IMG/VR virus record: IMGVR_UViG_3300025410_000010
Coordinates: 1 to 64,000 of that record
Source of the DNA: a virus
DNA length: 64,000 nt
Direction: 5' to 3' (one strand)
Each line of letters opens with the position of its first letter. Position 1 is the first letter of the stretch. Shown one piece after another: positions 1 to 64,000 of this stretch. The translations under genes were made by a program, and so were the position numbers. The notes beneath the pieces were generated by a model that was not told the origin of the DNA, made no database searches, and was given only the letters and a program-made list of their open reading frames with translations.

Positions 1-608
1 GCAACTTTTTGTTGTTCTTCACCAAAGGAATAATTCCAATAAAGTCCACCCCAAAGGCAGCGGACTTTATCTACTTGAGTTTGAGTTGATAAGTTTTTAG
101 TAATGATCTCAATGATTGTATCGAGAGCACTTTTACCATTGTACAAGTTGAACACAATGTTTGAAGAAAATGGATTCTTCGCGTTCATATCTTTCATATG
201 TTCTAGAGACCAAGTCTTACGATCAATAGATAATCTATTAAAGTAAGATTCAAACTCTTTAGCAGAATATTCAACATTCTGCCAAAATCCATCTTCAAAC
301 TCCTCTACTCTCTTACGATCTTCGGCACTCATGAAAGGTTTAGCGTCATCGATTGATTCGCTAATAAGCATTTCGATAACATTCTTTTCCTGACTGAGCG
401 AGTCCTTAACTTTATGGAGGCGGAGGTAATCTGCTGCTTTAGTTTTTACGCGGTATCCGGAAGGCCACGCAATAACAAATCCTTCAGCATCCTTAAGGTC
501 GCGGACATAATCCATAAAAGCCTTTGGATCAACAACAGGGTCGTGTGTTGCCACAACAGGGATGTCCAAAGTTTTAATGCGTTCCAAAAGTTGATTGATT
601 AAGTCCAT
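1..608 (-). CDS. RNA ligase (T4 Rnl1-like), C-terminal half, partial
   Basis: This is the C-terminal half of a T4 Rnl1-type RNA ligase and it runs off the left edge. Residues about 42-65 hold nucleotidyltransferase motif IV (EGFVI) and motif V (RVKTKAADYLRLHK), followed by the helical Rnl1-specific C-terminal domain. Motifs I and III are absent here but present in the gene ending at 1434. The ATG at 608 has an AGGAG ribosome site and its own promoter, so this is a separately expressed gene, not an exon. The two halves join without obvious residue loss when compared with T4 Rnl1. Its role would be sealing tRNA breaks made by host nucleases. Confidence 0.85.
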   Translation of the reverse strand, partial: MDLINQLLERIKTLDIPVVATHDPVVDPKAFMDYVRDLKDAEGFVIAWPSGYRVKTKAADYLRLHKVKDSLSQEKNVIEMLISESIDDAKPFMSAEDRKRVEEFEDGFWQNVEYSAKEFESYFNRLSIDRKTWSLEHMKDMNAKNPFSSNIVFNLYNGKSALDTIIEIITKNLSTQTQVDKVRCLWGGLYWNYSFGEEQQKV

Positions 609-626
609 GACAATCTCCTATAATGT

Positions 627-654
627 ATAATAGCATCATATCTAAAGCAGTCAA
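627..654 (-). promoter_or_regulatory. sigma70-like promoter of the ligase C-half
   Basis: On the minus strand: TTGACT, 16 nt, TATTAT, then AGGAG and the ATG at 608. It follows the same -35/N16/-10 pattern seen across this genome. Confidence 0.75.
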
Positions 655-678
655 CCTGTTAGGAGAATAAATAAGAGT

Positions 679-708
679 GTAGTTCACGGAATTGGCGTTC
701 CCAACTAC
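679..708 (+). promoter_or_regulatory. hairpin ahead of the HNH gene
   Basis: GTAGTT (679-684) pairs with AACTAC (703-708), and inside it GGAA (688-691) pairs with TTCC (698-701). It ends about 14 nt before the AGGAG of the HNH gene. T4 homing-endonuclease genes often have hairpins limiting translation; a similar role here is an inference. Confidence 0.45.
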
Positions 709-733
709 TCTATCGCTTTATAGGAGCAACAGC

Positions 734-1492
734 ATGAATATTTATAGCACATATTTTCTCACAAACAAATATACAAATTGGTATCTTGCCATTATTGAGA
801 AAGCCAAATCCGAAAATAGATCCAAAAAGTTCGATGGCACTTTAGAATCTCATCATATTTTTCCAAAATCTTTAGGAGGAAGTAATTCTAAAGATAATCT
901 CGTTCTTCTTACTTGTAGAGAACATTATATTTGTCATCTATTATTAACAAGAATGGTTATCGGTGATCCGAAATATAGAATGTTATGTGCGTATAAAAGA
1001 ATGTCAACGAGTAATAGATGGCCTACAAAACTTAATTCAAAATTATATACAGCAATTAAAGAAGAACATGCGAGTATGGCTAAAGATCGTTATAAGGGAA
1101 AACCTCGACCTGAGCATGTCCGTGAAGCACTAATAATAAGAAATACAGGTAGAATTGTTTCCGAAGAAACTCGTTCTAAATTGCGGTCCTTATGGAAAGG
1201 ATCTAAAAGAACAGAGGAAGATCGCCGCAAAATTTCATTAGGTCAAACAGGTATAAAGTTTAATGAGGACCGAAAGAAAAATCTTATAAAAGGTAGATGT
1301 ATTAAGTTCTTACAAAAGTTTTATATACATTATGATAAACTTACTGAAGAAACATTTAATGATGCTAAAAACAAAGAGTTAATCAAAAGAAGAACCTGTT
1401 TGTCTTTAGCATCAATAGAGAAGTATTTAGGATCTATACCTTCAAAGGAAGATATTCTCCCGTCTCCATATGCCGAACAGCAAGAAGAATAA
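734..1492 (+). CDS. HNH homing endonuclease inserted in the RNA ligase
   Basis: 252 residues. The N-terminus has an HNH-type core (ESHHIFPKSLGGSNSKDNLV, then CREHYICH), and the middle has NUMOD3-like basic repeats (GKPRPEHVREA, KGSKRTEEDRRKIS, GIKFNEDRKK) typical of DNA-binding segments of phage homing endonucleases. The ATG at 734 is chosen because AGGAG lies 7 nt upstream; the reading frame opens at an upstream TTG with no ribosome site. It lies antisense between the two halves of the RNA ligase, and its last 59 nt overlap the 3' end of the N-half gene. It probably spread by homing into the ligase gene. Confidence 0.85.
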   Translation: MNIYSTYFLTNKYTNWYLAIIEKAKSENRSKKFDGTLESHHIFPKSLGGSNSKDNLVLLTCREHYICHLLLTRMVIGDPKYRMLCAYKRMSTSNRWPTKLNSKLYTAIKEEHASMAKDRYKGKPRPEHVREALIIRNTGRIVSEETRSKLRSLWKGSKRTEEDRRKISLGQTGIKFNEDRKKNLIKGRCIKFLQKFYIHYDKLTEETFNDAKNKELIKRRTCLSLASIEKYLGSIPSKEDILPSPYAEQQEE

Positions 1493-2063
1493 GATTATCC
1501 TCGGGATAGTCGAGAACAATTCTATTCTTGCGGCTTACCCATTCAAATATAGGAGTTAGCCGATTGGCAATACACCATTTGGCAAACTCTTGATACTTTG
1601 GATTTTCTGCCACAAACACTTCTGCGTTCAGAGCCACATCCGATAATCCCATCTTTGTCGCCCAACGGATTACACCGGAACCAAAACCAACTTCAAATGG
1701 AGTTACCATAGAACCGTCTTCCTTGGTAAAGACCTCGTGCGAACCAGTGAAGTCTAACAAATGAAGTTGGGTTTCGTCTCGCTCTCCAATATTAAAGAAT
1801 TTGGAAAACGGTCTCCGAAGTATCTTACCGGTAGTCTTACAGAAGATAAGTCCGCGGCATTCACGACGGATAGCGTTACGCTTTGCGATCAGATCATATT
1901 CTAATTCGGGAGATTCGTCCACTTCGGGAAAGGTCTCCGGATGTGAAACCAAATAGTTAATCACAGTGAAGTATTCACGCTCCGCCACAATAAATTCGGG
2001 AGAGTCCTGAATAGCGGGTAGCACATCGTTAATATGCTCAATCTTTGGAAACTGATATCTCAT
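1434..2063 (-). CDS. RNA ligase (T4 Rnl1-like), N-terminal half
   Basis: 209 residues of the Rnl1 nucleotidyltransferase domain. The adenylated lysine motif I is KEDGSM (about residue 114), preceded by the RECRG and FSKFFN segments of the family; motif III is FEWVS near residue 173, and NRIVLDYPED follows as in T4. The reading frame stops just after ETGEY, exactly where T4 Rnl1 continues towards motifs IV and V, which are encoded by the gene at 1-608. Either the halves assemble into a working split ligase or the enzyme is broken. No Shine-Dalgarno precedes the ATG, which sits 6 nt from the -10 box. Confidence 0.85.
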   Translation of the reverse strand: MRYQFPKIEHINDVLPAIQDSPEFIVAEREYFTVINYLVSHPETFPEVDESPELEYDLIAKRNAIRRECRGLIFCKTTGKILRRPFSKFFNIGERDETQLHLLDFTGSHEVFTKEDGSMVTPFEVGFGSGVIRWATKMGLSDVALNAEVFVAENPKYQEFAKWCIANRLTPIFEWVSRKNRIVLDYPEDNLILLAVRHMETGEYLPLKV

Positions 2064-2069
2064 AGTGTT

Positions 2070-2097
2070 ATAATAACACCTTTAAGAACTATGTCAA
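2070..2097 (-). promoter_or_regulatory. promoter, leaderless geometry, RNA ligase N-half
   Basis: TTGACA, 16 nt, TATTAT, then only 6 nt (AACACT) before the ATG at 2063. Transcription would start at or within 1-2 nt of the ATG. Confidence 0.75.
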
Positions 2098-3101
2098 GAC
2101 TTAACTAGATTGTCAACAAATTGATCTGTTGCTGCGTCCCAGGAAAACTTTTGGGCACGAGCGATAGCATCTTCTTTCTTCAAGCATTGAAAAGATGCTA
2201 ATATACCTTCTTCAAGATCAAATTTCATTAATGATCCAGAAATACCATCTTCAATAAGGTAACGATTAACTTCATTATCGAATCCAGCAACAGGTAATCC
2301 ACAAGCCATAGCCTCCAATACAACAAGTCCAAATGTATCCGTTAGCGAAGGCCAAGCAAAGACATCCATTGTTTGTAATAATTTAGCAATTTCTTCATGT
2401 GTCTTCTTACCAAGAAAAAAAGCATCAGGATATAATACTTTATAGGAATCTAATTGTGGTCCGTCACCAATGACATATTTTATGATATTAGGATTTTCTA
2501 TTTTGAGAAATGCTTCTAGATTCTTTTCGGCACTAACTCTACCAACGTAGACAGCACGAATAGCAGATCCTTGTCTCTTAAAATTAGGATCTGGTTTGAA
2601 TAGATTTGTATCAACACCCCTTGACCAGATTGTTAGGTGTTTGATGCCCAGTTTAGAACAATAGTTAACCATGGCGGCGTTTGTAACGAGAACAGAACTG
2701 CTGTTTCGATGAAACCAACGAAAATACCGACCAGTAACTCTGGGTGGAATATAAGCATGTTCATAAAGGTAGTCTGGAAATTTAGTATGAAAACTTGTAG
2801 TATATTTCTTTTTTTGTTTTTTACAGGCGTATCTGGCAGCAAGTCCAATTGATCCCTCCGTCGCTATATGAATATAATCTGCGTCCTCGAGTGCATCTTC
2901 AACAAGACCAAGAGGAAATATTGGCATATAGATACCAGTTGAAGGTTGAAGAGGAACTGTAACCTTATAGTCATCTGGTCCAATTATTGTAACAGTATAA
3001 CCTCTTAATTCAAGACATTTTTTAGTTTGTTCAATTGTATATTTTACGCCATTTATTTGATTCTTACTCGAAGCATCTGAAAAAATAACAATTTTCATCA
3101 T
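2094..3101 (-). CDS. agt: GT4 glycosyltransferase, Agt-like (glycolipid synthesis)
   Basis: 335 residues, GT-B fold. It carries signatures I associate with the Agt family that transfers glucose or glucuronate to diacylglycerol during phosphate starvation: NGVKYT near the start, HIATEGSIG, TTSFHTKFPDY, WSRGVDTNLFKP, YVGRVSAEKNLEAFL, GDGPQ, and the nucleotide-sugar site DTFGLVVLEAMACGLPVAGF. Length fits Agt. It lies downstream of a PlcP-like phosphoesterase (3811-4554), the usual partner, with an HNH gene between them. Expected site is the cytoplasmic face of the inner membrane. Alternative: another GT4 enzyme such as a mannosyltransferase. Confidence 0.8.
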   Translation of the reverse strand: MMKIVIFSDASSKNQINGVKYTIEQTKKCLELRGYTVTIIGPDDYKVTVPLQPSTGIYMPIFPLGLVEDALEDADYIHIATEGSIGLAARYACKKQKKKYTTSFHTKFPDYLYEHAYIPPRVTGRYFRWFHRNSSSVLVTNAAMVNYCSKLGIKHLTIWSRGVDTNLFKPDPNFKRQGSAIRAVYVGRVSAEKNLEAFLKIENPNIIKYVIGDGPQLDSYKVLYPDAFFLGKKTHEEIAKLLQTMDVFAWPSLTDTFGLVVLEAMACGLPVAGFDNEVNRYLIEDGISGSLMKFDLEEGILASFQCLKKEDAIARAQKFSWDAATDQFVDNLVKS

Positions 3102-3814
3102 TTATCCTCTTTTATTCTTCCTGATACCCAGTCATTGCCTGGGAAAGTTTTTGTAAAAACATTATTAATTCCATTATTCCACCATTTGAATCCTTTAGAG
3201 CCACTAACCTCTAACCTCCCAATGGTCCAACCATTGCCTGGACATTCCTTTGATTGTTTATTTTTCTGTCCATTATTCCACCAGTTAGTTCCAGTTGCTC
3301 GTCTTTTATTAGATTCGCTAACTATTTTAGAAAGTTTTTCACGATGTTCCTTTTTTTGGAAAACGTGTTTTCCTTTTTTAGATAAGTCGCTTTGTGTTTT
3401 TGAATTTCTTTCGGATAACTTTTTTCTATTTTTTTCTAATTGTGCCGGATGTTTACCTTCTTTTGCTAATTCTTGTAATCTTTTGCTATTTATTTCGGCA
3501 ACCATAGCAACAAATTCTGGATTAAGAAAAATATGTTCTTTATCTTCTACTTTTTTCTTTTCGCGGCGACTAGCAATATCTGATCTCTGCTCTGGAGTTA
3601 ATGTCATATGCCCTGTTTTGAATAAAGCATAACAAGCACCCCAGTCTCCTTGAGAGAAATGAATATTAAAATGATCTTGTACTGATACGCATTGTAAGTT
3701 ATCTATATGATTGTTTAGATGATTTCCATCCTTGTGATGAATATGATAGCCTTTTGGGATAGAACCATGATGATTTTCATAAATCTTGCGATAATTTTTT
3801 TCTAAATTACTCAT
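3098..3814 (-). CDS. HNH endonuclease between plcP and agt
   Basis: 238 residues. The N-terminus is an HNH_3-type core (KGYHIHHKDGNHLNNHIDNL, then DHFNIHF). The middle is basic and helical. The C-terminus carries two copies of a WWNNG...PGN.W..GR repeat (about residues 178-200 and 212-233), probably DNA-recognition units. Both ends overlap the neighbours by ATGA: its start overlaps the plcP stop and its stop overlaps the agt start. It is therefore co-translated within the lipid operon, although homing endonucleases have no known part in lipid metabolism. Confidence 0.85.
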   Translation of the reverse strand: MSNLEKNYRKIYENHHGSIPKGYHIHHKDGNHLNNHIDNLQCVSVQDHFNIHFSQGDWGACYALFKTGHMTLTPEQRSDIASRREKKKVEDKEHIFLNPEFVAMVAEINSKRLQELAKEGKHPAQLEKNRKKLSERNSKTQSDLSKKGKHVFQKKEHREKLSKIVSESNKRRATGTNWWNNGQKNKQSKECPGNGWTIGRLEVSGSKGFKWWNNGINNVFTKTFPGNDWVSGRIKEDK

Positions 3815-4554
3815 AAGAACCTCAACAACTCAAACTTTCCATTGTGATGTTCAACTATAGCAGTACATGATTCTACCCAGTCACCTGTATTCATATATTG
3901 TATGCCGTTCATCTCTTTGATATTACAAAAATGTATGTGACCACATATAACTCCGTCAACACATTTTTTAGCAGCATAGTCTGAAACAACATCTTCGTAA
4001 TCACCAATAAAGTTTACTGCTTCTTTAACACTATGCTTTGCCCAAGCACTTAATGAGAAACCTTTAATATCCAAAGTTCTATAAAGCCATTGTAATTTTG
4101 TATTAAGTTCAATCATACAATCATATGCCCAACTGCCGATATGAACTAACCATTTAGCGTTAGTGGTAACAAGATCAAATTGGTCACCATGGATAACTAG
4201 ATATCTTTTTCCATTCTCACCGTGATGGATACATTCATTTACAAGATGAATATTTCCCATTGTGGTTCCACCGTATTCTCTTAAGAACTCATCGTGATTA
4301 CCTGTTATGTAAAAAACCTTGTGATCGTTTTTGGATAGTTTTAGAAAGTATTGTACTATGTTATTATGTGCTTGTGGCCAGTACACTTTCTTCTTCATAG
4401 ACCAACCATCAATAATATCACCGATTAGATAGTATCTTTCGGCTCTTGTATCTTTTAGAAATTCTAGGAGTAATTCGGCGTTGGCGTATTTTGTACCTAA
4501 ATGTACATCTGAGATAAAGATTGATCTATATTCTTTTCTGTTTCTCTGTGTCAT
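3811..4554 (-). CDS. plcP: PlcP-like metallophosphoesterase (phospholipase C)
   Basis: 247 residues with the complete calcineurin-type metal site: DVHLG, GDIID, GNHDE, VIHGDQFD and GHIH, plus DWVESCTAIVEH near the end. The extended segments (YYLIGDIIDGW, YWPQAHNNIVQ, WLVHIGSWAYD, SVKEAVNFIGDYE) match the LpxH-related PlcP family, which hydrolyses phosphatidylglycerol or phosphatidylethanolamine to diacylglycerol under phosphate limitation, rather than true LpxH. The agt-like gene downstream would consume the diacylglycerol. An AATAAATA late-like box lies 7 nt upstream of the ATG. Alternative: a UDP-diacylglucosamine hydrolase. Confidence 0.8.
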   Translation of the reverse strand: MTQRNRKEYRSIFISDVHLGTKYANAELLLEFLKDTRAERYYLIGDIIDGWSMKKKVYWPQAHNNIVQYFLKLSKNDHKVFYITGNHDEFLREYGGTTMGNIHLVNECIHHGENGKRYLVIHGDQFDLVTTNAKWLVHIGSWAYDCMIELNTKLQWLYRTLDIKGFSLSAWAKHSVKEAVNFIGDYEDVVSDYAAKKCVDGVICGHIHFCNIKEMNGIQYMNTGDWVESCTAIVEHHNGKFELLRFL

Positions 4555-4561
4555 GTTCTTC

Positions 4562-4569
4562 TATTTATT
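4562..4569 (-). promoter_or_regulatory. T4-late-like box upstream of plcP
   Basis: AATAAATA on the minus strand, 7 nt before the plcP ATG, one base from the T4 late consensus TATAAATA. No sigma70-like -35 is evident. Confidence 0.4.
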
Positions 4570-4627
4570 AACTGGTATTTTAAGATATAGCGGGTTATTT
4601 CTTGTTAAATATACGTGGAGAATCGAA

Positions 4628-4912
4628 ATGAAGCAAGAACATATTCAGTCAACAGTTACTTCGGTAGCAGTAATAGCAGTTGGAGCAGCCGTTGTAGAAG
4701 CAGCACTTCTTCCAGGCATAGTTGTAGGTGTTGCTTCAGTAGTAGCACCAACTGTAGCAAAACCACTATTTGAATCAGTAGTGCGTGGATTTTGTAGATT
4801 AAAGAAAAAGAGTAAAAAACTTATTAAAGAAGTTGAAGCAGAGTTAGAGAAAGAAGGCGTCGAGATCGCAGAAGAAGTAGTTAAGGACGTAATCATAGAC
4901 GTAATCCTGTAA
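4628..4912 (+). CDS. small membrane protein, unknown
   Basis: 94 residues. Start chosen at the ATG preceded by GTGGAG. Residues about 10-48 are a long Ala/Val-rich hydrophobic stretch (one or two membrane segments), followed by a basic KKKSKK patch and an acidic helical tail. No family recognised. It reads toward the next gene, 8 nt away. Confidence 0.7.
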   Translation: MKQEHIQSTVTSVAVIAVGAAVVEAALLPGIVVGVASVVAPTVAKPLFESVVRGFCRLKKKSKKLIKEVEAELEKEGVEIAEEVVKDVIIDVIL

Positions 4913-4915
4913 ATA
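4908..4915 (+). promoter_or_regulatory. late-like box at the 4921 start
   Basis: TGTAAATA overlaps the stop codon of the preceding gene and ends 5 nt before the next ATG. If active it would give a nearly leaderless message. Confidence 0.4.
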
Positions 4916-4920
4916 ATAGT

Positions 4921-5424
4921 ATGAAGATTTCAGAACTCGTCGAAGCCGTTGGAGCCAACCTCTTATACCACAGTGTATACAGTTTTTCTATATTAGAAAA
5001 GATCTTACAAAGTGGTAAGATCCTCCCTCGTGTAGCCACACATGGTTCTGAGATGGGTAGAACTAATCCTGTTATTAGTCTAACTCGCGATCAATTCTAT
5101 CGCTTCCCAAATTATGAAGGTGCTGCTCAATTTGCTATAGATCGTGATGCCCTAAGAAGAGCAGGTATAAAAGTACAACTATTTGGTTGGTCCCCTTATT
5201 ATAAAGGCACTCCTAAAGGTAAGGATCCAGAAAAGGAAGAAGAAGTTCTAGTTCCGATTCCTCTCAAACAACCTTTCATAAGTCATATTGAAATTAATCC
5301 AGATATTCCACAAGATAAGATACCACCAAGCATTATTGAACTTGCTGGTAAATTGAATATACCTATTAAAGGAATGAAGGCATACAAAGGTCAGCGTAAA
5401 GTTTCTAAAGGTTACAACGACTAA
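4921..5424 (+). CDS. phage protein of possible ADP-ribosyltransferase-like fold
   Basis: 167 residues. The N-terminal pattern LYHSVYSFSILEKILQSGKI followed by VISLTRDQFYRF resembles the His-then-SLTRD layout of small phage and toxin proteins related to ART folds; this is a weak resemblance and no catalytic Glu can be assigned with confidence. The C-terminus is basic. It ends 1 nt before a convergent gene. Confidence 0.6.
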   Translation: MKISELVEAVGANLLYHSVYSFSILEKILQSGKILPRVATHGSEMGRTNPVISLTRDQFYRFPNYEGAAQFAIDRDALRRAGIKVQLFGWSPYYKGTPKGKDPEKEEEVLVPIPLKQPFISHIEINPDIPQDKIPPSIIELAGKLNIPIKGMKAYKGQRKVSKGYND

Positions 5425-5643
5425 TCACGACCACCTCAACAAAAATAGAGCAGCATCGCTATCTAATTCAAACATGCCAAAGCCCATGCCAATCCAGTAA
5501 TCACCATTACAATGTTGCTTACACCACGCAAAGATTTTGTCTCGTGAATCATTTCTCAAGACGCGACCGCCGTCAACGGGATCTTTAATGTAATATCTTT
5601 TAGCACCATCGTGCCAGAGATACTTAGTCTGCGGAGAATTCAT
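5425..5643 (-). CDS. small protein, LRWS-tail family
   Basis: 72 residues ending ALFLLRWS. Start taken at the ATG overlapping the upstream stop (ATGA), with GAGG of the upstream MRFS codons as ribosome site. It shares the C-terminal pattern (hydrophobic run, then R/K-F/W) with many small genes at 23.4-29.9 kb. Function unknown. Confidence 0.65.
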   Translation of the reverse strand: MNSPQTKYLWHDGAKRYYIKDPVDGGRVLRNDSRDKIFAWCKQHCNGDYWIGMGFGMFELDSDAALFLLRWS

Positions 5644-5888
5644 GAGAACCTCATCAACCATAATAAGAATTTATTTTCATTTTCAAATTCTAATTTATAC
5701 CAAACACGAGCCTCGCCATCTAACCAATGAACTTTAATATCCATTTCCTGTTCCATCTGTGAGATTAATTTATCATAATATGATAAACCTGATATTGCTG
5801 GTTGTGGATTCTTTCCATTTAGTCGTAGATAGTTAAGACATTTACCAAGTTGTTTATCGTAATGTTCTACTTCAACAGAGTATGTCAT
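5640..5888 (-). CDS. small protein, LRFS-tail family
   Basis: 82 residues ending FLLWLMRFS. The last codons ATG AGG TTC TCA TGA hold both the Shine-Dalgarno and the start overlap for the next gene. Start at 5888 overlaps the upstream gene by 17 nt and has an AAGGA ribosome site. Paralogue of 5425-5643. Confidence 0.65.
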   Translation of the reverse strand: MTYSVEVEHYDKQLGKCLNYLRLNGKNPQPAISGLSYYDKLISQMEQEMDIKVHWLDGEARVWYKLEFENENKFLLWLMRFS

Positions 5889-6198
5889 CTTTTCCTTTAA
5901 TGATTTTAACCAAATGCTTATTGCGATAGTCTAACTTTGACCGTTCGATCCTCTTTTCATTAATAGCACCTAGAATATTGAGATACAGATGTGCCTGCTC
6001 CCAACCTTTAAGGAAGTTAATCATATCTTCTACATTACCACGATAGAGACTTATGTGTTTAGCATAGACAACTAACTCATCGGTAGCATTAAGCAAGATA
6101 TGACTGGTGCCATACCCATCGGGTTGATATGTGAAGCCCAACTTCTCACAAAGTTCATCTAAGCAGCGAACTCTTTCAATATCATTCCAAGTGGTCAT
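5872..6198 (-). CDS. hypothetical phage protein
   Basis: 108 residues starting MTTWNDIERVRCLDEL. The ATG at 6198 is preferred to the upstream ATG at 6279 because of an AGGAG-type site upstream. Tail is basic (KHLVKIIKGKD). No family recognised. Confidence 0.6.
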   Translation of the reverse strand: MTTWNDIERVRCLDELCEKLGFTYQPDGYGTSHILLNATDELVVYAKHISLYRGNVEDMINFLKGWEQAHLYLNILGAINEKRIERSKLDYRNKHLVKIIKGKDDILC

Positions 6199-6327
6199 CT
6201 CTTCGGTCTCCTGCTGTTTACTCGCTTGATCAAATAAGAATAATTTGGATAGATAATAAAGGCTGTATAATGTCGACACAACAGTGGTGCTGGTCTCTTA
6301 ATTGGATGATATGGATGTGTTCGCCAT

Positions 6328-6657
6328 TTAATTGAGTATAGATTCATGACCACCTTCATTCACTTCTATCCAGACCTCATCTTCAGGCTCGATTACGCTT
6401 TCGTTGCCATCATATTCTTGTATTCTATAACGATTACCTCGAATTTCTGTAATGCGAACGTCTGTATTGTTTAAGTTCTTTTCTTCAGCAAGATACTCTT
6501 CAAAGGCTTGAACAAGCAAAGGATCGTGACGAGGAATCTCGTCCGAAAAGGTAAGGAGAACATCATGATCAATTCCAGTAAGTTCATTATATCTTTTTAG
6601 AACTTCAAGTGGAATGCTGTATATACCCCAGTGAGTATTATAAAGAACTTTAGTCAT
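6328..6657 (-). CDS. conserved small phage protein
   Basis: 109 residues, MTKVLYNTHWGIYSIP..., with RYRIQEYDGNESVIEP near the C-terminus. This layout is common in small conserved proteins of large phages; function unknown. Start overlaps the upstream stop by ATGA, so it is co-translated with 6654-6926. Confidence 0.75.
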   Translation of the reverse strand: MTKVLYNTHWGIYSIPLEVLKRYNELTGIDHDVLLTFSDEIPRHDPLLVQAFEEYLAEEKNLNNTDVRITEIRGNRYRIQEYDGNESVIEPEDEVWIEVNEGGHESILN

Positions 6658-6926
6658 TCTTTCTCTCCTATTACCTTACGGGCATGGCGTATGCTTTCCA
6701 TCACTTCGCTATCAGAGAAGTTATCGCCTAGTTCAGCAAACGGCTGTAACGCCGCCTCTAGTTCCGCAATACGGGTGTCAGTTTTCTCAATGAACCACTT
6801 TGCCCATTCGTCGTTTTTATCAATAGAAGCCTCTAGTTCCTCAATCCTGTCAGCAGCAGCATAGATATCCGCATCCTTACAAGTGGAAGATGGATATGAT
6901 CGTAATTTCTTTACAAGATCACTCAT
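6654..6926 (-). CDS. Ead/Ea22-like small phage protein
   Basis: 90 residues, acidic, with a helical repeat of AADRIEELEA and TRIAELEAALQPFAEL. This resembles Ead/Ea22-type early proteins of other phages. Overlaps the upstream gene by 8 nt. Confidence 0.7.
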   Translation of the reverse strand: MSDLVKKLRSYPSSTCKDADIYAAADRIEELEASIDKNDEWAKWFIEKTDTRIAELEAALQPFAELGDNFSDSEVMESIRHARKVIGEKE

Positions 6927-7107
6927 AACTTATTTCTTTCTTTGAGGCATTCCAATCTGCCCATTCGCCTGGAGCCATATAATATTCCAACACGACTTGT
7001 ATGGCATTACGCACCTCATCCTCATCACAAAGGTCGTAATCATTCTTGAGACTTTCAATAACCAAACCGGTTATAATCTCATCATTGAAGTCAACACTAA
7101 TCTTCAT
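6919..7107 (-). CDS. small acidic phage protein
   Basis: 62 residues, ending PGEWADWNASKKEISYE. Overlaps both neighbours by 8-11 nt and belongs to the 7908-to-6328 co-directional run. No family recognised. Confidence 0.65.
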   Translation of the reverse strand: MKISVDFNDEIITGLVIESLKNDYDLCDEDEVRNAIQVVLEYYMAPGEWADWNASKKEISYE

Positions 7108-7495
7108 CTTTCACATCCTTTACTATTTCTTCATATTCAGTTGGTAATCGTATCAGGTCTACGCTTTCGCTATAGTAGCCATTTGAAGTACCTAACCAAC
7201 GAACGGTTACAGAACCCTTAATGGTGCGGAAGTTATAGAAAGTCCAAGTGGAACTTTCAAAATAACCGACTACGCCTTCCTGCGTATCCTCGCGAGCCTC
7301 GAGAATTGGCACTCCTACAAGATCCTCAAGGTCACCGTGGATCTCTGCAATGCTTACATTCTCGCAGCAATCCTGCTTGTGGTAGAACTTAAAGGTAGGA
7401 ACATCGCCTACTCCAACGAACAGCAATTCGTCATCCTCAACCTTACCCTCAATGTGGTGAAAGGTTAGTCCAACCATTTCATTGATATCAGCCAT
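7097..7495 (-). CDS. DUF7448-like phage protein
   Basis: 132 residues; MADINEMVGLTFHHIEG with a central DCCENVSIAEIHGDLEDLVG and TWTFYNFRTIKGSVTVRWLG. I recognise this as the small phage family often annotated DUF7448. Its stop overlaps the next start and its start overlaps the upstream stop. Confidence 0.75.
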   Translation of the reverse strand: MADINEMVGLTFHHIEGKVEDDELLFVGVGDVPTFKFYHKQDCCENVSIAEIHGDLEDLVGVPILEAREDTQEGVVGYFESSTWTFYNFRTIKGSVTVRWLGTSNGYYSESVDLIRLPTEYEEIVKDVKDED

Positions 7496-7908
7496 TACAA
7501 CGATTCCTGTATCTGTTTAATATGCTTACACTCTACCTTCTTACCTTTGCGGAAGGAGAACGCAGGACAATCACATGTCCACTTACCGCTATCGTTGATT
7601 ACATTATATACAGATCCCTTACTGCCGTCAACTTGATAGCAGTGGAAATTAGAATTCTCTTTTACCTCTACAGAACTTTCTGCTAATCGCAGTTCTAATA
7701 CTCTGTCCTTGTCTAGTACACGAACAGGTGATTCTCTATTGTCTGTTGACAAACAGAACATGTCACCTGTCATCCAATTTAATGACTTTAGGATCTTGCC
7801 GCGGTACCAATTACGATCTGGCATACCTGGATAGCGAGCAGAAATTGGAAGTGGATTGGCAATACAAACTTCAATATCTGTTCCAACTGCGGGAATTGCG
7901 TATGTCAT
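7495..7908 (-). CDS. SWIM zinc-finger protein
   Basis: 137 residues. The C-terminus carries a SWIM finger: CDCPAF (residues about 115-120) and CKHI (about 129-132), a CxC...CxH zinc site. The N-terminus (RNWYRGKILKSLNWMTGDMF) looks like a small beta domain. Phage SWIM proteins usually bind DNA or protein partners. Coupled by ATGA to the upstream 49-residue gene. Confidence 0.75.
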   Translation of the reverse strand: MTYAIPAVGTDIEVCIANPLPISARYPGMPDRNWYRGKILKSLNWMTGDMFCLSTDNRESPVRVLDKDRVLELRLAESSVEVKENSNFHCYQVDGSKGSVYNVINDSGKWTCDCPAFSFRKGKKVECKHIKQIQESL

Positions 7909-8054
7909 CGTTTGACCTCTTTGATAATGAGTTCAGCGTGAACGTGTTGGCTATTAAGTTTATTAAGATGACTAATAGCGGCAGATTCATTTACGAATAC
8001 TTCGTCCACTTTGCCATTCTTAAGAACAATCCAAACTTTCACCTTATTGTCCAT
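7905..8054 (-). CDS. 49-residue protein from a leaderless-type message
   Basis: MDNKVKVWIVLKNGKVDEVF..., 49 residues, ending by ATGA overlap with the SWIM gene. The ATG lies 6 nt from a -10 box and has no Shine-Dalgarno. Function unknown; short beta-strand-like N-terminus. Confidence 0.65.
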   Translation of the reverse strand: MDNKVKVWIVLKNGKVDEVFVNESAAISHLNKLNSQHVHAELIIKEVKR

Positions 8055-8060
8055 AATGTT

Positions 8061-8088
8061 ATAATAACATATATAGAAATGTTGTCAA
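8061..8088 (-). promoter_or_regulatory. promoter, leaderless geometry, for 8054
   Basis: TTGACA, 16 nt, TATTAT, then AACATT and the ATG at 8054. Its layout is the same as the RNA ligase promoter at 2070-2097. Confidence 0.75.
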
Positions 8089-8254
8089 GTGTAGGACATT
8101 TCCGATTCGAAGCAGTGACTAGTATGCTCATCCGTGGCGTCCTACGGTCCAGACTCCAAATTCACCCCTGTTTTTATAGAGGTATCGGGACCCTCTACTG
8201 GTAAGCACATGAGCAGATCTAGAAACCGCTCAATAGTAATCCAGCAACTCTTAA

Positions 8255-8380
8255 TGTTGCTACATCTACACACCTGCTGTATGGGCATCGAACCCACATT
8301 TCCTACGCGAAGGCGTCCTATCCATTAGACCAACAGCCAACATATCGCGAATCTGTTGTTGATGTGTAGATGTAGCAACA
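8255..8380. repeat. 18-bp perfect inverted repeat around the tRNA-like element
   Basis: Arms at 8255-8272 and 8363-8380 are perfectly complementary (TGTTGCTACATCTACACA and its reverse complement). In RNA they would close a long stem enclosing the tRNA-like fold. Confidence 0.85.
8274..8339 (-). tRNA. degenerate tRNA-like sequence, shortened anticodon arm
   Basis: D-arm (GTCT, loop AATGGATA, GGAC) and T-arm (GTGGG, TTCGATG, CCCAT) are intact and resemble a bacterial tRNA-Arg. The acceptor stem TGGCTGT/ACAGCAG has one G-A mismatch and one wobble. The segment between D- and T-stems is about 17 nt rather than the usual 22 or more, leaving an anticodon arm of about 3 bp with a 6-nt loop. No CCA is encoded, unlike the four intact tRNAs. 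It is unlikely to decode; it may be a fossil or a structural mimic. Confidence 0.6.
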
Positions 8381-8392
8381 CTTTATATACTT

Positions 8393-8420
8393 ACTATAGT
8401 ACCTATTTACTTTATGTCAA
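8393..8420 (-). promoter_or_regulatory. promoter of the structured RNA
   Basis: TTGACA, 16 nt, TATAGT on the minus strand. It overlaps the 3' end of the gene ending at 8407. Confidence 0.75.
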
Positions 8421-8628
8421 CCTCACTAGTCGTTTCAATCCAAACTCTTGCTCCACAACTCAAAGGCTTGTCCGGACTATAAACAACACGGCTTGGTCCT
8501 AGTATCTCAACTTCGTGGGCATAGGTATTCTTCTTACCTTGCTTAACGGTTATGACTGGCTCGCGAGAACCAGTCTTATGATTGGAACGAATTACATGTT
8601 GGTTAACATGTATTATGGACTTTACCAT
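8407..8628 (-). CDS. small basic phage protein
   Basis: 73 residues, MVKSIIHVNQHVIRSNHKTG..., ending VWIETTSEVDIK; the layout fits small conserved phage proteins. The C-terminal Val-Asp is encoded by GTTGAC, the -35 of the following RNA promoter. 1 nt downstream of the next gene's stop. Confidence 0.7.
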   Translation of the reverse strand: MVKSIIHVNQHVIRSNHKTGSREPVITVKQGKKNTYAHEVEILGPSRVVYSPDKPLSCGARVWIETTSEVDIK

Positions 8629-8629
8629 T

Positions 8630-8815
8630 TTATTGTGTAAGTCCGTCTGTCAATCCTAATGCTGTACATTCATTAGGAAAACGCTTCCACACTTCCTTAA
8701 TTAACAAGCCACGCTTATCACTGATACCTGGAATTTCGAGTATCTCACTTAAATCAATAATCTCCTCAATAAAGTCTGCGAAAGTCCAGTGATCAGTTTT
8801 GCGAACATCAAACAT
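8630..8815 (-). CDS. small hypothetical protein
   Basis: 61 residues, MFDVRKTDHWTFADFIEE..., acidic and helical. AAAGGAG lies upstream of the ATG, and the gene has its own promoter at 8841-8868. No family recognised. Confidence 0.7.
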   Translation of the reverse strand: MFDVRKTDHWTFADFIEEIIDLSEILEIPGISDKRGLLIKEVWKRFPNECTALGLTDGLTQ

Positions 8816-8840
8816 AGCCTGCTCCTTTATCTACAATTAT

Positions 8841-8868
8841 ATATTAGCACCTTTGCGAAGTATGTCAA
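8841..8868 (-). promoter_or_regulatory. promoter for 8815
   Basis: TTGACA, 16 nt, TAATAT, then GGAG upstream of the ATG. Confidence 0.75.
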
Positions 8869-8870
8869 CC

Positions 8871-9134
8871 TTACATGGACCAGTACCTTTCGGTGGACGG
8901 ATCACAAACACCACCAACATCTTGCTGGTTAATGTAAACATCTTTACCATTCATTAAGTTCTTAACAGCAACCTTTTGATTGTATACAGTGTTGAAAGCA
9001 TTTTCTTCCATAACACCGTATGCCTCATGTCCGGCCTTACGATTCATAGCAGCCTTACCAATTTTGGCTCCACGTTCTGTAAGATACCATTTAACGGATT
9101 GTTTACGTTTAATGTGATAAACTAAGTAAACCAT
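8871..9134 (-). CDS. small basic hypothetical protein
   Basis: 87 residues, MVYLVYHIKRKQSVKWYLTERGAKIGKAAMNRK..., strongly basic in the first half. Own promoter at 9162-9189 and AAGGAG site. Possibly nucleic-acid binding; this is inferred from charge alone. Confidence 0.7.
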   Translation of the reverse strand: MVYLVYHIKRKQSVKWYLTERGAKIGKAAMNRKAGHEAYGVMEENAFNTVYNQKVAVKNLMNGKDVYINQQDVGGVCDPSTERYWSM

Positions 9135-9161
9135 CTGCTTGCTCCTTATTGCCTATAATAC

Positions 9162-9189
9162 ATAATAGCACAGGAGTGGATGCTGTCAA
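9162..9189 (-). promoter_or_regulatory. promoter for 9134
   Basis: TTGACA, 16 nt, TATTAT on the minus strand, then AAGGAG. Confidence 0.75.
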
Positions 9190-9190
9190 C

Positions 9191-9583
9191 CTATCGATGA
9201 AGTATAACTTTTAATCCATTACTTAATCTGATTGTTTCTGTAGCGTGATTTCCACCAATTTCTTGCCAATTATCTTCTAGCAGTTTGCCTTTCCAAACAA
9301 TCTTCCAATGGTCTTTACTTTCTTCGAGTGATATAGTTGGTTGCTCTTGATCGCTAATTGTAAACACTTCTGGTCGGTTACTAATTCGGAAGGAAGTAGT
9401 AGTTTCTCCCATCTGAGTACCTTGTGCTATAATATGGCATATTCCCTTGCCACTATCTGTTTCAGACTCCCATTCACAAGGAACTTCTTCTTTATTAGAT
9501 TCTAAATAAGTTTGTGCATAGAGAGGATTAGAACATAAGATTAATCCAACGACGATTGTTTTTGTGAAGGTTTTCATTTTCAT
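9191..9583 (-). CDS. secreted or periplasmic protein, unknown
   Basis: 130 residues. Residues 1-23 are a classical signal peptide (MKMKTFTKTIVVGLILC..., cleavage after YAQ). The mature part has two cysteines (CEWES and GICH) that could form a disulphide, and beta-rich segments. It would act in the periplasm; function unknown. Confidence 0.75.
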   Translation of the reverse strand: MKMKTFTKTIVVGLILCSNPLYAQTYLESNKEEVPCEWESETDSGKGICHIIAQGTQMGETTTSFRISNRPEVFTISDQEQPTISLEESKDHWKIVWKGKLLEDNWQEIGGNHATETIRLSNGLKVILHR

Positions 9584-9604
9584 TACTCCATTATGTAGAT
9601 TATA

Positions 9605-10066
9605 CTACACTGTAATCACATCGTCAAATCCTTCGTCCTTGGATGGTTTTTCGATAGTTTTAATCATACTATTCATAACATAGTCTGGAATGTTTTTACC
9701 TGGACGACTTGCTAAACGTTTCTTAAGAACGTCCATATGTGGAATGGAAAAGAAGACAGCAATCTTTTTATAATCTTTTGGAACCATCTTTAATTTATTA
9801 CGACGACCGTTTTTTGTGAGATTTGTCTGATCCCAAATTAAATCCATTTTATCACTAAAGGCTTTGCGGGCAGTTTCAATAGCATGAGTATTTCCTGCCT
9901 TAACATAGTCATTGAAGACATCATTATACGTAGAACCCAGTCTCTCGGCTTGTTTCTCTATAAAATCATCCGAACTTGCTACAAGAGTATTGCTGTTCTG
10001 ATGCTTCTTTACCCAAGTACTCTTTCCAGAAGCAGGAACACCAACTAACATATACAATACGGGCAT
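9605..10066 (-). CDS. P-loop kinase, polynucleotide-kinase-like
   Basis: 153 residues. Walker A GVPASGKSTW at residues 8-17, SSDDF (about 31-35, phosphoacceptor-binding region) and IWDQTNLTKNGR (about 77-88), with FSIPHMDVLKKRLASRPGKNIPDYVM as lid. This is the arrangement of T4 Pnkp 5'-kinase-domain homologues in phages. With an Rnl1-type ligase in the same window, a role in RNA end repair is plausible. No phosphatase domain is present. Alternative: zeta-toxin-like kinase. Confidence 0.75.
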   Translation of the reverse strand: MPVLYMLVGVPASGKSTWVKKHQNSNTLVASSDDFIEKQAERLGSTYNDVFNDYVKAGNTHAIETARKAFSDKMDLIWDQTNLTKNGRRNKLKMVPKDYKKIAVFFSIPHMDVLKKRLASRPGKNIPDYVMNSMIKTIEKPSKDEGFDDVITV

Positions 10067-10171
10067 AATATTCTCCTAGCAACTATTAAAGCATATTATT
10101 TAATTTATTACAATATCTATCGAGCCAATAATAACGTTGTAAATTATCAAAAACACTTATATAGTAATGTC

Positions 10172-11122
10172 ATGAAACATTCTTATATTCTATTAGATCA
10201 TCAAAATCCTTTAAATAAAAACTGGTTTGTAGTTAACTGGTGTTTAGGTAATACCTGTAATTTTTCTTGTAGTTACTGTCCAGAAGGGTTACACGATGGT
10301 TCTAAAAAATGGCCAGACATTGGAGCAGTTAAAAACTTTGTTACTAAAGTTGTAAATCAAGTTGCTCCAAAAAAAGTTTATTTTGAATTTACTGGTGGTG
10401 AAGTTACATTGTATAAACACTTTACAGAACTTTGCCAACATGTAACATCGTTAGGAGCAAGGGTTGGACTTATTAGTAACAGTTCAAGAACTATTAAATG
10501 GTGGGAAAGTCATAAACAATATTTTGATCATGTATGTTTAAGTTTTCATCCAGAATATGGTAATCCAGAACATTTTTTAAATGTAATTAAACTTTTGCAT
10601 AATGATTTAAGAACACATGTTAATATTATGATGGCACCAGATAAATTTGATTTCTGTTTAGAAATTGCCAATAGAGCCGTTGAATTAGGAAATATATCAT
10701 TTGCTATCCAACCCCTAATACATGACTTTGGATCTGTTCTTTATGATTATACCCCTGAACAAAAAAATATCATTGACAAACAATGGGATTTGATAGGGAA
10801 AAAAATAAAACATACAAAACATTTTGATATCTATCGAGGAGCAATGAGCGAAGTTTATATGAGTGGTAGAAAAATTTCACTCGGTGCTCATGTCTTTATT
10901 AATGAAAAAACTAATGATTGGTCTGGTTGGAAATGTTGGGCAGGCGTAGAGCAAATAATTGTTGACATGGATGGTTTTGTTTATAGAGGTTGGTGTAAGG
11001 TTGGTGGTATTGTTGGAAGAATAGATGATCCTTACGTTCAAATACCTAAAGATCCTATCATATGTAATAAAACAATGTGTCATTGTAATTTCGATATTAT
11101 GTCTACTAAAGAGAGATTCTAA
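10172..11122 (+). CDS. radical SAM enzyme 1
   Basis: 316 residues. The [4Fe-4S] motif is CNFSCSYC (about residues 30-37), followed by the SAM-binding FTGGEVTLY (about 75-83). The C-terminus has further cysteines (CWAG, WCKVGG, CNKTMCHC) suggesting a second, twitch/SPASM-like cluster. First of four radical-SAM genes in a row; its stop overlaps the next start. Substrate unknown; the class modifies peptides, sugars or lipids. Confidence 0.85.
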   Translation: MKHSYILLDHQNPLNKNWFVVNWCLGNTCNFSCSYCPEGLHDGSKKWPDIGAVKNFVTKVVNQVAPKKVYFEFTGGEVTLYKHFTELCQHVTSLGARVGLISNSSRTIKWWESHKQYFDHVCLSFHPEYGNPEHFLNVIKLLHNDLRTHVNIMMAPDKFDFCLEIANRAVELGNISFAIQPLIHDFGSVLYDYTPEQKNIIDKQWDLIGKKIKHTKHFDIYRGAMSEVYMSGRKISLGAHVFINEKTNDWSGWKCWAGVEQIIVDMDGFVYRGWCKVGGIVGRIDDPYVQIPKDPIICNKTMCHCNFDIMSTKERF

Positions 11123-12426
11123 TGGATAGAGAAGAACGAAAGAAAACTATTTGCACTATTCCTTGGACTCATAGTGCTGTTTATCAAAATGGTGATTATG
11201 GTATTTGCTGTATGTGTGTTTACAATTCAGGTGGTAGATTATTTACAGAAGAAAAGGCTTCTAATATTGCAGAAACCGATATCGATGTTGTACGTAATCA
11301 TCCAACATATGTTGAACTCAGAAAGAGTATGTTAGCCGGAGAAAAACATCCTATCTGCAAATTGTGTTGGGACGAAGAAGACCTCGGAGGAAGACATTCA
11401 AAAAGACAAGGACAACAATTTTTCTATAAAGATACTTTAGAAAAAATATTAGACGAGGCAGATCCAACAGGACATATAGATAACGAAAAATTTCCTGTTC
11501 AATATTTAGATTTAAGACTTGGAAATCTTTGCAATCTTGCATGTCGCAGTTGTGGTCCAGATAATAGTAGTCTTTGGGTAGATTATCAATACGGTCGTCA
11601 ATTTACAATTAATGGCAGACCCGGAACTTATGAGATTATAGAAGAAAATAAGATTCTTAAAATTAAACAAGATGATTTCAATTACTGGAAAAAACCAGAA
11701 CTTGATGATTTCTTACATAAGGTTTTACCTACAGTTAATAGAATATATTTCACCGGTGGCGAGCCTTTGATTAATAAGAAACATTATGAAATTTTAGATT
11801 ATTGTATTGAAAACGACTTTGCTAAAAATATCGAGATAGAATATAATACAAACGGAACTACACTTAATAAAAATCTATTAGAACAATGGAGACAATTTAA
11901 ATTAGTTGATGTTTGCTGGTCCATCGATGCTATGGGAGATCTTGCACATTATGTTAGATATCCTAGTGATTGGAATGTCATTGAACGTAATTTAAGAATG
12001 TTTGATGAGATTGATATTCCGCATTTATATGGTAGCACTAATGCTACTATTAGTATTTTTAATATTATGCATCTACCTGAATTTGCTACTTGGTTTTATG
12101 AACAAAAATTTAAGAAATTTAGACCAAATCTTAACTGGCATCGTTTAGTATTTCCACGTTCTTATTGTGTGCAAACTATTCCACCATATGCTAAAAAAAT
12201 GATCACTGAGTATTATGATTCATACATTGCAAACAGTGATATACCGGATTTAGAATATAATATATATAATATTATTAAATTCATGAACCAACAGGATAAT
12301 TCAATATTCATGCCTGAGTTTAGAACACTACTCGATCGTCAAGATGAACTTCGAAATCACAATGTAAGGGATTATATTCCCTGGTTAGGAAAGGTATTAG
12401 ATAATCCGTCGTCATGGCTAAGTTAG
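11122..12426 (+). CDS. radical SAM enzyme 2 (twitch/SPASM type)
   Basis: 434 residues. The N-terminus has a cysteine cluster CTIPW...NGDYGICCMC, the SPASM/twitch element placed first, then CKLCWDEE. The core radical-SAM motif is CNLACRSC (about residue 136), with FTGGEPLI (about 213). This layout matches a radical-SAM clade I associate with marine T4-like phages. Overlaps the next gene by 13 nt. Confidence 0.85.
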   Translation: MDREERKKTICTIPWTHSAVYQNGDYGICCMCVYNSGGRLFTEEKASNIAETDIDVVRNHPTYVELRKSMLAGEKHPICKLCWDEEDLGGRHSKRQGQQFFYKDTLEKILDEADPTGHIDNEKFPVQYLDLRLGNLCNLACRSCGPDNSSLWVDYQYGRQFTINGRPGTYEIIEENKILKIKQDDFNYWKKPELDDFLHKVLPTVNRIYFTGGEPLINKKHYEILDYCIENDFAKNIEIEYNTNGTTLNKNLLEQWRQFKLVDVCWSIDAMGDLAHYVRYPSDWNVIERNLRMFDEIDIPHLYGSTNATISIFNIMHLPEFATWFYEQKFKKFRPNLNWHRLVFPRSYCVQTIPPYAKKMITEYYDSYIANSDIPDLEYNIYNIIKFMNQQDNSIFMPEFRTLLDRQDELRNHNVRDYIPWLGKVLDNPSSWLS

Positions 12427-14417
12427 ATCCAGATCTACTAAAACAAATCGAAGAGGCTAAAAGATTATTAACAGGTGATAGAGATCAAATTCTTAAAGAT
12501 CAAATTCTTAAAGATGAGATTTCTAAAAAACCCAATCATGCCAATTCTCATCTCGGTTCTCCTCTAACAAAAAATAATAAAGTTTCTTTTAAAAATCCCA
12601 AAGTCAAATGGTCAAAAACTAATCTATATAGAATATCTATGGTAATTGCTCCTTCTTGGGGAGTACTATTTCCTCCATATAATGTAGCAAAATTAACTTC
12701 ATTATTAAGAAAAGAAGGTTATAGTGTTAAGGCATATGATGTTAATATTGAATGTTATCATCTATTAACAGAATTAACAGGTGAAGACTATTGGAGAGGT
12801 GAAAGATTCTTTTATTGGGTTTTCAAAGATAATTTTGAAAAATACATATTTGATAAAATTAAACCGGTATTAGATAAAACAGTTAATGATATATTAAAAA
12901 GTAATGTTAAGGTTGTAGGCTTTAGTGTCTATAATACTAATGTTCATGCTACTATATACATGGCAAATAAAATAAGAGAACATAATAAAGATATTTGTAT
13001 TATTGTAGGTGGACCAGAAACTATTACAGGACTACATGCAATTTTAAAAAAAGATAAAGAATGTATCAATTATTTCTTTATAGGTGAAAGTGAAGAAAAT
13101 TTATTAAATCTTTTATCTAATCTTCCAAAAAAACTTCCTTCTAATGAAATAGTTGGATCTACTAAAAGTAGACTTTCTTTAGAGAAATATCCATATCCAG
13201 ATTATTCAGATTATAACCTAGAAAATTATTTGGTTTACGGAATTAGTATGGAAACTTCTCGTGGATGTGTTGCCCAATGTTCTTTCTGTGCTGAAACTTA
13301 TTTTTGGGATTTCAGGAGTTTAAAAGCAGAACGTGTGGTAGATGAAATAGAATATCAAGTTAATAAACATAATGTTTTGAGAGTATGGTTTGTAGATAGC
13401 CTTATCAATGGTAATATTAAAAACTTTGAGAGAATAGTTGATCTTATTATTGAAAGAAAATTGCATATAAATTGGAATAGTTATGCTAGATGTGATGGAA
13501 GAATGGATAAAGAATTCTTCAAGAAAATTAGACAAAGCGGAGGAGTTGGTCTTAGTTTTGGGGTCGAATCAGGAAGTCAAAAAATACTAGACGATATGAG
13601 AAAGAAAATAAAAATCTGGGAAATAGAAAATAATTTTAAAGACAGTTATGAATCTGGAATTCATACCCATGCTAATTGGATGATAGGATTTGCCACAGAA
13701 GAACCTATCGATCATTTTCATAGTATGCAACTTTTATTTAATATTAGAAAATATATGAAAGCAATTAGTCCTGGAGCTACTGCTGGAATTGCTGCTCAAA
13801 GTCATTCAGTTACTAATTATGAAGAATATAATATTATTGGAAATGGAACAAGTCCTTCTTATAACTCATTTTTAAAATCTTGGTCTACTAAAGATTTCAA
13901 AAATACAATAGTTCATAGATTTCTTAGACTTAAAATGTTTCATATTTGGTTACAAATAATAGATCAATATAGTGGTAGTATTATATCTAATTCTCATGGA
14001 TATAATATTAAAGATCATTATGAGTTTTCTTTTATAGAAAATTTAGAAATAGAAACTCAAGAACAAGATTTTAAAGTAAACTTTTTTCAATTCGACAATA
14101 ATCTTGAAGGATCTATTGCAAATGAATATGTTGCTTTTTGTTATATGTTGACAAAATACTTTAAAGGCGTAAAATTTCAGTTTAGGTGTGATCCTGACAA
14201 AGATATTTTATTGTTTGGAGATTTACTCGCAAGAAGATATACTACTAACGTATTATTTGAAATAGACGAAGATGATAATTTTCAATTAACTATCGATCAC
14301 GAATTAGAAGAATTCTTTAAAGAAAAGATAGTTAGAAAAGGTCATATAAGTGATTGGAAAACAGATAAAGAAGTTGTAAGAGAGACAATACATGAGCAAT
14401 ACAGAAAAAAACTTTAG
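12414..14417 (+). CDS. B12-binding-type radical SAM enzyme 3
   Basis: 667 residues. The N-terminal 240 residues form a B12-binding-like Rossmann domain (SVYNTNVHATIYMANKIREH, IIVGGPETI). The radical-SAM motif is CVAQCSFC (about residue 284), then VRVW-like strands and SFGVESGSQKILD. The last 200 residues are phage-specific. Such enzymes methylate or rearrange unactivated carbons; substrate unknown. It overlaps the next gene by 26 nt. Confidence 0.85.
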   Translation: MAKLDPDLLKQIEEAKRLLTGDRDQILKDQILKDEISKKPNHANSHLGSPLTKNNKVSFKNPKVKWSKTNLYRISMVIAPSWGVLFPPYNVAKLTSLLRKEGYSVKAYDVNIECYHLLTELTGEDYWRGERFFYWVFKDNFEKYIFDKIKPVLDKTVNDILKSNVKVVGFSVYNTNVHATIYMANKIREHNKDICIIVGGPETITGLHAILKKDKECINYFFIGESEENLLNLLSNLPKKLPSNEIVGSTKSRLSLEKYPYPDYSDYNLENYLVYGISMETSRGCVAQCSFCAETYFWDFRSLKAERVVDEIEYQVNKHNVLRVWFVDSLINGNIKNFERIVDLIIERKLHINWNSYARCDGRMDKEFFKKIRQSGGVGLSFGVESGSQKILDDMRKKIKIWEIENNFKDSYESGIHTHANWMIGFATEEPIDHFHSMQLLFNIRKYMKAISPGATAGIAAQSHSVTNYEEYNIIGNGTSPSYNSFLKSWSTKDFKNTIVHRFLRLKMFHIWLQIIDQYSGSIISNSHGYNIKDHYEFSFIENLEIETQEQDFKVNFFQFDNNLEGSIANEYVAFCYMLTKYFKGVKFQFRCDPDKDILLFGDLLARRYTTNVLFEIDEDDNFQLTIDHELEEFFKEKIVRKGHISDWKTDKEVVRETIHEQYRKKL

Positions 14418-15699
14418 ACTAAACAAGAGTAAAGTATTTTGTATGGCACCTTGGGTTAGTATTAATAATAACCCAAACGGTGATATACTTCCATGTTGTG
14501 TTGCTCGAGATGGAGTCTTTGGAAATCTTTATAAAGATAGTATCGAAGATATTTGGAACAACGAGAAATATAAAGAATTTAGAAAAAATATATTAGAAGA
14601 AAAAGAATGTCCCCAATGTGAAAGATGTTATAAAGAAGAAGAATGGGGAAGTATGTCTAGTTATAGGAAACACTGGAATCAACTATATTACAACAAATAC
14701 GATGAATTGATTCCTAACACCGAACCCGACGGACATTTAGATTCAATGAATCTCTATAGATGGGATTTTCGTTTTAATAATCTCTGCAATCTTGCTTGTG
14801 TTGGTTGTGGACCCGATTATAGTAGTAGTTGGGTTGAACTAAAAAAAAGAATGTGGCCAAATGATGCAGATGACTTTAAAATCTACAGTAGTAAAGAAAA
14901 TAAAGAAAATTTTATTAATACAATTAAAACACAGGCAAAAGTTGTAGATAATATCTATTTTGCAGGTGGGGAGCCATTATTACATCCCGAACATTATGAA
15001 ATACTTTCTGAATTAAATAGGTTAGAAAAATTAGATAAAGTAGAATTTATGTATAGCACTAACTTAACTAATCTTTATTACAAAGATCATTATATCGTTG
15101 ATTATTGGAATAAAATGAAAAGATGTAAAGTAATCGTTAGTATTGATGAGGTTGACCCAGAAAGATTACATTATATAAGATACCCCTCAGATAGAGATGC
15201 AATTGTTAATAACATTAAAATAATAAATCAATCATTAAATAGCGTTGATAAACATTGGTCTATTACTCCGACTTGGAATATTCTAAATGCACATAGAATG
15301 AAAGATATTATAGAATTTTTCTATTTGAACGATTTATTTCCTTATGCTTTCTACAATTCAGTTGCATGGGACGTTGATATAGCTACAATCATATTAATGC
15401 ATCCTAAACATTTATCGATATCTATTGCAACCCCAGAATGGAAAGAATATCTAAATCAAAAATTCAACGAATTTGAAGAATGGTATATTGATACTTTAAT
15501 TCCTTTGAAAAATTCTAATGTGAGAGTATTTGCTACAAAAATTATTAAAGGAAATATGGAAAAATTTAGAAACGCTCTAAAAGAATCTAATGAGAATAAA
15601 AATTTTAAATTCTGGTATCAAAGAATGGACGATGTTAGAGGTACAGACTTTTGTAAGACTTTTCCAGAACTTACTTGGCACATAGACCAATTATTCTAA
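14392..15699 (+). CDS. radical SAM enzyme 4 (twitch/SPASM type)
   Basis: 435 residues, clear paralogue of enzyme 2: FCMAPW...NPNGDILPCC at the N-terminus, CPQCERC, CNLACVGC (about residue 131), FAGGEPLLHP (about 195), and a shared RYPSD segment. It ends against a convergent gene (overlap 9 nt), closing the radical-SAM operon. Confidence 0.85.
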   Translation: MSNTEKNFRLNKSKVFCMAPWVSINNNPNGDILPCCVARDGVFGNLYKDSIEDIWNNEKYKEFRKNILEEKECPQCERCYKEEEWGSMSSYRKHWNQLYYNKYDELIPNTEPDGHLDSMNLYRWDFRFNNLCNLACVGCGPDYSSSWVELKKRMWPNDADDFKIYSSKENKENFINTIKTQAKVVDNIYFAGGEPLLHPEHYEILSELNRLEKLDKVEFMYSTNLTNLYYKDHYIVDYWNKMKRCKVIVSIDEVDPERLHYIRYPSDRDAIVNNIKIINQSLNSVDKHWSITPTWNILNAHRMKDIIEFFYLNDLFPYAFYNSVAWDVDIATIILMHPKHLSISIATPEWKEYLNQKFNEFEEWYIDTLIPLKNSNVRVFATKIIKGNMEKFRNALKESNENKNFKFWYQRMDDVRGTDFCKTFPELTWHIDQLF

Positions 15700-16038
15700 A
15701 ACAGATAAAACTTTAATTAATTTGTGATTGGATCCGTAACGATATTTCCAATGCTTTCTATTGTCGAATATTTTTCCACTGAGAACCATTACAGATTCAA
15801 ATTCATTCATAGCATCGATTAGTTGATCCATATCTTCATATGTAACATGAAACTCAACTGTTCTTAATTTAGGTCTTATAGAGTCATCTCTAAAAAGTTT
15901 TATCCAAAGATCATAATCAACTCCAGATAGACTTACCTTATCTCTAGTCTTTGACTTTTCGATAATAACTCCATGCCTCTTCATTGCCGCAGTAAAGATA
16001 CGACGTGCTTGTTTAGTTGTTGGAAGAGAAACAGTCAT
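15691..16038 (-). CDS. hypothetical phage protein
   Basis: 115 residues, MTVSLPTTKQARRIFTAAMK..., ending KLIKVLSVLE. The ATG at 16038 is preferred to 16068, because a GTGGAG site lies upstream and the overlap with the TilS-like gene disappears. AGTAAATA lies 4 nt before the ATG. Function unknown. Confidence 0.6.
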   Translation of the reverse strand: MTVSLPTTKQARRIFTAAMKRHGVIIEKSKTRDKVSLSGVDYDLWIKLFRDDSIRPKLRTVEFHVTYEDMDQLIDAMNEFESVMVLSGKIFDNRKHWKYRYGSNHKLIKVLSVLE

Positions 16039-16045
16039 TATGTAT

Positions 16046-16657
16046 TTACTCCACTTCTTCGGCAGCAAGACGTTTAGCGATTATCTTATAGAATCCTGGA
16101 TTGACTTTTAATACAGAAGGAAGGACACTACATCTGATGTGGTTACGTCTAAAAGAATAATCGTTGTTACTTGGATCTTCTATCCAAATAATTAAATTAT
16201 TCAATGCCCACTCTGCTAATGTATCTTTTTTGTTTAATCTAAATGGACGAATACAATTAGCATGTCTATATGGAATAGTATAGTCTTTACCATTACACAT
16301 ATTAAACACATAAGATTCTAAACAATCATCTAGGTGATGTCCAAGAACAATAGTTTGGTCTTGTTCTGTTAGCCAAGCATATCTTTCATTACGCCAATGT
16401 TCTTCTTTACTTACACCCTTAGGTCTATAATTCTTAATATGTCCTAATTTATAGGGAATGTTAGCCTGTTTACAATATGAGATTACAAAGTCAGCAGCCT
16501 TCCCACCAAACTTAGTTCCGTGATCAAAATTATAAGCAGTGACATTGTGATTGCGACGAAGGAAGTTTAAGATAACCATACTATCGATGCCGCCACTTAC
16601 AGCAACACCAACATCTCGTGGAATCTTTCCTTGTACCTTAATCACCCTTTGCTCCAT
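16046..16657 (-). CDS. TilS-like PP-loop ATPase
   Basis: 203 residues. PP-loop SGGIDS at about residues 20-25, GHHLDDCLES (about 106) and DPSNNDYSFRRNHIR (about 159) are the N-terminal catalytic signatures of tRNA(Ile)-lysidine synthetase. The C-terminal tRNA-binding domains of cellular TilS are missing, giving about half its length. It may modify a phage or host tRNA; the tRNA(CAT) gene at 40222 is a conceivable substrate. Confidence 0.8.
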   Translation of the reverse strand: MEQRVIKVQGKIPRDVGVAVSGGIDSMVILNFLRRNHNVTAYNFDHGTKFGGKAADFVISYCKQANIPYKLGHIKNYRPKGVSKEEHWRNERYAWLTEQDQTIVLGHHLDDCLESYVFNMCNGKDYTIPYRHANCIRPFRLNKKDTLAEWALNNLIIWIEDPSNNDYSFRRNHIRCSVLPSVLKVNPGFYKIIAKRLAAEEVE

Positions 16658-17012
16658 ATAGACTTGCTAATACTATAAACTTATCCCAAGCATCTTGTGC
16701 GGGTTTAGGCATATCTTTTTGATCAAGTATAACTCGCATCCATATCTTACTTCTTGGCATAGAAGGAGGTTGTACTCCAAATCTTCTAGGTTGATGTATT
16801 TTACCCGACTTCCATAATGTTGTTAATATATTTTTCAATTTATCCTTATCATAGTCGTACCAAGGCCCCATATGTTGATACTCGGTGATAAGTTGATCTA
16901 TACTATCAAGATCAAAGTAAGTTCTTCCTATGATAAGAAGTATATCATCAGGATCAACTTTATCTTCCATTATATCAGATATACATCTCGATATACTAAA
17001 TCCTATTAACAT
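16638..17012 (-). CDS. conserved T4-like phage protein
   Basis: 124 residues beginning MLIGFSISRCISDIMEDKV, with IIGRTYFDLDS; resembles a small protein seen in T4-like marine phages. ATG 17012 is chosen over 17069 because AGAGG lies just upstream. Overlaps both neighbours by about 20 nt. Confidence 0.65.
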   Translation of the reverse strand: MLIGFSISRCISDIMEDKVDPDDILLIIGRTYFDLDSIDQLITEYQHMGPWYDYDKDKLKNILTTLWKSGKIHQPRRFGVQPPSMPRSKIWMRVILDQKDMPKPAQDAWDKFIVLASLYGAKGD

Positions 17013-17742
17013 TGAGCCTCTCTTTAGATATTTTTCTAATTTGATTGTACAGTCTAGAAGCAAATTCAATATTCGATCTAGGACCCGGGTGCATGTTATC
17101 TCTAGCTACATCTAATTTAGTGTCATGATACATGATATCGGCATTAAAGTCTATCTGTTGTATGTTCAATAAATTCATATATGATATATCTATATCATTA
17201 ACAGCAGGGTGGAATATCATATAACTGTCTAATTTTTCTAACAACAAATTTAACATTACAAAATCTTTTTCAGTTTGATAAGATATAAATTCTTCTTTTA
17301 AAAATGTTTTATTAAGCTTATCATACATCGGAGTTGGAGTATTAGCAGTAAAATAATCTCCAACCCATCTTTCTCTTCTTTCAATATTAGGAAGATAACA
17401 AATTACAATTTGTGGATGTAACATATCCCCATAATGATAAAGATATTTGACAATATGATCTAATCCACTTGCTGCGGCAGATAGATTCCAGAAAGGCATA
17501 AGTCCAAAATCATCACAAAGGTTTTTATGAATAATCTTAGGCCATGTATTTTCTAATGATAAACCAACTCCTTCCGAATAACTACATCCAGTGAATACTA
17601 CCCTTAACGGATGTTTCTCCCAGTGATCAAAGTCGTCACATCTAAAACCATAATTGTTGAATTTATATTTTATATGTTTTCCTTTGCTTGGATCATATTG
17701 ATCCGTTGCAAGAACAATGTCTTGAGTATTTGCTCGATACAT
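16996..17742 (-). CDS. SGNH-hydrolase-like protein, GCS type (A1)
   Basis: 248 residues. Putative nucleophile block VFTGCSYSEGVGL (about residues 49-61) and C-terminal Asp-His block ARDNMHPGPRSN, as in SGNH/GDSL esterases. KFNNYGFRCDDF precedes the nucleophile, shared with 20419-21195 and 21185-21976. No signal peptide. Likely an esterase or acyltransferase acting on a glycan or lipid; substrate unknown. Confidence 0.75.
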   Translation of the reverse strand: MYRANTQDIVLATDQYDPSKGKHIKYKFNNYGFRCDDFDHWEKHPLRVVFTGCSYSEGVGLSLENTWPKIIHKNLCDDFGLMPFWNLSAAASGLDHIVKYLYHYGDMLHPQIVICYLPNIERRERWVGDYFTANTPTPMYDKLNKTFLKEEFISYQTEKDFVMLNLLLEKLDSYMIFHPAVNDIDISYMNLLNIQQIDFNADIMYHDTKLDVARDNMHPGPRSNIEFASRLYNQIRKISKERLNVNRI

Positions 17743-17768
17743 AAAAGGTTCTTTTAAGAACTGAGTAA

Positions 17769-19067
17769 CTATAGTTTCTCTCCAGACTCGAATCCACGGA
17801 ACCTTAAGAAACGAGGGAATCGCAAACTATAAGTTCCATCTTGATTTTGAGTAATAGCATCTGCTCTTACTTCCACAACGCTGCCCAGTAAAAGGCTGCG
17901 AGAGGACCAATAACTACTACGATTATCATCAGTAAATCCGCTACCCACATTAACCCTGATAAATTTCCCATCATCTTCTCCTTCACAAACTAATGCACCA
18001 AGTCGTCCTTCATTGCGACCTGTGCCTTCTTCAACATCCTTAACAGCAAGACTAACTTCAATAAAAGGTTTCTGTTTGAGCCAAGCAGTTGACCTTTTAC
18101 ATTCATAAGGAGCATCAACGTCTTTAATCATAATACCTTCATAACCATTTTCAATAGCATAAGCATTAATCTCGGCAAAACGTTTCTTACCTTCCTCGTT
18201 GTCAAGATTTACAAATTCAAATCCAAGTTGCTCAATGGAATCGAAATTGTATGCTTTGAGGAATTGACTAAGTAGGTTGCTGCGATTAATTTGAGCAACG
18301 TTGCTCCTACCTTCTTCAAATTCTTTAAGAGTTAACCAATCAAAAAGATATAATGTAGCATCTTGTGCTTGAACATTATCTTTTCGATGTACTTGTTTCA
18401 TTAAGTCCTGAAATGAACTACTCATAATCTCGCCGTCAAAGACCATAGGTTCATTTATGTCTTTAGCCATTTTTGTAAATTCGTTTCGAATATGTGGGAA
18501 GTTAACAAGTTCTTTTCCGTTGCGGCTAAACTGATCAACACGCCCATTAGGATATACAATAGTAATAATCCTAACGCCATCCAATTTGACTTCAATTTGT
18601 TTGTGTCCTGTAATCTTTGATTCATGGTTTGCTCCATCATGTGCTAGTTGACAAGTGAATACTGGAACCATAAGATGTGGTTTGTCTGCTTTCTTAGCAG
18701 CACTGTTGATACTCTTATCACTAATACCACAACGTAAATCTTTAATGAGGATACGTCGGTACCAACCATTCCATTGATCCTTAGTAGCAGTAGCCATTAA
18801 TTCCGCAAGATACATTCTAGCCATATTACCAGTAATGTTTCTGTGAATGAATTGATCAACTGTTGTTCTAAAATCATTCCAAAGCAATCCGGGTCCGTCT
18901 TCTGTTGATTCTGGAAGTTGCTTAATTCCAAAAGTAATCTTAGCATCATATGCTAGACGACATCCCGCAAAGAATTCCATATTGTTAGCATTTGCTTCAC
19001 GCAATAGAATTGCTTCTTTAGCAAGACGACTATTATCGGATTCGAGTTCTTGGATAATCTGATGCAT
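17769..19067 (-). CDS. ATP-dependent DNA ligase (T4 gp30-like)
   Basis: 432 residues. Adenylation motif I is EVKLDGVRI (Lys about residue 160), motif III VFDGEIMSS, motif IV EGIMIKD, motif V WLKQKPF, and an OB-fold follows (AVKDVEEGTGRNEGRLGAL). Slightly shorter than T4 gp30. It seals nicks in phage DNA replication and recombination. Own promoter at 19086-19113. Confidence 0.9.
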   Translation of the reverse strand: MHQIIQELESDNSRLAKEAILLREANANNMEFFAGCRLAYDAKITFGIKQLPESTEDGPGLLWNDFRTTVDQFIHRNITGNMARMYLAELMATATKDQWNGWYRRILIKDLRCGISDKSINSAAKKADKPHLMVPVFTCQLAHDGANHESKITGHKQIEVKLDGVRIITIVYPNGRVDQFSRNGKELVNFPHIRNEFTKMAKDINEPMVFDGEIMSSSFQDLMKQVHRKDNVQAQDATLYLFDWLTLKEFEEGRSNVAQINRSNLLSQFLKAYNFDSIEQLGFEFVNLDNEEGKKRFAEINAYAIENGYEGIMIKDVDAPYECKRSTAWLKQKPFIEVSLAVKDVEEGTGRNEGRLGALVCEGEDDGKFIRVNVGSGFTDDNRSSYWSSRSLLLGSVVEVRADAITQNQDGTYSLRFPRFLRFRGFESGEKL

Positions 19068-19085
19068 GGTTCCTCACTTTCCTAT

Positions 19086-19113
19086 ATTATATACAATGTA
19101 GGATTTGTGTCAA
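19086..19113 (-). promoter_or_regulatory. promoter of DNA ligase
   Basis: TTGACA, 16 nt, TATAAT on the minus strand, followed by a purine-rich leader. Confidence 0.75.
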
Positions 19114-19114
19114 C

Positions 19115-20035
19115 CTATTCAACCCGAGTTGATTTTAAATATTGGTATGGAGATAATTTGTTTACTATTTCTAAATTGCTTAAACCATAACATAATAAAC
19201 ACTCACGATTTAATTGTGCAACAGGTATCTGTCCTAAAGACATTTTAGGTCCTCTTAATATACCCAAATTATTAAAAAAATCTTCTTTGCTTTCAAACCA
19301 TTTCCAGAAATCTTTTTCCATTTCTGTAACTTTCCATTCTGGTAATGCTGCTCCAAATTTAATCATCCAATCAGCAGACCAGTGATCCTGTGGACGAATA
19401 TTATCATTTCCTATATCTTCATCCTGATTTAAAAATACATCAAGGATTGGCTTACCAACTACACAATAATTAATATAAACTGTTCCAAACGTATACCTAT
19501 ATGTAAACAATTTGTATTCGTCATTAGTTAATTTAAATCTAGGTTTTGGTTCATATGTTCCCACAATCATGGCATTTGGATGTTCTGTAAGTTTTTCTAA
19601 TTCTTTATTAAGTTGCTTATATTCATATTCATGAACTAAAAGATTAAGACGCTCGATTGCTTTTTTAACATCATCTGTAGCATTAAGATACCATTCTAAT
19701 GGACTTTCGATAGGCCCTCGAAGTCTTTCAAAAAAGACATGCATCTCATTCATTGTTTGTTGGTCCATATCTGGACTTGCTTTTAATGTAACTCTTCCGG
19801 GATACGTTTTGTTTATTATATCGATTTGTTCATTTAATTTCTTAGCAAAGTGTTCCTCATCCTTGCCATTATTGGGCCAATATGTAAATCTATCTTGTTC
19901 ATAAAATGGATAATTGTTATTGATTTCTTTTGCCCATGATTGCGATAAATTATCTTTTTGAATATCAAATTCACAAATTACTGAATCTATATCATCTTTA
20001 TGTTTAGATAGTTCCACAATAAATTTTTTATACAT
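19115..20035 (-). CDS. conserved hypothetical phage protein
   Basis: 306 residues, starting MYKKFIVELSKHKDDID; ATG 20035 has GGAG upstream and overlaps the previous stop. The middle is helical (ELEKLTEHPNA); YRYTFGTVYINYCVVGKPILDVFLNQDED looks like a beta core. I associate this type with T4-like marine phages but know no function. Confidence 0.7.
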   Translation of the reverse strand: MYKKFIVELSKHKDDIDSVICEFDIQKDNLSQSWAKEINNNYPFYEQDRFTYWPNNGKDEEHFAKKLNEQIDIINKTYPGRVTLKASPDMDQQTMNEMHVFFERLRGPIESPLEWYLNATDDVKKAIERLNLLVHEYEYKQLNKELEKLTEHPNAMIVGTYEPKPRFKLTNDEYKLFTYRYTFGTVYINYCVVGKPILDVFLNQDEDIGNDNIRPQDHWSADWMIKFGAALPEWKVTEMEKDFWKWFESKEDFFNNLGILRGPKMSLGQIPVAQLNRECLLCYGLSNLEIVNKLSPYQYLKSTRVE

Positions 20036-20220
20036 TAATATGTATCTCCGAGGGGTTTCCCTTGTAGATCCATAATCCAATGTTTACCAGTTTTCTGCTC
20101 CATTTCATAAGAATGCTCAATACCTTTTTGGGTAACACTATAAACTTGACCTACCCAATAAGAAAATATTAACAATCCGATAATAACATATCCTTGAATT
20201 TCTTTTTGTCTTGCAGTCAT
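20035..20220 (-). CDS. small single-pass membrane protein
   Basis: 61 residues with a membrane segment at about residues 10-29 (GYVIIGLLIFSYWVGQVY), N-terminus basic. Starts by ATGA overlap with the BFD-like gene. Unknown function. Confidence 0.65.
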   Translation of the reverse strand: MTARQKEIQGYVIIGLLIFSYWVGQVYSVTQKGIEHSYEMEQKTGKHWIMDLQGKPLGDTY

Positions 20221-20393
20221 TGCTTCTGATCCAACATAGAATTAATTTCTTTTACTATACTTTTGGCACAAGTGGCACATTCGGGCGTCCAGTTGAGTTC
20301 TTTTAATATTGTCTTGACAGTTGGATTTGGAAGACGATCCATGCATTCCTTAATCTTTCGGGTGCATACTGTGCGACATGAACATATTATCAT
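20217..20393 (-). CDS. BFD-like [2Fe-2S] mini-protein
   Basis: 58 residues. Cysteines at 4, 6, 39 and 42 give CxC-x32-CxxC, the cluster motif of bacterioferritin-associated ferredoxin domains, with the helical spacing of that fold. Length is the minimal BFD domain. Ends by ATGA overlap with the next gene. The ATG lies 6 nt from the -10 and lacks a Shine-Dalgarno. Possible roles are electron transfer to the radical-SAM enzymes or iron mobilisation; both are inference. Confidence 0.75.
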   Translation of the reverse strand: MIICSCRTVCTRKIKECMDRLPNPTVKTILKELNWTPECATCAKSIVKEINSMLDQKQ

Positions 20394-20399
20394 ACTCTT

Positions 20400-20427
20400 A
20401 TTTAAACATCATTTTTTATTATGTCAA
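20400..20427 (-). promoter_or_regulatory. promoter, leaderless geometry, BFD-like gene
   Basis: TTGACA, 16 nt, TTAAAT, then 6 nt and the ATG at 20393. It overlaps the 3' end of the upstream SGNH gene. Confidence 0.6.
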
Positions 20428-21195
20428 GCCTAACTTTTCTGATATATTTGGCCAAAAAATTTCAAAAGCAGTATTGGCAAATAACTCATTTGATTTTGGC
20501 CCGGCATGCATATTGTCCCTAGCAAGATCCAATTGCATTATGAATAATTCTTTATAGATAAAATTCGAAAGATTAAGATTTTCTACTTTATACTCCTCAA
20601 ACTGTCTCGAATATAAAAAATGTGCATCTATTTCTTCACACATTAGATTAATCATAACTAAATTTTTTTCAGTTTGATAATTAACCAATTGCTCATTCGT
20701 TAAAAAATCTGTATCTTTTTCTCTTTCCAGAGACCAAACACTCCAGCGATCTTCATGCCATCGTTCACGTCTAACAGAACTAGGAATGTAACATATTATA
20801 ATTTGTGGACGTAATAGATCCTTTAAATTATAAAGATAACGAGTCATATGATCCAACCCAGTTCCACCTGATGCAATACTCCAATAAGGTATTTCTTGAT
20901 TTAATTCTTTACAAATCATGCTATGTAACTTTTTGGTCCATAGGTCTTCTAGCGGAAGTCCAATGCCTTCAGTCATACTGCATCCTGCAAATAAAATTCG
21001 ATAAAGATACTTTTCCCAACTATCAAAGTCATCACATCGAAATCCATAATTATTGTATTTGTAAGTAATATCGTTTGGCCCATAAGGAACTAAGTCTTTG
21101 ACTTTTGTATAATTCTCTTCAGTATCCATGGGCATCCACTGAAATGTTTTGTTGGCAACAATGTCTCTTCTGATATCTAAAAATTCAGGAATCAT
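20419..21195 (-). CDS. SGNH-hydrolase-like protein, GCS type (A2)
   Basis: 258 residues. KYNNYGFRCDDF, then nucleophile block LFAGCSMTEGIGLPLEDLW, and Asp-His block LARDNMHAGPKSN. Same family as 16996-17742 and 21185-21976. Start overlaps the upstream paralogue stop by 11 nt, so the pair is co-translated. Confidence 0.75.
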   Translation of the reverse strand: MIPEFLDIRRDIVANKTFQWMPMDTEENYTKVKDLVPYGPNDITYKYNNYGFRCDDFDSWEKYLYRILFAGCSMTEGIGLPLEDLWTKKLHSMICKELNQEIPYWSIASGGTGLDHMTRYLYNLKDLLRPQIIICYIPSSVRRERWHEDRWSVWSLEREKDTDFLTNEQLVNYQTEKNLVMINLMCEEIDAHFLYSRQFEEYKVENLNLSNFIYKELFIMQLDLARDNMHAGPKSNELFANTAFEIFWPNISEKLGLT

Positions 21196-21976
21196 TTAAT
21201 TTTTCTCTTATGTAAGGATAAAAATCATTAAACATTCTTTCAGCAAATAATTTATTTGATTCCGGACCAGCATGCCACCCATCTCTCCCAAGATCAATAA
21301 ATTCCAATCGATGATCGACATTCTTAAATTTTGAAAATGTTATGTTACTAAGATCATAATCGGAATCGATTTTTGAATAGAGAAATAAACTATCCCATCT
21401 ATTCATAAGGAGATCAATAAATGATAAATTCTTTTCGGTTTGATATCTAATATATTCTTCTTTGAGAAATATCTTAGCAGTATTCTTATCTTCCTTTGTA
21501 TAAGTTAACCAAGGTCCCCAATGGTCTTCACTCCATCGCTCTCTTCTCTCAAATCTAGGTAATAAAGATATTACTATCTGTGGACGTAATTCATTGCCTT
21601 CCAAATATAAATGTTTTACTAAATGATCCATACTGGCACCACTATGTGCAATGCTCCAAAAAGGTATTGGACCCAATTGATCACAAAGCATGTTGTGAAA
21701 TAGTTTTGCCCAGGTTTTCTCTAGAGGAATACCCACTCCTTCGGTTTCACTGCATCCTGCAAATAAAATCCTAATTGGATGATTTTTCCAGTTACTAAAA
21801 TCATCACAACGAAATCCTCTATTATTAAATTTGTAAACAACTTCTCCAGGGTTATATTGAACTTGTGGATTGTCCTTTACTTTATTGTACTGTTCTAAAG
21901 TATCTGTATAAAACCATCCATGAGTCGTATTGTATATTTTGAATCGATCAGAATTTAAAAATTGATGTTTGAGCAT
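21185..21976 (-). CDS. SGNH-hydrolase-like protein, GCS type (A3)
   Basis: 263 residues. KFNNRGFRCDDF, LFAGCSETEGVGIPLEKTW, and LGRDGWHAGPESN give the same three blocks as its paralogues. It is divergent from the porin gene, with about 43 nt between starts. Confidence 0.75.
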   Translation of the reverse strand: MLKHQFLNSDRFKIYNTTHGWFYTDTLEQYNKVKDNPQVQYNPGEVVYKFNNRGFRCDDFSNWKNHPIRILFAGCSETEGVGIPLEKTWAKLFHNMLCDQLGPIPFWSIAHSGASMDHLVKHLYLEGNELRPQIVISLLPRFERRERWSEDHWGPWLTYTKEDKNTAKIFLKEEYIRYQTEKNLSFIDLLMNRWDSLFLYSKIDSDYDLSNITFSKFKNVDHRLEFIDLGRDGWHAGPESNKLFAERMFNDFYPYIREKLNDS

Positions 21977-22007
21977 GATAAAACTACTTATTTTTTAAGC
22001 AATATGC

Positions 22008-22013
22008 TATTAT
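22008..22013 (+). promoter_or_regulatory. -10 box of the porin gene, leaderless geometry
   Basis: TATTAT preceded by TGC (extended -10) and followed by 6 nt and the ATG at 22020. No good -35 is present at 16-17 nt. Confidence 0.5.
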
Positions 22014-22019
22014 CCTATT

Positions 22020-23399
22020 ATGGTTAAATCCAAGACTCTAGGGTTAATATTCCTTTTGGCTGCTACTCCTGCTTGGGCTGATCACAGTCCTAAATTTGAT
22101 TGGCCTTGGAAACTAGACGACTCTAATCCACTTAGCACATTAACCATCAACGGACTTGTGCTTGATACTGTGCAAGGTTATCCAACTTATAAAAATAACG
22201 TTGATCCAAATAATCCTTTCAATAAAGGTCAAGTTGACAATATGGTTAAGAGCAGTTTCTATCTTGGTATGAAACTTTGGAAAGGTGCTAGTGTTTATAG
22301 CAATACAGAAATATACCAAGGTTATAACATTTCAAACAATATAGACTTTGCTAACAATGTTAATTCCACAGTTCCAAATGTAAACACTAATAATCCTTAT
22401 ATGCAATTACAAAGATTATTCTTTAGACAAGTAATTGACATAGAAGGCGAAGATACTATTATGCCAGACTTTAGCGGCACACGAAGTGATGCACTTGCTT
22501 CAGTTGAACAGAAACTTGCTGATAAAGTTTCTGAAAATACCCTAACATTTACATTTGGTAAGTTTGCTGTTGGCGATATATTTGATGGTAACATATATGC
22601 TCACGACCCAACTAGAAAGTTTATGAATCAATCCTTTTCTGGATTTGACTCTGTTGACTATGTTGGTAATTCTTGGGGTACTACTGTTGGTGCTATGTTT
22701 GATTGGCATTATTATAATTGGTCTTGGAGAACAGGTATATTCCAGGGATCACTACCACCACCTAGTAATAATATAGATCCAGTTCCCTTAAGACAATATA
22801 TGTTAATATCAGAACTAGAAAGAAGATATCATTTATTCGATAATCCCGGTAGTCTTAAACTAATTGGTTATAGAGATTACGGATATCTAGATCAGAATGG
22901 AGGATACCAAGGTCTTAACAGTCTTATTGATTATGTAAATGGAATTAATAGAACTGAACTTAACGATCTAATGCGAAGAACTGTATTTGGTATTGGTGTT
23001 AATCTACAACAACAATTAGCAGACGGCATTGGATATTTTATGAGAGCAGGTATGGATAATAAGTCTGTATCAATATCTGATATTACTCATACATTCAGTA
23101 ATGGTCTTGTGTTTGACGGGAAGTTATGGAATAGACCCGGAGATGAGATTGGTGCTGCATTTGGTATACAACATATTAAAGGAAATAACATCTTCAATAA
23201 TAATGATCTCAGTTTTACCCCATATGGAGCAGGATCAGCAGGATATGCTGCTCAGAAAACTATAGAAACTTATTACAAATGGACTATTAACGATAGACTT
23301 GCTATAACTGCTGATTATCAACGTGTTATTAATCCTAACTTTAATAGTCAAAGTCATTCTGCTCATGTTTTTGGAATACGTTTGAGGGCTAATTTTTGA
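22020..23399 (+). CDS. OprB-like outer-membrane porin
   Basis: 459 residues. Signal peptide of about 20 residues ending AWA. The mature part is rich in alternating aromatic strands. The C-terminal third (ETYYKWTINDRLAITADYQR, NPNF, then GIRLRANF ending in Phe) matches carbohydrate-selective OprB porins, including the terminal beta-signal. It would be inserted in the host outer membrane. Length fits OprB. Possible purposes: superinfection exclusion or altered uptake; both inferred. Confidence 0.75.
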   Translation: MVKSKTLGLIFLLAATPAWADHSPKFDWPWKLDDSNPLSTLTINGLVLDTVQGYPTYKNNVDPNNPFNKGQVDNMVKSSFYLGMKLWKGASVYSNTEIYQGYNISNNIDFANNVNSTVPNVNTNNPYMQLQRLFFRQVIDIEGEDTIMPDFSGTRSDALASVEQKLADKVSENTLTFTFGKFAVGDIFDGNIYAHDPTRKFMNQSFSGFDSVDYVGNSWGTTVGAMFDWHYYNWSWRTGIFQGSLPPPSNNIDPVPLRQYMLISELERRYHLFDNPGSLKLIGYRDYGYLDQNGGYQGLNSLIDYVNGINRTELNDLMRRTVFGIGVNLQQQLADGIGYFMRAGMDNKSVSISDITHTFSNGLVFDGKLWNRPGDEIGAAFGIQHIKGNNIFNNNDLSFTPYGAGSAGYAAQKTIETYYKWTINDRLAITADYQRVINPNFNSQSHSAHVFGIRLRANF

Positions 23400-23410
23400 T
23401 AAGTAAAGTC

Positions 23411-23632
23411 ATGCGTACTAAGTACTTTGAAACATGCGAAGACTTAGAAGTCCCACAACTCATCTATATTAGAGATGTTCAGTGGGCAGTAAAGAATTGG
23501 GAAGCTATAAAAACATTTCCCGGGGTCGTAGTCACACAAGAGCCACACTTTTTAATAATAGAAGACCCTAACGACAGACTATTATTCTTTATGAGGTGGG
23601 GCTGTGACAATAATAACACAAGCAGAGTTTGA
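23411..23632 (+). CDS. small protein, LRFS-tail family
   Basis: 73 residues, with DRLLFFMRWG near the end. The ATG 23411 is preferred to the TTG at 23396. Its ATG AGG TGG codons provide the ribosome site for the next gene, which starts inside this one (29-nt overlap). Confidence 0.65.
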   Translation: MRTKYFETCEDLEVPQLIYIRDVQWAVKNWEAIKTFPGVVVTQEPHFLIIEDPNDRLLFFMRWGCDNNNTSRV

Positions 23633-23810
23633 AGTGCAATACATAGAATGGGTCAGAAAACAAACTCCACCAAATGATGAACAAGAACGAATATATTGGT
23701 ATGTGGAAAAAAGATTTGAATTTGATAAAAAATTAAGAGACGAAGGCATAAATCGTAAGCCAGGATTCTGGGTAGACAATTTGGGCAAGGCCCATTACGA
23801 TGATAAGTAA
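23604..23810 (+). CDS. small charged protein, GTG start
   Basis: 68 residues, (V)TIITQAEFEVQYIEWVRKQ..., helical and charged. GTG start with GAGGTGG upstream. Function unknown. Confidence 0.6.
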   Translation: MTIITQAEFEVQYIEWVRKQTPPNDEQERIYWYVEKRFEFDKKLRDEGINRKPGFWVDNLGKAHYDDK

Positions 23811-23814
23811 AATT

Positions 23815-23949
23815 ATGGCTAGACCAAAGAAACTAATAGTAGCAGAGAAACTTTATATAGGATGCAGCTTATGTGCTACAGTCTTTATAATGCTTACACT
23901 AACTATCATTATATTCCCGGAGATAACTAATTTACTATTACGAAATTGA
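23815..23949 (+). CDS. 44-residue membrane protein
   Basis: MARPKKLIVAEKLYIGC..., with a hydrophobic helix at about residues 18-38 and basic N-terminus. Small single-pass protein; function unknown. Confidence 0.55.
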   Translation: MARPKKLIVAEKLYIGCSLCATVFIMLTLTIIIFPEITNLLLRN

Positions 23950-24184
23950 AGAGAATTTTCAGAAGAACGGTAATCCACCATACATTCACGAAAACTACTT
24001 TGATCCTTTCCTTGCCAGTATAAGCACTAGAGTATTCCAGATGCAAGACAATGGTCTACAATGCATTGCTGGATACGGTACAACTTATTACTACCTAGAT
24101 CCCCAGGAAACTACTTTTATACTATTAGCAGCAAAACCTCATCCTACCAAAATGTCAAATTACTTTGATCCTGGACATGCTTGA
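23930..24184 (+). CDS. YYY-family small protein, probable ATT start
   Basis: 84 residues if read from ATT at 23930: YYYEIEENFQKNG... to TFILLAAKPHP. It is a paralogue of 24461, 24721 and 24957 (Tyr-rich start, [W/F]..ILL.[A/S] near the end). No ATG, GTG or TTG lies near the conserved start, but CGGAG sits 7 nt before the ATT. So either a rare ATT start or a gene that has lost its start codon. Confidence 0.5.
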   Translation: MYYYEIEENFQKNGNPPYIHENYFDPFLASISTRVFQMQDNGLQCIAGYGTTYYYLDPQETTFILLAAKPHPTKMSNYFDPGHA

Positions 24185-24192
24185 TTGTATAC

Positions 24193-24200
24193 TATAAATA
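24193..24200 (+). promoter_or_regulatory. T4-type late promoter
   Basis: Exact TATAAATA, 16 nt upstream of the ATG at 24217, with TTGGAG as ribosome site. Confidence 0.7.
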
Positions 24201-24216
24201 GATTTGGAGAAAGTCT

Positions 24217-24459
24217 ATGAGCGATAAAAGAATTAAGATTGCAAAAATGCTTCAAGAAATAAATGAGACTCATTACGAAACTCTTAATGCTTTAGCAGAA
24301 AGCGAACGCAGAGAAAAAGAATTCCTTTTATCAATGGCTGAAATTGTTTGGTTACAAGTAAAAGGTTACCCAATACCAGATTGTTACTCCGAAGAAGATA
24401 GATTAGATATATTTGCTAGATATTATCATAGAGCAGTCTCTCAATCACAAGGTGAATAA
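24217..24459 (+). CDS. helical hypothetical protein, late promoter
   Basis: 80 residues, strongly helical, charged (NALAESERREKEFLLSMAE). Downstream of an exact late box, so probably expressed late. No family recognised. Confidence 0.7.
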   Translation: MSDKRIKIAKMLQEINETHYETLNALAESERREKEFLLSMAEIVWLQVKGYPIPDCYSEEDRLDIFARYYHRAVSQSQGE

Positions 24460-24460
24460 C

Positions 24461-24724
24461 GTGGAAGATAGTTATATAGATCGACATTATCATAATTGGC
24501 CCGATACTCACTACTATTACGAAATGACCGATGGATCCTTTGTTAAAAGTCATATGTTCTATACTTACGATTATGGTATAAGAATATACAAATATGAACA
24601 CGGACATATTACTTGCATTATGGAAGATAAATGGGTCTTAGATGAACCGAGATATGTATCTCCTAAAGATTGGATGCTGATCCTAATTAAGAGTGGCGGC
24701 GTTAAAGATCCACCACATACATGA
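24461..24724 (+). CDS. YYY-family small protein, GTG start
   Basis: 87 residues; THYYYEMTDGSFVKS at the N-terminus and SPKDWMLILIKSGG at the end. GTG start with AAGGTG upstream. Ends by ATGA overlap with the next paralogue. Confidence 0.65.
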   Translation: MEDSYIDRHYHNWPDTHYYYEMTDGSFVKSHMFYTYDYGIRIYKYEHGHITCIMEDKWVLDEPRYVSPKDWMLILIKSGGVKDPPHT

Positions 24725-24927
24725 TCTATTATTATCTCTTAGACGATGGGACATATATATCAACGAATGATACGCTTCATTGGGGTGGTTATGGTAATCA
24801 TATCGAAGAGATATACTGTAACCAAATGGTTATTGATAGTTACAAACCACATAGACTAGATGAACGTATAAGTGACCAAGAATGGGCATGGATACTGCTA
24901 AAAGCAAAGCCAATCAAGATAAATTAG
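24721..24927 (+). CDS. YYY-family small protein
   Basis: 68 residues, MIYYYLLDDGTYIS... and SDQEWAWILLKAKP. Tandem paralogue of its neighbours, translationally coupled upstream. Confidence 0.7.
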   Translation: MIYYYLLDDGTYISTNDTLHWGGYGNHIEEIYCNQMVIDSYKPHRLDERISDQEWAWILLKAKPIKIN

Positions 24928-24956
24928 TATATGCGAGACCGCAATATTTGAGACAC

Positions 24957-25187
24957 ATGATCACATACTATTACGATATGGGCGAAGGAATCGTCTATAA
25001 GAGCGATACACAGGTAGATTATCGTATGCTAACAAAATGTGAGCGATGTCTCCGTATTGAATTTGGCAATGTCCAAGTACTTAAAGATCAGTGTAACGAA
25101 TGGCGAGAATATCCTATAGACGATAAAGAACTTAGTTGGATTATGCTTAAATCCAGAAACATTCCAAGGTCTTGGGATATCAAATAA
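24957..25187 (+). CDS. YYY-family small protein
   Basis: 76 residues, MITYYYDMGEGIVYKS..., DDKELSWIMLKSRN near the end. The start is set by alignment with paralogues; the frame is open further upstream without a good start. Confidence 0.65.
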   Translation: MITYYYDMGEGIVYKSDTQVDYRMLTKCERCLRIEFGNVQVLKDQCNEWREYPIDDKELSWIMLKSRNIPRSWDIK

Positions 25188-25194
25188 TTAATAG

Positions 25195-25368
25195 ATGAGT
25201 AATTGGACCTTATGGGAACGTAAATTTCTTTGGTGGCCACTAAAAATAAACGGACGATGGTACTGGCTGCGATATGTATATGAACGCGAAAGACTATTGC
25301 TTTGGTGGAGTCAGAAATATGAATATGACTATGCGCTCAATTCATTTGACTTACTGAAGAAGAACTAA
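25195..25368 (+). CDS. 57-residue Trp-rich protein
   Basis: MSNWTLWERKFLWWPLKING..., with eight Trp in 57 residues and alternating basic residues. May associate with membranes; not recognised. Confidence 0.6.
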   Translation: MSNWTLWERKFLWWPLKINGRWYWLRYVYERERLLLWWSQKYEYDYALNSFDLLKKN

Positions 25369-25391
25369 TATAGTTTATAAAAGGATTACTA

Positions 25392-25568
25392 ATGCCCACA
25401 TATCAATTTCAAGATAAACATACCGGTGAAGTATTCGAACAATTTATGAAGATTTCAGAACTAGATGATTTTCTGAAGAATCATCCCGATCTTAATCAAA
25501 TTGTTACTGCTCCTGCTGTAACTGGTACAATGGGTAAGAATACTCCACAACCGAAGAAAAAAGGATAG
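25392..25568 (+). CDS. FmdB-like small protein without zinc cysteines
   Basis: 58 residues. MPTYQFQDKHTGEVFEQFMK and the PDLNQIVTAPAV segment resemble the FmdB/zinc-ribbon family found in T4-like cyanophages, but the CxxC pairs are missing. Function unknown. Confidence 0.65.
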   Translation: MPTYQFQDKHTGEVFEQFMKISELDDFLKNHPDLNQIVTAPAVTGTMGKNTPQPKKKG

Positions 25569-25571
25569 TAT

Positions 25572-25874
25572 ATGCCAACTGATTTTGATTGGAAGAAATA
25601 TAGAAAACAACAAGCAGAACCCGAACCACCAGAAGAATCAACTCCACCAAAAGGAATGGTTTGGATCTTTAATGTATTCTTCTATGTTATGGTAGGATTT
25701 TCTATTCTTAGTCTATGGAACTACACAACAGAATCTTCTAATATATTAAAGATATTAGATAACTGTGCTGAACAAAAAGGTATAGCAGTTAGAACATTAA
25801 GAGGGGATGCCGTTTGTATTAGAGAGGATGTCCTTACACAGGTTCTTAAAAACTCCGATAAAATCAAACAATAG
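25572..25874 (+). CDS. single-pass membrane protein
   Basis: 100 residues: Pro/Glu-rich N-terminus, membrane helix about residues 28-50 (GMVWIFNVFFYVMVGFSILS), then a region with two cysteines (DNCAEQKG, DAVCIRED) that would be periplasmic if the N-terminus is inside. Unknown function. Confidence 0.7.
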   Translation: MPTDFDWKKYRKQQAEPEPPEESTPPKGMVWIFNVFFYVMVGFSILSLWNYTTESSNILKILDNCAEQKGIAVRTLRGDAVCIREDVLTQVLKNSDKIKQ

Positions 25875-25903
25875 TCCTGTCTAAATACACAGGGAGAACT
25901 TCC

Positions 25904-26065
25904 ATGGCTGACACAGATAGAATTAAAGAACTCGAGAAAACACTCGAAACATATAAAGAAGCACTAACAAAGATTAGTAAATTTACTCCATTTACTGGAT
26001 CTGTAGATGCTAAAGCAGTATTTGATGCTGCTAATCTTGCTAAAGAAGCACTCGGAATAAAGTAA
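25904..26065 (+). CDS. 53-residue helical protein
   Basis: MADTDRIKELEKTLETYKEA..., coiled-coil-like then Ala-rich helix. CTAAATA lies at about 25881 and GGGAG upstream of the ATG. Function unknown. Confidence 0.6.
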   Translation: MADTDRIKELEKTLETYKEALTKISKFTPFTGSVDAKAVFDAANLAKEALGIK

Positions 26066-26113
26066 TCTATTTTATGCCTCTGCTATATATTCGTATATGC
26101 AAGGGGCATAACA

Positions 26114-26317
26114 ATGAGCAAATATTTCGACTTCGATACTCTAAATCAAAAAGCCGCCGAATTCATGGCCGGTAATCCAAATACTTACGGAAAATACTTT
26201 GACTTCAAACATCTTGTTGAACGAGAAGAATATCTCAACTCTTGGTTACTATTTTTTATTATTAGTTTGCTTGTTTATCTTTGGATAAGATTATTTGCTG
26301 CATACGACAGAACATGA
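26114..26317 (+). CDS. small membrane protein
   Basis: 67 residues; a repeated KYFDF motif at residues 3-7 and 27-31, then a membrane helix about 43-60. GGGGC leader; ends by ATGA overlap with the next gene. Confidence 0.65.
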   Translation: MSKYFDFDTLNQKAAEFMAGNPNTYGKYFDFKHLVEREEYLNSWLLFFIISLLVYLWIRLFAAYDRT

Positions 26318-26676
26318 GTGAAGGACAAGTGATGGCATGGCTGGCATTTGTTTGTGTGGCCATGCTATCTGGATTTATGAGTGGATACTTTATCGGTTAT
26401 GATAAGGCTATGGATAAGAAGAAGAAAAATCGTTTACTGGAAAATTGGTATCAGTGGCCTTGTGCTAAAGTTCTAATACTTGATCCAAAAGCAAACGAAG
26501 ACTTTAAAGTAGCGAAAGAAGTCCACGATTGGCTCGCCCAAAATGTGGACGAAAAGGACTACCATCCACATATTGACAGTAACCTAAATAACATGTATGC
26601 TTACTTCTATGTTAGAGATAAGCACATCGTAATAATGCTTTCTCTAAAATTTGGAACAGAAATCTGGAGAATCTAA
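26314..26676 (+). CDS. membrane-anchored LRFS-tail family member
   Basis: 120 residues: an N-terminal membrane helix (about 9-28) fused to a soluble domain ending IVIMLSLKFGTEIWRI, the tail typical of the small family here. Start by ATGA overlap with the previous gene. Confidence 0.65.
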   Translation: MSEGQVMAWLAFVCVAMLSGFMSGYFIGYDKAMDKKKKNRLLENWYQWPCAKVLILDPKANEDFKVAKEVHDWLAQNVDEKDYHPHIDSNLNNMYAYFYVRDKHIVIMLSLKFGTEIWRI

Positions 26677-26868
26677 ATGAACTTGTCATTCAAAGATTAC
26701 GAACTTACTCAAATGAGCGAAGAAGAACTATTGGATAAGGCTGTGCGTCTCTATTCTTTTATGAGCGACCTAAAGCCTAATGTAACTATTCAGATGTGTT
26801 TGGATCAGGTTATCCGAGCCTACGCATCATATAACCCGGACGAAGAGAAAGTTGGAACTTATGCCTAA
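26677..26868 (+). CDS. small acidic protein
   Basis: 63 residues, MNLSFKDYELTQMSEEELLDK..., helical. Abuts the upstream stop and overlaps the next gene by 8 nt. Not recognised. Confidence 0.6.
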   Translation: MNLSFKDYELTQMSEEELLDKAVRLYSFMSDLKPNVTIQMCLDQVIRAYASYNPDEEKVGTYA

Positions 26869-27064
26869 GGTCACTATGATTGATCCTCCATCTGGTTGGC
26901 AATATGGATTTCCAAAAATCCTCCCAGATGACATAACCGATAAAATGAAATGGCTAATTGAAAATGGATATCCACAGCACGAAATAGATAGTTGTGGAGA
27001 TCACTTCTATTGTCGCTATTGGGAAGAGGACGTCCCTGAGGATGAGATTCAAACTAATAGATAA
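26861..27064 (+). CDS. small hypothetical protein
   Basis: 67 residues, MPKVTMIDPPSGWQYGFPKI..., overlapping both neighbours. DDITDKMKWLIENGYPQHEI resembles the central helix of the LRFS-tail family. Function unknown. Confidence 0.55.
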   Translation: MPKVTMIDPPSGWQYGFPKILPDDITDKMKWLIENGYPQHEIDSCGDHFYCRYWEEDVPEDEIQTNR

Positions 27065-27251
27065 TCCACATCACTTTATCTTTAAGCCAGGATATAGTCT
27101 CCACTTTCTCGACGAACCCGAAATGCTACAAGAAATGAAGATGATAGACTGGCTTGAAGATAAACCCATAAGACATATCTGGTACAGTCCCGATATTATC
27201 ACATTCGAACAAGAACAAGATCGAACTCTATTTGTGTTGAGGTTCTCATGA
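27042..27251 (+). CDS. small protein, LRFS-tail family
   Basis: 69 residues ending DRTLFVLRFS. The terminal TTG AGG TTC TCA TGA supplies ribosome site and ATGA start for the next gene, the same layout as 5640-5888. Confidence 0.65.
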   Translation: MRFKLIDNPHHFIFKPGYSLHFLDEPEMLQEMKMIDWLEDKPIRHIWYSPDIITFEQEQDRTLFVLRFS

Positions 27252-27475
27252 AAATGGAAATTCCAAACAAGGTCATCCTAAAAGCACATCACGATTGGGG
27301 TAATTGGTATCGAGAAGCAGAATACGGTTTAATTGACTTTGATCCATGGCTTAAAGAAAGGTGGGGAGTTAAACTACAGAAACACTACAATCGTCGTAAA
27401 CCAAACGGTTTCTATTCCGGGGAAATGGTAGACAAAGGGAAGGCAGCATTGTTTATGCTGAAATACTATGACTAA
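27248..27475 (+). CDS. small protein, LRFS-tail family
   Basis: 75 residues, ending KAALFMLKYYD. DFDPWLKERWGVKLQKHY forms the central helix region. Coupled by ATGA upstream and overlapping the next gene by 8 nt. Confidence 0.65.
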   Translation: MKMEIPNKVILKAHHDWGNWYREAEYGLIDFDPWLKERWGVKLQKHYNRRKPNGFYSGEMVDKGKAALFMLKYYD

Positions 27476-27629
27476 GATCAAATTCGATTCAGGAATAAAA
27501 TACTACGAAGCAATGGGTTGGTGTATGACTAATGTTAAGATGAAACAATGGAAACCAGACCCATTAACGCATATAATATACTTTACACATAGTAAGGATG
27601 CCCTCATTGTGGCTATGAAGTTTACATGA
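27468..27629 (+). CDS. 53-residue LRFS-tail family member
   Basis: MTKIKFDSGIKYYEAMGWCM..., ending DALIVAMKFT. Smallest member of the family; overlaps both neighbours (8 nt; ATGA). Confidence 0.6.
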   Translation: MTKIKFDSGIKYYEAMGWCMTNVKMKQWKPDPLTHIIYFTHSKDALIVAMKFT

Positions 27630-27859
27630 TCATAACTTCTAGAATTCTTACACATGAAGAATGGTACGAATGTATAGCATGGATTAGAGAACACAACATA
27701 GAGTGGACATGCTATTCCTGGAATAGTCCATATCAATTTACTTTAATTACCGACGATGCTAAACTTATAACTTACGCAATCCTTAAATGGGAAGCCAAAC
27801 CAGAAAAAGGAATTAGAGCATGGACTATAGAAGATGATCATAATCCCCAGGCAGGATGA
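27626..27859 (+). CDS. small protein, LRFS-tail family
   Basis: 77 residues. HEEWYECIAWIREHNIEWTCYSW then KLITYAILKWEAKPEKG, the family hydrophobic-K-W signature followed by an extra acidic tail. ATGA-coupled upstream. Confidence 0.65.
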   Translation: MIITSRILTHEEWYECIAWIREHNIEWTCYSWNSPYQFTLITDDAKLITYAILKWEAKPEKGIRAWTIEDDHNPQAG

Positions 27860-28085
27860 CAACTATAGAGATATTATAGATTGGCTTACTGCTCACGTGG
27901 CTCCCAGTTCCAGACAAGGATATGAACCCCATTGGGGCAGTCAACACTCAAAAAAGGTAGAATGGCAGGCCCAAAATCATACTTGGAGAATATTACTAGA
28001 TGATCGAGCACGAGAAATTTCCATCTCTGTCATGGACGCAGAAAAAGAAAATGCCCTCAGAGAATTCCTCAAAGAAAAGAGTTAA
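27834..28085 (+). CDS. small hypothetical protein
   Basis: 83 residues starting MIIIPRQDDNYRDIIDWLTAH, overlapping the previous gene by 26 nt. Central Trp-rich strands; basic tail. Related in layout to the LRFS-tail family but lacks its final motif. Confidence 0.55.
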   Translation: MIIIPRQDDNYRDIIDWLTAHVAPSSRQGYEPHWGSQHSKKVEWQAQNHTWRILLDDRAREISISVMDAEKENALREFLKEKS

Positions 28086-28101
28086 TCTACTTACTTGGTC
28101 C

Positions 28102-28353
28102 ATGAACTCTTGGTACTATAATAGATTTAACGATAGCGAAATATCCAGCACAGACTCACGTCTAGCAAATTTAATAATCAAGCAACCTTGGTTCAATTGG
28201 ACACAAGAAGAAAAGATGAAGATAGAAGCAGATAGTCATTATTCTCCTATGGAAGATATGAATACCTATATCGCCTATACTACAATGCTACCACAGCAAG
28301 AAACATATTGGTTACTCAAATGGGGACCTAGTCACATAAGAGATCCAAATTGA
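28102..28353 (+). CDS. small protein, LRFS-tail family
   Basis: 83 residues from ATG 28102; ETYWLLKWGPSHIRDPN at the end. The frame is open upstream and the start is uncertain. Its TGA overlaps the next start. Confidence 0.5.
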   Translation: MNSWYYNRFNDSEISSTDSRLANLIIKQPWFNWTQEEKMKIEADSHYSPMEDMNTYIAYTTMLPQQETYWLLKWGPSHIRDPN

Positions 28354-28745
28354 CTAACGAATGGAGATCTTGGCCTCAGGTACAAATAGATATTACGTAC
28401 CGCTACGAGGCTGTGGAATGGCTGACAAAGAACTGTCCAAAAGATGAATTTGTTCCAGTCTATCACGGCTCCATAGCTTCGAAGATTGCCATTAAGAGTG
28501 ACAAGTATATTACATATATGCTAATAAAGTATACTGCTGAATTACTTCTTTGTGAAGATGATCAAGAACGAGATCGCAAAGAAAAAAATGCAGCAATGGA
28601 CGCAGAAATTAAAAGGCTTCTCAAAGAAATAACAGAGAAGATTAAAGATACAAATGTAACTGATAATATTTTTAGGGAGAATATAAAAGAGCGTTTGCTC
28701 TATAGTAAAGGTAAAATAATTGGAGAAAAGAATGTTAAAAAGTGA
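28350..28745 (+). CDS. small protein, TTG start, LRFS-tail family plus helical tail
   Basis: 131 residues. TTG start at a TTGA overlap. First 70 residues match the family (YEAVEWLTKNCPKDEF, YITYMLIKYTAEL), followed by a charged coiled-coil-like tail. Overlaps the next gene by 14 nt. Confidence 0.6.
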   Translation: MTNEWRSWPQVQIDITYRYEAVEWLTKNCPKDEFVPVYHGSIASKIAIKSDKYITYMLIKYTAELLLCEDDQERDRKEKNAAMDAEIKRLLKEITEKIKDTNVTDNIFRENIKERLLYSKGKIIGEKNVKK

Positions 28746-29559
28746 AAAGATTCTGCTGAGTGCGACAGCAATGACCACGCTACTGGCAATTGGATGCTTC
28801 ATCCTTGCTGAGCCAAAGAAAAGCGAAGAGATTGCTAAAGAAATGCCCAAAGCAGCAGATGTTGCTATTTCACGTAATCCATTTGGACCAGTCTTAGTTA
28901 ATCTAAAAGGTGATAAACCTAAGACTGAAGAACTAGTCCCCGAGAAACATACTGCTCGTGAGGTTATTAAAAATGTAGTGGCACACATTCCAACACCCCC
29001 ACATAAGCCTAAATTCAAACAGGCCTATCAAGCTATTGCTGCTCACTTCAAGACTACTAAAGATGTAGAGCCACAACAAGAGCAACCACAAGAAGCCTTG
29101 GCATACGCACCCCAAGAGAACTTAGCAGAAAAACTATTTGGAGTGGTACGTAGACTTACACAACCCGCAAGTGATATACAGGCCCAACCAGGTATGGCTG
29201 TTTATAAGATTACAGATCATAAAGTATATCTCCCAGACGGTACCCAGATAGAAGCACATAGTGGCCTAGGACAGATGCGTGATAATCCACGCTACACCCA
29301 TGTTAGGATGCGTGGACCTACACCACCACACATATACGATCTATCATGGCGTGAACGACCCTTCCATGGCGTGAAGGCCATTAGGCTCAACCCTGTTGGG
29401 GGCTCGAAAGAAATACATAATAGAGATGGCTTACTGGCCCATACATATATGCTGAACCCCGAGGGTGCTAGTAATGGGTGCGTATCCTTTAGAGACTATA
29501 CCCCATTCCAAAGAGCATTTGAGAAGGGTCTGATTAAACGATTGGCGGTAATACCATAA
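28732..29559 (+). CDS. DUF2778/Tlde1-like peptidoglycan enzyme, membrane-anchored
   Basis: 275 residues. N-terminal signal-anchor (about 5-24), a Pro/Gln-rich linker (to about 155), then a DUF2778-like L,D-transpeptidase fold: VYLPDGTQIEAHSGLG, HTYMLNPEG and the catalytic ASNGCVSF (Cys about residue 248). The family includes Tlde1 effectors and phage lysins that act on peptidoglycan stems in the periplasm. Start chosen at 28732 for GGAG. Possibly the lysis enzyme, or a cell-wall modifier. Confidence 0.75.
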   Translation: MLKSEKILLSATAMTTLLAIGCFILAEPKKSEEIAKEMPKAADVAISRNPFGPVLVNLKGDKPKTEELVPEKHTAREVIKNVVAHIPTPPHKPKFKQAYQAIAAHFKTTKDVEPQQEQPQEALAYAPQENLAEKLFGVVRRLTQPASDIQAQPGMAVYKITDHKVYLPDGTQIEAHSGLGQMRDNPRYTHVRMRGPTPPHIYDLSWRERPFHGVKAIRLNPVGGSKEIHNRDGLLAHTYMLNPEGASNGCVSFRDYTPFQRAFEKGLIKRLAVIP

Positions 29560-29939
29560 TGACTCAACCTATTGGATGGGAAAACTGGCCCGTGGCTTAC
29601 ATTCTCTGTAATCAACATTGCGAATTGGAGATTAGAGACTGGATGAATTCTCAAACTATCAGCGATAAATTCTACGAGATTCATTCACCACGTTGGACTA
29701 CTAATCCCGGTAGACGCGGTGTTGCTAGTAGTCGTATATTCTATAGAGTAGGTGATAGTAAATTACTAAACTTCATAGTGCTTAAATGGGAAGCCACTAT
29801 CGAACCCTCCCATAACGAATATAAACAAGCCACACATAGGATAGATATAAACACAACAAACAAATTCTATCACGAAGACAATTACGTCAGTTGGGATGAT
29901 ATTATGGAAGAAGATCACAGAAAGGAACGGGGCACATGA
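29559..29939 (+). CDS. LRFS-tail family member with extension
   Basis: 126 residues. Core ends LLNFIVLKWEAT (about residue 84), then an acidic extension. Starts on the last base of the DUF2778 stop (TAATG) and ends by ATGA with the next gene. Confidence 0.65.
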   Translation: MTQPIGWENWPVAYILCNQHCELEIRDWMNSQTISDKFYEIHSPRWTTNPGRRGVASSRIFYRVGDSKLLNFIVLKWEATIEPSHNEYKQATHRIDINTTNKFYHEDNYVSWDDIMEEDHRKERGT

Positions 29940-30109
29940 TTAAGATTATTGCTGTTATATTACTAGCCATGATGTGTTTTCTAATAACAGAGAATCTCAC
30001 AATGATATACAGCAAACCACAAGAATTCTTTATGTGGGGCTGGATTTCCAGTATTGCTACAGGGTTTCTAACTAATTGGTTCATAAGGTCTCTTGACAGT
30101 GATAGTTGA
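29936..30109 (+). CDS. 57-residue protein with two membrane segments
   Basis: Hydrophobic helices at about residues 2-20 and 31-50, short linker, acidic tail. Position two genes after a peptidoglycan enzyme makes a holin possible, but this is inferred from topology alone. Confidence 0.55.
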   Translation: MIKIIAVILLAMMCFLITENLTMIYSKPQEFFMWGWISSIATGFLTNWFIRSLDSDS

Positions 30110-30380
30110 TAAATTCCTCTTTAACTATAGCACCACCCATATTGAGATGCCCCGTGGTGCTAAGATACTTAAAGCCATTGCTTGCGGATCCAATAGATTC
30201 GCACTGTGGGCCCTAGTAGACCCAAAAGCACCCCTAAGAAAACGAGCCATTAAACTATATAGTACTGGACAAGAGATCAACGACGAACTAGCCCTCACTG
30301 GATACTACATAGATACACTAGAAGATGGACCATACATATTACACATATTCGATCACGGCGAGATGATGGAGGTAAAATGA
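30099..30380 (+). CDS. DUF7352-like phage protein
   Basis: 93 residues with IEMPRGAKILKAIA, RFALWALVDPKAPLRKRAIKLYSTGQEI and GPYILHIF. This matches the small phage family DUF7352. GTG 30099 is preferred to TTG 30093 because AAGGT lies at proper distance. Confidence 0.75.
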   Translation: MIVDKFLFNYSTTHIEMPRGAKILKAIACGSNRFALWALVDPKAPLRKRAIKLYSTGQEINDELALTGYYIDTLEDGPYILHIFDHGEMMEVK

Positions 30381-30577
30381 ATGCCCGAAGACCAATTCGA
30401 TCACCATATAGCCGAGAGGCCAGAACGGTTAGAAGACCCCGAGATAATCGCAGACCCCACAAAAGAAAAGCAAAAACAATGTACCTAAACGATAAACAAC
30501 TATTCCTATTAATATTCTTCCTAGCGGGCATATGGATGTTGGCAATAGCATATATGGCTTGGTTGGCCCTTCAATGA
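30377..30577 (+). CDS. basic membrane protein
   Basis: 66 residues: Arg-rich N-terminal third, membrane helix about 43-64 (LFLLIFFLAGIWMLAIAYMA). ATGA overlaps at both ends. Function unknown. Confidence 0.6.
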   Translation: MNARRPIRSPYSREARTVRRPRDNRRPHKRKAKTMYLNDKQLFLLIFFLAGIWMLAIAYMAWLALQ

Positions 30578-30963
30578 AACTACGCCACCCCATCTCCCTC
30601 AAAAGTCAAATAGTCTATATACAGGGCAGGAAACCCAAATTCCTATATGTAGAGTTTGAAGGTGACTTTGCTTACATATGGGCCGACATCAAGGTTAAGA
30701 AACCACACCACCCACGTAGAATCGGAGTATATAAAAGTCCCCAAGAATACGGTACACAAATACCCTGCACTAATAATACAGAATGGTACTTCTATGATGA
30801 AGGTAGAGGATCCACAAGAGAGTTCAATAGAGTAAGATGGCCCAACAAGGCTCCTATGCCGCTAAATACCGAACACAAGGAGACACACATATGGCACCTC
30901 ATCAAATCACTCTACACGAAGTTCTCACGAATCCTCAAGCATTGGAAGGACTTGCTATATTAG
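30574..30963 (+). CDS. hypothetical protein
   Basis: 129 residues, basic, Trp/Tyr-rich strands (FLYVEFEGDFAYIWADIKVK, EWYFYDEGRG). ATGA-coupled upstream; the next gene lies inside its 3' end. Confidence 0.6.
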   Translation: MKLRHPISLKSQIVYIQGRKPKFLYVEFEGDFAYIWADIKVKKPHHPRRIGVYKSPQEYGTQIPCTNNTEWYFYDEGRGSTREFNRVRWPNKAPMPLNTEHKETHIWHLIKSLYTKFSRILKHWKDLLY

Positions 30964-31034
30964 CAGGCTATTTCGCTTGCTCTACCCTACTGTTTACTGT
31001 TATACTAACACGTAAGATAAAGGATCCCGAATGA
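30891..31034 (+). CDS. 47-residue membrane protein nested in 30574-30963
   Basis: MAPHQITLHEVLTNPQALEG..., membrane helix about 22-39. ATG 30891 has AAGGAG 8 nt upstream, better than ATG 30837. The first 73 nt overlap the previous gene in another frame. Confidence 0.55.
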   Translation: MAPHQITLHEVLTNPQALEGLAILAGYFACSTLLFTVILTRKIKDPE

Positions 31035-31261
31035 AAACTTGTAAAGAATATCTAGAACAACATATCAAATTTGGCGTAATAGATACAGATAATGCCGTAC
31101 AATACGGACGTCATCTCTACTTTAAATTCAAACCAGAATGGGATAATAATATACCCTATTGGGGACCACTTATACTAAAAGTAATGCAGAAGAATCTAGA
31201 AGCAGAATGGCGACTATACGGAAATAAATCAACTACAAGTTCTCATAGACTTATTGACTAA
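31031..31261 (+). CDS. small hypothetical protein
   Basis: 76 residues, MKTCKEYLEQHIKFGVID..., ATGA-coupled to the previous gene. YWGPLILKVMQK is amphipathic. Not recognised. Confidence 0.6.
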   Translation: MKTCKEYLEQHIKFGVIDTDNAVQYGRHLYFKFKPEWDNNIPYWGPLILKVMQKNLEAEWRLYGNKSTTSSHRLID

Positions 31262-31331
31262 AAATATCTAGACACACATGGCAAATCCATATATAGTGTT
31301 AACACAATTCAAACACATTTAAGGAATTGCC

Positions 31332-31568
31332 ATGTCGAACATATTGCCATTTAAACAAAAGAATTCTCCTATACAAGATACAACCCTAGAACCAATCAAA
31401 CTACCTACTTATAAAGAATTAACAAAACCCGTACATATACTAAGACACGCTGCCACATTCTTCTCCATAGTGGTTATAACTTCTACTGCTATTGCTGTAG
31501 GTGGCCCAATAGCCTTCTTTACAATAGCACTGTCTCTAGCCTTCTACTCACTTTGGAAGATGACATAG
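31332..31568 (+). CDS. membrane protein with two helices
   Basis: 78 residues, soluble N-terminus, two hydrophobic helices at about 40-57 and 59-76. AAGGA ribosome site. Unknown function. Confidence 0.65.
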   Translation: MSNILPFKQKNSPIQDTTLEPIKLPTYKELTKPVHILRHAATFFSIVVITSTAIAVGGPIAFFTIALSLAFYSLWKMT

Positions 31569-31606
31569 CCCCGAACAATACGAAGTACACGGCACGCAAA
31601 TTTTTA

Positions 31607-31614
31607 TAAATACC
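31607..31614 (+). promoter_or_regulatory. T4-type late promoter
   Basis: TATAAATA about 22 nt upstream of the ATG at 31636, with AAGGGAG between. Confidence 0.65.
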
Positions 31615-31635
31615 CCTAATAAAGGGAGATTACCC

Positions 31636-31890
31636 ATGCCTAGAGAACTGGTCCATAAACTACACAAATATGCAGATATTATCGAAGCTAACGAATCAGT
31701 ACAATGCGCTTCAACTTGCAGACAGGCTGCTTATACTATACAGGCGCAACAACAAGAAATAAATCTACTCAAATTAAAACTTAATAAGGCAGATCCCACA
31801 CTCAAAGAAAAAGTCAACCTGTTCATAGGTAAATTGAAATTTAAGGCATTCCTCCTAAAAAAACAATGGAAGAAGAATGTCAAAAGATAA
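31636..31890 (+). CDS. Ead-like helical protein
   Basis: 84 residues. YADIIEANESVQCASTCRQAAYTIQAQQQEI is the helical pattern of Ead-like proteins. Paralogue of 31877-32167, with which it overlaps 14 nt. Confidence 0.6.
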   Translation: MPRELVHKLHKYADIIEANESVQCASTCRQAAYTIQAQQQEINLLKLKLNKADPTLKEKVNLFIGKLKFKAFLLKKQWKKNVKR

Positions 31891-32167
31891 AGAACTACTC
31901 GACGATCTATACATTATGGCTATTGCTCTGGAAAAATGTAACGAATCTAGAGCAAACAAGATCACACGACGAGCCCTCACAAGAATTAAAGAACTAAAAC
32001 AGGAAAATACCCTTATTAGACGTGAAAGTCTTGCTATACACGCCCTAGACTTCGTTATGCCCCCAATATCACATGCTGCTTTTAAAATCATATATAAAGC
32101 ACTATCTAAACATAAAAATAAGAAACTGTTGATGAAATATGTCAGAACAATCCTCACACAACGTTGA
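31877..32167 (+). CDS. Ead-like helical protein
   Basis: 96 residues; AIALEKCNESRANKITRRALTRIKELKQEN mirrors the upstream paralogue; basic C-terminus. Overlaps both neighbours. Confidence 0.6.
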   Translation: MSKDKELLDDLYIMAIALEKCNESRANKITRRALTRIKELKQENTLIRRESLAIHALDFVMPPISHAAFKIIYKALSKHKNKKLLMKYVRTILTQR

Positions 32168-32348
32168 TATTGACGATCTTAAAAACGGTATATTACCTTG
32201 GCACATGATGTTGCAAAACAGTATTGAGGCTGCTAAACTACTGAATAAAGCACGTAATAACATGCCTGGAGGTATACAAAATGAACACGAAGAAACTGAA
32301 ACAACTACTCAAAAATCACAATTCCCAGATGAGCCTTGCTGCTCTTGA
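32139..32348 (+). CDS. small hypothetical protein
   Basis: 69 residues, MSEQSSHNVDIDDLKNGILP..., ending in a Thr/Glu-rich tail with two Cys. Overlaps 29 nt upstream and 68 nt downstream. Confidence 0.5.
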   Translation: MSEQSSHNVDIDDLKNGILPWHMMLQNSIEAAKLLNKARNNMPGGIQNEHEETETTTQKSQFPDEPCCS

Positions 32349-32583
32349 CTATATACAGCGTCTAGAAGATAGAGTTACTGTATACGAACATAACATTGAT
32401 CTAAATGCTATTAATAACGAAATTAACACACTTAAAGAACAACTTAAAATAGCACAAGATGTAGTGAAATTGACTCCTATACAGCAACCATACGTTATAC
32501 AACGTGTAAAAGACTTGGTGAATGAGAACAAATATGATGCAAATTACAGAATTAAAAAATCAACTGAAAAATCAAAATACTGA
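32281..32583 (+). CDS. coiled-coil protein
   Basis: 100 residues. MNTKKLKQLLKNHNSQMSLA...DYIQRLED is shared with the next gene (paralogues). Coiled-coil through the middle. Confidence 0.55.
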   Translation: MNTKKLKQLLKNHNSQMSLAALDYIQRLEDRVTVYEHNIDLNAINNEINTLKEQLKIAQDVVKLTPIQQPYVIQRVKDLVNENKYDANYRIKKSTEKSKY

Positions 32584-32746
32584 ACTTAGTCTAGATGCTC
32601 TTGCTTATATTAATCACTTAGAAGAAGAACTACTTACTTACGAACATATGGATATACAAAATATAGTAGGATACTCAAAAAACTTAGAAAAAGATCTAAA
32701 TGAAATAATGCACATAGATAAAATAGTAGAATTTGGTGATGACTGA
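32522..32746 (+). CDS. coiled-coil protein, paralogue of 32281
   Basis: 74 residues with LKNQLKNQNTELSLDALAYI, matching the preceding gene. Start chosen at the first ATG after GGTG. Overlaps the next gene by 8 nt. Confidence 0.55.
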   Translation: MRTNMMQITELKNQLKNQNTELSLDALAYINHLEEELLTYEHMDIQNIVGYSKNLEKDLNEIMHIDKIVEFGDD

Positions 32747-32879
32747 ACAGTCTAAATCATTGATGCTGATGCTGGTCATACTGGCCTTTATTACTACTAT
32801 TGCTAACATCATTATAGGGGACCCAAATGGAAGATCTAATAACAATGACTATAGAACAACTAGAAATAACTTCAAATAA
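32739..32879 (+). CDS. 46-residue membrane protein
   Basis: MTEQSKSLMLMLVILAFITT..., helix about 8-26, polar Asn-rich tail. The tail codons overlap the next gene by 53 nt. Confidence 0.5.
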   Translation: MTEQSKSLMLMLVILAFITTIANIIIGDPNGRSNNNDYRTTRNNFK

Positions 32880-33048
32880 TACACTAGATGAACGTAGTAA
32901 TATTATAGATAGACTTAACATACTAAACAGTAAAGAACGCTATAGATTGAGTAATGAATATAGCGAACTTATTGATAGTCTTAACATACTAAACGAACGC
33001 TATCATAGAACACTTGCTATACTAAAGAAAAGAGTAAATCCACAATGA
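32827..33048 (+). CDS. helical protein with internal repeat
   Basis: 73 residues. DRLNILNSKERYRL and DSLNILNERYHRTL are an internal duplication, also visible in DNA (CTTAACATACTAAAC twice). Ends at an ATGA overlap. Confidence 0.6.
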   Translation: MEDLITMTIEQLEITSNNTLDERSNIIDRLNILNSKERYRLSNEYSELIDSLNILNERYHRTLAILKKRVNPQ

Positions 33049-33236
33049 TGAGCATAGAAGAAATAGCACTATACAATCTTATACTAGTACCAAAGAAAGA
33101 CAGACTAGTAGAACTTTATAGGGAAACTAGAGCACTAGAAGCAGAAGTTGAACAACTAGAACAGACACTACTAGATCGTATAGAAGGCACAAATACATAT
33201 ACTGATACTCTACATACAGGCCCCGCTGTAACATAA
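33045..33236 (+). CDS. coiled-coil protein, CTAG-rich gene
   Basis: 63 residues, LYRETRALEAEVEQLEQTLL is coiled coil; ends TGPAVT, encoded by the first GGCCCCGCTGT repeat. Six CTAG tetramers in 192 nt. Confidence 0.6.
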   Translation: MMSIEEIALYNLILVPKKDRLVELYRETRALEAEVEQLEQTLLDRIEGTNTYTDTLHTGPAVT

Positions 33237-33472
33237 TGAACGATCTTAAAGACTTCTTTAAAAAGGCTAATCGTAAACGTAGTAGAGGTCCCGTTAAAAC
33301 ATATGCTGTATTTAAAGGCCCCGCTGTAACAACTGGTACTTACTTTATAAAAAGAACAATCCCATTGGTGGTACTAGCAGGAACTAAATGGAATACTACT
33401 GGCCCCGCTGTGCCGCCTTTGGATATACATGCAAACGACGATAGAGATCCTAATGCATAGTGGCCCCGCTGT
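33219..33472 (+). repeat. four copies of GGCCCCGCTGT
   Basis: Copies start at 33219, 33317, 33401 and 33462; the first two extend to GGCCCCGCTGTAACA. They stand out as GC-rich blocks in AT-rich DNA, and cross from the end of one gene through another into non-coding DNA. Confidence 0.8.
33236..33460 (+). CDS. small basic protein carrying repeat-encoded GPAV
   Basis: 74 residues. Basic N-terminus, then two GPAV motifs made by the GGCCCCGCTGT repeat (33317, 33401) and a degenerate RGPVKTY. The repeats may be a DNA or RNA element passing through a tolerant gene. Confidence 0.5.
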   Translation: MNDLKDFFKKANRKRSRGPVKTYAVFKGPAVTTGTYFIKRTIPLVVLAGTKWNTTGPAVPPLDIHANDDRDPNA

Positions 33473-33718
33473 GCATCTTAGGAAAGCTGTGGGCGCTGCT
33501 ATAAGCACACGAGATCCACAGTAGTCGCTGGCTTGAACGCGGCGATTAGACAGGCGAACTACTATAGAGATAGATTGTCGATATAGTGGTGAATAGGAAG
33601 AACTTGGACAAAATCGGAAAGATACCATTTGAACTAAGCCTGTCGTCACCACGGTCAACCACTATATCTAGTGTATAGATCTACTATATCTAGCATTCAA
33701 AACACGCCAAGACCATGG
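33461..33718. other. non-coding, GC-richer, stem-rich region
   Basis: No convincing gene. Plus-strand stems include CTGTGG...CCACAG, AGTAGTCGC...GCGAACTACT (one bulge) enclosing TCGCTG...CGGCGA, and ACTATA...TATAGT. It begins with the fourth GGCCCCGCTGT copy and ends in two ACTATATCTAG repeats (33661, 33683). May be a structured RNA, 3' UTR or origin-like region; unresolved. Confidence 0.4.
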
Positions 33719-33747
33719 TTGACAGGTACTATATATCGTCGTATAGT
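33719..33747 (+). promoter_or_regulatory. promoter for 33770
   Basis: TTGACA, 17 nt, TATAGT, followed by AGGGAG and the ATG at 33770. Confidence 0.7.
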
Positions 33748-33769
33748 CTTATTATAGGGAGTCTAAAGC

Positions 33770-34201
33770 ATGAAACGTATTGTGATTGCCACTATATCTA
33801 GTGTACTAATAGCGGGAAGTGCTCACGCCCAATATTATCCCGGAGCGGGACCGGGATATCCATATGCTGCGCCACAAACAGCATTACCGCCACCGGGATA
33901 TAATCCATATGTGGATTCTATGGAAACCTTATATCCACAGCAAGTAATAGTGAGGAGACGAGTAGTAGTTCCTCAGCCACCTGTTGTAATAGAGACTCCG
34001 CCTGCTGTAATAGTTCAGCAGCCACCTGCTGTTGTATACAGAGATCGCATTATAGTAAGAGATCGCGTAGTCGTCAAGCGTCGTGTTGTATACAAAAAAG
34101 TCCCTGTTCCGGTTCCGGTAGCAGCGCCCACCACAGTTAATGTAAACGTATGCACTCAGTCTGTAAACACTGGTGAAGTATGTAAACAGCAGAAGAAGTA
34201 G
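33770..34201 (+). CDS. secreted Pro/Val-rich protein
   Basis: 143 residues. Signal peptide to about residue 20 (SAHAQ). The mature part is low-complexity: YYPGAGPGYPYAAP, then alternating Val/Arg and Pro blocks (VVVPQPPVV, PPAVIVQQPPAVV), ending with two Cys. An envelope or extracellular protein is likely; function unknown. A 13-bp inverted repeat follows the stop. Confidence 0.7.
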   Translation: MKRIVIATISSVLIAGSAHAQYYPGAGPGYPYAAPQTALPPPGYNPYVDSMETLYPQQVIVRRRVVVPQPPVVIETPPAVIVQQPPAVVYRDRIIVRDRVVVKRRVVYKKVPVPVPVAAPTTVNVNVCTQSVNTGEVCKQQKK

Positions 34202-34203
34202 TT

Positions 34204-34238
34204 AATGTATACTATAGTGAATTGGTATAGTATACATT
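34204..34238. repeat. 13-bp perfect inverted repeat after 34201
   Basis: AATGTATACTATA (34204-34216), 9-nt loop, TATAGTATACATT (34226-34238). AT-only except at the outer parts; no U-tract. It lies just downstream of the stop and may protect or end the transcript, or bind a protein. Confidence 0.7.
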
Positions 34239-34261
34239 CGCCTGGGGTGATCTTCTAGGTC

Positions 34262-34348
34262 GCGATTTTGTTTATGTAAACGACCTGGAGGTCAGAGTTC
34301 GGCGGAACTTGAACCCATCACGCGATCCCTATTGGGTGTGCGCTTTAT
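34262..34348 (-). ncRNA. candidate small RNA, copy 1
   Basis: Promoter at 34355-34382 and about 80 nt of non-coding sequence, homologous to 34904-34990. Shared: AAGCG at the start, an AATA-loop hairpin (CCC-AATA-GGG here), and at the 3' side GACC-TCCA-GGTC followed by GTTT-ACAT-AAAC, two adjacent tetraloop hairpins. AGTTC-CGCC-GAACT is a further stem. No ORF of use. Confidence 0.55.
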
Positions 34349-34354
34349 ATTGTT

Positions 34355-34382
34355 ATATTAACATCACTAGCGGGTGCGTCAA
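34355..34382 (-). promoter_or_regulatory. promoter of small RNA copy 1
   Basis: TTGACG, 16 nt, TAATAT on the minus strand, overlapping the 34379 stop. Confidence 0.65.
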
Positions 34383-34600
34383 CCTGGCAAAACTGTGATT
34401 TGAGAGATTGGCCATGAACGAGTAAATGACTCACCTTTATAAAGTCTAAAAGCCACATAACCTCTTTTGGCACATTCCTGCCTTGCGGTATGTTCCTGCT
34501 TCCACTGTGATTCTCTACCATCTAGTATAATAACAGCGCGATCACCACAAGCTTCGAGGAGACCTTTGGCTGTTTGATTATAGAATTGAGCATAGTGCAT
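34379..34600 (-). CDS. small hypothetical protein
   Basis: 73 residues, MHYAQFYNQTAKGLLEACGDRAVIILDGRE..., with a GGAGG site overlapping the upstream stop. Looks like a small alpha/beta protein; not recognised. Its last codons form the -35 of the small-RNA promoter. Confidence 0.65.
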   Translation of the reverse strand: MHYAQFYNQTAKGLLEACGDRAVIILDGRESQWKQEHTARQECAKRGYVAFRLYKGESFTRSWPISQITVLPG

Positions 34601-34601
34601 A

Positions 34602-34841
34602 TCACATATCCTCCGGGTTGTATTCGTAAAAGGGGACTTGATTGCGCCAAAACTGTTCGTCGTTATCCCACATGAAGTGATCCGAAAACCAATTGAGGAG
34701 TTCCTCTTTGGTATAGTTATATAGATAGCGACCCTTGTAGCCATAGAAGTCCTTGTGGGAGTCATAGAGCATTGTATACAATTCTGTCCAGGATGTGGAT
34801 TCAATACGAGCAAAGGCTTCTGAGTAGGACAGTTTGCGCAT
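34602..34841 (-). CDS. small hypothetical protein
   Basis: 79 residues, MRKLSYSEAFARIESTSWTE..., Tyr/Trp-rich, acidic end. Driven by the promoter at 34868-34895 with AGGAG. Unknown function. Confidence 0.65.
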   Translation of the reverse strand: MRKLSYSEAFARIESTSWTELYTMLYDSHKDFYGYKGRYLYNYTKEELLNWFSDHFMWDNDEQFWRNQVPFYEYNPEDM

Positions 34842-34867
34842 TGGGATCTCCTATTGCTTATAGTATG

Positions 34868-34895
34868 ATAATAAGGTCACAATTTTATATGTCAA
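34868..34895 (-). promoter_or_regulatory. promoter for 34841
   Basis: TTGACA, 16 nt, TATTAT, then AGGAG. It lies immediately downstream of small RNA copy 2. Confidence 0.75.
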
Positions 34896-34903
34896 CCAGG
34901 GAC

Positions 34904-34990
34904 TATATGTTGTTTATGTAAACGACCTTGAGGTCAGGGTTCCCCGAAGTATACTCCCTAGCGAGTCTGCTATTGCTGGTTCGCTTTCAT
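34904..34990 (-). ncRNA. candidate small RNA, copy 2
   Basis: Homologue of 34262-34348: AAGCG start, GC-AATA-GC hairpin (second base pair swapped relative to copy 1, a possible covariation), then GACC-TCAA-GGTC and GTTT-ACAT-AAAC. The distance from AAGCG to GTTTAC is nearly the same in both copies (63 versus 64 nt). Own promoter at 34997-35024. Confidence 0.6.
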
Positions 34991-34996
34991 AATTCT

Positions 34997-35024
34997 ATAA
35001 TAGCGTCTATAGATATAGTGTCAA
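34997..35024 (-). promoter_or_regulatory. promoter of small RNA copy 2
   Basis: TTGACA, 16 nt, TATTAT on the minus strand. The spacer includes an AGATATAG block related to the adjacent iterons. Confidence 0.75.
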
Positions 35025-35027
35025 CCT

Positions 35028-35097
35028 ACTATATGTAGTCAGTGGGTAACTATATGTAGTCCACTATATCTAGTGTTCTGAGTGACTATATCTAGTG
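35028..35097. repeat. four ACTATATSTAGTS iterons
   Basis: Copies at 35028-35040, 35049-35061 (ACTATATGTAGTC), 35063-35075 and 35085-35097 (ACTATATCTAGTG). The flanked form CACTATATCTAGTG is an imperfect dyad. Further copies at 33661, 33683 and 33791. The array lies between two divergent promoters, so it could be operators; an origin is the alternative. Confidence 0.75.
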
Positions 35098-35098
35098 G

Positions 35099-35126
35099 TT
35101 GACTAGTTTGGAATTGAGTGTATATT
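35099..35126 (+). promoter_or_regulatory. promoter, leaderless geometry, GIY-YIG gene
   Basis: TTGACT, 16 nt, TATATT, then 6 nt and the ATG at 35133. No Shine-Dalgarno. Abuts the iteron array. Confidence 0.7.
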
Positions 35127-35132
35127 GTTATT

Positions 35133-35462
35133 ATGAAAGCAGTAAGAAAAAAGCGAGTGGACCGTAATCATATCGTATATTCAATAACGATAGATGGAGA
35201 CCTATATGTTGGCGTCACGGCGAAAACTGAATCTACTGTTCCAAAAAGCCTCTGGTCGCGTCTTAGTAAGCATTGGTACCGGAGGAATGATCCCGCCCGG
35301 TTACATTGGTCACTTTATAGCGCTCTTCGGTCATTGACAGATCGCCGTGAAGCTGTTATAAAAGCAGAGTATATAGTGCGTGGTAAGGTTGCTGCTCATA
35401 AATTAGAGCGTGAGTTAATTCGTCAATATCGTCCTGTATTGAACACAGACAAGAGGGGTTAA
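35133..35462 (+). CDS. GIY-YIG-type endonuclease-like protein
   Basis: 109 residues. VYSITIDGDLYVGVT is a GIY...YxG strand pair, RLSKHW supplies the following Arg/His region, and LERELIRQYRPVLNTDKRG matches the end of the domain with Glu and Asn-Thr. A minimal one-domain GIY-YIG nuclease without a DNA-binding tail. ATG 35133 is preferred to GTG 35118 by promoter geometry. Confidence 0.7.
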   Translation: MKAVRKKRVDRNHIVYSITIDGDLYVGVTAKTESTVPKSLWSRLSKHWYRRNDPARLHWSLYSALRSLTDRREAVIKAEYIVRGKVAAHKLERELIRQYRPVLNTDKRG

Positions 35463-35463
35463 C

Positions 35464-35769
35464 ATGAGCTTCAAGGACTTTCAACTCAACTTCTTAGATT
35501 ACCTTGATCACATTAGGGCTGATTATGCTAAGACGGGTATGTATACATTAGAAGAAGCTGAACGCAAGGTTGATTTCACTAATGGAAGTAAGTATGTCAA
35601 GGTCATTGTAGACCGTAGTGTTCACTCGTTCATTGTCAAGCAGGATGATGGCAAGTTCAAGCAGGGTGACATTCTAAAGGCTGCTTCTTATGCGTCACCT
35701 GCTAAGAACTTCGCCCGCGGTAATATACTTGCTCGCAATTGGAATAGTGTAAGGTGGTCGGGAGTTTGA
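35464..35769 (+). CDS. hypothetical phage protein
   Basis: 101 residues. TNGSKYVKVIVDRSVHSFIVKQDDGKFKQGDILKAASYASPAKNFARGNIL is typical of a small conserved phage family; function unknown. 1 nt after the GIY-YIG stop. Confidence 0.7.
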   Translation: MSFKDFQLNFLDYLDHIRADYAKTGMYTLEEAERKVDFTNGSKYVKVIVDRSVHSFIVKQDDGKFKQGDILKAASYASPAKNFARGNILARNWNSVRWSGV

Positions 35770-35793
35770 CTTTTGGGTCGTTTGTGTTATTGT
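35766..35793 (+). promoter_or_regulatory. promoter for 35821
   Basis: TTGACT, 16 nt, TATTGT; the -35 overlaps the previous gene's stop. Confidence 0.6.
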
Positions 35794-35820
35794 AAGCTAT
35801 AGCAACACAGAGAGGCTATC

Positions 35821-36114
35821 ATGCGCGACTTTGAACCTAACATGTTTTATCTCAACGTAGCTCAGGACTTAAACATTGTCGACAGCGACGACTTAGGTTA
35901 TATAGCTGCTGACATTGAGAATGTTATAGAGCATCTCCAAACCATTGTTAAGTCGCTTCGTGCTAAGGAATTGGCTCACGCCTACGACTATTATACAGAG
36001 CATCGTTATGACATTGACGGTGTCTGCGATGAGCTTGAGAGCTATTACTTTGAGCTAGACGAGCAGGTAGAGTATGCTATATCTGAAGAAGAATTCGAGC
36101 CTGAGAGCGAATAG
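35821..36114 (+). CDS. acidic phage protein
   Basis: 97 residues, strongly acidic, helical (DIENVIEHLQTIVKSLRAKELA; DELESYYFELDEQVEYAISEEEFE). GAGAGG site. May be a DNA-mimic-like or regulatory protein; inference from charge only. Confidence 0.65.
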   Translation: MRDFEPNMFYLNVAQDLNIVDSDDLGYIAADIENVIEHLQTIVKSLRAKELAHAYDYYTEHRYDIDGVCDELESYYFELDEQVEYAISEEEFEPESE

Positions 36115-36197
36115 AGCCAAACTGCTTGATCTTTGTCATATGCGCTGTTATAGTATAAAGACGCTGTAGACAGCGCATTGACAAAGGAATAGGCAAT

Positions 36198-36443
36198 ATG
36201 GCATTTACTCATTTAACAGTTTCTCAGGTAGAGTTTCTTGAAGACTATCTTCGTGGTACTGGCCGCACATTGACAGAGGCTCAAGCTCGTGCTACATATG
36301 GCATTGGCAACCTCCGTGCTCGCATTAGCGATCTACGTGCTGTTGGTTTACGGATTCGTCGTGAGAAGACTCAAGAGGGACGTGCGAAGTATGCTGTGAG
36401 TGCCCGTGATATCACAGGTAGCCGCGCTAAGATCTTCGCTTAA
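36198..36443 (+). CDS. winged-helix DNA-binding protein
   Basis: 81 residues. LTVSQVEFLEDYLRG, TLTEAQARATYGIGNLRARISDLRAVGLRIRREK and the wing AKYAVS fit a small winged helix found in phage regulators. Could control early genes; targets unknown. Confidence 0.7.
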   Translation: MAFTHLTVSQVEFLEDYLRGTGRTLTEAQARATYGIGNLRARISDLRAVGLRIRREKTQEGRAKYAVSARDITGSRAKIFA

Positions 36444-36498
36444 TAAATAAACAATAGTGGGCGGTTAATCTGCCCACTCTTCATCTAGGGAGGGATAT

Positions 36499-36693
36499 AT
36501 GTCTAGTGGAACAGCATTTCAGCAATTTGTTAATGAGTTGAGAGCAGTCGGATTTCCCATTGACAAGGTCACCGGAGGTGATATATACTCAGCATACCAT
36601 GAGGGACTTAGTGTTCGTGAAGCAGTATATAGACTTCACAGTGTAGCAGAGTTCCGACGTAAGATGAAGCAGCATATAAAAGCGCCCGAATAG
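36499..36693 (+). CDS. small helical protein overlapping tRNA-Thr
   Basis: 64 residues, AFQQFVNELRAVGFPIDKVT..., GGGAGG site. Its last three codons and stop lie inside the tRNA-Thr gene (10-nt overlap), so tRNA processing would cut the message. Confidence 0.65.
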   Translation: MSSGTAFQQFVNELRAVGFPIDKVTGGDIYSAYHEGLSVREAVYRLHSVAEFRRKMKQHIKAPE

Positions 36694-36759
36694 CTCAGCT
36701 GGTAGAGCAACTGATTTGTAATCAGTAGGTCGGCGGTTCGAATCCGTCTTCGGGCACCA
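36684..36759 (+). tRNA. tRNA-Thr (anticodon TGT)
   Basis: Full cloverleaf: acceptor GCCCGAA/TTCGGGC, D-arm, anticodon stem CTGAT-TTGTAAT-type loop with TGT, T-loop TTCGAAT, encoded CCA. Confidence 0.95.
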
Positions 36760-36760
36760 T

Positions 36761-36837
36761 GATTCCGTAGCTCAGCAGGATAGAGCAGCTGACTTCTAAT
36801 CAGCAGGTCGAACGTTCGAATCGTTCCGGAATCGCCA
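36761..36837 (+). tRNA. tRNA-Arg (anticodon TCT)
   Basis: Acceptor GATTCCG/CGGAATC, anticodon stem GCTGA/TCAGC with loop CTTCTAA, T-loop TTCGAAT, encoded CCA. Reads AGA, an abundant codon in this genome. Confidence 0.95.
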
Positions 36838-36879
36838 CCTAGCAGGCTAAATAGTTTACCTTGCAAGGGAGAAGAAACT

Positions 36880-37098
36880 ATGGTAAAACCAACAAATCCA
36901 ACATTAGTACAATTATTTGAAACACCCCTAGTACCTGATGCTTCACATGACATTTACAGTGTCACTTTGAATTTCAGTATACCTAAGGGTTCAGACATTG
37001 AACAATTATTAGCAGACATGATGACTGGCAAGTTCGCTAGTACTCAGCCTCCATTTGTTCCAGGAACTTCTATCACAGACGTAACTAAAATAGGTTAA
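36880..37098 (+). CDS. small phage protein, possible virion component
   Basis: 72 residues, MVKPTNPTLVQLFETPLVPD..., beta-strand segment DIYSVTLNFSIPKG. CTAAATA at about 36847 suggests late expression. Related in layout to the next gene. Confidence 0.6.
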   Translation: MVKPTNPTLVQLFETPLVPDASHDIYSVTLNFSIPKGSDIEQLLADMMTGKFASTQPPFVPGTSITDVTKIG

Positions 37099-37110
37099 TT
37101 GAGGAATAGC

Positions 37111-37473
37111 ATGGCTCAACCAAAGAATCCAGAATTACTCTCAGAGAATCAGTATCTAATGACACAGGTTCCTGCGGGATTAGATGCTACAGTATATGAC
37201 ATCACCATTCGTTATGTATTCAGTAATCAGATCAATCCAGAAGATGCTCTTTTAAATTGGGCTCAGGCTGCTAGTTCTGTTGCTGCGTGGCAGGGAAGAA
37301 TATTAGATATTACCCCAGTTGATAACAACACTCTTCCGGCTTCTGGAGAGGGATGGAATAATTTTTCTCCATTTGTTAGCCCGTTGGTTATGTCAGTAGG
37401 AAAGCCAGTAACTCCACCGCCATCGAATGTGCCTGGTAGCATCCCACAATCAGTTCCACCTTTAAAGTTCTAA
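37111..37473 (+). CDS. small phage protein, related to 36880
   Basis: 120 residues, MAQPKNPELLSENQYLMTQV..., TVYDITIRYVFSNQINPEDALLNW parallels DIYSVTLNFS of the previous gene; Pro-rich tail. Start at the ATG after GAGGA. Confidence 0.65.
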   Translation: MAQPKNPELLSENQYLMTQVPAGLDATVYDITIRYVFSNQINPEDALLNWAQAASSVAAWQGRILDITPVDNNTLPASGEGWNNFSPFVSPLVMSVGKPVTPPPSNVPGSIPQSVPPLKF

Positions 37474-37486
37474 TCAATAGCGTCGG

Positions 37487-37514
37487 TTGACATAATTCAA
37501 TTCGACGCTATTAT
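37487..37514 (+). promoter_or_regulatory. promoter for 37537
   Basis: TTGACA, 16 nt, TATTAT, then AGGAG. First of a series of near-identical promoters up to 44763. Confidence 0.8.
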
Positions 37515-37536
37515 TGTGACTATAGGAGAGCATATC

Positions 37537-37749
37537 ATGCGTGAATGTAAATCAGAGATAGACTTCACTATAGACGGCAATGCTATTTGGGTTGTTAACT
37601 TCTGGGAGGATGACGAGTTTGCATTCGCTGTGGGCTATAAGGATATGTCAACAGCCAATGAAGCCAAGCGTCGTTGGCTCGTGGGAACTGCTATAGATTT
37701 TAGTGACTTAGCCGAGGTTGACAGATTCCGGGATGATGTTATTATATAA
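37537..37749 (+). CDS. small hypothetical protein
   Basis: 70 residues, MRECKSEIDFTIDGNAIWVV..., beta then helix (ANEAKRRWLVGTA). ATG chosen after AGGAG over GTG 37516. Unknown function. Confidence 0.65.
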   Translation: MRECKSEIDFTIDGNAIWVVNFWEDDEFAFAVGYKDMSTANEAKRRWLVGTAIDFSDLAEVDRFRDDVII

Positions 37750-37770
37750 TCATAAGCAAGGGAGACAACG

Positions 37771-37866
37771 ATGTTTATAGTAGGCGTGTTAATTGGTAGT
37801 GTGATTGGTTTGTTCGTCTCCTATGCTTTGATCAACCTATGGGACTTGGTTGACAGAGAAGACTAA
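37771..37866 (+). CDS. 31-residue membrane peptide
   Basis: MFIVGVLIGSVIGLFVSYAL..., one membrane helix, tail INLWDLVDRED; the Leu-Val-Asp is the next promoter's -35. AAGGGAG site. Confidence 0.55.
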   Translation: MFIVGVLIGSVIGLFVSYALINLWDLVDRED

Positions 37867-37877
37867 GGTGCTATAGT
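37850..37877 (+). promoter_or_regulatory. promoter for 37908
   Basis: TTGACA (inside the previous gene), 16 nt, TATAGT, then AAGGAG. Confidence 0.8.
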
Positions 37878-37907
37878 AATATCATAAACGCTAACAAGGA
37901 GCCTACA

Positions 37908-38336
37908 ATGGGCACTCGCAGCTTAATCGGTGTTATGGACGAGAACGGGTTTGTTAAGGGCATCTACTGCCACTGGGACGGTTATCCAGAGCATAATGGT
38001 CGTATCTTGCGGGACCATTATAATACTCCTAGTAAGATCGTTAATCTCATAAAGCTAGGGGACTTATCTGTGCTAGGACCAAAGATTGGTCGTAAGCATG
38101 CCTTTAGCCAGTTTGAAGTTCCTGAAGCAGAGCGTGCCGCATATGAAGCCCGCACCGAGAACTGGTGTAAAGCGTATGGACGCGATCGTGGTGAGACATG
38201 CACAAAGGCTCACAAATATAAAGATATCTATGAGTTCCTCGCAGATGATCGCGGGCAGGATTACTCCTATGTATATGTAAACGGCAAGTGGGAGTGCCGC
38301 AACAGCGATAAGGAGCTGGTTGACATACCCGCGTAA
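37908..38336 (+). CDS. conserved phage protein (MGTRSLIGV family)
   Basis: 142 residues. MGTRSLIGVMDENGFVKGIYCHWDGYPEHNG and LIKLGDLSVLG are signatures of a common small phage family of unknown function. The tail LVDIPA is specified by the next promoter's -35. Confidence 0.8.
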   Translation: MGTRSLIGVMDENGFVKGIYCHWDGYPEHNGRILRDHYNTPSKIVNLIKLGDLSVLGPKIGRKHAFSQFEVPEAERAAYEARTENWCKAYGRDRGETCTKAHKYKDIYEFLADDRGQDYSYVYVNGKWECRNSDKELVDIPA

Positions 38337-38347
38337 GGTGCTATTAT
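38320..38347 (+). promoter_or_regulatory. promoter for 38379
   Basis: TTGACA within the preceding gene, 16 nt, TATTAT with GGTGC before the -10. Confidence 0.8.
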
Positions 38348-38378
38348 ATAATCGTAAACTCTAACAAGAGAGGCTGCT

Positions 38379-38849
38379 ATGCCTAATTGGTGTTCAAATA
38401 CACTTTATCTTAAGCACAAAGACCGAGCCATGCTAGAGAAGGCGGCGGCTGGTTATAATGGTGAGGGCTTGTTCAAAGCCTTCCTCCCTACTCCCCCAGA
38501 GCTATTAGAGGGTGAAGGTTGGTATAATTGGAACCTAGAGAACTGGGGCACCAAGTGGGATGTTGAGCGTGGTTTCGATAGTCCTGCTGCTATAAGGTTT
38601 GATCAATTGAACTTATCATTTGAGACTGCTTGGTCACCTCCACTGGCGTTCTATGAGCATTTGGTAGAGTTAGACTTTGAAGTAGATGCATTCTACTATG
38701 AGCCAGGCATGGACTTCTGTGGTCGTTGGACTGATGGTGAGGACGACTGCTATGAAGGCACTAAGGATATTCCTGAAGACATCGATATGGAGTTTTCTAT
38801 TAGTGAGAATAATGCTATGTGGGAAGAGGAAGAAGAGGAGTCAGAATAA
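38379..38849 (+). CDS. YubB/Api92-like ferredoxin-fold protein
   Basis: 156 residues. MPNWCSNTLYL, NWGTKWDVER, SFETAWSPPLAFYEHL and GRWTDGEDDCYE are hallmarks of the DUF1281/Api92 family on phages and plasmids. Acidic tail. Function unknown. Confidence 0.8.
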   Translation: MPNWCSNTLYLKHKDRAMLEKAAAGYNGEGLFKAFLPTPPELLEGEGWYNWNLENWGTKWDVERGFDSPAAIRFDQLNLSFETAWSPPLAFYEHLVELDFEVDAFYYEPGMDFCGRWTDGEDDCYEGTKDIPEDIDMEFSISENNAMWEEEEEESE

Positions 38850-38998
38850 TGTTTACAGTCAAGATTGGTAAGGTAACTCAAAAGTTCGACAATTGGGAAG
38901 ATGCCAAGGCTTTTGCCGAGAAGGAGTCATGGTTGCAGAATTCTCAGGCTGTGATCTTTAATAAGAGGGGGGATGCGGCTTTTATCAGAGTGCCTTGA
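38849..38998 (+). CDS. 49-residue hypothetical protein
   Basis: MFTVKIGKVTQKFDNWEDAK..., strand-helix-strand; starts on the last base of the upstream TAA. Basic end. Not recognised. Confidence 0.6.
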   Translation: MFTVKIGKVTQKFDNWEDAKAFAEKESWLQNSQAVIFNKRGDAAFIRVP

Positions 38999-39015
38999 TT
39001 GTAAACAAGCAGGGG

Positions 39016-39043
39016 TTGACAATTGGACAGCCCCTGCTATACT
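39016..39043 (+). promoter_or_regulatory. promoter for 39065
   Basis: TTGACA, 16 nt, TATACT, then AGGAGAG. Confidence 0.75.
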
Positions 39044-39064
39044 AAGGGCATAAGGAGAGAGCCA

Positions 39065-39241
39065 ATGTATGCGATCCTACTTGCTGCTGCATTAACTTTG
39101 ATCAACCTTAACGAATATGGGATGGTCATAGCCTCGGTTTGGTTATTCACTGGCTTGATGTGTTTCAAGATTGATTGGGTTCGCAATATGATGTTTGGAT
39201 TCTATATTGTTGCTGGGTTTTGGTATTTCTTAGCTGGTTGA
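39065..39241 (+). CDS. 58-residue membrane protein
   Basis: Two or three hydrophobic segments across MYAILLAAALTLINLNEYGM... to FWYFLAG. Tail overlaps the next -35. Unknown function. Confidence 0.6.
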   Translation: MYAILLAAALTLINLNEYGMVIASVWLFTGLMCFKIDWVRNMMFGFYIVAGFWYFLAG

Positions 39242-39265
39242 CACTATCGAATAAGGTGTTATAGT
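39238..39265 (+). promoter_or_regulatory. promoter for 39297
   Basis: TTGACA, 16 nt, TATAGT with GGTGT before it; the -35 overlaps the previous stop. Confidence 0.75.
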
Positions 39266-39296
39266 AAGGTATAGGATGAGAACTAAGGAGTTGGAT

Positions 39297-39593
39297 ATGT
39301 CTACTGTTGCTGCTCGTAATGCTGCTATCAGCTTCATTCAATTCGAAGCTTCTAATGATGAACTTAATATGCTCATCGATGCTATGAAGTATCGTAGGGC
39401 TCAATTGGCTAAGCGTAATACTTCTATGGTGCGATCTGGCTCTAAGGTATCGTTCACTAACCGTGCTGGTCAGAAGTTATTTGGCACAGTAGAGAAGGTC
39501 ATGCAGAAGAACGTGATTGTGAATACGTCGCGTGGGAATTATCGGGTGCCGGCTAATATGTTAGCACCTGTCATAGATCCGGTTATGGCTTAA
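39297..39593 (+). CDS. hypothetical phage protein
   Basis: 98 residues: N-terminal helix (AARNAAISFIQFEASNDELNMLIDAMKYRR), then a KOW/Tudor-like beta segment (GSKVSFTNRAGQKLFGTVEKVMQKNVIV). Possibly nucleic-acid binding. AAGGAG site at the ATG. Confidence 0.7.
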   Translation: MSTVAARNAAISFIQFEASNDELNMLIDAMKYRRAQLAKRNTSMVRSGSKVSFTNRAGQKLFGTVEKVMQKNVIVNTSRGNYRVPANMLAPVIDPVMA

Positions 39594-39597
39594 CCGG

Positions 39598-39625
39598 TTG
39601 ACAGCACTCATAGAGGTGCTATTAT
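39598..39625 (+). promoter_or_regulatory. promoter for 39673
   Basis: TTGACA, 16 nt, TATTAT with GGTGC. Leader of about 45 nt. Confidence 0.8.
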
Positions 39626-39672
39626 AGGACTATGGGCAATGGTGCCCAACACACACAGAAGAGGAGTTAAGT

Positions 39673-40002
39673 ATGTTTACAGTTGCTGGTCTTTCACGTC
39701 AAAATGGTGCTCTCAAGCTTCGCTTTGCCAATGACTTCGTTACGCGAGTCAAGGTGCTTCAGCGCAATGGTCATAAGGACATTGACCTAGTTGAGTTGCC
39801 TCAGGCTATGTCAAAGGACGCTGCTGTGGCGTATTTGTCCACGCTGGCACTATTTGAGAACACAGAGGCTCAGTCGGTGTTCGCGGATTATGCTGCTAAG
39901 AATGTAAAGCAGACCCCTAAGGTTGCTGCTAAGGCACCTAAGGCTAAGACTAAGGCGAATATCGCTCAACCGACTTTTGTTCCTAAGGCTGAACTCGCTT
40001 AA
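39673..40002 (+). CDS. hypothetical protein with basic tail
   Basis: 109 residues. The last third is Lys/Ala/Pro-rich (AAKAPKAKTKAN), histone-like in composition. Followed by an intrinsic terminator. Function unknown. Confidence 0.65.
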   Translation: MFTVAGLSRQNGALKLRFANDFVTRVKVLQRNGHKDIDLVELPQAMSKDAAVAYLSTLALFENTEAQSVFADYAAKNVKQTPKVAAKAPKAKTKANIAQPTFVPKAELA

Positions 40003-40008
40003 AGAATA

Positions 40009-40030
40009 GGGGGAGAAATCCCCCTTTTTT
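40009..40030 (+). terminator. intrinsic terminator
   Basis: GGGGGA, GAAA loop, TCCCCC and T6: a strong rho-independent terminator just after the 40002 stop. The only clear one in the window. Confidence 0.95.
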
Positions 40031-40031
40031 C

Positions 40032-40060
40032 TTGACGAGTGCCTCTACTCACTATATACT
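40032..40060 (+). promoter_or_regulatory. promoter for 40079 and tRNAs
   Basis: TTGACG, 17 nt, TATACT, directly after the terminator. It probably transcribes the small gene and the tRNA-Met/tRNA-Leu pair. Confidence 0.75.
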
Positions 40061-40078
40061 AGAAAATAGGAGGCAGCT

Positions 40079-40222
40079 ATGGAGAAGCAAGAAGTTTTAG
40101 ATATGCTCAATAATGCTTTCGAGATTATTGAAGGTTTAGAAGGCAACGAAGATGCTTTAACTAAAGCCATGGAACATATCGATCAAGCTATTGCAATCAT
40201 AGAGAAGTATGCTGCTGAATAG
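40079..40222 (+). CDS. 47-residue helical protein
   Basis: MEKQEVLDMLNNAFEIIEGL..., acidic helices. AGGAGGC site. Stop ends on the first base of tRNA-Met. Confidence 0.65.
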   Translation: MEKQEVLDMLNNAFEIIEGLEGNEDALTKAMEHIDQAIAIIEKYAAE

Positions 40223-40298
40223 TCCTCATAGCTCAATCGGTTAGAGCATCGGTCTCATAAACCGCAGGTTCTCAGTTCAAGTCTGAGTGGGGGCACCA
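40222..40298 (+). tRNA. tRNA with CAT anticodon (Met, or Ile2 if modified)
   Basis: Acceptor GTCCTCA/TGGGGGC, anticodon loop CTCATAA, T-arm CTCAG-TTCAAGT-CTGAG, encoded CCA. The TilS-like enzyme in this window leaves open lysidine modification to tRNA-Ile2. Confidence 0.9.
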
Positions 40299-40299
40299 T

Positions 40300-40383
40300 G
40301 TCCGCGTGGTGGAATTGGTAGACACAAGGGACTTAAAATCCCTCGACTTGTTCGTGCCGGTTCGAGTCCGGCCGCGGATACCA
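40300..40383 (+). tRNA. tRNA-Leu (anticodon TAA)
   Basis: Class II tRNA with long variable arm; acceptor GTCCGCG/CGCGGAT, anticodon stem AGGGA/TCCCT with loop CTTAAAA, T-loop TTCGAGT, CCA encoded. Reads TTA. Confidence 0.95.
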
Positions 40384-40387
40384 TTGG

Positions 40388-40415
40388 TTGACACAGTCCA
40401 ATTAGATGCTAATAT
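40388..40415 (+). promoter_or_regulatory. promoter for 40434
   Basis: TTGACA, 16 nt, TAATAT, then AGGAGG. Confidence 0.8.
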
Positions 40416-40433
40416 GTATTATAGGAGGACACG

Positions 40434-40613
40434 ATGGGAATACCAAAAAACGAAGTATGTGCTATTGTAAACGAAGCACTCTGGGAAGTATTCAGGGAAG
40501 CATATCGTGAGAAGTATCATTGCTTACCATCCTCCCATATGTGGACTGAAGAAGATGTAGTCCAATGGTTTGATCGTCAATACTTCTACAATGAGGAACA
40601 AGACTATGCGTAA
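40434..40613 (+). CDS. 59-residue hypothetical protein
   Basis: MGIPKNEVCAIVNEALWEVF..., acidic helical; overlaps the next gene by 8 nt. Not recognised. Confidence 0.65.
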   Translation: MGIPKNEVCAIVNEALWEVFREAYREKYHCLPSSHMWTEEDVVQWFDRQYFYNEEQDYA

Positions 40614-40923
40614 AGTCTTAGCCACAACGGTCGTTGCTGTTGCCCTAGCAGCAACACCTGCTCATGCTCAGTTTTGGGGATCAAGCCCTATGTGGGGCTA
40701 TGGCGGTTATGGCATGGAAATGGGAATGGGGCTCATCGGGGGTATGATCGGAGGCGCTATTGCTTCTCGTGCTATGGCAGCACCTCCCCCTCCACCCCCA
40801 GCAGTCATGGCTCCGCCTGTTGCTATACAAGAACAAGTCGAGGTTGCTCGACCATATCGATGCACTAATAGTCGTGGATGGGACGAACGCTATGGCTGGG
40901 TTCGTAGACAATACTGCCGATAG
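40606..40923 (+). CDS. secreted Gly/Met/Pro-rich protein
   Basis: 105 residues. Signal peptide to about residue 22 (TPAHAQ), then GYGGYGMEMGMGLIGGMIGG and a Pro run, ending with a basic domain containing two Cys (YRCTN, QYCR). Resembles 33770-34201 in layout (signal peptide, low complexity, C-terminal Cys pair). Confidence 0.7.
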   Translation: MRKVLATTVVAVALAATPAHAQFWGSSPMWGYGGYGMEMGMGLIGGMIGGAIASRAMAAPPPPPPAVMAPPVAIQEQVEVARPYRCTNSRGWDERYGWVRRQYCR

Positions 40924-40924
40924 G

Positions 40925-40952
40925 TTGACAAGCCCTAACATTATGCTATTAT
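40925..40952 (+). promoter_or_regulatory. promoter for 40977
   Basis: TTGACA, 16 nt, TATTAT, then AAGGAG. Confidence 0.8.
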
Positions 40953-40976
40953 AAGGTATAAACAAAGGAGCAGAGC

Positions 40977-41210
40977 ATGTCAGAAGTATCCGTTTTTGAG
41001 CGCTTTCAAGACGCTGTTAACCGTCGTTCTAGCCAACTTACCCACACAGGGTTTGACTATCAAGCGGGCTTCTATGAGTCATTCCTTAAGGGATTGATCG
41101 AGACTCATCCTACTGTTGCTGCTCAGGTTAAGTCTGCTACCAAATTGCTCGAGGATTGGGCGGCTGAACAAGAAGTTCGCGATAGACTTCACATGGGGGT
41201 TGACGCATAG
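40977..41210 (+). CDS. hypothetical early protein
   Basis: 77 residues, MSEVSVFERFQDAVNRRSSQ..., helical. Tail MGVDA is read from the next promoter's GTTGACG. Unknown function. Confidence 0.65.
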   Translation: MSEVSVFERFQDAVNRRSSQLTHTGFDYQAGFYESFLKGLIETHPTVAAQVKSATKLLEDWAAEQEVRDRLHMGVDA

Positions 41211-41227
41211 AGTATAGGTGCTATAGT
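41200..41227 (+). promoter_or_regulatory. promoter for 41248
   Basis: TTGACG in the preceding gene, 16 nt, TATAGT with GGTGC. Confidence 0.8.
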
Positions 41228-41247
41228 AGCAGCATAAGGAGAGAGCG

Positions 41248-41367
41248 ATGAGTAAGTATAACCCTTATGCTGCTGCGTTGAGCAACCCGCTCTTTCGCAA
41301 GCGTATTGTTAAATCCAAAAAAGTATACAACCGTAAGAAGGATAAGACGAATGTCCATTCTCATTAA
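41248..41367 (+). CDS. DUF7230-like basic mini-protein
   Basis: 39 residues, MSKYNPYAAALSNPLFRKRI..., highly basic (KSKKVYNRKKDK). I recognise this small phage family (DUF7230). Overlaps the AAA+ gene start by 17 nt. Confidence 0.75.
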   Translation: MSKYNPYAAALSNPLFRKRIVKSKKVYNRKKDKTNVHSH

Positions 41368-42370
41368 GTTCTCTGAGGGCACATATAATATCAAAGGTGA
41401 GCCTCAGAGTGTCGCTGGTATGGTGTTTCCACTCGTAGAGGAGACTAAAGAAGATGACAAGGGCTATTATGTCACGGTTGATGCTCGTGCTGTTCGCGGC
41501 TTCCCTGATCGCAACATTCGCATCCGCGTATCCCAAGCAACCGGTACGTACTCGATATCAAACGGCAACATTAGCGATCATATAGAGAAGCATATAGCAA
41601 CGGAGACTGACAGTGAGATTAAGGAACGACTCCGCAGAAGGTTTAAAATCTTATCCGATATCACACAGGCTGCCAAAGAAGGTAATGTACGGGCTGTTAT
41701 CGTTAGTGGACCACCGGGCGTCGGTAAGTCCTTTGGTGTCGAAGCCCAATTGGCTAAATCAGACCTATTCAACACCATCGGTAACAAGAAGCCTAAGTAC
41801 GAGATTGTTAAAGGTGCGATGAGTGCTTTGGGCTTGTACGCTAAACTATACGAGTACAGTGAAGCAGGTAATGTTATCGTGTTCGACGACTGCGATAGCG
41901 TACTCTTAGATGACTTATCACTAAACATTCTCAAGGCTGCTCTAGACTCCAGCAAGCGTCGTTACATTAGTTGGAATACCGATAGTCGCTTGCTTGAACG
42001 TGAAGGTATTCCAAATCGCTTTGAGTTTAAAGCGAGTGCTATCTTTATCACTAACATCAAATTCGATCATGTCAAATCGAAGAAACTGAAGGATCACCTC
42101 GATGCTCTTGAATCCAGAAGTCATTATGTTGATCTCACTATTGACAGTGAGCGCGATAAGATACTACGTATCAAACAGATTGTCGAAGACGGTATGCTAC
42201 GCGACTATAACTTCGAACAAGAAGAAGTTGACGAGATACTAGAATTCGTCGACTCAAACAAGAAGCAACTCAGAGAGCTCTCATTGCGTACTATACTTAA
42301 ACTAGCGGACTTGAAGAAGTCATTCAAAGACCGTTGGCAAGACTATGCTATTGTTACATGTCTGAAGTAG
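41351..42370 (+). CDS. AAA+ ATPase
   Basis: 339 residues. Walker A VSGPPGVGKSF (about residue 118), Walker B VIVFDDCD (about 176), sensor-1-like AIFITNIKF. The N-terminus is a small beta domain. Similar single-ring AAA+ ATPases occur in large phages; role unknown. ATG 41351 follows AAGGA. Confidence 0.8.
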   Translation: MSILIKFSEGTYNIKGEPQSVAGMVFPLVEETKEDDKGYYVTVDARAVRGFPDRNIRIRVSQATGTYSISNGNISDHIEKHIATETDSEIKERLRRRFKILSDITQAAKEGNVRAVIVSGPPGVGKSFGVEAQLAKSDLFNTIGNKKPKYEIVKGAMSALGLYAKLYEYSEAGNVIVFDDCDSVLLDDLSLNILKAALDSSKRRYISWNTDSRLLEREGIPNRFEFKASAIFITNIKFDHVKSKKLKDHLDALESRSHYVDLTIDSERDKILRIKQIVEDGMLRDYNFEQEEVDEILEFVDSNKKQLRELSLRTILKLADLKKSFKDRWQDYAIVTCLK

Positions 42371-42378
42371 GAGGTATT

Positions 42379-42603
42379 ATGTCAATCAATAATCAAATGC
42401 AAGAAGCACATGAAAGTCTGGAGATGACTTTCTCCAGAGCCGAGAGTGCCGTACATGCTCTCAAACAAGCACTATGGGATCTTTCTAAATTCCCCCACGA
42501 AGATATTAATCATTATGTGGAAGAACACGTGGGCTTAGAGAATATGGCTGCTTGGCGAGATCAAATCTTAGAAGATTGGTTCAAGGTTGACAATATGGAC
42601 TAA
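42379..42603 (+). CDS. small acidic helical protein
   Basis: 74 residues, LEMTFSRAESAVHALKQALW..., AGGAGG site. Tail KVDNMD carries the next -35. Confidence 0.65.
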   Translation: MSINNQMQEAHESLEMTFSRAESAVHALKQALWDLSKFPHEDINHYVEEHVGLENMAAWRDQILEDWFKVDNMD

Positions 42604-42614
42604 GGTGCTATTAT
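42587..42614 (+). promoter_or_regulatory. promoter for 42641
   Basis: TTGACA in the preceding gene, 16 nt, TATTAT with GGTGC. Confidence 0.8.
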
Positions 42615-42640
42615 AGCATCATAAGCAATAGGAGTTGACG

Positions 42641-42856
42641 ATGCTGTACATACTCGTAGGATGTTTACAATACGGTGAATCAGATATGCTGGGCGTTTAT
42701 CGCACACTAGATGAGGCTCGCTTTTGGGCTAGAGAGGTAGCACTAGAACAGGGAGGGTATGACTCCTACGAGATAGTTCAAAAAATGCTCAGTGAGGAAG
42801 CAGGACTTCCCCAAGTGGTTGACACACTGAACAGTGATGCTATATTAGCAGCATAA
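42641..42856 (+). CDS. small protein, paralogue of 43545
   Basis: 71 residues, MLYILVGCLQYGESDMLGVY..., matching 43545 in GVYRTLDEAR versus GLYTTLDRAR. Tail VVDTLNSDAILAA is the next promoter read in frame. Confidence 0.65.
   Translation: MLYILVGCLQYGESDMLGVYRTLDEARFWAREVALEQGGYDSYEIVQKMLSEEAGLPQVVDTLNSDAILAA
42819..42846 (+). promoter_or_regulatory. promoter for 42872, fully inside the coding tail
   Basis: TTGACA, 16 nt, TATATT; both boxes lie inside the upstream gene. Confidence 0.8.
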
Positions 42857-42871
42857 ACAAAGGAACGTCAA

Positions 42872-43057
42872 ATGGCTAAGTTCATCGTAGAAATACAAGA
42901 GATCGTCCGCTACGCTATCGAAGTAGAAGCCAAGAGTGCCAAGAAGGCAGTCCAGAAAGCAGAGAAGCAGTTCTTCGATGCTACCCCTGAAGAACGTTCT
43001 AAGAACTGGAACTATGAAGTAGACATTGAGTTCAGTGATGGGGACTTGATAGATTAA
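42872..43057 (+). CDS. small protein
   Basis: 61 residues, MAKFIVEIQEIVRYAIEVEA..., a strand-helix-strand like a minimal ferredoxin-type fold. Unknown function. Confidence 0.65.
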   Translation: MAKFIVEIQEIVRYAIEVEAKSAKKAVQKAEKQFFDATPEERSKNWNYEVDIEFSDGDLID

Positions 43058-43067
43058 GGAGAATCAA

Positions 43068-43289
43068 ATGGGCTATACTGTTCTTCCCCATATCGATCAC
43101 GGGTTTGGCCCTCGCAAAGGACTAGAGGGCCCGTTTACATACGCCAACGGTAGAATCCTTTACTATGATCCGCGTGAAGGGCAGTATTGGGATCCCCGAA
43201 CTGACATATATGTTGACAATGAGGAATTGTCAACACTACAACAGGGCTTGGTTGACATACTCCGCAAAGGTGCTAAAGTAAGAGCATAA
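43068..43289 (+). CDS. small protein
   Basis: 73 residues, MGYTVLPHIDHGFGPRKGLE..., Gly/Tyr-rich; tail LVDILRKGAKVRA is promoter-encoded. Not recognised. Confidence 0.65.
   Translation: MGYTVLPHIDHGFGPRKGLEGPFTYANGRILYYDPREGQYWDPRTDIYVDNEELSTLQQGLVDILRKGAKVRA
43252..43279 (+). promoter_or_regulatory. promoter for 43304
   Basis: TTGACA, 16 nt, TAAAGT, inside the preceding gene. Confidence 0.7.
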
Positions 43290-43303
43290 CAAAGGAGCAT
43301 ACG

Positions 43304-43495
43304 ATGTCAAAGGCAATGGATAGGTTCTTAGATAGTGCTGCACCCCGATTCACCCAGGTTCTCAAGACCAACGATCCCGCCCAGCGTGATGCTATGATGG
43401 ATGCCCTGCTTGTAGAGTTCCTGAATGTAAACATCAGCAAGCGTAAACCTGCTGCTCCTAAACGCAAAGTCCGCAGAGGTATTGGGTCCTATTGA
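43304..43495 (+). CDS. small basic protein
   Basis: 63 residues, MSKAMDRFLDSAAPRFTQVL..., basic tail KRKPAAPKRKVRRG. Unknown function. Confidence 0.65.
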   Translation: MSKAMDRFLDSAAPRFTQVLKTNDPAQRDAMMDALLVEFLNVNISKRKPAAPKRKVRRGIGSY

Positions 43496-43519
43496 CAACG
43501 CCCGCAGAGGTGCTATAGT
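43492..43519 (+). promoter_or_regulatory. promoter for 43545
   Basis: TTGACA overlapping the previous stop, 16 nt, TATAGT, AAGGAGG. Confidence 0.8.
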
Positions 43520-43544
43520 AAACTCATAAACAAAGGAGGCTACT

Positions 43545-43778
43545 ATGTCAAATGTATACGGAGTGTGGTATCGATGGGGGCACTTTGACGAGTTGATGGG
43601 TTTATATACTACTCTTGATCGTGCCCGTCGTGCTCGTATCCGCTATCTAGAGACTGATGGAGATCCCGACAATCTCTATATCACTCGCATGTCATTAGAC
43701 CAGGCTTGTAAGTTCTCATTTGACATCAAAGGTGAAGTGGTTGACAATGTGGCAAAGTCTGTTAAAGTAACAGCATAA
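43545..43778 (+). CDS. small protein, paralogue of 42641
   Basis: 77 residues, YRWGHFDELMGLYTTLDRAR..., basic. Tail VVDNVAKSVKVTA is promoter-encoded. Confidence 0.65.
   Translation: MSNVYGVWYRWGHFDELMGLYTTLDRARRARIRYLETDGDPDNLYITRMSLDQACKFSFDIKGEVVDNVAKSVKVTA
43741..43768 (+). promoter_or_regulatory. promoter for 43794, inside the coding tail
   Basis: TTGACA, 16 nt, TAAAGT, within the preceding gene. Confidence 0.7.
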
Positions 43779-43793
43779 GCAAAGGAGAGTCAA

Positions 43794-44015
43794 ATGGCTA
43801 ACATGTCTTACTGCCGCTTTCAGAACACTATGATGGACTTCCGTGATTGCTTAGACATCGTAGGGGAAGCCGTAGACGATGGCAAGACTATGGAGCAGTT
43901 CCTCGCAGAACTTAGCAAAGAAGAACAATATGCTTTCCAGCGTATGTTGACATACTGTCAGGACTTTATATATAACGTCGAAGCCCTCGAGGATACGGTT
44001 GACGAAGAGGCATAA
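43794..44015 (+). CDS. conserved early phage protein
   Basis: 73 residues, MANMSYCRFQNTMMDFRDCL..., a small phage family I have seen in several large phages; function unknown. Tail TVDEEA carries the next -35. Confidence 0.75.
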   Translation: MANMSYCRFQNTMMDFRDCLDIVGEAVDDGKTMEQFLAELSKEEQYAFQRMLTYCQDFIYNVEALEDTVDEEA

Positions 44016-44026
44016 GGTGCTATTAT
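43999..44026 (+). promoter_or_regulatory. promoter for 44052
   Basis: TTGACG in the preceding gene, 16 nt, TATTAT with GGTGC. Confidence 0.8.
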
Positions 44027-44051
44027 AAACTCATAAACAGAGGAGCACACT

Positions 44052-44195
44052 ATGGGCAAGGAAACGACCGATCATATGGGACAGGTCTGCGAGAAGTGCG
44101 GCAAGGGTCACTATGAGGAAACATCTATACACGACGATTGGGACGGTGTGCTTCATTGCTCAGAGTGCGGGCACGAAGTGAAACGACATAGTTGA
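44052..44195 (+). CDS. 47-residue zinc ribbon
   Basis: CEKC (residues 13-16) and CSEC (37-40) form a treble-clef-like zinc ribbon. Likely DNA or protein binding in early infection. Ends RHS, just before the next promoter. Confidence 0.75.
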   Translation: MGKETTDHMGQVCEKCGKGHYEETSIHDDWDGVLHCSECGHEVKRHS

Positions 44196-44219
44196 CAGCA
44201 CCCGCAGAGGTGCTATTAT
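44192..44219 (+). promoter_or_regulatory. promoter for 44245
   Basis: TTGACA, 16 nt, TATTAT with GGTGC; leader nearly identical to its neighbours. Confidence 0.85.
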
Positions 44220-44244
44220 AAACTCATAAACAGAGGAGCACAAT

Positions 44245-44541
44245 ATGGCAAAGCCAAAGTCCTTCCAAGCCCAAGTTTCGAACACACTCGCCGCCCTAGC
44301 CGACACTGTTAGTAAACGCAGAGATGGAAGCATTGTCATCCGCAGAGGCTTCTACTATAGACACGGCACAGATGCTGAGACATACAAAATTGCTGTATGT
44401 AAACGACTCAACGAAGCAGGAATGAACTATCACCTCAAGGACTACGGTGAGAAGTGGACTTCATTCCGAGGTGGTGCTAGCCTAGCAAGCCAAAGCCACT
44501 GGTGGGTTGAGATTTGGCCCGGGGTTGACGTACTCGCTTAA
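44245..44541 (+). CDS. basic early protein
   Basis: 98 residues, MAKPKSFQAQVSNTLAALAD..., with RRGFYYRHGTDAETY and LKDYGEKWTSFRGGASL. Tail PGVDVLA is promoter-encoded. Unknown function. Confidence 0.65.
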   Translation: MAKPKSFQAQVSNTLAALADTVSKRRDGSIVIRRGFYYRHGTDAETYKIAVCKRLNEAGMNYHLKDYGEKWTSFRGGASLASQSHWWVEIWPGVDVLA

Positions 44542-44552
44542 GGTGCTATTAT
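44525..44552 (+). promoter_or_regulatory. promoter for 44578
   Basis: TTGACG in the preceding gene, 16 nt, TATTAT with GGTGC. Confidence 0.8.
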
Positions 44553-44577
44553 AAACTCATAAACAAAGGAGCATGAT

Positions 44578-44733
44578 ATGTCCCGCAAGCACTTCAAAGC
44601 AATGGCAGAAGTAATCGCTAAGATGGAAGATCGTAAGAGCGCTCTAGATGCTGCTGAAGCATTCGCTATCATTGCTAAACAAGCAAACCCAAAGTTCAAT
44701 CGTCAGCGCTTCTACGACGCTTGCGGACTGTGA
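44578..44733 (+). CDS. 51-residue conserved phage protein
   Basis: MSRKHFKAMAEVIAKMEDRK..., ending FNRQRFYDACGL, a tail shared by a small phage family. Function unknown. Confidence 0.7.
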   Translation: MSRKHFKAMAEVIAKMEDRKSALDAAEAFAIIAKQANPKFNRQRFYDACGL

Positions 44734-44735
44734 GG

Positions 44736-44763
44736 TTGACGAATACGGACTAGGTGCTATTAT
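44736..44763 (+). promoter_or_regulatory. promoter for 44791
   Basis: TTGACG, 16 nt, TATTAT with GGTGC, then AAGGAG. Confidence 0.8.
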
Positions 44764-44790
44764 AAACTCATAGACACTAAGGAGCATGAT

Positions 44791-45132
44791 ATGAACTATT
44801 CCGTTGCTGAACTCCAAGACATCCTCCAAGAAGCTCAAGCCATTGCTCAAGATGCTGCTCACAAATTCTTTATGGAGAAGCTGGGCGGTGTGGATCAATA
44901 TGCTTGCGGCTTTGCTTGGGTCGACATCTACGGCATCAAGGGTAATACTAAACTAGGTAAGGCTATGAAGGCTGCGGGCTTCCGCAAGAGCTATACTGGC
45001 TCATATCAAATTTGGAACCCTGCTAAGTTCCCCTGTCAGAATATCGACACACTAGAGGAAGGCGCAAGAGCTGCCGCTGAAGTATTCAAACGCTATGGCT
45101 TCACTGCCTACGCTGGCTCGAGACTGGACTGA
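44791..45132 (+). CDS. conserved early phage protein
   Basis: 113 residues. DQYACGFAWVDIYGIKGNTKLGKAMKAAGF and YQIWNPAKFPCQNIDTLEEGA are conserved-looking blocks of a phage family of unknown function. Last of the promoter-per-gene series. Confidence 0.75.
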   Translation: MNYSVAELQDILQEAQAIAQDAAHKFFMEKLGGVDQYACGFAWVDIYGIKGNTKLGKAMKAAGFRKSYTGSYQIWNPAKFPCQNIDTLEEGARAAAEVFKRYGFTAYAGSRLD

Positions 45133-45143
45133 GGAGAAAGCAA

Positions 45144-45362
45144 ATGAATCTTGCTAATTGGACTCACAAAGAGGTAGAGGCATCTCTCGAAGCAAATGGC
45201 TACGAGAGCGAGATAGTTGAAGCAAAGTTCGCGGGCGTTAATGCAAGCGGACAAGGTATGTTCGATATCACATTCTACAACGACGATGCCGAGTATGGTG
45301 TTGACACAGGTAGAGTGTTCGTGGGCTTTAACAAAGATGGCATACTGGTAGGAGACTTCTAG
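45144..45362 (+). CDS. tandem paralogue 1
   Basis: 72 residues, MNLANWTHKEVEASLEANGY..., GRVFVGFNKDGILVGDF at the end; paralogue of the next gene. Confidence 0.7.
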   Translation: MNLANWTHKEVEASLEANGYESEIVEAKFAGVNASGQGMFDITFYNDDAEYGVDTGRVFVGFNKDGILVGDF

Positions 45363-45574
45363 TGGATCTCTCAAAATGGACTCGACAAGAAGTACTAGAA
45401 GCATTAGCCGAGAATGGCTATGTAGATGAATTCCTACAAGTCGAGTTCCAAGGTGTAAACGAACGCGGTCATGCTATATTTAAAATAGCATATGAAGACA
45501 TAGATAACTCTATCGGATACGGTAGAGTCTATGTGTATATCAATCAAGATGGCAAACTAGTAGGGAGCTACTGA
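45362..45574 (+). CDS. tandem paralogue 2, GTG start
   Basis: 70 residues, (V)DLSKWTRQEVLEALAENGY..., GRVYVYINQDGKLVGSY. GTG start overlaps the upstream TAG. A recent duplication. Confidence 0.7.
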   Translation: MDLSKWTRQEVLEALAENGYVDEFLQVEFQGVNERGHAIFKIAYEDIDNSIGYGRVYVYINQDGKLVGSY

Positions 45575-45575
45575 T

Positions 45576-45710
45576 ATGACCTGGTTTAAATTCATACTGG
45601 ATAATGGCGAGGCAGTTAACTGCATAGCTCGCACATGGACACAGGCTGCTTTAGCATTTGATGCATGGGGTATCGACCCACGACACATTATAGCAATAGA
45701 GGAGAGGTAA
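45576..45710 (+). CDS. 44-residue protein
   Basis: MTWFKFILDNGEAVNCIART..., compact strand-helix pattern; follows the paralogue stop by 1 nt. Confidence 0.6.
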   Translation: MTWFKFILDNGEAVNCIARTWTQAALAFDAWGIDPRHIIAIEER

Positions 45711-45711
45711 T

Positions 45712-45996
45712 ATGCCTTTCTTTATCTTATCAATAATAGGTGGCGCTGCCTTTACTTATATACTTAGAGAGACTGATACAGTTATACCAGCCTTTATAGT
45801 GTTTGTGGTATTCACTTGTCTACTCTATATATGGCCCATAGGCGCATTCTACTTTGCTGCTCTCGTTATGGGGCTGCTGGCGCTGTTACTGGCTATTGCT
45901 TACTGGGAATTGGTGGCCGGAATTATACTGTCCTTGATGCTATTCATATTCTTCCTCTTTGGCGCACTACATGCGATAAATGTACTTGCCAAATGA
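45712..45996 (+). CDS. polytopic membrane protein
   Basis: 94 residues, nearly all hydrophobic, three or four membrane helices. Unknown function; might be a holin-like or uptake-related protein. Confidence 0.65.
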   Translation: MPFFILSIIGGAAFTYILRETDTVIPAFIVFVVFTCLLYIWPIGAFYFAALVMGLLALLLAIAYWELVAGIILSLMLFIFFLFGALHAINVLAK

Positions 45997-46100
45997 AATT
46001 CTTTCTAGCCATGCTCACAATCATAACTGCTACTACAGTTATCCCAGATCGGGATAATTGGGCTAATCAAGAATGTCACTACGAGGAAGAATGTGAATGA
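45993..46100 (+). CDS. 35-residue secreted peptide
   Basis: Signal-like N-terminus MKFFLAMLTIITATTV, then acidic stretch with CHYEEEC. ATGA overlaps at both ends. Confidence 0.55.
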   Translation: MKFFLAMLTIITATTVIPDRDNWANQECHYEEECE

Positions 46101-46738
46101 GATATCTTATAACAGGTACTAATAGAGGACTAGGTAGAGCACTAACTGATCAATGTAGACTCACAGGACACGAAGTTTGTGCTATGACCCGCAGAGAATG
46201 GGACGTGAGACAATCATATAGATTTGGCGACGCAGATAGATTCCAACGGCTGATTGTTAATGCTGCTGTAAAAGATGGCGAGAATACTCTATACTCAAAC
46301 CCAGATACTATACTAGATGTAATCAATGTCAATGCTGTGGGCGCACTGAGAACGGTACAGTCAGCAGTCCCACATCTAGAACCCGAGAGTCGTATTGCTG
46401 TTATTAGTTCAGAGATGGGTAGCTCTGTACTAACAGGTGGCGTTACTGTATATGGCCGCTATGGTGAACATCATATCGATCCCACATACAGTCTAGGATA
46501 TAGAATGAGCAAGGCTGCTGTACATAAACTGGTACAATGTTTAGCAGTTGATCTTAAACCCAAACGAATATTTGTCTATGCAATCGATCCAGGTTGGGTC
46601 AAGACAGATATGGGAGGTCAATTCGCTACACTAGAACCCACAAGGTCAGCAGAAGAAGTTTTGAGAACTTTAGAGAATCTCCCTGAAGACTTTAGTGGAC
46701 GGTTCTTCGATTGGAAAGGCAATCCACTCGAGTGGTGA
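46097..46738 (+). CDS. short-chain dehydrogenase/reductase
   Basis: 213 residues. Nucleotide motif TGTNRGLGRAL (residues 6-16), NAA (about 53), SSEMG (about 97) and the YRMSK active site (Tyr about 136, Lys 140). Minimal classical SDR; substrate unknown. It is ATGA-coupled to the small peptide gene. Confidence 0.8.
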   Translation: MRYLITGTNRGLGRALTDQCRLTGHEVCAMTRREWDVRQSYRFGDADRFQRLIVNAAVKDGENTLYSNPDTILDVINVNAVGALRTVQSAVPHLEPESRIAVISSEMGSSVLTGGVTVYGRYGEHHIDPTYSLGYRMSKAAVHKLVQCLAVDLKPKRIFVYAIDPGWVKTDMGGQFATLEPTRSAEEVLRTLENLPEDFSGRFFDWKGNPLEW

Positions 46739-46903
46739 CCGGTATGAACAGAGTGGGGTGGCCGGCTTAGTAAGCAAGTCTATTGTTTACATACAAACAA
46801 GCCTAGTGGGTAAAAATCACCACCCGGCCGATAAACTTTCCGTATATTTAAAAAAATGCGCGACCAATTTTTTTCCTGTGTCTATAGGTCGGGTCCCCTA
46901 CAG
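46739..46903. other. intergenic, convergent ends
   Basis: Between convergent genes. GGCCGG and CCGGCC form a 6-bp stem (about 46763/46825), and CGACC...GGTCG another near 46860-46893 with a T7 run inside. Probably a bidirectional termination region; no gene seen. Confidence 0.4.
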
Positions 46904-47140
46904 TTATAAGTAGTCTACTTCTAGATGTTCCATATAAGCAATAAAGTAATAAGCATCATCTGCGTATTCAAAAGCAATCACGTAATTATTATTACTAGCA
47001 TAAGCAACGTGTGATTCGTCAAAGGGCTGATCTTTAGTTGTCAACCAATCACGTATTTGTTGTGGAATAATAATGTTTTTATTCATCTCCACTGTATAGA
47101 TATAGTGGGAAAAGGGTCTAGTATATGCTTTCATGGTCAC
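46904..47140 (-). CDS. small protein, related to the LRFS-tail family
   Basis: 78 residues; IRDWLTTKDQPFDESHVAYA and DDAYYFIAYMEHLEVDYL parallel the family core. ATGA-coupled to the SGNH gene upstream. Confidence 0.6.
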   Translation of the reverse strand: MTMKAYTRPFSHYIYTVEMNKNIIIPQQIRDWLTTKDQPFDESHVAYASNNNYVIAFEYADDAYYFIAYMEHLEVDYL

Positions 47141-47931
47141 CCAAAATCTGGTGCAGCAGCAAATTCACGTTCTATAAATTTTGGGCTCTGTATTGTTTTA
47201 TGAGTAATAATACCTTCAACAAACTCTGTTTTAAAGTCTAGAGGAATCTTATAAGATATATTATTCACTATTTTGTTAGTTAGTATAGCATGATTAGTCC
47301 AAGTCAAATGATTGTATTTTCCATCCATACCAATTATATCATGTATACGTTCAAAGTACCATTTTTCATATTCATTACTATGTACATTAGTTAAGGGCAT
47401 ATTGGGCCAGTGAAAGTTATTAAATTTATGTCTATAATCTGTATTCAACCATTCGTATTCGTAGTACATAAGTGGTAGCAGTATAGTATGTAAGTTTTTT
47501 TCTTTAGTTAAGTGATCAAGATTGTATAAGAAGTCTATACAGTAAGTTTCGTATAATTCCTCATGATTTAGATGTATCAAGTAGTATTTTACAGCCTTCA
47601 TAAACTCTGCGCTTGTATGTTGTTCTGATATTGATTTTTTATTATTAAGCATAGTATTATTCGGTTTATCTTTAATAAACCATCTTCTAAACAAATTACT
47701 TATACCCACTATCAAAATGTCATTATCTTGTATATTATCGCGTTCTTGTCTAAACATATGATATGTATAATCTGGGCTCGAACCTGGGCATCCATGATTA
47801 ACAACTGATTGATTTAGTTGTTCTCCAATTGCTCTAATCCAAGGTTTAATACCTCGTTTCTTTTGTTCTGATTTATAATTTAAATTTTTAAAATCGCCGA
47901 TAAAGCTATCGCCAAACGCCCATATAGTCAT
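47137..47931 (-). CDS. GDS-type SGNH-like protein (B1)
   Basis: 264 residues. Nucleophile block WAFGDSFIGD, oxyanion Gly region GCPGSSPDYTYHMFRQERDN, IVGISN before RRWF, and C-terminal DGKYNHLTWTNH. All SGNH elements appear present, so it is probably active as an esterase or acyltransferase. No signal peptide. Confidence 0.75.
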   Translation of the reverse strand: MTIWAFGDSFIGDFKNLNYKSEQKKRGIKPWIRAIGEQLNQSVVNHGCPGSSPDYTYHMFRQERDNIQDNDILIVGISNLFRRWFIKDKPNNTMLNNKKSISEQHTSAEFMKAVKYYLIHLNHEELYETYCIDFLYNLDHLTKEKNLHTILLPLMYYEYEWLNTDYRHKFNNFHWPNMPLTNVHSNEYEKWYFERIHDIIGMDGKYNHLTWTNHAILTNKIVNNISYKIPLDFKTEFVEGIITHKTIQSPKFIEREFAAAPDFG

Positions 47932-47935
47932 GTTA

Positions 47936-48709
47936 TTATTTACTAGATCTATCTACAAAAGTATCCCAAGCAAAACCAAAGAATTCATCGGTATAATCTT
48001 GTTCATCTTTAAATCCTATATATTTTTCGACAAATCCTTGTGTTAGATCAATATCAGTACCTTGATTGATATGATTTATAATTTTATCTGCTAATATAAT
48101 ATGATTTGATTTAATCATATGATTAGGTCTTGGGTCTCCACGTTTATCATAAGCAAGACTTTCGTAGTAGTTTTTAAATTCGTCAGTCATTTCTTTTAAG
48201 TATAGATCGTCGTTCAACAGTCCTTTTGCTATATGTACCTTTGGTATTTTATTTTTAAAGTTTTCTAATATTTCTTCAGTATCTATACAAACGCATAGCA
48301 CCATAGTTTTAAGATTCAATTTTTCACTAAGTTCATTAACTGTATAGAGGAAATTAAAGAAGTTAATTCTATGTGGAACATAGTTAGTATCCAAGAATGC
48401 TCTATATCGTTTAATACTTTGAGTTTCGCTATACTCTCTTCCAAGATCGTCAGCAGCAAGATCAGGGTTACATTCAAAGAACCATCTTCTTGCTATCACA
48501 GTAGTTGTTATAATCAGTATATCGCCATTTTGTATATTATCACGTTCTCTGTGGAATTCGTTGTAAGTATATTCTAAATTAGTTCCACAAATTCCAAAAG
48601 TTTTCAAATCTGTATTATAATGATCAGCAATGATTTCCATATATTGTTTTTGATTTTCAGATTTATCAATAAGCGTAGCAAAGCTATCGCCAAACACCCA
48701 AACGGTCAT
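47936..48709 (-). CDS. GDS-type SGNH-like protein (B2)
   Basis: 257 residues from ATG 48709, placed by alignment (MTVWVFGDSFA) and a TTTGGAG site. GICGTNLEYTYNEFHRERDN, RRWFFE, and DPRPNHMIKSNH. Catalytic blocks are intact apart from the Asn block (TTT). Confidence 0.75.
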   Translation of the reverse strand: MTVWVFGDSFATLIDKSENQKQYMEIIADHYNTDLKTFGICGTNLEYTYNEFHRERDNIQNGDILIITTTVIARRWFFECNPDLAADDLGREYSETQSIKRYRAFLDTNYVPHRINFFNFLYTVNELSEKLNLKTMVLCVCIDTEEILENFKNKIPKVHIAKGLLNDDLYLKEMTDEFKNYYESLAYDKRGDPRPNHMIKSNHIILADKIINHINQGTDIDLTQGFVEKYIGFKDEQDYTDEFFGFAWDTFVDRSSK

Positions 48710-48784
48710 TATAAACTCCAAATAATATTGTGTTTTAATTAAATTTGTGTTATATTTATAAGCACTAATATGAGGAGCAATTTT

Positions 48785-49186
48785 ATGGATCAATTGCGGA
48801 ATGTATTCAATACCATGTATAGTTGGGATGGTTCATTAGGTCGATTAGAGTATTTCATGTATGGTTTATTATCGTCGTTAGTCAGTTGTATTTTATTAGC
48901 CTTGATCAATCCAGTATTAGATTCAGAAGGCTCTTTCTTTGTAGTATTAAGTATATCTTTACTGTTATTAGCCTTAAGCAACGCCGCATATACATCAGTA
49001 GTGTTAGTAATCAAGCGTCTACGTTCCATGGGGCTTGACACTGTACATATATGGTGGATAAGTGGATTATGGTTAGTAACGAGTATACATAGTTATGGGG
49101 AGCCCGAGAGTATTGTGACTTATTGTTTAGTTGCGATTGATTTGTTAGTATCTTTGTGGTTACTCTTTACGCCCGCAAAAAAGTAA
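48785..49186 (+). CDS. DUF805 membrane protein
   Basis: 133 residues, four membrane helices, with GSLGRLEYFMYG at the start and VIKRLRSMG in the middle, the two DUF805 signatures. GAGGAG site. Function of the family is unknown; it interrupts the SGNH array on the opposite strand. Confidence 0.8.
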   Translation: MDQLRNVFNTMYSWDGSLGRLEYFMYGLLSSLVSCILLALINPVLDSEGSFFVVLSISLLLLALSNAAYTSVVLVIKRLRSMGLDTVHIWWISGLWLVTSIHSYGEPESIVTYCLVAIDLLVSLWLLFTPAKK

Positions 49187-49282
49187 TTAAATGCATATAT
49201 ATTATGCATAGAAATTTTTGTTTAAAAACCGCGCTACCGCTTCGCGGCTGTGCGGGGGCTTGGGTTCCGAGGAGAGAGACTG
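49187..49282. other. intergenic with inverted repeats
   Basis: ATGCATA/TATGCAT (about 49193-49211) and CCGCG/CGCGG (about 49231-49249) inverted repeats follow the DUF805 stop. Possible termination or attenuation before 49283. Confidence 0.4.
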
Positions 49283-49462
49283 ATGTGGTTATACCATGAG
49301 GATGATGATTGGGTTGAGTGTGAGTTATTGCATGAATTTTTAGAGCACTATCAAATTAAGTATCATGACAGTGATTTTCATCATATAGAAAAAGTAGTAT
49401 CTAGGGATGATATAAAGGAAGTAGTGGATTGTGGGAAGTATCAATTAACAACCAATGGATAG
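49283..49462 (+). CDS. 59-residue acidic protein
   Basis: MWLYHEDDDWVECELLHEFL..., GAGGAG site. WVECELL...IKYHD is repeated as WIECEVL...IVYFD in the next gene. Confidence 0.6.
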   Translation: MWLYHEDDDWVECELLHEFLEHYQIKYHDSDFHHIEKVVSRDDIKEVVDCGKYQLTTNG

Positions 49463-49584
49463 AGTGTGAAGTTCTTTCTGATTTAGGGGAGGATTTTCGT
49501 ATTGTTTATTTTGATCCTATTCTTAATCTTGATCGTGAGCGCATAGTCAAGAAAACACAAGTCAGACATCGTCAACCAAATTGA
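49429..49584 (+). CDS. 51-residue paralogue, TTG start
   Basis: (L)WEVSINNQWIECEVLSDLGE..., TTG start with AAGGAAG 7 nt upstream, overlapping the previous gene by 34 nt and the convergent SGNH gene by 13 nt. Confidence 0.5.
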   Translation: MWEVSINNQWIECEVLSDLGEDFRIVYFDPILNLDRERIVKKTQVRHRQPN

Positions 49585-50336
49585 TGGAAGTTCCAAAGTT
49601 CTTCATTTAAGTGTGCATTATATAATTCATTTATACTGTATTCTTTGTTAGTTAAATTGTGTTCATTCAGCACATATTTGACAAAAGTATCAAACACAAT
49701 GGGTTCTTGATTTTTTATATTATTCACGATCTTATCTGCCAGTATGATATGATTTGATTTAATCATATGATTGGGTCTAAGATCATTTCTAGCATATTTT
49801 AATAATCCGTAACTCTGTATAAATTTTAAATCAAATTCCTTATAGCTTACATCAAAAAGATGTCCGTTGCTGAAGTTTATATATGGATAATCTGCTTTAC
49901 CTTGTTTAATTATATTATCTATAACTTCAAAGCAAGGAATTACAATAATATGACAGTTTAATTTTTTTCTTAAGTATTCTAAATTTTCCACAAAGTTAAT
50001 AAGATATGTAGGTATTATCTCGTTATTATTTGCGAGATATAGTGCGTAATATTTGTAAGCATCATTAGTATTTTGATAGATATCGACAGCATTAGCAGGT
50101 TTATCTTTAAAGAACCAACGACGATTAGTATCAGTTAGTGCCACGATTACAACATCGTTATTTTTAATATATTCTCTATTAACATTAAATTGATAATATG
50201 TATATTCTATAGCTGATCCACCTTGGCCAAAGCAATTCAAATTTTGATTTAATTTTTGTGCAATCAAGAGGGGCCAAACGTTTCCCCTATTAGGTTGTAT
50301 ATCTACAAAGCTATCACCAAACACCCAAACAGTCAT
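49572..50336 (-). CDS. GDS-type SGNH-like protein (B3)
   Basis: 254 residues. VWVFGDSFVD, GQGGSAIEYTYYQFNV, RRWFFKDKPAN, and DLRPNHMIKSNH. Catalytic Ser, Gly and Asp/His positions are kept. Confidence 0.75.
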   Translation of the reverse strand: MTVWVFGDSFVDIQPNRGNVWPLLIAQKLNQNLNCFGQGGSAIEYTYYQFNVNREYIKNNDVVIVALTDTNRRWFFKDKPANAVDIYQNTNDAYKYYALYLANNNEIIPTYLINFVENLEYLRKKLNCHIIVIPCFEVIDNIIKQGKADYPYINFSNGHLFDVSYKEFDLKFIQSYGLLKYARNDLRPNHMIKSNHIILADKIVNNIKNQEPIVFDTFVKYVLNEHNLTNKEYSINELYNAHLNEELWNFHQFG

Positions 50337-50347
50337 GTGTTATTTAA

Positions 50348-50355
50348 AATAAATA
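50348..50355 (+). promoter_or_regulatory. late-like box 4 nt from the 50360 ATG
   Basis: AATAAATA then CATT and the ATG: candidate leaderless late transcript. Confidence 0.5.
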
Positions 50356-50359
50356 CATT

Positions 50360-50707
50360 ATGGATAAAGTTATTAATGAATTTGTAAAGTTTGTTGCCAA
50401 GAAGTTACGTATGGATAAGATACCAGAAGTACGTATAGACAACGACCCTAATTTTGCCACAAGTAATAAAACTTTTGGGATATATTATCCAGATAAAAAC
50501 TCAACAACTGTTGAAGTGTATGGTCGTAACATAGTTGATATTTTGAGGACCATTGCTCATGAGTTAACCCATCACCGTCAGAATGAAGTAGGGTCAACAA
50601 AGAGTCATGTTGACCTAGAAATTGAAGCCACGTATGCTGCGGGTATATTAGTCAAGTTATATTGTGCTAATCATCCAGAGTTATACGGCTCTAGTGAAAT
50701 AGAATAA
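50360..50707 (+). CDS. HExxH zinc metallopeptidase-like protein
   Basis: 115 residues. HELTHHRQ (about residues 69-76) is a zinc-protease motif, followed by DLEIEATYAAG with a possible third ligand Glu. Small phage metallopeptidase; may process a virion or host protein late in infection. Confidence 0.75.
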   Translation: MDKVINEFVKFVAKKLRMDKIPEVRIDNDPNFATSNKTFGIYYPDKNSTTVEVYGRNIVDILRTIAHELTHHRQNEVGSTKSHVDLEIEATYAAGILVKLYCANHPELYGSSEIE

Positions 50708-50710
50708 ATA
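50703..50710 (+). promoter_or_regulatory. late-like box 4 nt from the 50715 ATG
   Basis: AATAAATA then CTAT and the ATG; same geometry as at 50348. Confidence 0.5.
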
Positions 50711-50714
50711 CTAT

Positions 50715-51083
50715 ATGCGAGCACGAGAATTTATAAATGAAACAACCCGTAAGTTGGATTTTACTGATCCATCGTTAACCCGTGCTACATATTTTCCGGG
50801 TATGGATCAATATTATAGATTCTACCGTATGAGTTTAGACATGGCACAAGTAGGTTCTGATGGTAAAGTAGAAGAACCATCATTAAGTCAGCCATTACAA
50901 GACAGTCCTTGTATGACTGCTTATACTAAAGAAGAAGCCAAAATGATTGATGTTGTTACCAAGTTAAGAGGCATCAACCATAAAGAATCTAGTGCAGGTG
51001 ATAGTAAAGAGTTACAAGGCACTAATACCAAGAGTCCAGTAGCAAAGTTTAAGCCTACTAAAAGACCATCACAGCGAGATTAA
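50715..51083 (+). CDS. probable late/virion-associated protein
   Basis: 122 residues. MRAREFINETTRKLD resembles the N-terminal tag on many proteins of marine T4-like phages. Rest is polar, disordered at the end (KSPVAKFKPTKRPS). Role unknown; late expression is suggested by the box. Confidence 0.65.
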   Translation: MRAREFINETTRKLDFTDPSLTRATYFPGMDQYYRFYRMSLDMAQVGSDGKVEEPSLSQPLQDSPCMTAYTKEEAKMIDVVTKLRGINHKESSAGDSKELQGTNTKSPVAKFKPTKRPSQRD

Positions 51084-51840
51084 AAGTTTCGTTTTTTATC
51101 CAGTTTTGATCTTTAATTTTATCAACAGTAATGACATTTTTTATAAAGCCATTTGTTAAATCGATTGATATATTATTATTGATATTATCAATTATTTTCT
51201 TTGCCAGTATGATATGATTTGATTTTATAAAGTGATTAACTCTAATATCTTTAATACCTGCTGAAAAGTCGTAATTATAAAAGAAATCTTTAGAGTATTC
51301 ATCAAAACTAGGAGTAACCAATTTATCAATACTAAACTGTATATTGGGCCACAGAGATTTTTTATTTTTAATCCAATTATCTGTATCGTAAAAATTAATA
51401 AGAACGATAGTGTGGAGATATTTTTTTTGTGTTAAGTAATCTAAGTGATATAGAAAATTAGTAACATATTCTAAGTAAGCATCTTCGTTATAAAGATATT
51501 TTGTAAAGTATTCTAATGCTTCGTTTTCTTTTAGATTATTAGTGGGGCTAGTTTGTGTACAAGTGTAACCTTTAGTATCTGTATCCGGAGTAGCAGTATG
51601 TTCGGGATATGATTTAAAAAACCATCTTCTGCTATGTGTAGTAAGTGTTATTATAACGATATCTTTATAATTGATATTTTGTTCGTATTCGTAAAATTTT
51701 GTATAAGTGTATTCAGCACTAGATCCAACCAGTCCAAAGCATTTAATATCTTGATCGAGTTCTCTTGCTATTCTATTCATCCATTGGTCTTGAAGACCGG
51801 GATATTGATGAGCATAACTATCGCCAAACACCCATATCAT
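51058..51840 (-). CDS. GDS-type SGNH-like protein (B4)
   Basis: 260 residues. IWVFGDSYAH, GLVGSSAEYTYTKF, RRWFFKSYPEHT, DIRVNHFIKSNH. Catalytic positions kept. ATGA-coupled to B5; the 3' end overlaps the plus-strand gene by 26 nt. Confidence 0.75.
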   Translation of the reverse strand: MIWVFGDSYAHQYPGLQDQWMNRIARELDQDIKCFGLVGSSAEYTYTKFYEYEQNINYKDIVIITLTTHSRRWFFKSYPEHTATPDTDTKGYTCTQTSPTNNLKENEALEYFTKYLYNEDAYLEYVTNFLYHLDYLTQKKYLHTIVLINFYDTDNWIKNKKSLWPNIQFSIDKLVTPSFDEYSKDFFYNYDFSAGIKDIRVNHFIKSNHIILAKKIIDNINNNISIDLTNGFIKNVITVDKIKDQNWIKNETFNLAVMVF

Positions 51841-52577
51841 TGAAACAGTTCGTTTTTAGAAAAGGTTGGATCATTAACTGCATCTTCAGACATTAAGTGT
51901 TTTTCAAATTCAGTTGTAAGATCGATAGTAGTTTTATTTTTAACATTTTCAACAATTTTTTTAGCAAGTATCAAATGATTAGTTTTCAATAAGTGATTTA
52001 ATCTACGATCGTTATCACCGTAAGTTTTTCCTTGATTATCTTTATCAAAAAATTCGTAAGTATATTCGTACATACTAACATCGAGAAGTATACCGTTAGC
52101 AAAGTTGAATAACGGGAATCTATTTCTTTTATCTAAAAGGAAGTCATATACGTCTAAAAAGTTTGCTATTATAATAGTATGAAGATTTAATTTTTCAGTT
52201 AGTGCATGTACATTAAAAAGAAAATCGATTAGATAAACTTTATGTACATCGGGATTAAAGTCTAAGTGTTCTCTGTATAGTTCTATTGCCTTAGTTTCTT
52301 TCTTATCACCTCTAGGGCTAGTATTACTATTATGTCCAGGAAAATCTTTAAAGAACCAACGACGATCTAGTCCAGTAAGTACAAGCACTACAACGTCATT
52401 TCCTTCAATCTTTTTTCTAGCAATATTAAACCTATGATAAGTGAATTCCAAACTAGATCCATTAAGTCCCATCGACCAAGGTGTAGTTCCTAGATCTGTT
52501 GCTGCTTTCTGCATCCATTGTTCTGGAGTATTATCTTTCATCTGTGCAAAGCTATCACCGAATACCCATAGTGTCAT
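51837..52577 (-). CDS. GDS-type SGNH-like protein (B5)
   Basis: 246 residues from ATG 52577, chosen by alignment and GAGGAG, which overlaps the upstream stop. LWVFGDSFAQ, GLNGSSLEFTYHRF, RRWFFKDFPGH, DRRLNHLLKTNH. Catalytic positions kept. Confidence 0.75.
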   Translation of the reverse strand: MTLWVFGDSFAQMKDNTPEQWMQKAATDLGTTPWSMGLNGSSLEFTYHRFNIARKKIEGNDVVVLVLTGLDRRWFFKDFPGHNSNTSPRGDKKETKAIELYREHLDFNPDVHKVYLIDFLFNVHALTEKLNLHTIIIANFLDVYDFLLDKRNRFPLFNFANGILLDVSMYEYTYEFFDKDNQGKTYGDNDRRLNHLLKTNHLILAKKIVENVKNKTTIDLTTEFEKHLMSEDAVNDPTFSKNELFQ

Positions 52578-52578
52578 T

Positions 52579-53334
52579 TTATTCTCCTCGAGCTTTTGCC
52601 ATAAAGCCATCAAATAGTTCATTTTTAATAAAGTCAGGATCTTGTATAACTTTATCATCTAATATATTAATAATAAATCCTTGTGTAAGATCTATAGGTT
52701 TTTTATATAGTATATTATCAATTACTTTATCTTTCATAATGATATGATTTGATTTAATTGCATGATTAACTCTCACATCATTTTTAGCAAACCATCCTGG
52801 GCCATATTTGTTTAGGAATTCTGTTTTCCATTCTTCCTTTGACAAATCCCCAAATTTACCAATTGGAAAGTGTAAATTTTTTAATTCTTTTTGATATTTT
52901 CTCACTATATTGTCAGCATCGATAAAATTTGGAAGTACTATAATATGTACATTTTTTTTTAAAGCAAAGTAATCTAAGTGATATAAAAAGTTTGTAAAAT
53001 ATACTTCAGTTATTTCTTCTAAGAACCACAAGTATCTATAATAGTTTTTAATTGCTTTTGTCTTTTTCTCTGTTCCCGGTTCGCCTGGATCTAAGATAGG
53101 ATCTTCAAAAAACCATCTTTTCTCAAGGGTATTAAGAGACATTATGATAATATCATTTTCTTTTATATCTGATTCTTTTTGATTAAACCTATAGTAAGTA
53201 TATTCTAAACTTGATCTAGTTTTAACGCAACTAATTACTTTTTGATTTAAAGTAGTAGCAACATTCTGTATCCAACTATCGGGCAAGTATTTAAAATATC
53301 TAGCGGGACAATCACCAAAGATCCACATAGTCAC
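52579..53334 (-). CDS. SGNH-like protein with Ser-to-Cys change (B6)
   Basis: 251 residues. The nucleophile block reads WIFGDCPARYF: Cys replaces the catalytic Ser. The oxyanion region reads KTRSSLEYTYYRF, without the Gly found in B1-B5. The C-terminal DVRVNHAIKSNH is kept. Probably inactive or altered in chemistry. Confidence 0.75.
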   Translation of the reverse strand: MTMWIFGDCPARYFKYLPDSWIQNVATTLNQKVISCVKTRSSLEYTYYRFNQKESDIKENDIIIMSLNTLEKRWFFEDPILDPGEPGTEKKTKAIKNYYRYLWFLEEITEVYFTNFLYHLDYFALKKNVHIIVLPNFIDADNIVRKYQKELKNLHFPIGKFGDLSKEEWKTEFLNKYGPGWFAKNDVRVNHAIKSNHIIMKDKVIDNILYKKPIDLTQGFIINILDDKVIQDPDFIKNELFDGFMAKARGE

Positions 53335-54074
53335 TTTATTGCTCCTTCGAACAATTCGTCTTTGAATACTATGGGGTCTGTTAGTAATCTATTATCAAGT
53401 ACACCCTGTATCATTTGATTGTTTAGATCAATGGGAGTTTTATTTTTAATATTATCAATAATCTTATCTGATAGAATTTTATGATTTGATTTAATTAAAT
53501 GATTAAATCTAATATCACTTTTCATAAACCAATCAACACCACTCATGGCTACTATATCTGATTTAAATTCATAATCGCTAATAATTCCTATTCTTCCTCT
53601 TGCTATATGTAATGCTGGAATTTCATTATTTCTATATAGATCGGCAAGCAGTGAATCAAAATCAAAAAAGTTTGGTAAGATGATAGTATGAAGATTTTTC
53701 TTTTCTGTAAAATGATTTAAGTTGTATAAAAAATTGATTAGAAATGTTTTATGCATTTCGTCAAAATGACTTAGATATTTCATATAATTTTGAAATGCAT
53801 TAATTTGATCTTCAGTGAGATCTAAAACTCTAAATGGATAATCTTTAAAGAACCACCTTCTTATTAAAGTAGTGACTGTAATTATAACAATATCGTTATC
53901 TTGTATATTGTCTCTTTCCTCGTTAAATTTGTAAAACATATATTCAAGAGTTGACAGTGGTTTAGAATAAGATTTTACATCTTGTTTTAATAATTTAGAT
54001 GTTCGTTCAACCCAACTATCGGGTAAATGTTCAAAATGTTTTGAAAAGCTATCGCCAAAGGTCCAAATAGTCAT
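53331..54074 (-). CDS. GDS-type SGNH-like protein (B7)
   Basis: 247 residues. WTFGDSFSKHF keeps Ser, but the oxyanion block is SKPLSTLEYMFYKF, lacking the Gly. RRWFFKDYPF and DIRFNHLIKSNH are kept. ATGA-coupled on both sides. Confidence 0.75.
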   Translation of the reverse strand: MTIWTFGDSFSKHFEHLPDSWVERTSKLLKQDVKSYSKPLSTLEYMFYKFNEERDNIQDNDIVIITVTTLIRRWFFKDYPFRVLDLTEDQINAFQNYMKYLSHFDEMHKTFLINFLYNLNHFTEKKNLHTIILPNFFDFDSLLADLYRNNEIPALHIARGRIGIISDYEFKSDIVAMSGVDWFMKSDIRFNHLIKSNHKILSDKIIDNIKNKTPIDLNNQMIQGVLDNRLLTDPIVFKDELFEGAIK

Positions 54075-54733
54075 TTTGATTGTATTCCAACTGCTCTTGT
54101 AACAAATCCATTAAACAGTTCATCTTTTTGAAATTCTTCATTATTAAGTAGATCTATATCTATAATTTCTTTTTTAAATCCATCAGTAAGATCAATAGGA
54201 GTGTTATTATTAATAAAGTTCATAATTTTTTTGAATAATATTTTATGATTTGATTTAATCATATGATTAACTCTAATGTCGTGAAATATTAACCATTCGT
54301 AACCTTGTTGTTCGAGATGTTCTGATTTCCATTCATTTCTTGCAACATCACTATATTTTCCATGAGCGAAGTGTATATAGGGATATTGATCTTTAATTGG
54401 ATCTAAAAAATTATTAACAGTATCGAAAAGGGTAAAGACTATTGTCTTTAAGTTTTTTTCTTTCGAAAGATTATTTAGATCTATTATAAAGCGAAGTAAT
54501 TCTGATTCGTCTAATGTATTTTCAATAACTGACAAGCATATAATAACTACATCATTATCTTTAATATTATTTTTTTGATGATAGTATGCAGCGTATAATA
54601 TATTCAGATCTCCAATTACTTTTCCGTAGATAAAAAGATCTTGACCTAATTTTTTTGACAGTTTTTCAATCCAACTGTCTTTAAGCATTCTAAAATGTCT
54701 TGTAGCACTATCGCCAAAGATTTGTATAGTCAT
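54071..54733 (-). CDS. shortened SGNH-like protein (B8)
   Basis: 220 residues, the shortest member. IQIFGDSATRHF keeps Ser; the RRWFF block is deleted (SVIENTLDESELL instead) and the following region shortened; DIRVNHMIKSNH is kept. First gene of this run, under an exact late box. Confidence 0.75.
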   Translation of the reverse strand: MTIQIFGDSATRHFRMLKDSWIEKLSKKLGQDLFIYGKVIGDLNILYAAYYHQKNNIKDNDVVIICLSVIENTLDESELLRFIIDLNNLSKEKNLKTIVFTLFDTVNNFLDPIKDQYPYIHFAHGKYSDVARNEWKSEHLEQQGYEWLIFHDIRVNHMIKSNHKILFKKIMNFINNNTPIDLTDGFKKEIIDIDLLNNEEFQKDELFNGFVTRAVGIQSK

Positions 54734-54738
54734 GGGAA

Positions 54739-54746
54739 TATTTATA
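54739..54746 (-). promoter_or_regulatory. T4-type late promoter of the SGNH run
   Basis: TATAAATA on the minus strand, 5 nt before the ATG at 54733. It would start a leaderless or nearly leaderless message covering the coupled genes B8 to B4. Confidence 0.6.
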
Positions 54747-56157
54747 GATCGTCTTCGTTATTATTCAAATTTCCTAATAGTTCTCTTAATTTGCTACTAC
54801 CTGTTGTTGCTCTAATTTTAGCCATATCCTTAATTGGATCATTTGCCGGAGTATTTGGTGTTACCGTAGTTCTACTTTTAATACTATCAGCAATCTTGCT
54901 ACGACCACCTGACTGATTCATATCGTCATCGTCATCGTCGCAATCACTAATTCTCAGTGTATCTGGATCAAAAGCTAGATCAACTTTCTGTCCAACACCA
55001 CTAGAGGATCTTGTCTTCATAAATTGAATTTGATAACGTCCACGTTCTCTCATTGCTCTACTTGTAAAGATACCAATAACATTATCTGCTGTCTGTATCT
55101 TACTAAGTCCGCCACTAATATGACTGTGATCAAATTCAACTTCTTCAACTGCTGCTCTGTTTAACTGACTTGCTGTTACGAGTACTGCCTTAATCTCCAT
55201 GCCAAAGTTTCTAAGTTCTTCTGATACATATTTGTCTTTAATAAACAAGTTTTCAGCACTAACTTTAACGCCCATTGGCATTAATAGATCTAAGTAATCG
55301 ATTAAGATAGCATCGGGCATGAAGCCTTTTCTAATTGAATATTCTTTTACATATGCTCTTAAGTCATTAACATTCTTACCACTGGGCATATACTTAACTT
55401 GTATTGCTCCGCCCTTTTTACCTGCGACTTTAACTTTAATTTCAACGTCATCAATCTGTTTAAAAATTTCTCTAGTAGTAACACCGGTAATCATACTATC
55501 AATACGCATAGATGTAAGTTCTTCACTAAGTTCTAATGAGACATAAAGAACATTAAGTCCAACTGAAGAAAAGTTAACAGCAAGATTCTGTAGGAACAAA
55601 CTCTTACCAGCACCAGAACCACCTGCAAAGATATTCAGTTCTCCTCGATTAAAGCCGCCATAGAGTTTTTGATCTATAGCCTTCCATCCAGTAGATACCT
55701 GTCCATTATTATCTTTAAGTTTCAGAAGTCTACTTCTCGGATCAAAGAAATAATCAGTGCCCATATCTTTAGCAAGACTAATTTGTACCGCAGCCTTAAT
55801 CTTTGCTTCTACAGGACCATAATCGCCTTTTCCAAGCAAGTCTGCGCATTCGAGGATTGCACGTTCTAAGGCTTTATGTCTAGCAAACTTCTCAAACTCA
55901 TCAAGCAGCCATTCATAATTTTCCTTAGGAACATCTGTAGCATCTTGTAAGTCAAGTCCAGTATCTGCCTTAATAATTTTTAGTTCAGGCATTACCTTAT
56001 ATTTGTCTACATATACTTTAAGTTTTTCTGCAACTGGTTGTAGTTTACGATCAAATGACTGTGGATCAAAGATGTTTTGTACTCTCACAAACGATTCTGC
56101 GTCTGCTAAGAACATCTCCAAATAAAGTTTCTGTATGTCGTAAGAGTACTCTGCCAT
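54742..56157 (-). CDS. replicative DNA helicase (T4 gp41/DnaB-like)
   Basis: 471 residues. N-terminal helical domain, then a RecA-like core with Walker A AGGSGAGKS (about residue 178), LYVSLELSEE and ILIDYLDLL (Walker B). Acidic DDDDDD near residue 410 and a disordered tail. 5'-3' helicase of the replisome, partner of the primase at 57801. Confidence 0.9.
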   Translation of the reverse strand: MAEYSYDIQKLYLEMFLADAESFVRVQNIFDPQSFDRKLQPVAEKLKVYVDKYKVMPELKIIKADTGLDLQDATDVPKENYEWLLDEFEKFARHKALERAILECADLLGKGDYGPVEAKIKAAVQISLAKDMGTDYFFDPRSRLLKLKDNNGQVSTGWKAIDQKLYGGFNRGELNIFAGGSGAGKSLFLQNLAVNFSSVGLNVLYVSLELSEELTSMRIDSMITGVTTREIFKQIDDVEIKVKVAGKKGGAIQVKYMPSGKNVNDLRAYVKEYSIRKGFMPDAILIDYLDLLMPMGVKVSAENLFIKDKYVSEELRNFGMEIKAVLVTASQLNRAAVEEVEFDHSHISGGLSKIQTADNVIGIFTSRAMRERGRYQIQFMKTRSSSGVGQKVDLAFDPDTLRISDCDDDDDDMNQSGGRSKIADSIKSRTTVTPNTPANDPIKDMAKIRATTGSSKLRELLGNLNNNEDDL

Positions 56158-56194
56158 ATTGTATTATAGTACCTTGATTGGTTTAAGTAAAAGA

Positions 56195-57694
56195 TTATCT
56201 TTTCAAAGTGTTTGCATGAGTAAGAACTGGTACGTTATAGTGTTTTCTAAATGCCTCAGCATCAAGACTATCATTAACCATCGGTTTACCTTTAATGTTT
56301 AAACTAGTATTGAGTAGCATTGGACAACCTGTTTCTTCATACCATGCTTCGAGAAGTTTACGAAATCCAGTTCCGTTATCGGGAACGGTTTGAACACGAC
56401 TAGTATGATCAACATGTATAATAGCAGGAAACTCATTTGAGCGTAAGCAAGGTACAGCATATTGCATAAACCTAGATGTGTGTCCGTTTAATTGGAAGTA
56501 ATCCTTAGCATGTTCTTCTAGGATAGCAGGAGCAAACGGTCTAAACTTCTGTCGTCTCTTAATTTCATTTACTTTGTCTTTAATTGTATTTGATCTTGGA
56601 TCAGCAAGTAAACTTCTATTACCTAATGCTCTAGGGCCAAACTCTGCTTGTCCATTTGCTACACCAACTGGTAGACCTTTTAAGAGAACTTCTAATGTTT
56701 CTTTAATGGGATAGTGACCTGGAATATCGTAACCCCAATAGCAATGTTCCCAATCAATTTTTTGTTTACGATATGCTAGTACTGTACCTACACTTGATCC
56801 AGCATCACCTGGGTTGGGATAAATCCAAACATTAGTGAATACTTCTAGTGCTAGATCGTTAGCAACACAATTAAGAGCACAACCTCCTGCGAGTGCTATT
56901 TTATTAGCACCTGTTAATACCATTGTCTTAAGTAGCAAGTCTCCAAATTTTCTTTCGTAGATTGCTTGTGTTGCTGCGGCAATATTAAATATATCTTGTT
57001 CGCTTGTTAATTCAGGTGCCCACCATTTACAACCACGATGTAAATTATGTTTTAATCTAAAGTCATCATTCCAATCGCCTGGTTCAAAGAAGTCTTCTAG
57101 TATACGACCGTATAGTTTATTTGGATCACCAAAAGCAGCCATACCCATAAGGATATATTCTTCTTCGTTAGGTTTAAGACCTATACGTTGAGTCATAGCA
57201 GAGTACCAAAGTCCTATACTATGAGGATATACTTGTTTCCAAATTTGTTTAAGACCTTTATCTTTATTTGCTGTCCAGATAGAAGTAGTAATCCATTCAC
57301 CTATAGAATCAATGCATAGAACAGCGCAAGAATCAAAAGGACTAGTATAAAATGCTCCAGCGGCATGTGCTTCGTGATGGTTGGAATATTTGATAGGAGC
57401 ATGTATACCGTAACTAGCCAAATAATTTTTAATATTTCGATCATTCCAGCACTCTTTTACATTCTGACCGGCATATACTTGTCTAGCAAATTTCCAATTA
57501 GGATTTTCGTACCAACATACTAGATCTGGTTCACCTGCTAGTTGTATAGCATATTTAATCATTTTATAGTCTAAATGACCATCGTTCTTAATTCCACTGA
57601 ATCGTTCGCTATGACTAGCAAAGAGCAATCGATCATCATCAAATACTGCAAGTGCAGCATCATGACTGTTAGCAGATATTCCCCAAGTGATCAT
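56195..57694 (-). CDS. NodU/CmcH-like carbamoyltransferase
   Basis: 499 residues. N-terminal Kae1-like ATPase domain (HDAAL, HSERFSG, HHEAHAAGAF, SFDSCAVLCIDSIGEW) and C-terminal YrdC-like domain (FGPRALGNRSLLADPR, RPFAPAILEE, PMLLNTSLNIKGKP). These enzymes O-carbamoylate sugars or antibiotics. Present in T4-like marine phages. ATGA-coupled to the 37-residue gene upstream. Confidence 0.9.
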   Translation of the reverse strand: MITWGISANSHDAALAVFDDDRLLFASHSERFSGIKNDGHLDYKMIKYAIQLAGEPDLVCWYENPNWKFARQVYAGQNVKECWNDRNIKNYLASYGIHAPIKYSNHHEAHAAGAFYTSPFDSCAVLCIDSIGEWITTSIWTANKDKGLKQIWKQVYPHSIGLWYSAMTQRIGLKPNEEEYILMGMAAFGDPNKLYGRILEDFFEPGDWNDDFRLKHNLHRGCKWWAPELTSEQDIFNIAAATQAIYERKFGDLLLKTMVLTGANKIALAGGCALNCVANDLALEVFTNVWIYPNPGDAGSSVGTVLAYRKQKIDWEHCYWGYDIPGHYPIKETLEVLLKGLPVGVANGQAEFGPRALGNRSLLADPRSNTIKDKVNEIKRRQKFRPFAPAILEEHAKDYFQLNGHTSRFMQYAVPCLRSNEFPAIIHVDHTSRVQTVPDNGTGFRKLLEAWYEETGCPMLLNTSLNIKGKPMVNDSLDAEAFRKHYNVPVLTHANTLKR

Positions 57695-57804
57695 TTGTAA
57701 TTAAATGGATCTTTCTTACGTAGTTCTTTAAGACGTTTTCTAAATTTATATTCGTCTCGGATAGCATGCCAGGGCCATGTAATAATTTCCCATAATTTTT
57801 TCAT
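57691..57804 (-). CDS. 37-residue conserved basic peptide
   Basis: MKKLWEIITWPWHAIRDEYK..., ending RKKDPFNYK. An N-terminal amphipathic or membrane-associating segment and a strongly basic helix. ATGA overlaps both primase stop and carbamoyltransferase start. Similar peptides seem to recur in T4-like marine phages. Confidence 0.7.
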   Translation of the reverse strand: MKKLWEIITWPWHAIRDEYKFRKRLKELRKKDPFNYK

Positions 57805-58766
57805 ATCTTCATCCTTAATTTAATTTTAAGTGGATTACTTTCTATATTCATTATGATACTTATCAATGTAGTTAATCTTCCATATCTTTTCACAGCATCA
57901 GCAGCATCTTTAATATCTTCTTCCCAATTAGGAAAAGATACGCTCCATCCGTATTCTAAAGCATGTTTAATTAGAGTTTCACCTGCGGCATCTTGATCTG
58001 GAACAACGATAACCTGTTTACCTAAGTTATTAATTTGTAATGCTTGTTCTGGACTACATTCATTAGTCATTACACTAACACCGTCTAACAATAAAGCATC
58101 AATATTACCTTCAAACACTAGTACAAACTTTTTATCCCAAGTTTGTTTATCTAAATTGAATACTATAAAGGGGGGATGACTTTTAATATATTTAGGACCA
58201 CCGTCTGTAATCTTACGAGCAACAAATCCCATAAGTTGTCTATTTACAGTAATAGGTATAATCAATTTATCATGCCATCCATTTCCTTCACTCCAATATA
58301 AATCATGATCATAAATGTTTAATCCACGACCATCTAAGTATTGAACAACGGGATGCACTCTCTCGTCATTCATTACTAGTTCTTCTGTAATCTTATATGA
58401 GTTGTTAGGTAGTGGACGTGGAATAAATTCTGGAATAGCAACTATATGTTCTGCCTTTTGTCCACTTTCGGTCTTTAAACATTCAAACGCAATCTTATTA
58501 ATTTGATCGGTACTTGCGCCCATCCATCCTAGCAATTCTTTCATTCGTTTGCTAAGTCCACGTCCTGGTCTCCAACTTGCCTTATATCCACAGTTAAAGC
58601 AATGATATGTAGCACCGCCGTCGTCGGTTCTCTTTATTCCTCCACGTTTCTTTGTATCGCGATTCTCACCTTGATGGACACAACAAGGAGCATTGAAACT
58701 CACCCAACCGTTAGGCGTCTGTTTCTTGTTTGGAGCAAGAGCAAGTAAGTCGTCATAAAGACTCAT
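57801..58766 (-). CDS. DNA primase (gp61/DnaG-like)
   Basis: 321 residues. Zinc-binding N-terminus (APCCVHQGENRD..., CFNCGYKASW), then a TOPRIM core: LVFEGNIDALLLDG and VVPDQDAAGE. Length fits T4 gp61. Works with the helicase at 54742. Confidence 0.9.
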   Translation of the reverse strand: MSLYDDLLALAPNKKQTPNGWVSFNAPCCVHQGENRDTKKRGGIKRTDDGGATYHCFNCGYKASWRPGRGLSKRMKELLGWMGASTDQINKIAFECLKTESGQKAEHIVAIPEFIPRPLPNNSYKITEELVMNDERVHPVVQYLDGRGLNIYDHDLYWSEGNGWHDKLIIPITVNRQLMGFVARKITDGGPKYIKSHPPFIVFNLDKQTWDKKFVLVFEGNIDALLLDGVSVMTNECSPEQALQINNLGKQVIVVPDQDAAGETLIKHALEYGWSVSFPNWEEDIKDAADAVKRYGRLTTLISIIMNIESNPLKIKLRMKI

Positions 58767-58775
58767 ACAAGCATA

Positions 58776-59588
58776 TTAACTTCGATAAAGGATTTTGTCA
58801 ATTGTTCCAGTATTGCTTAGATCAGGTATCATACGGAATCTAACCCAACTATAGATACCATTGAAGTTATCATAAATGATAGTTTGATCTGGAGTTACTG
58901 TAATAGTTTTTAGCACTGAGAATTTTATAATATCGGTATGTCCATTCTCGAGTGTTACTTGAATCTCAACCTGTCCTGAATATCCTGTACAATACAATGC
59001 CGCAGTATGAAGAGCTGTATTACTATTGAGATCAGGATGACCGTTAAGCGAGGAAGTATAGAGTGAATTGTCTTGGACCACATAGTTAACTTGCTCCGCA
59101 GTAATAAATTCTGAATGTAGAACTTCCTGCGAAGGTAGAACATTTGGAAATGCATTTTCTATTATCTCAACAGGAACGCTTGCGCCAAACTGTGAGTCTC
59201 CGTAAAGTATAGTTCTTTTACCTGTAGCATCTTGTAGGTATGTACTATACATATAATGTCCACTATTAAGTGGTTCTAAATCTCCTTCCGATAGAGAAAG
59301 AGTAACAAATGAATTAGGGGCAGTATTACAATCGATAGCCATGCTGGTAATAAATTTAAGTTCTGCTGTATCGCGATCTAATATCTGAAACCAAAGAGTT
59401 TGTCCTTGATTTGACAAGTCTAGGAGTTTCTGATCCCCATTCATTAGTTTCATAGTAAATGAGTTATCAATACCCTTATAGAGTTTCAAAGTTCTTGCGT
59501 ACACCTTCCTATACCCCATCCATTTTGGATCCAGATCAGTATAAAGTTCCTGGACGTTTTTGTATAAATACGCTGGTTGCTTATGCAT
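58776..59588 (-). CDS. conserved T4-like phage protein, possible virion component
   Basis: 270 residues from ATG 59588 (MHKQPAYLYKNVQELYTDLD). Two beta-rich halves: WFQILDRDTAELKF, then GQVEIQVTLENGHTDIIKFSV. This family occurs in marine T4-like phages; I suspect a structural role but cannot show it. A CATAAATA late-like box lies upstream. Confidence 0.7.
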   Translation of the reverse strand: MHKQPAYLYKNVQELYTDLDPKWMGYRKVYARTLKLYKGIDNSFTMKLMNGDQKLLDLSNQGQTLWFQILDRDTAELKFITSMAIDCNTAPNSFVTLSLSEGDLEPLNSGHYMYSTYLQDATGKRTILYGDSQFGASVPVEIIENAFPNVLPSQEVLHSEFITAEQVNYVVQDNSLYTSSLNGHPDLNSNTALHTAALYCTGYSGQVEIQVTLENGHTDIIKFSVLKTITVTPDQTIIYDNFNGIYSWVRFRMIPDLSNTGTIDKILYRS

Positions 59589-59602
59589 GTTAAAAGGATC
59601 CT

Positions 59603-59610
59603 TGTAAATA
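59603..59610 (+). promoter_or_regulatory. late-like box(es) between divergent genes
   Basis: TGTAAATATTTATG reads TGTAAATA plus-strand (3 nt before the ATG at 59614) and CATAAATA minus-strand (toward 59588): a shared bidirectional late element. Confidence 0.5.
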
Positions 59611-59613
59611 TTT

Positions 59614-59988
59614 ATGCTATTAAAAGAACAGATAGAAGACGATTTTCCGTTCATCACAGTAATCACATATGGTAACCACGAGTATGTTGGGATAATAATT
59701 AACCAAGATAACAACATAACGAGCATATATGATTATAATATATTAAAAGGTGATGATCACAAGAAAGCGTTTTTACAATTAGGTGATGTATGGTGGTGGG
59801 AATCAAACAGAATGATTCCCATTAATATATTCTTACGAAAAGAGATGGAAGTCTTTCGATATGCTATAAAAAACCTAACAACTAAAGATGTTCAGATATT
59901 AATAGGTCCAGTAGTAAATTTACACAATATTATGTTAAAAAGAGTAAAACGTCGTTCTGTACAATTAGTTAGGACACCAAAGCGTTAG
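59614..59988 (+). CDS. conserved T4-like phage protein
   Basis: 124 residues. FITVITYGNHEYVGIIINQDNNITSIYDY, WWWESNRMIPINIFLRKEME and DVQILIGPVVNLHNI are blocks of a protein I associate with T4-like marine phages; function unknown. Overlaps the convergent gene by 20 nt. Confidence 0.75.
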   Translation: MLLKEQIEDDFPFITVITYGNHEYVGIIINQDNNITSIYDYNILKGDDHKKAFLQLGDVWWWESNRMIPINIFLRKEMEVFRYAIKNLTTKDVQILIGPVVNLHNIMLKRVKRRSVQLVRTPKR

Positions 59989-60541
59989 ATTGTTCTATTA
60001 ATAAATTCATTTGTACTACAATGGCATGAGCATATGCTATAGCATGTGATTTTTTAAAGAAATATCCTTCTTCAGATTTAGTCCAAACTTCGTTATTAAT
60101 TGTATTCCAATCACTATCTACAAGATATCGTTTAGCAGGGCGTATAATTGCTAATACAGCAGCAAGTTGTTCAATTGATTTAGGTTTTAATTTATTAACA
60201 ATATCAAAGTGACCATTAATATGAAATAGTTGATCTACAATTTCTTTGTATTCGAGAAAGTCCCAATTTGGTTCTTGTGTTAGTAGTTTTATAAGATGTT
60301 CTTCATCCTTTACACCGTCATACATACTAACATTAAGAAAGTCTATTTTAAAATATCCTCTTTCTTCTGCTTGTTCGTAGTCAATAGTTGAAATATTTGT
60401 AAATGGATTGTGAGGAATTTCTGTAAAGTAAACACCTGTATTATGTTTAACTTCTTCTCCTTTTTGATGCCTCATTGCTAAACGATGAGGTAAAACATCT
60501 AGTGCTTTGTTTCTATCAAAGAAGTCAATATCAATATCCAT
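59969..60541 (-). CDS. DnaE-derived protein (Pol III alpha fragment-like)
   Basis: 190 residues. Starts MDIDIDFFDRNKALDVL, matching the PDIDIDF region of DnaE; YFKIDFLNVSMYDGV matches the KMDFLGL block; LKPKSIEQLAAVLAIIRPAKRYL matches LxPxxFEDLIAxxALYRPG; KKSHAIAYAHAIVVQMNLL matches NKSHAAAYA. PHP and tau-binding parts are absent. It is probably not a polymerase alone; possibly a replication factor. Confidence 0.75.
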   Translation of the reverse strand: MDIDIDFFDRNKALDVLPHRLAMRHQKGEEVKHNTGVYFTEIPHNPFTNISTIDYEQAEERGYFKIDFLNVSMYDGVKDEEHLIKLLTQEPNWDFLEYKEIVDQLFHINGHFDIVNKLKPKSIEQLAAVLAIIRPAKRYLVDSDWNTINNEVWTKSEEGYFFKKSHAIAYAHAIVVQMNLLIEQSNALVS

Positions 60542-60753
60542 TAGTGTTTTGTATCGCTATTGAATAATAGTAATGGTAAAGAGAAGTCGATGTATTCAAC
60601 AAAATTATCCATTTGTTTTTGATTATCAAATCCTGTAAATTTTAAGTAGACAGTGTTATCTTTTTCATCGGAAAAGATTTGATATTTAAGGTCAACGGCT
60701 TGATAATTTCCATTGTCTTCATTGTCGGGGATATCTTCAAATTCTTCACTCAT
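60541..60753 (-). CDS. small acidic phage protein
   Basis: 70 residues, MSEEFEDIPDNEDNGNYQAV..., then a strand-rich core. TAATG overlap downstream, ATGA overlap upstream. Unknown. Confidence 0.7.
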   Translation of the reverse strand: MSEEFEDIPDNEDNGNYQAVDLKYQIFSDEKDNTVYLKFTGFDNQKQMDNFVEYIDFSLPLLLFNSDTKH

Positions 60754-61490
60754 ATCTTTGCCTCCCTTATTAATTTTTTAGCAAATTCTGTATCTGCTTT
60801 ATGTTTTTTAAAATGATCGGACCAGAATTCAATGTCTACCATGGGAGCAATGATTTGTAATTGTTCGTCGTTCATATTCTGTAATGATCTAATACCATTA
60901 TCACTATTAAGCATAATCCACGGCGATATTTTACCATCTCTTACATCGTACACAATCTTATTTACATTAGCATAACTAAAATAGTGATTCCAACCTGCGC
61001 TATGTTTTTCTCCCCATTGTACCATAGTTTGAATAGATCTTTCTGCCGCAGTCTCAACATGTTCTGTTCTAATAAGATCAATAACATATTTGTCATATAT
61101 TTCTTCTCTGCACCATTTGTCTAGTGCAATGCCACTTTTAATAATCCAATCAATATATTTGTCTGGGTATAATGGATTAACATTACTCATAAAGGATCCA
61201 AACTTTACAAATGCATTGTAATAGGGACTCTTTATAAATTCTTCATATTTCTTTTCTTTCTTAGCATTTTGTGTGATTTTATAAAATTTATTATAAACAT
61301 AAAATCCATTCTGTACTCTACGTTCATCACGTTGCATATAACGACGCTTTGGTTCACACATATGAACCATTAAGGTCTTTTCTTTAACAAAACTCTTGCC
61401 GCAATGCTCACAAACGTAGTTAGAGATTTTTAATCTCCTTTTCGGAATATCCCATCTGTCTCGCAAGGTCTTTAATGCCAGCGGTTCCAT
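60750..61490 (-). CDS. zinc-finger phage protein
   Basis: 246 residues. CEHC...HMCEP (about residues 27-46) is a C2H2-like or C2HC finger. YEEFIKSPYYNAFVKFGSF, LDKWCREEIYDKYVID and WGEKHSAGWNHYFSYAN follow. ATG 61490 overlaps gp62-like by 71 nt; an ATC at 61427 with AAGGAG is an alternative start. Known in T4-like marine phages, role unknown. Confidence 0.7.
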   Translation of the reverse strand: MEPLALKTLRDRWDIPKRRLKISNYVCEHCGKSFVKEKTLMVHMCEPKRRYMQRDERRVQNGFYVYNKFYKITQNAKKEKKYEEFIKSPYYNAFVKFGSFMSNVNPLYPDKYIDWIIKSGIALDKWCREEIYDKYVIDLIRTEHVETAAERSIQTMVQWGEKHSAGWNHYFSYANVNKIVYDVRDGKISPWIMLNSDNGIRSLQNMNDEQLQIIAPMVDIEFWSDHFKKHKADTEFAKKLIREAKI

Positions 61491-61896
61491 TTATTTCTGC
61501 CAATACTTCTAGTTCGTCGTCTTTTAGATGAGGATATGCTTCTGCTAATATTTTAACACGTTTATTGGAAGATTTCTTTCCTAGAGGTATCCATTCATGA
61601 AAGAATGTTTTCTCTTTATCCCAACTACACATACAAAGTAAAATCCAAAGTAGTTTAGGATGTTTCTGTAATTCAAACCAATGTTTATTATAAAGTTCAT
61701 TTACCATAGTAACAAAGTATTCTTGTTGCTCTCTATTATTAGTTTTAACTGAACTTATGTACCTGTTTAAGTTCCAAAGATCACCTTTAATTTCTTTTCG
61801 ACCTTCGTCCGTAGCAGCATCCCACAGGTCTTTAATACCCATGTCTACACTAGGAATCATTTCCTTAAAGAGGTCTATATGTTTATTCTGTCCCAT
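61420..61896 (-). CDS. probable clamp-loader small subunit (gp62-like)
   Basis: 158 residues. Helical protein; NRYISS, then MVNELYNKHWFELQKHPKLLW and a HEWIPLGKK basic segment, resembling gp62 of T4-like marine phages in layout. Neighbouring replication genes agree. Not certain without a profile search. Confidence 0.5.
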   Translation of the reverse strand: MGQNKHIDLFKEMIPSVDMGIKDLWDAATDEGRKEIKGDLWNLNRYISSVKTNNREQQEYFVTMVNELYNKHWFELQKHPKLLWILLCMCSWDKEKTFFHEWIPLGKKSSNKRVKILAEAYPHLKDDELEVLAEINGTAGIKDLARQMGYSEKEIKNL

Positions 61897-62125
61897 CTCT
61901 TACAGTATAGTATATTAATAGAAGATTATCAAGAGCCTTCTTCACCGCAGGGTTTTTATAAGATAGGTCTATTATTTTAACAAATTCAGCATAATGGAAT
62001 AAATCATTAGGTTCTGAAGATATTAACAATTCTCTTGTGATACCACCTATCTCTCTACGATAAACAGATTTACCTCCATCTGGACTTTCATATATGTATG
62101 TGTCATCTTCATATTGTTTTACCAT
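61883..62125 (-). CDS. small conserved phage protein
   Basis: 80 residues, MVKQYEDDTYIYESPDGGKS..., beta hairpin then helix (KNPAVKKALDNLLLIYYTV). Overlaps the next gene by 14 nt. Confidence 0.7.
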   Translation of the reverse strand: MVKQYEDDTYIYESPDGGKSVYRREIGGITRELLISSEPNDLFHYAEFVKIIDLSYKNPAVKKALDNLLLIYYTVRDGTE

Positions 62126-62791
62126 TTAATCTCTCGTAGAATAATCTTTAATCTTTTTAGCTGAATCAAAAAAACTATGTAATCTAACACAAGTATAAGA
62201 AGTTTGTGTTAAGAATACTGCTCTTTCGCAGATAGATCTGTCAGCAGTAAAACATCCTTTTTCTCTAACAAAGTTAATTAGTTTAGTTGCTCCGTAAGGA
62301 GTCAAAATATATCCATATGCTCCTCTAAAATATCCACCGGTTATTCTTTTTTGTTTTAATTCGGCTCTTTGATAATATTCAACCTTTAAGTCTTTAACTT
62401 TTGAAACAGATTCATCATAATTAAAACTATAAGGATCGTTTGGATCTAGATGACAAACATCTTGTATTTGATTAATAATAGTTTTAAAGTCGTTAATAAT
62501 AACCCCATCGTGTTCTAAAATTATTATTGGTTTATCTTGTTTTGAAGCTATTTTCCATAAACTATAATGACTACAAAAGCATCCTATAGTTCCTAAAGAT
62601 GCTTTCATTTTTTTATCTTTAGCTAGGATTAAATTTTCCGAACTTATAAAATCTAATGCTTTACTTTTATCAATAGCATCAAAATATATTGGATTAAAAT
62701 TAAATTTTAGAGATGATTGAAATACATCTTTAGCTAACTGTTCTGAAAGTTGATTTCCTTTTAATCTAATAATATATGTATTAAACGTCAT
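62126..62791 (-). CDS. GT25 family glycosyltransferase
   Basis: 221 residues. IIRLKG at the N-terminus, GCFCSHYSLWK (about residues 70-80), IIILEHDGVI with the DxD-like metal site EHD, and GAYGYILTPYGATKLI fit GT25 (LPS galactosyltransferase-like, LpsA/Lex1). Likely decorates LPS or a glycan. ATGA-coupled to the cupin. Confidence 0.8.
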   Translation of the reverse strand: MTFNTYIIRLKGNQLSEQLAKDVFQSSLKFNFNPIYFDAIDKSKALDFISSENLILAKDKKMKASLGTIGCFCSHYSLWKIASKQDKPIIILEHDGVIINDFKTIINQIQDVCHLDPNDPYSFNYDESVSKVKDLKVEYYQRAELKQKRITGGYFRGAYGYILTPYGATKLINFVREKGCFTADRSICERAVFLTQTSYTCVRLHSFFDSAKKIKDYSTRD

Positions 62792-63156
62792 TTTTTGCCT
62801 TTGGCAAAACCATGAGTTTCTCTAACAATGTCATCAGGGTGTTCATCAATAAGCAACATAGGCCAATATAATTCAAATGCTATAGTATCTTCTACTGCTT
62901 CAAATTGATGGAATTCGCCGGGCTTTGCTACGTGCCAATCGCCTGCTTCTAATATAGTTTCATCAATAAGATCGTAATCATTTTTCCAAGTACGGATTAG
63001 AAGTTTACCACTTTCAACAAAGAAGCCATTCCATTTATGTTTGTGTTTATGTTTACTACAAACACCACCTTTTTTAGTATCGATACGATGAAACTCTAAT
63101 ATTCCGTTGGCATGGATGAGTTCTGTTACTCCCCAAACTTTTCCCGATTTCATCAA
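62788..63156 (-). CDS. cupin protein
   Basis: 122 residues. KHKHKHKWNGFFVESGKLLI (cupin motif 1: HxH...E) and PGEFHQFEAVEDTIAFELYWP (motif 2 His). Single small cupin; sugar-isomerase or sensor roles are possible. In operon with GT25. Confidence 0.8.
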   Translation of the reverse strand: MMKSGKVWGVTELIHANGILEFHRIDTKKGGVCSKHKHKHKWNGFFVESGKLLIRTWKNDYDLIDETILEAGDWHVAKPGEFHQFEAVEDTIAFELYWPMLLIDEHPDDIVRETHGFAKGKK

Positions 63157-63162
63157 AATCTC

Positions 63163-63669
63163 CTAGAGCAATTTAGAATATTGTATTATTTCGCTCTGTC
63201 TACTTATCTCTTTAACAAAGTAAGCACAAAGAGGATCATCTCCAGTTGATAAAGGAACTGTTAATATTTGTCCATTACGCATCTTTGGAAAATACCATTT
63301 AATATCCATATAGATATTTGTAATTTCAACATCTAGAAAACTAAATTTAAATCCACTGAGAGGATTAAAAATAAAACAATCAAATCCTCTATCTGTTAAA
63401 CTGGTAAGAGGAATAACTTCTAAGTCATTTCCGCTTTCTCTACAACCAACTACTATGCTCCAATCTAATGGCATTTCTAATTCATATTGTCCTATTTTTA
63501 GTACAACTGCTGGAGCATTAAAACTTTCTAAAAATATAAGTGGTTGAAAAAAGAAATCAGGTTCGTTAGGATTAGAATTATCTAAAACAGAGAACCTCAT
63601 ACTATCGTCTACTTCTTCTGGTAAATTGTTTAAATCAAATGCTTGATTATCTAATGTTAATATTTTCAT
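63163..63669 (-). CDS. conserved phage protein downstream of uvsW
   Basis: 168 residues, beta-rich: MKILTLDNQAFDLNNLPEEV, PLDWSIVVGCRESGNDLEVIPLTSLTDRGF, PLCAYFVKE. Start overlaps the uvsW stop by 1 nt. Position after uvsW resembles marine T4-like phages; function unknown. Confidence 0.7.
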   Translation of the reverse strand: MKILTLDNQAFDLNNLPEEVDDSMRFSVLDNSNPNEPDFFFQPLIFLESFNAPAVVLKIGQYELEMPLDWSIVVGCRESGNDLEVIPLTSLTDRGFDCFIFNPLSGFKFSFLDVEITNIYMDIKWYFPKMRNGQILTVPLSTGDDPLCAYFVKEISRQSEIIQYSKLL

Positions 63670-64000
63670 TATATGTCTACCTTAGTTAATGTAAAGGGAT
63701 ATTTGGCCTCCTTATAATATCTTTTACGTTCCGTGAGGTGACGTTTGGCATACTTACAAGTTGATGTTATGTCCCATATTTGTACAAAGTCCTTATCTTC
63801 GGCTTTACGAATTCCTCTACCAATACTTTGAATTACTCTTACAAACGATTTTCCAGGCTCAAGTAAAACAAGATTAAAGATCCTAGGAATATTAATGCCC
63901 ACGGCTGCCACTCCATATGTGGCCACAATGATTTTGTCCGTTGCCGTTTTAACCTCATCATATTCCTCTTTGCGATCCTTATTCTTAACTTCGCCGCTGA
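63669..64000 (-). CDS. uvsW: UvsW helicase, C-terminal part (runs off the edge)
   Basis: The frame is open to the right edge. IIVATYGVAAVGINIPR and SFVRVIQSIGRGIRK are superfamily-2 motifs V and VI as in T4 UvsW, which unwinds branched DNA and R-loops and switches replication mode. Ends with the YYKEAKYPF tail. The GTG at 63926 is internal, not the start. Confidence 0.9.
   Translation of the reverse strand, partial: SGEVKNKDRKEEYDEVKTATDKIIVATYGVAAVGINIPRIFNLVLLEPGKSFVRVIQSIGRGIRKAEDKDFVQIWDITSTCKYAKRHLTERKRYYKEAKYPFTLTKVDI

Follow-up and report, generated by a model that had tools for sequence, protein, structure and literature searches.

A replaceable four-gene radical-SAM cassette in a T4-like phage and its genetic links to sugar chemistry

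Radical-SAM (rSAM) genes have been recorded in environmental phages before. As many as 12 rSAM genes, together with Fe-S assembly genes, have been described in T4-like genomes from the environment (PMC5332604). These genomes share with the phage studied here the presence of multiple rSAM genes in one T4-like virus, but they were read in terms of Fe-S metabolism and a glycan context was not described there. A second precedent is the 'host recognition cluster' of pelagimyophages, a hypervariable, glycosyltransferase-rich island by the tail-fibre genes of these T4-like phages (PMC7029224). In that work rSAM cassettes were noted as a difference between two pelagimyophage genomes, although no functional link between rSAM enzymes and sugars was drawn, and the cassette described below lies at a separate site, beside a DNA ligase gene. 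Our partial coverage of the literature returned no paper functionally tying rSAM-rich phages to sugar genes. While such phages were known before, the sugar link and the allele-like swapping appear to be new. The enzymes concerned are common, with genes resembling the NF033640 rSAM subfamily found in at least 600 places in a scan of viral contigs.

The stretch analysed here (the window, positions 1-64000) is part of a 95,384-bp IMG/VR virus record. Terminase, sheath, tube, UvsX and other T4-type genes, recognized by inspection, identify a T4-like myovirus, and the closest public terminase is that of Pseudomonas phage PA5oct and its relatives (about 287 kb), at 57% identity. Since the record terminates inside collagen-like fibre genes, it is probably incomplete, a fragment of a larger genome.

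The operon and its four enzymes

The ORF list and profile searches place four intact rSAM ORFs at 10172-15699 on the plus strand of the window, and these are the only rSAM matches in the 95,384-bp record:

10172..11122, plus strand: rSAM1, 316 aa, radical-SAM core with a C-terminal twitch-like Cys motif (PF04055, 3.3e-10)
11122..12426, plus strand: rSAM2, N-terminal SPASM/twitch radical-SAM enzyme (NF033640, 2.9e-100, over cut-off)
12414..14417, plus strand: rSAM3, 667-aa B12-rSAM (PF02310, 1.2e-9; PF04055, 3e-14)
14392..15699, plus strand: rSAM4, second N-terminal SPASM/twitch radical-SAM enzyme (NF033640, 1e-93, over cut-off)

The overlaps between successive ORFs are 1, 13 and 26 nt, and PF04055 scores above its curated cut-off in all four proteins, in agreement with the original prediction of four overlapping rSAM genes in tandem. 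The CxxxCxxC motif is invariant across the family alignments of all four enzymes, as are the auxiliary Cys residues, so the rSAM assignment is not due to chance; the identity of the genes and the integrity of their motifs are established. Against the 170-bit curated cut-off of NF033640 (N_Twi_rSAM), which applies over the whole model, rSAM2 scores 336 bits (residues 7-424) and rSAM4 315 bits (residues 13-428). Both belong to this subfamily, whose model itself defines no function. They had been recognized from the sequence as paralogous twitch/SPASM-type enzymes, and the paralogy is old: they are only 26% identical, and rSAM4 is closer to its relatives in other phages (about 45-52% identity) than to rSAM2. 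In rSAM3, PF02310 (150-232) lies N-terminal to PF04055 (279-434), the arrangement of the B12-type enzyme that had been anticipated, and 20 viral relatives share 41-49% identity with it. Conversely, rSAM1 had been taken for a 'simpler' enzyme and is not minimal, as its family alignment shows an invariant C-terminal Cys set of the twitch/SPASM kind (C255, C275, C298, C303 and C305). Its family is virus-enriched, with 88 viral loci found; tblastn returned no match in isolate phages. Apparent insertions in some of these loci, where matches were 230-330 bp too long, were rejected as the neighbouring cluster-1 gene, whose product has an N-terminal twitch resembling the C-terminal twitch of rSAM1.

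The best fold matches of the predicted rSAM1 model (pLDDT 91.7) are BlsE, SkfB, EpeE and viperin. BlsE (Z 17.3) and SkfB (Z 17.1) tie, so fold comparison cannot separate sugar from peptide substrates. Distant profile matches connect the SPASM/twitch part to BtrN (3e-6) and rSAM3 to AprD4 (8e-8).

For the operon, the expected lack of a precursor peptide was borne out. It is coding from end to end, with no gaps, about 105 nt free upstream and a convergent gene overlapping its 3' end, which leaves no room for such a peptide. A Pfam search of the operon gave no PqqD/RRE domain either. Taking a precursor in the operon and/or a PqqD/RRE domain as the mark of RiPP maturation, we found neither for the cassette and rejected a RiPP system encoded within it. 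The suggested BFD-like electron supplier at 20217 had no Pfam match and no PDB sequence match, and was dropped.

Replacement of the cassette in a sister phage

One viral contig, L167, shares both flanks of the operon with the window, and comparison with it delimits the cassette:

9605..10066, minus strand: AAA_33 P-loop kinase-like gene, the left conserved flank (83% identical in L167)
10081..15689, plus strand: replaceable rSAM cassette, with approximate ends where nucleotide similarity to L167 stops (blastn of flanks)
15691..19067, minus strand: right conserved flank (125-aa gene, TilS-like gene, 143-aa gene, SGNH-like gene, DNA ligase)
16046-16657, minus strand: TilS-like PP-loop gene of the right flank
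16996-17742, minus strand: SGNH-like gene of the right flank
17769-19067, minus strand: DNA ligase of the right flank
16996..21976, minus strand: three SGNH-like paralogues (16996-17742, 20419-21195, 21185-21976), 42-46% identical by self-BLAST

The flanks of the two phages are 70-90% identical in nucleotide sequence, as far as 10081 on the left and 15689 on the right, with zero alignment in between. At the protein level the ligase is 84%, the kinase 83% and the TilS-like protein 61% identical, and the right-flank proteins as a whole 60-84%, except for the SGNH-like gene at 16996. The L167 cassette holds three NF033640-like enzymes and one rSAM1-like enzyme that are non-orthologous to those of the window (26-35% identity) and reach 36-45% to their best Bdellovibrionota proteins. 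It also contains an SGNH-like DUF6071 gene, a nucleotide-sugar epimerase/GDP-mannose-dehydratase-type enzyme (PF01370, 4.8e-43; PF16363, 5e-35) and one unknown gene; no precursor peptide or RRE was found in it. Whole gene sets have thus been replaced between conserved flanks. This is allelic replacement, as at serotype loci, and the presence of a different rSAM block with a sugar-making enzyme at the identical site suggests that these viruses swap sugar-customising kits. Sugar-pathway genes lie inside the cassettes of L167 and of four further viruses, L016-L019, whereas the window's own cassette lacks them. Absence of the cluster from close relatives at no fitness cost had been named as a refuting observation. 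The window's own cassette is indeed absent from L167, yet a different rSAM cassette occupies the same site.

Both cassettes have a GC content near 0.296 and the flanks 0.33-0.38; among 292 sliding windows, that of the present phage is the lowest-GC 5.6-kb stretch (0.296). In the rSAM1-type protein tree the L167 gene groups with four Bdellovibrionota genes (100/100) and the window's gene falls inside the main phage group, and the starred branches force at least three changes between phage and bacterium. A second variable site exists in another phage lineage, between protein clusters 23 and 29/30 and just downstream of the same ligase family, where about five alternative rSAM sets were found.

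Linkage to sugar, virion and flagellin genes

Across this phage, related viruses and bacteria, the cassette enzymes are genetically linked to glycosyltransferases, a sugar dehydrogenase or epimerase, carbamoyltransferase, SGNH-like genes, virion genes and bacterial flagellin. The record itself encodes several candidates for sugar chemistry outside the cassette:

2094-3101: GT4 (PF00534, 1.6e-19)
47137..54733, minus strand: eight further SGNH-like paralogues, 24-42% identical
56195..57694, minus strand: NodU/CmcH-type carbamoyltransferase (PF16861, 1.3e-48; PF02543, 9e-43)
62126..62791, minus strand: glycosyltransferase family 25 (PF01755, 5.8e-21)

The three SGNH-like paralogues at 16996..21976 show GxSxxxG and DxxH motifs by eye, with no Pfam match, and are possible partners of the cassette enzymes. 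Three of the eight further copies have a late-promoter-like TAAATA 10-11 nt before their start. TATAAATA itself showed no enrichment in the window. The phage encodes an OprB porin, and no ORF in the 95-kb record has four or more predicted TM segments, so that there is no sign of a flippase or polymerase.

Further ties to sugars come from related viruses. Our neighbourhood survey covered 80 of the 88 viral rSAM1 loci, 73 of them usable for the 5' neighbour. In 41 of the 73 a cluster-0 gene lies directly 5' of rSAM1, in most cases no more than 10 nt away or overlapping it, and in 7 the two form a single fused protein, as at L076:8330-10936. The cluster-0 family has no Pfam match. Its predicted structure (pLDDT 89.5) shows a GT-A domain at residues 6-162. 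In Foldseek the best match is a PBCV-1 glycosyltransferase (probability 1.00), and the leading matches are mostly glycosyl- or nucleotidyltransferases with a GT-A fold; with modest Z values (7-9), cluster 0 is a predicted GT-A-fold protein. L016-L019, with rSAM3 relatives at 43-44% identity, carry in one operon two NF033640-like enzymes, rSAM1, an Asp/Asn hydroxylase, a B12-rSAM and an SGNH-like gene, as well as a UDP-glucose/GDP-mannose dehydrogenase and a carbamoyltransferase, both confirmed by Pfam. The marine virus contig MH319727, from a single cell, encodes two SGNH-like proteins and a carbamoyltransferase 45% identical to that of the window, one base after which an NF033640-like gene starts. 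Among cultured phages, Vibrio phage QD01, which grows on the laboratory strain V. natriegens Vmax, has three rSAM genes close to one annotated as a heptosyltransferase gene; at 23% identity its enzymes are distant from those of the window. Carbamoyltransferases occur in 15 of 23 rSAM1-bearing or sister virus records and in 138 of 50,697 public phage records, a comparison that we set aside as a test because genome size and lineage confound it. Clusters 26 and 46 (sulfotransferase-like) and families 3 and 5 (glycosyltransferase-like) were named by eye only; Pfam searches of L073 (cluster 26), L032 (cluster 3) and L046 (cluster 5) gave no significant match. The original prediction had pointed to a glycan or lipid target. 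Its glycan half is supported by the fusion and operon linkage to glycosyltransferases, the L167 epimerase, the UDP-sugar dehydrogenase and the carbamoyltransferases. These links do not single out LPS, peptidoglycan or lipid, and the positions of the genes in relatives point to virion fibres no less strongly.

At many related loci, long structural ORFs and a gene of roughly 400 aa that matches a virion-protein PHROG precede the rSAM1 operon, and in L023 the cassette lies ahead of the tail sheath. The T4-type late motif TAAATA precedes 21 genes in the present record (3 expected), including head, sheath, fibre and three SGNH-like genes. It is absent before the window's rSAM operon, which is also remote from the fibre genes. 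Restricting the counts in related loci to intergenic DNA, we found the motif upstream of 24 of 24 distinct fibre genes (expected 0.43), 18 of 33 copies of the small gene heading the glycosyltransferase operon (expected 0.68) and 6 of 18 rSAM1 genes with an intergenic space of their own (expected 0.36). A first count before rSAM1 (23/45) was rejected, since most of these motifs lay inside the upstream glycosyltransferase coding region.

Two close relatives emerged from 84,980 species genomes, and a profile search of 368 Bdellovibrionota genomes yielded 28 loci in 24 genomes. At L143 (on the same contig as L111), two flagellin genes flank rSAM1, an N-twitch rSAM and an SGNH-like gene. L151 encodes two flagellins (PF00669, PF00700) and, besides rSAM1, two NF033640-like enzymes, another rSAM and a carbamoyltransferase. 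L152 has almost the window's set, with a carbamoyltransferase, two rSAM1-like, two NF033640-like and one B12-rSAM gene, and at L112 four overlapping rSAM genes form an operon in the vicinity of Wzm/Wzt-like and GT4 genes; a GT2 is present at L146 and L147. Neighbouring flagellin genes occur at 2 of the 28 loci, which on its own is not significant. Five of the 24 genomes (G315, G107, G108, G283 and G284) have a carbamoyltransferase no further than about 8 kb away, making four independent cases as G283 and G284 are near copies, against about 0.2 expected near 28 loci by a hand calculation from about 33 matches in about 80 Mb.

A sugar-tailoring role and its rivals

We propose that the four genes form an exchangeable sugar-tailoring cassette whose acceptor is most probably the phage's own fibre or tail protein, a reading to which we give an even chance. 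Their substrate would be a sugar linked to a nucleotide or a protein, processed in the cytoplasm of infected cells and attached by glycosyltransferases that the phage encodes. The two twitch/SPASM-type enzymes and rSAM1 might oxidise, epimerise or deoxygenate a sugar carbon, and rSAM3 could C-methylate the sugar, while acyl and carbamoyl groups may be put on or taken off by SGNH-type enzymes and carbamoyltransferase, whose genes lie at other places in the genome. By analogy with flagellin, the acceptor would most probably be a fibre or tail protein made late in infection, with no lipid carrier involved in its decoration; the lack of multi-pass membrane proteins in the record, together with the flagellin precedent, favours such cytoplasmic, carrier-free glycosylation. 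Exchange of whole cassettes at a fixed site would then change the decoration chemistry much as serotype loci do. We infer the substrate, the reactions, the fibre acceptor and any change of recognition or advantage brought by swapping from the linkages above.

The same enzymes might instead tailor sugars of host surface glycans such as LPS or capsule, for example excluding other phages or altering adsorption. Because the window's operon lies away from the fibres and without a late motif, this is a live rival, though an unlikely one in our view. The bacterial four-rSAM operon beside a Wzm/Wzt-like exporter and GT4 fits a cell-surface polysaccharide, the phage-encoded porin shows an interest in the outer membrane, and the idea matches the view taken of pelagimyophage glycosyltransferases (PMC7029224). 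However, in most related phages the rSAM1 operon sits in late virion-gene regions, late expression would be poor timing for exclusion, and flippase-like membrane proteins were not found in the record. Somewhat less probable still is direct modification of a protein or peptide, be it epimerisation, cross-linking or methylation of a fibre or virion protein, or of a RiPP encoded elsewhere. SPASM and twitch domains are frequent in peptide maturases, the rSAM1 fold matches include SkfB and EpeE, Asp/Asn hydroxylases occur in some related loci, and fibre and flagellin genes are close by in relatives. Both the window and L167 cassettes, however, lack a precursor and RRE, and the fusions of rSAM1 to a GT-A-fold domain and the sugar epimerase and UDP-sugar dehydrogenase inside related cassettes speak for sugars.

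That the enzymes are viperin-like, antiviral or metabolic, and act on nucleotides, tRNA or a host small molecule is improbable. rSAM1 does match viperin and pVip models (E about 1e-15) and has a TilS-like neighbour gene, but the match is limited to residues 20-125, the common rSAM core, and its 57.1 bits fall far below the 180-bit curated cut-off of NF038283. With an extra auxiliary Cys set in rSAM1 and neighbour genes that vary as glycan genes do, a viperin identity was rejected as similarity in the core only.

The sugar-tailoring reading offers a testable role for an enzyme group that is among the most frequent in aquatic phages to lack an explanation. If true, phages carry out radical chemistry on sugars and exchange it in modular form, with consequences for host range, for immunity between phages and for the origin of rare sugars, and carbohydrate chemistry would gain a new group of rSAM enzymes from the cassettes. 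Among known enzymes, the sugar-acting BtrN, SpeY, BlsE and AprD4 are likewise twitch/SPASM or B12 rSAMs, at an identity to the cassette too low for safe substrate inference. The Bdellovibrionota loci L143, L151, L152 and L112 have the same families (rSAM1, N-twitch rSAM, carbamoyltransferase, SGNH-like genes, glycosyltransferases and, in places, B12-rSAM), but they are chromosomal and more divergent than the phage cassette, with products that are also uncharacterised. More tentatively, and at less than even odds, a group of T4-like and jumbo phages might carry interchangeable rSAM sugar-editing cassettes, giving unusual, rapidly switchable fibre glycans and exchanging genes with Bdellovibrionota. 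On this equally tentative extension, the cassette family of these widespread, largely uncultured phages could be a virus-borne counterpart of flagellin and O-antigen diversification.

Twitch-domain position and radical SAM density

Among the 80 viral loci containing rSAM1, the first gene of the four-enzyme radical SAM cassette (L031-L110; genes of clusters 1 and 2), the twitch domain lies at opposite ends of neighbouring enzymes, being C-terminal in rSAM1, with a similar one N-terminal in the adjacent cluster-1 enzyme. This arrangement suggests a circular permutation inside a single operon. In G014, the 90-kb virus record of locus L092, we found 15 radical SAM matches, approximately one per 6 kb.

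Genes at loci L167 and L114

L167, 1-3352: thiolase and 3-hydroxyacyl-CoA dehydrogenase/enoyl-CoA hydratase genes, adjoining DNA ligase
L114, 12131-15383: fibre genes encoding collagen-like GPTGPTG/GWTGPT repeats

The two enzymes encoded by the sister phage contig L167 constitute a fatty-acid oxidation pair. Thr-rich repeats such as those in the fibre genes of L114, a further locus, are candidate O-glycosylation acceptors.

Porin, SGNH-like and Tlde1-domain genes of the window

22020-23399, + strand: outer-membrane porin, OprB carbohydrate-selective family (PF04966, 9.5e-34)
28720-29559, + strand: Tlde1-domain protein (PF10908, 9.9e-29)
47137-54733, - strand: eight tandem SGNH-like paralogues, 24-42% identical

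The phage-encoded porin has a signal-peptide-like N terminus, and its carriage is out of the ordinary for a lytic-type phage. The SGNH-like array represents a large expansion, in which a late-promoter-like TAAATA is located 10-11 nt 5' of three of the eight paralogues. The Tlde1-domain protein possibly has a role in lysis or at the cell wall; Tlde1 is an L,D-transpeptidase-like domain that acts on peptidoglycan and is known from secreted effectors.
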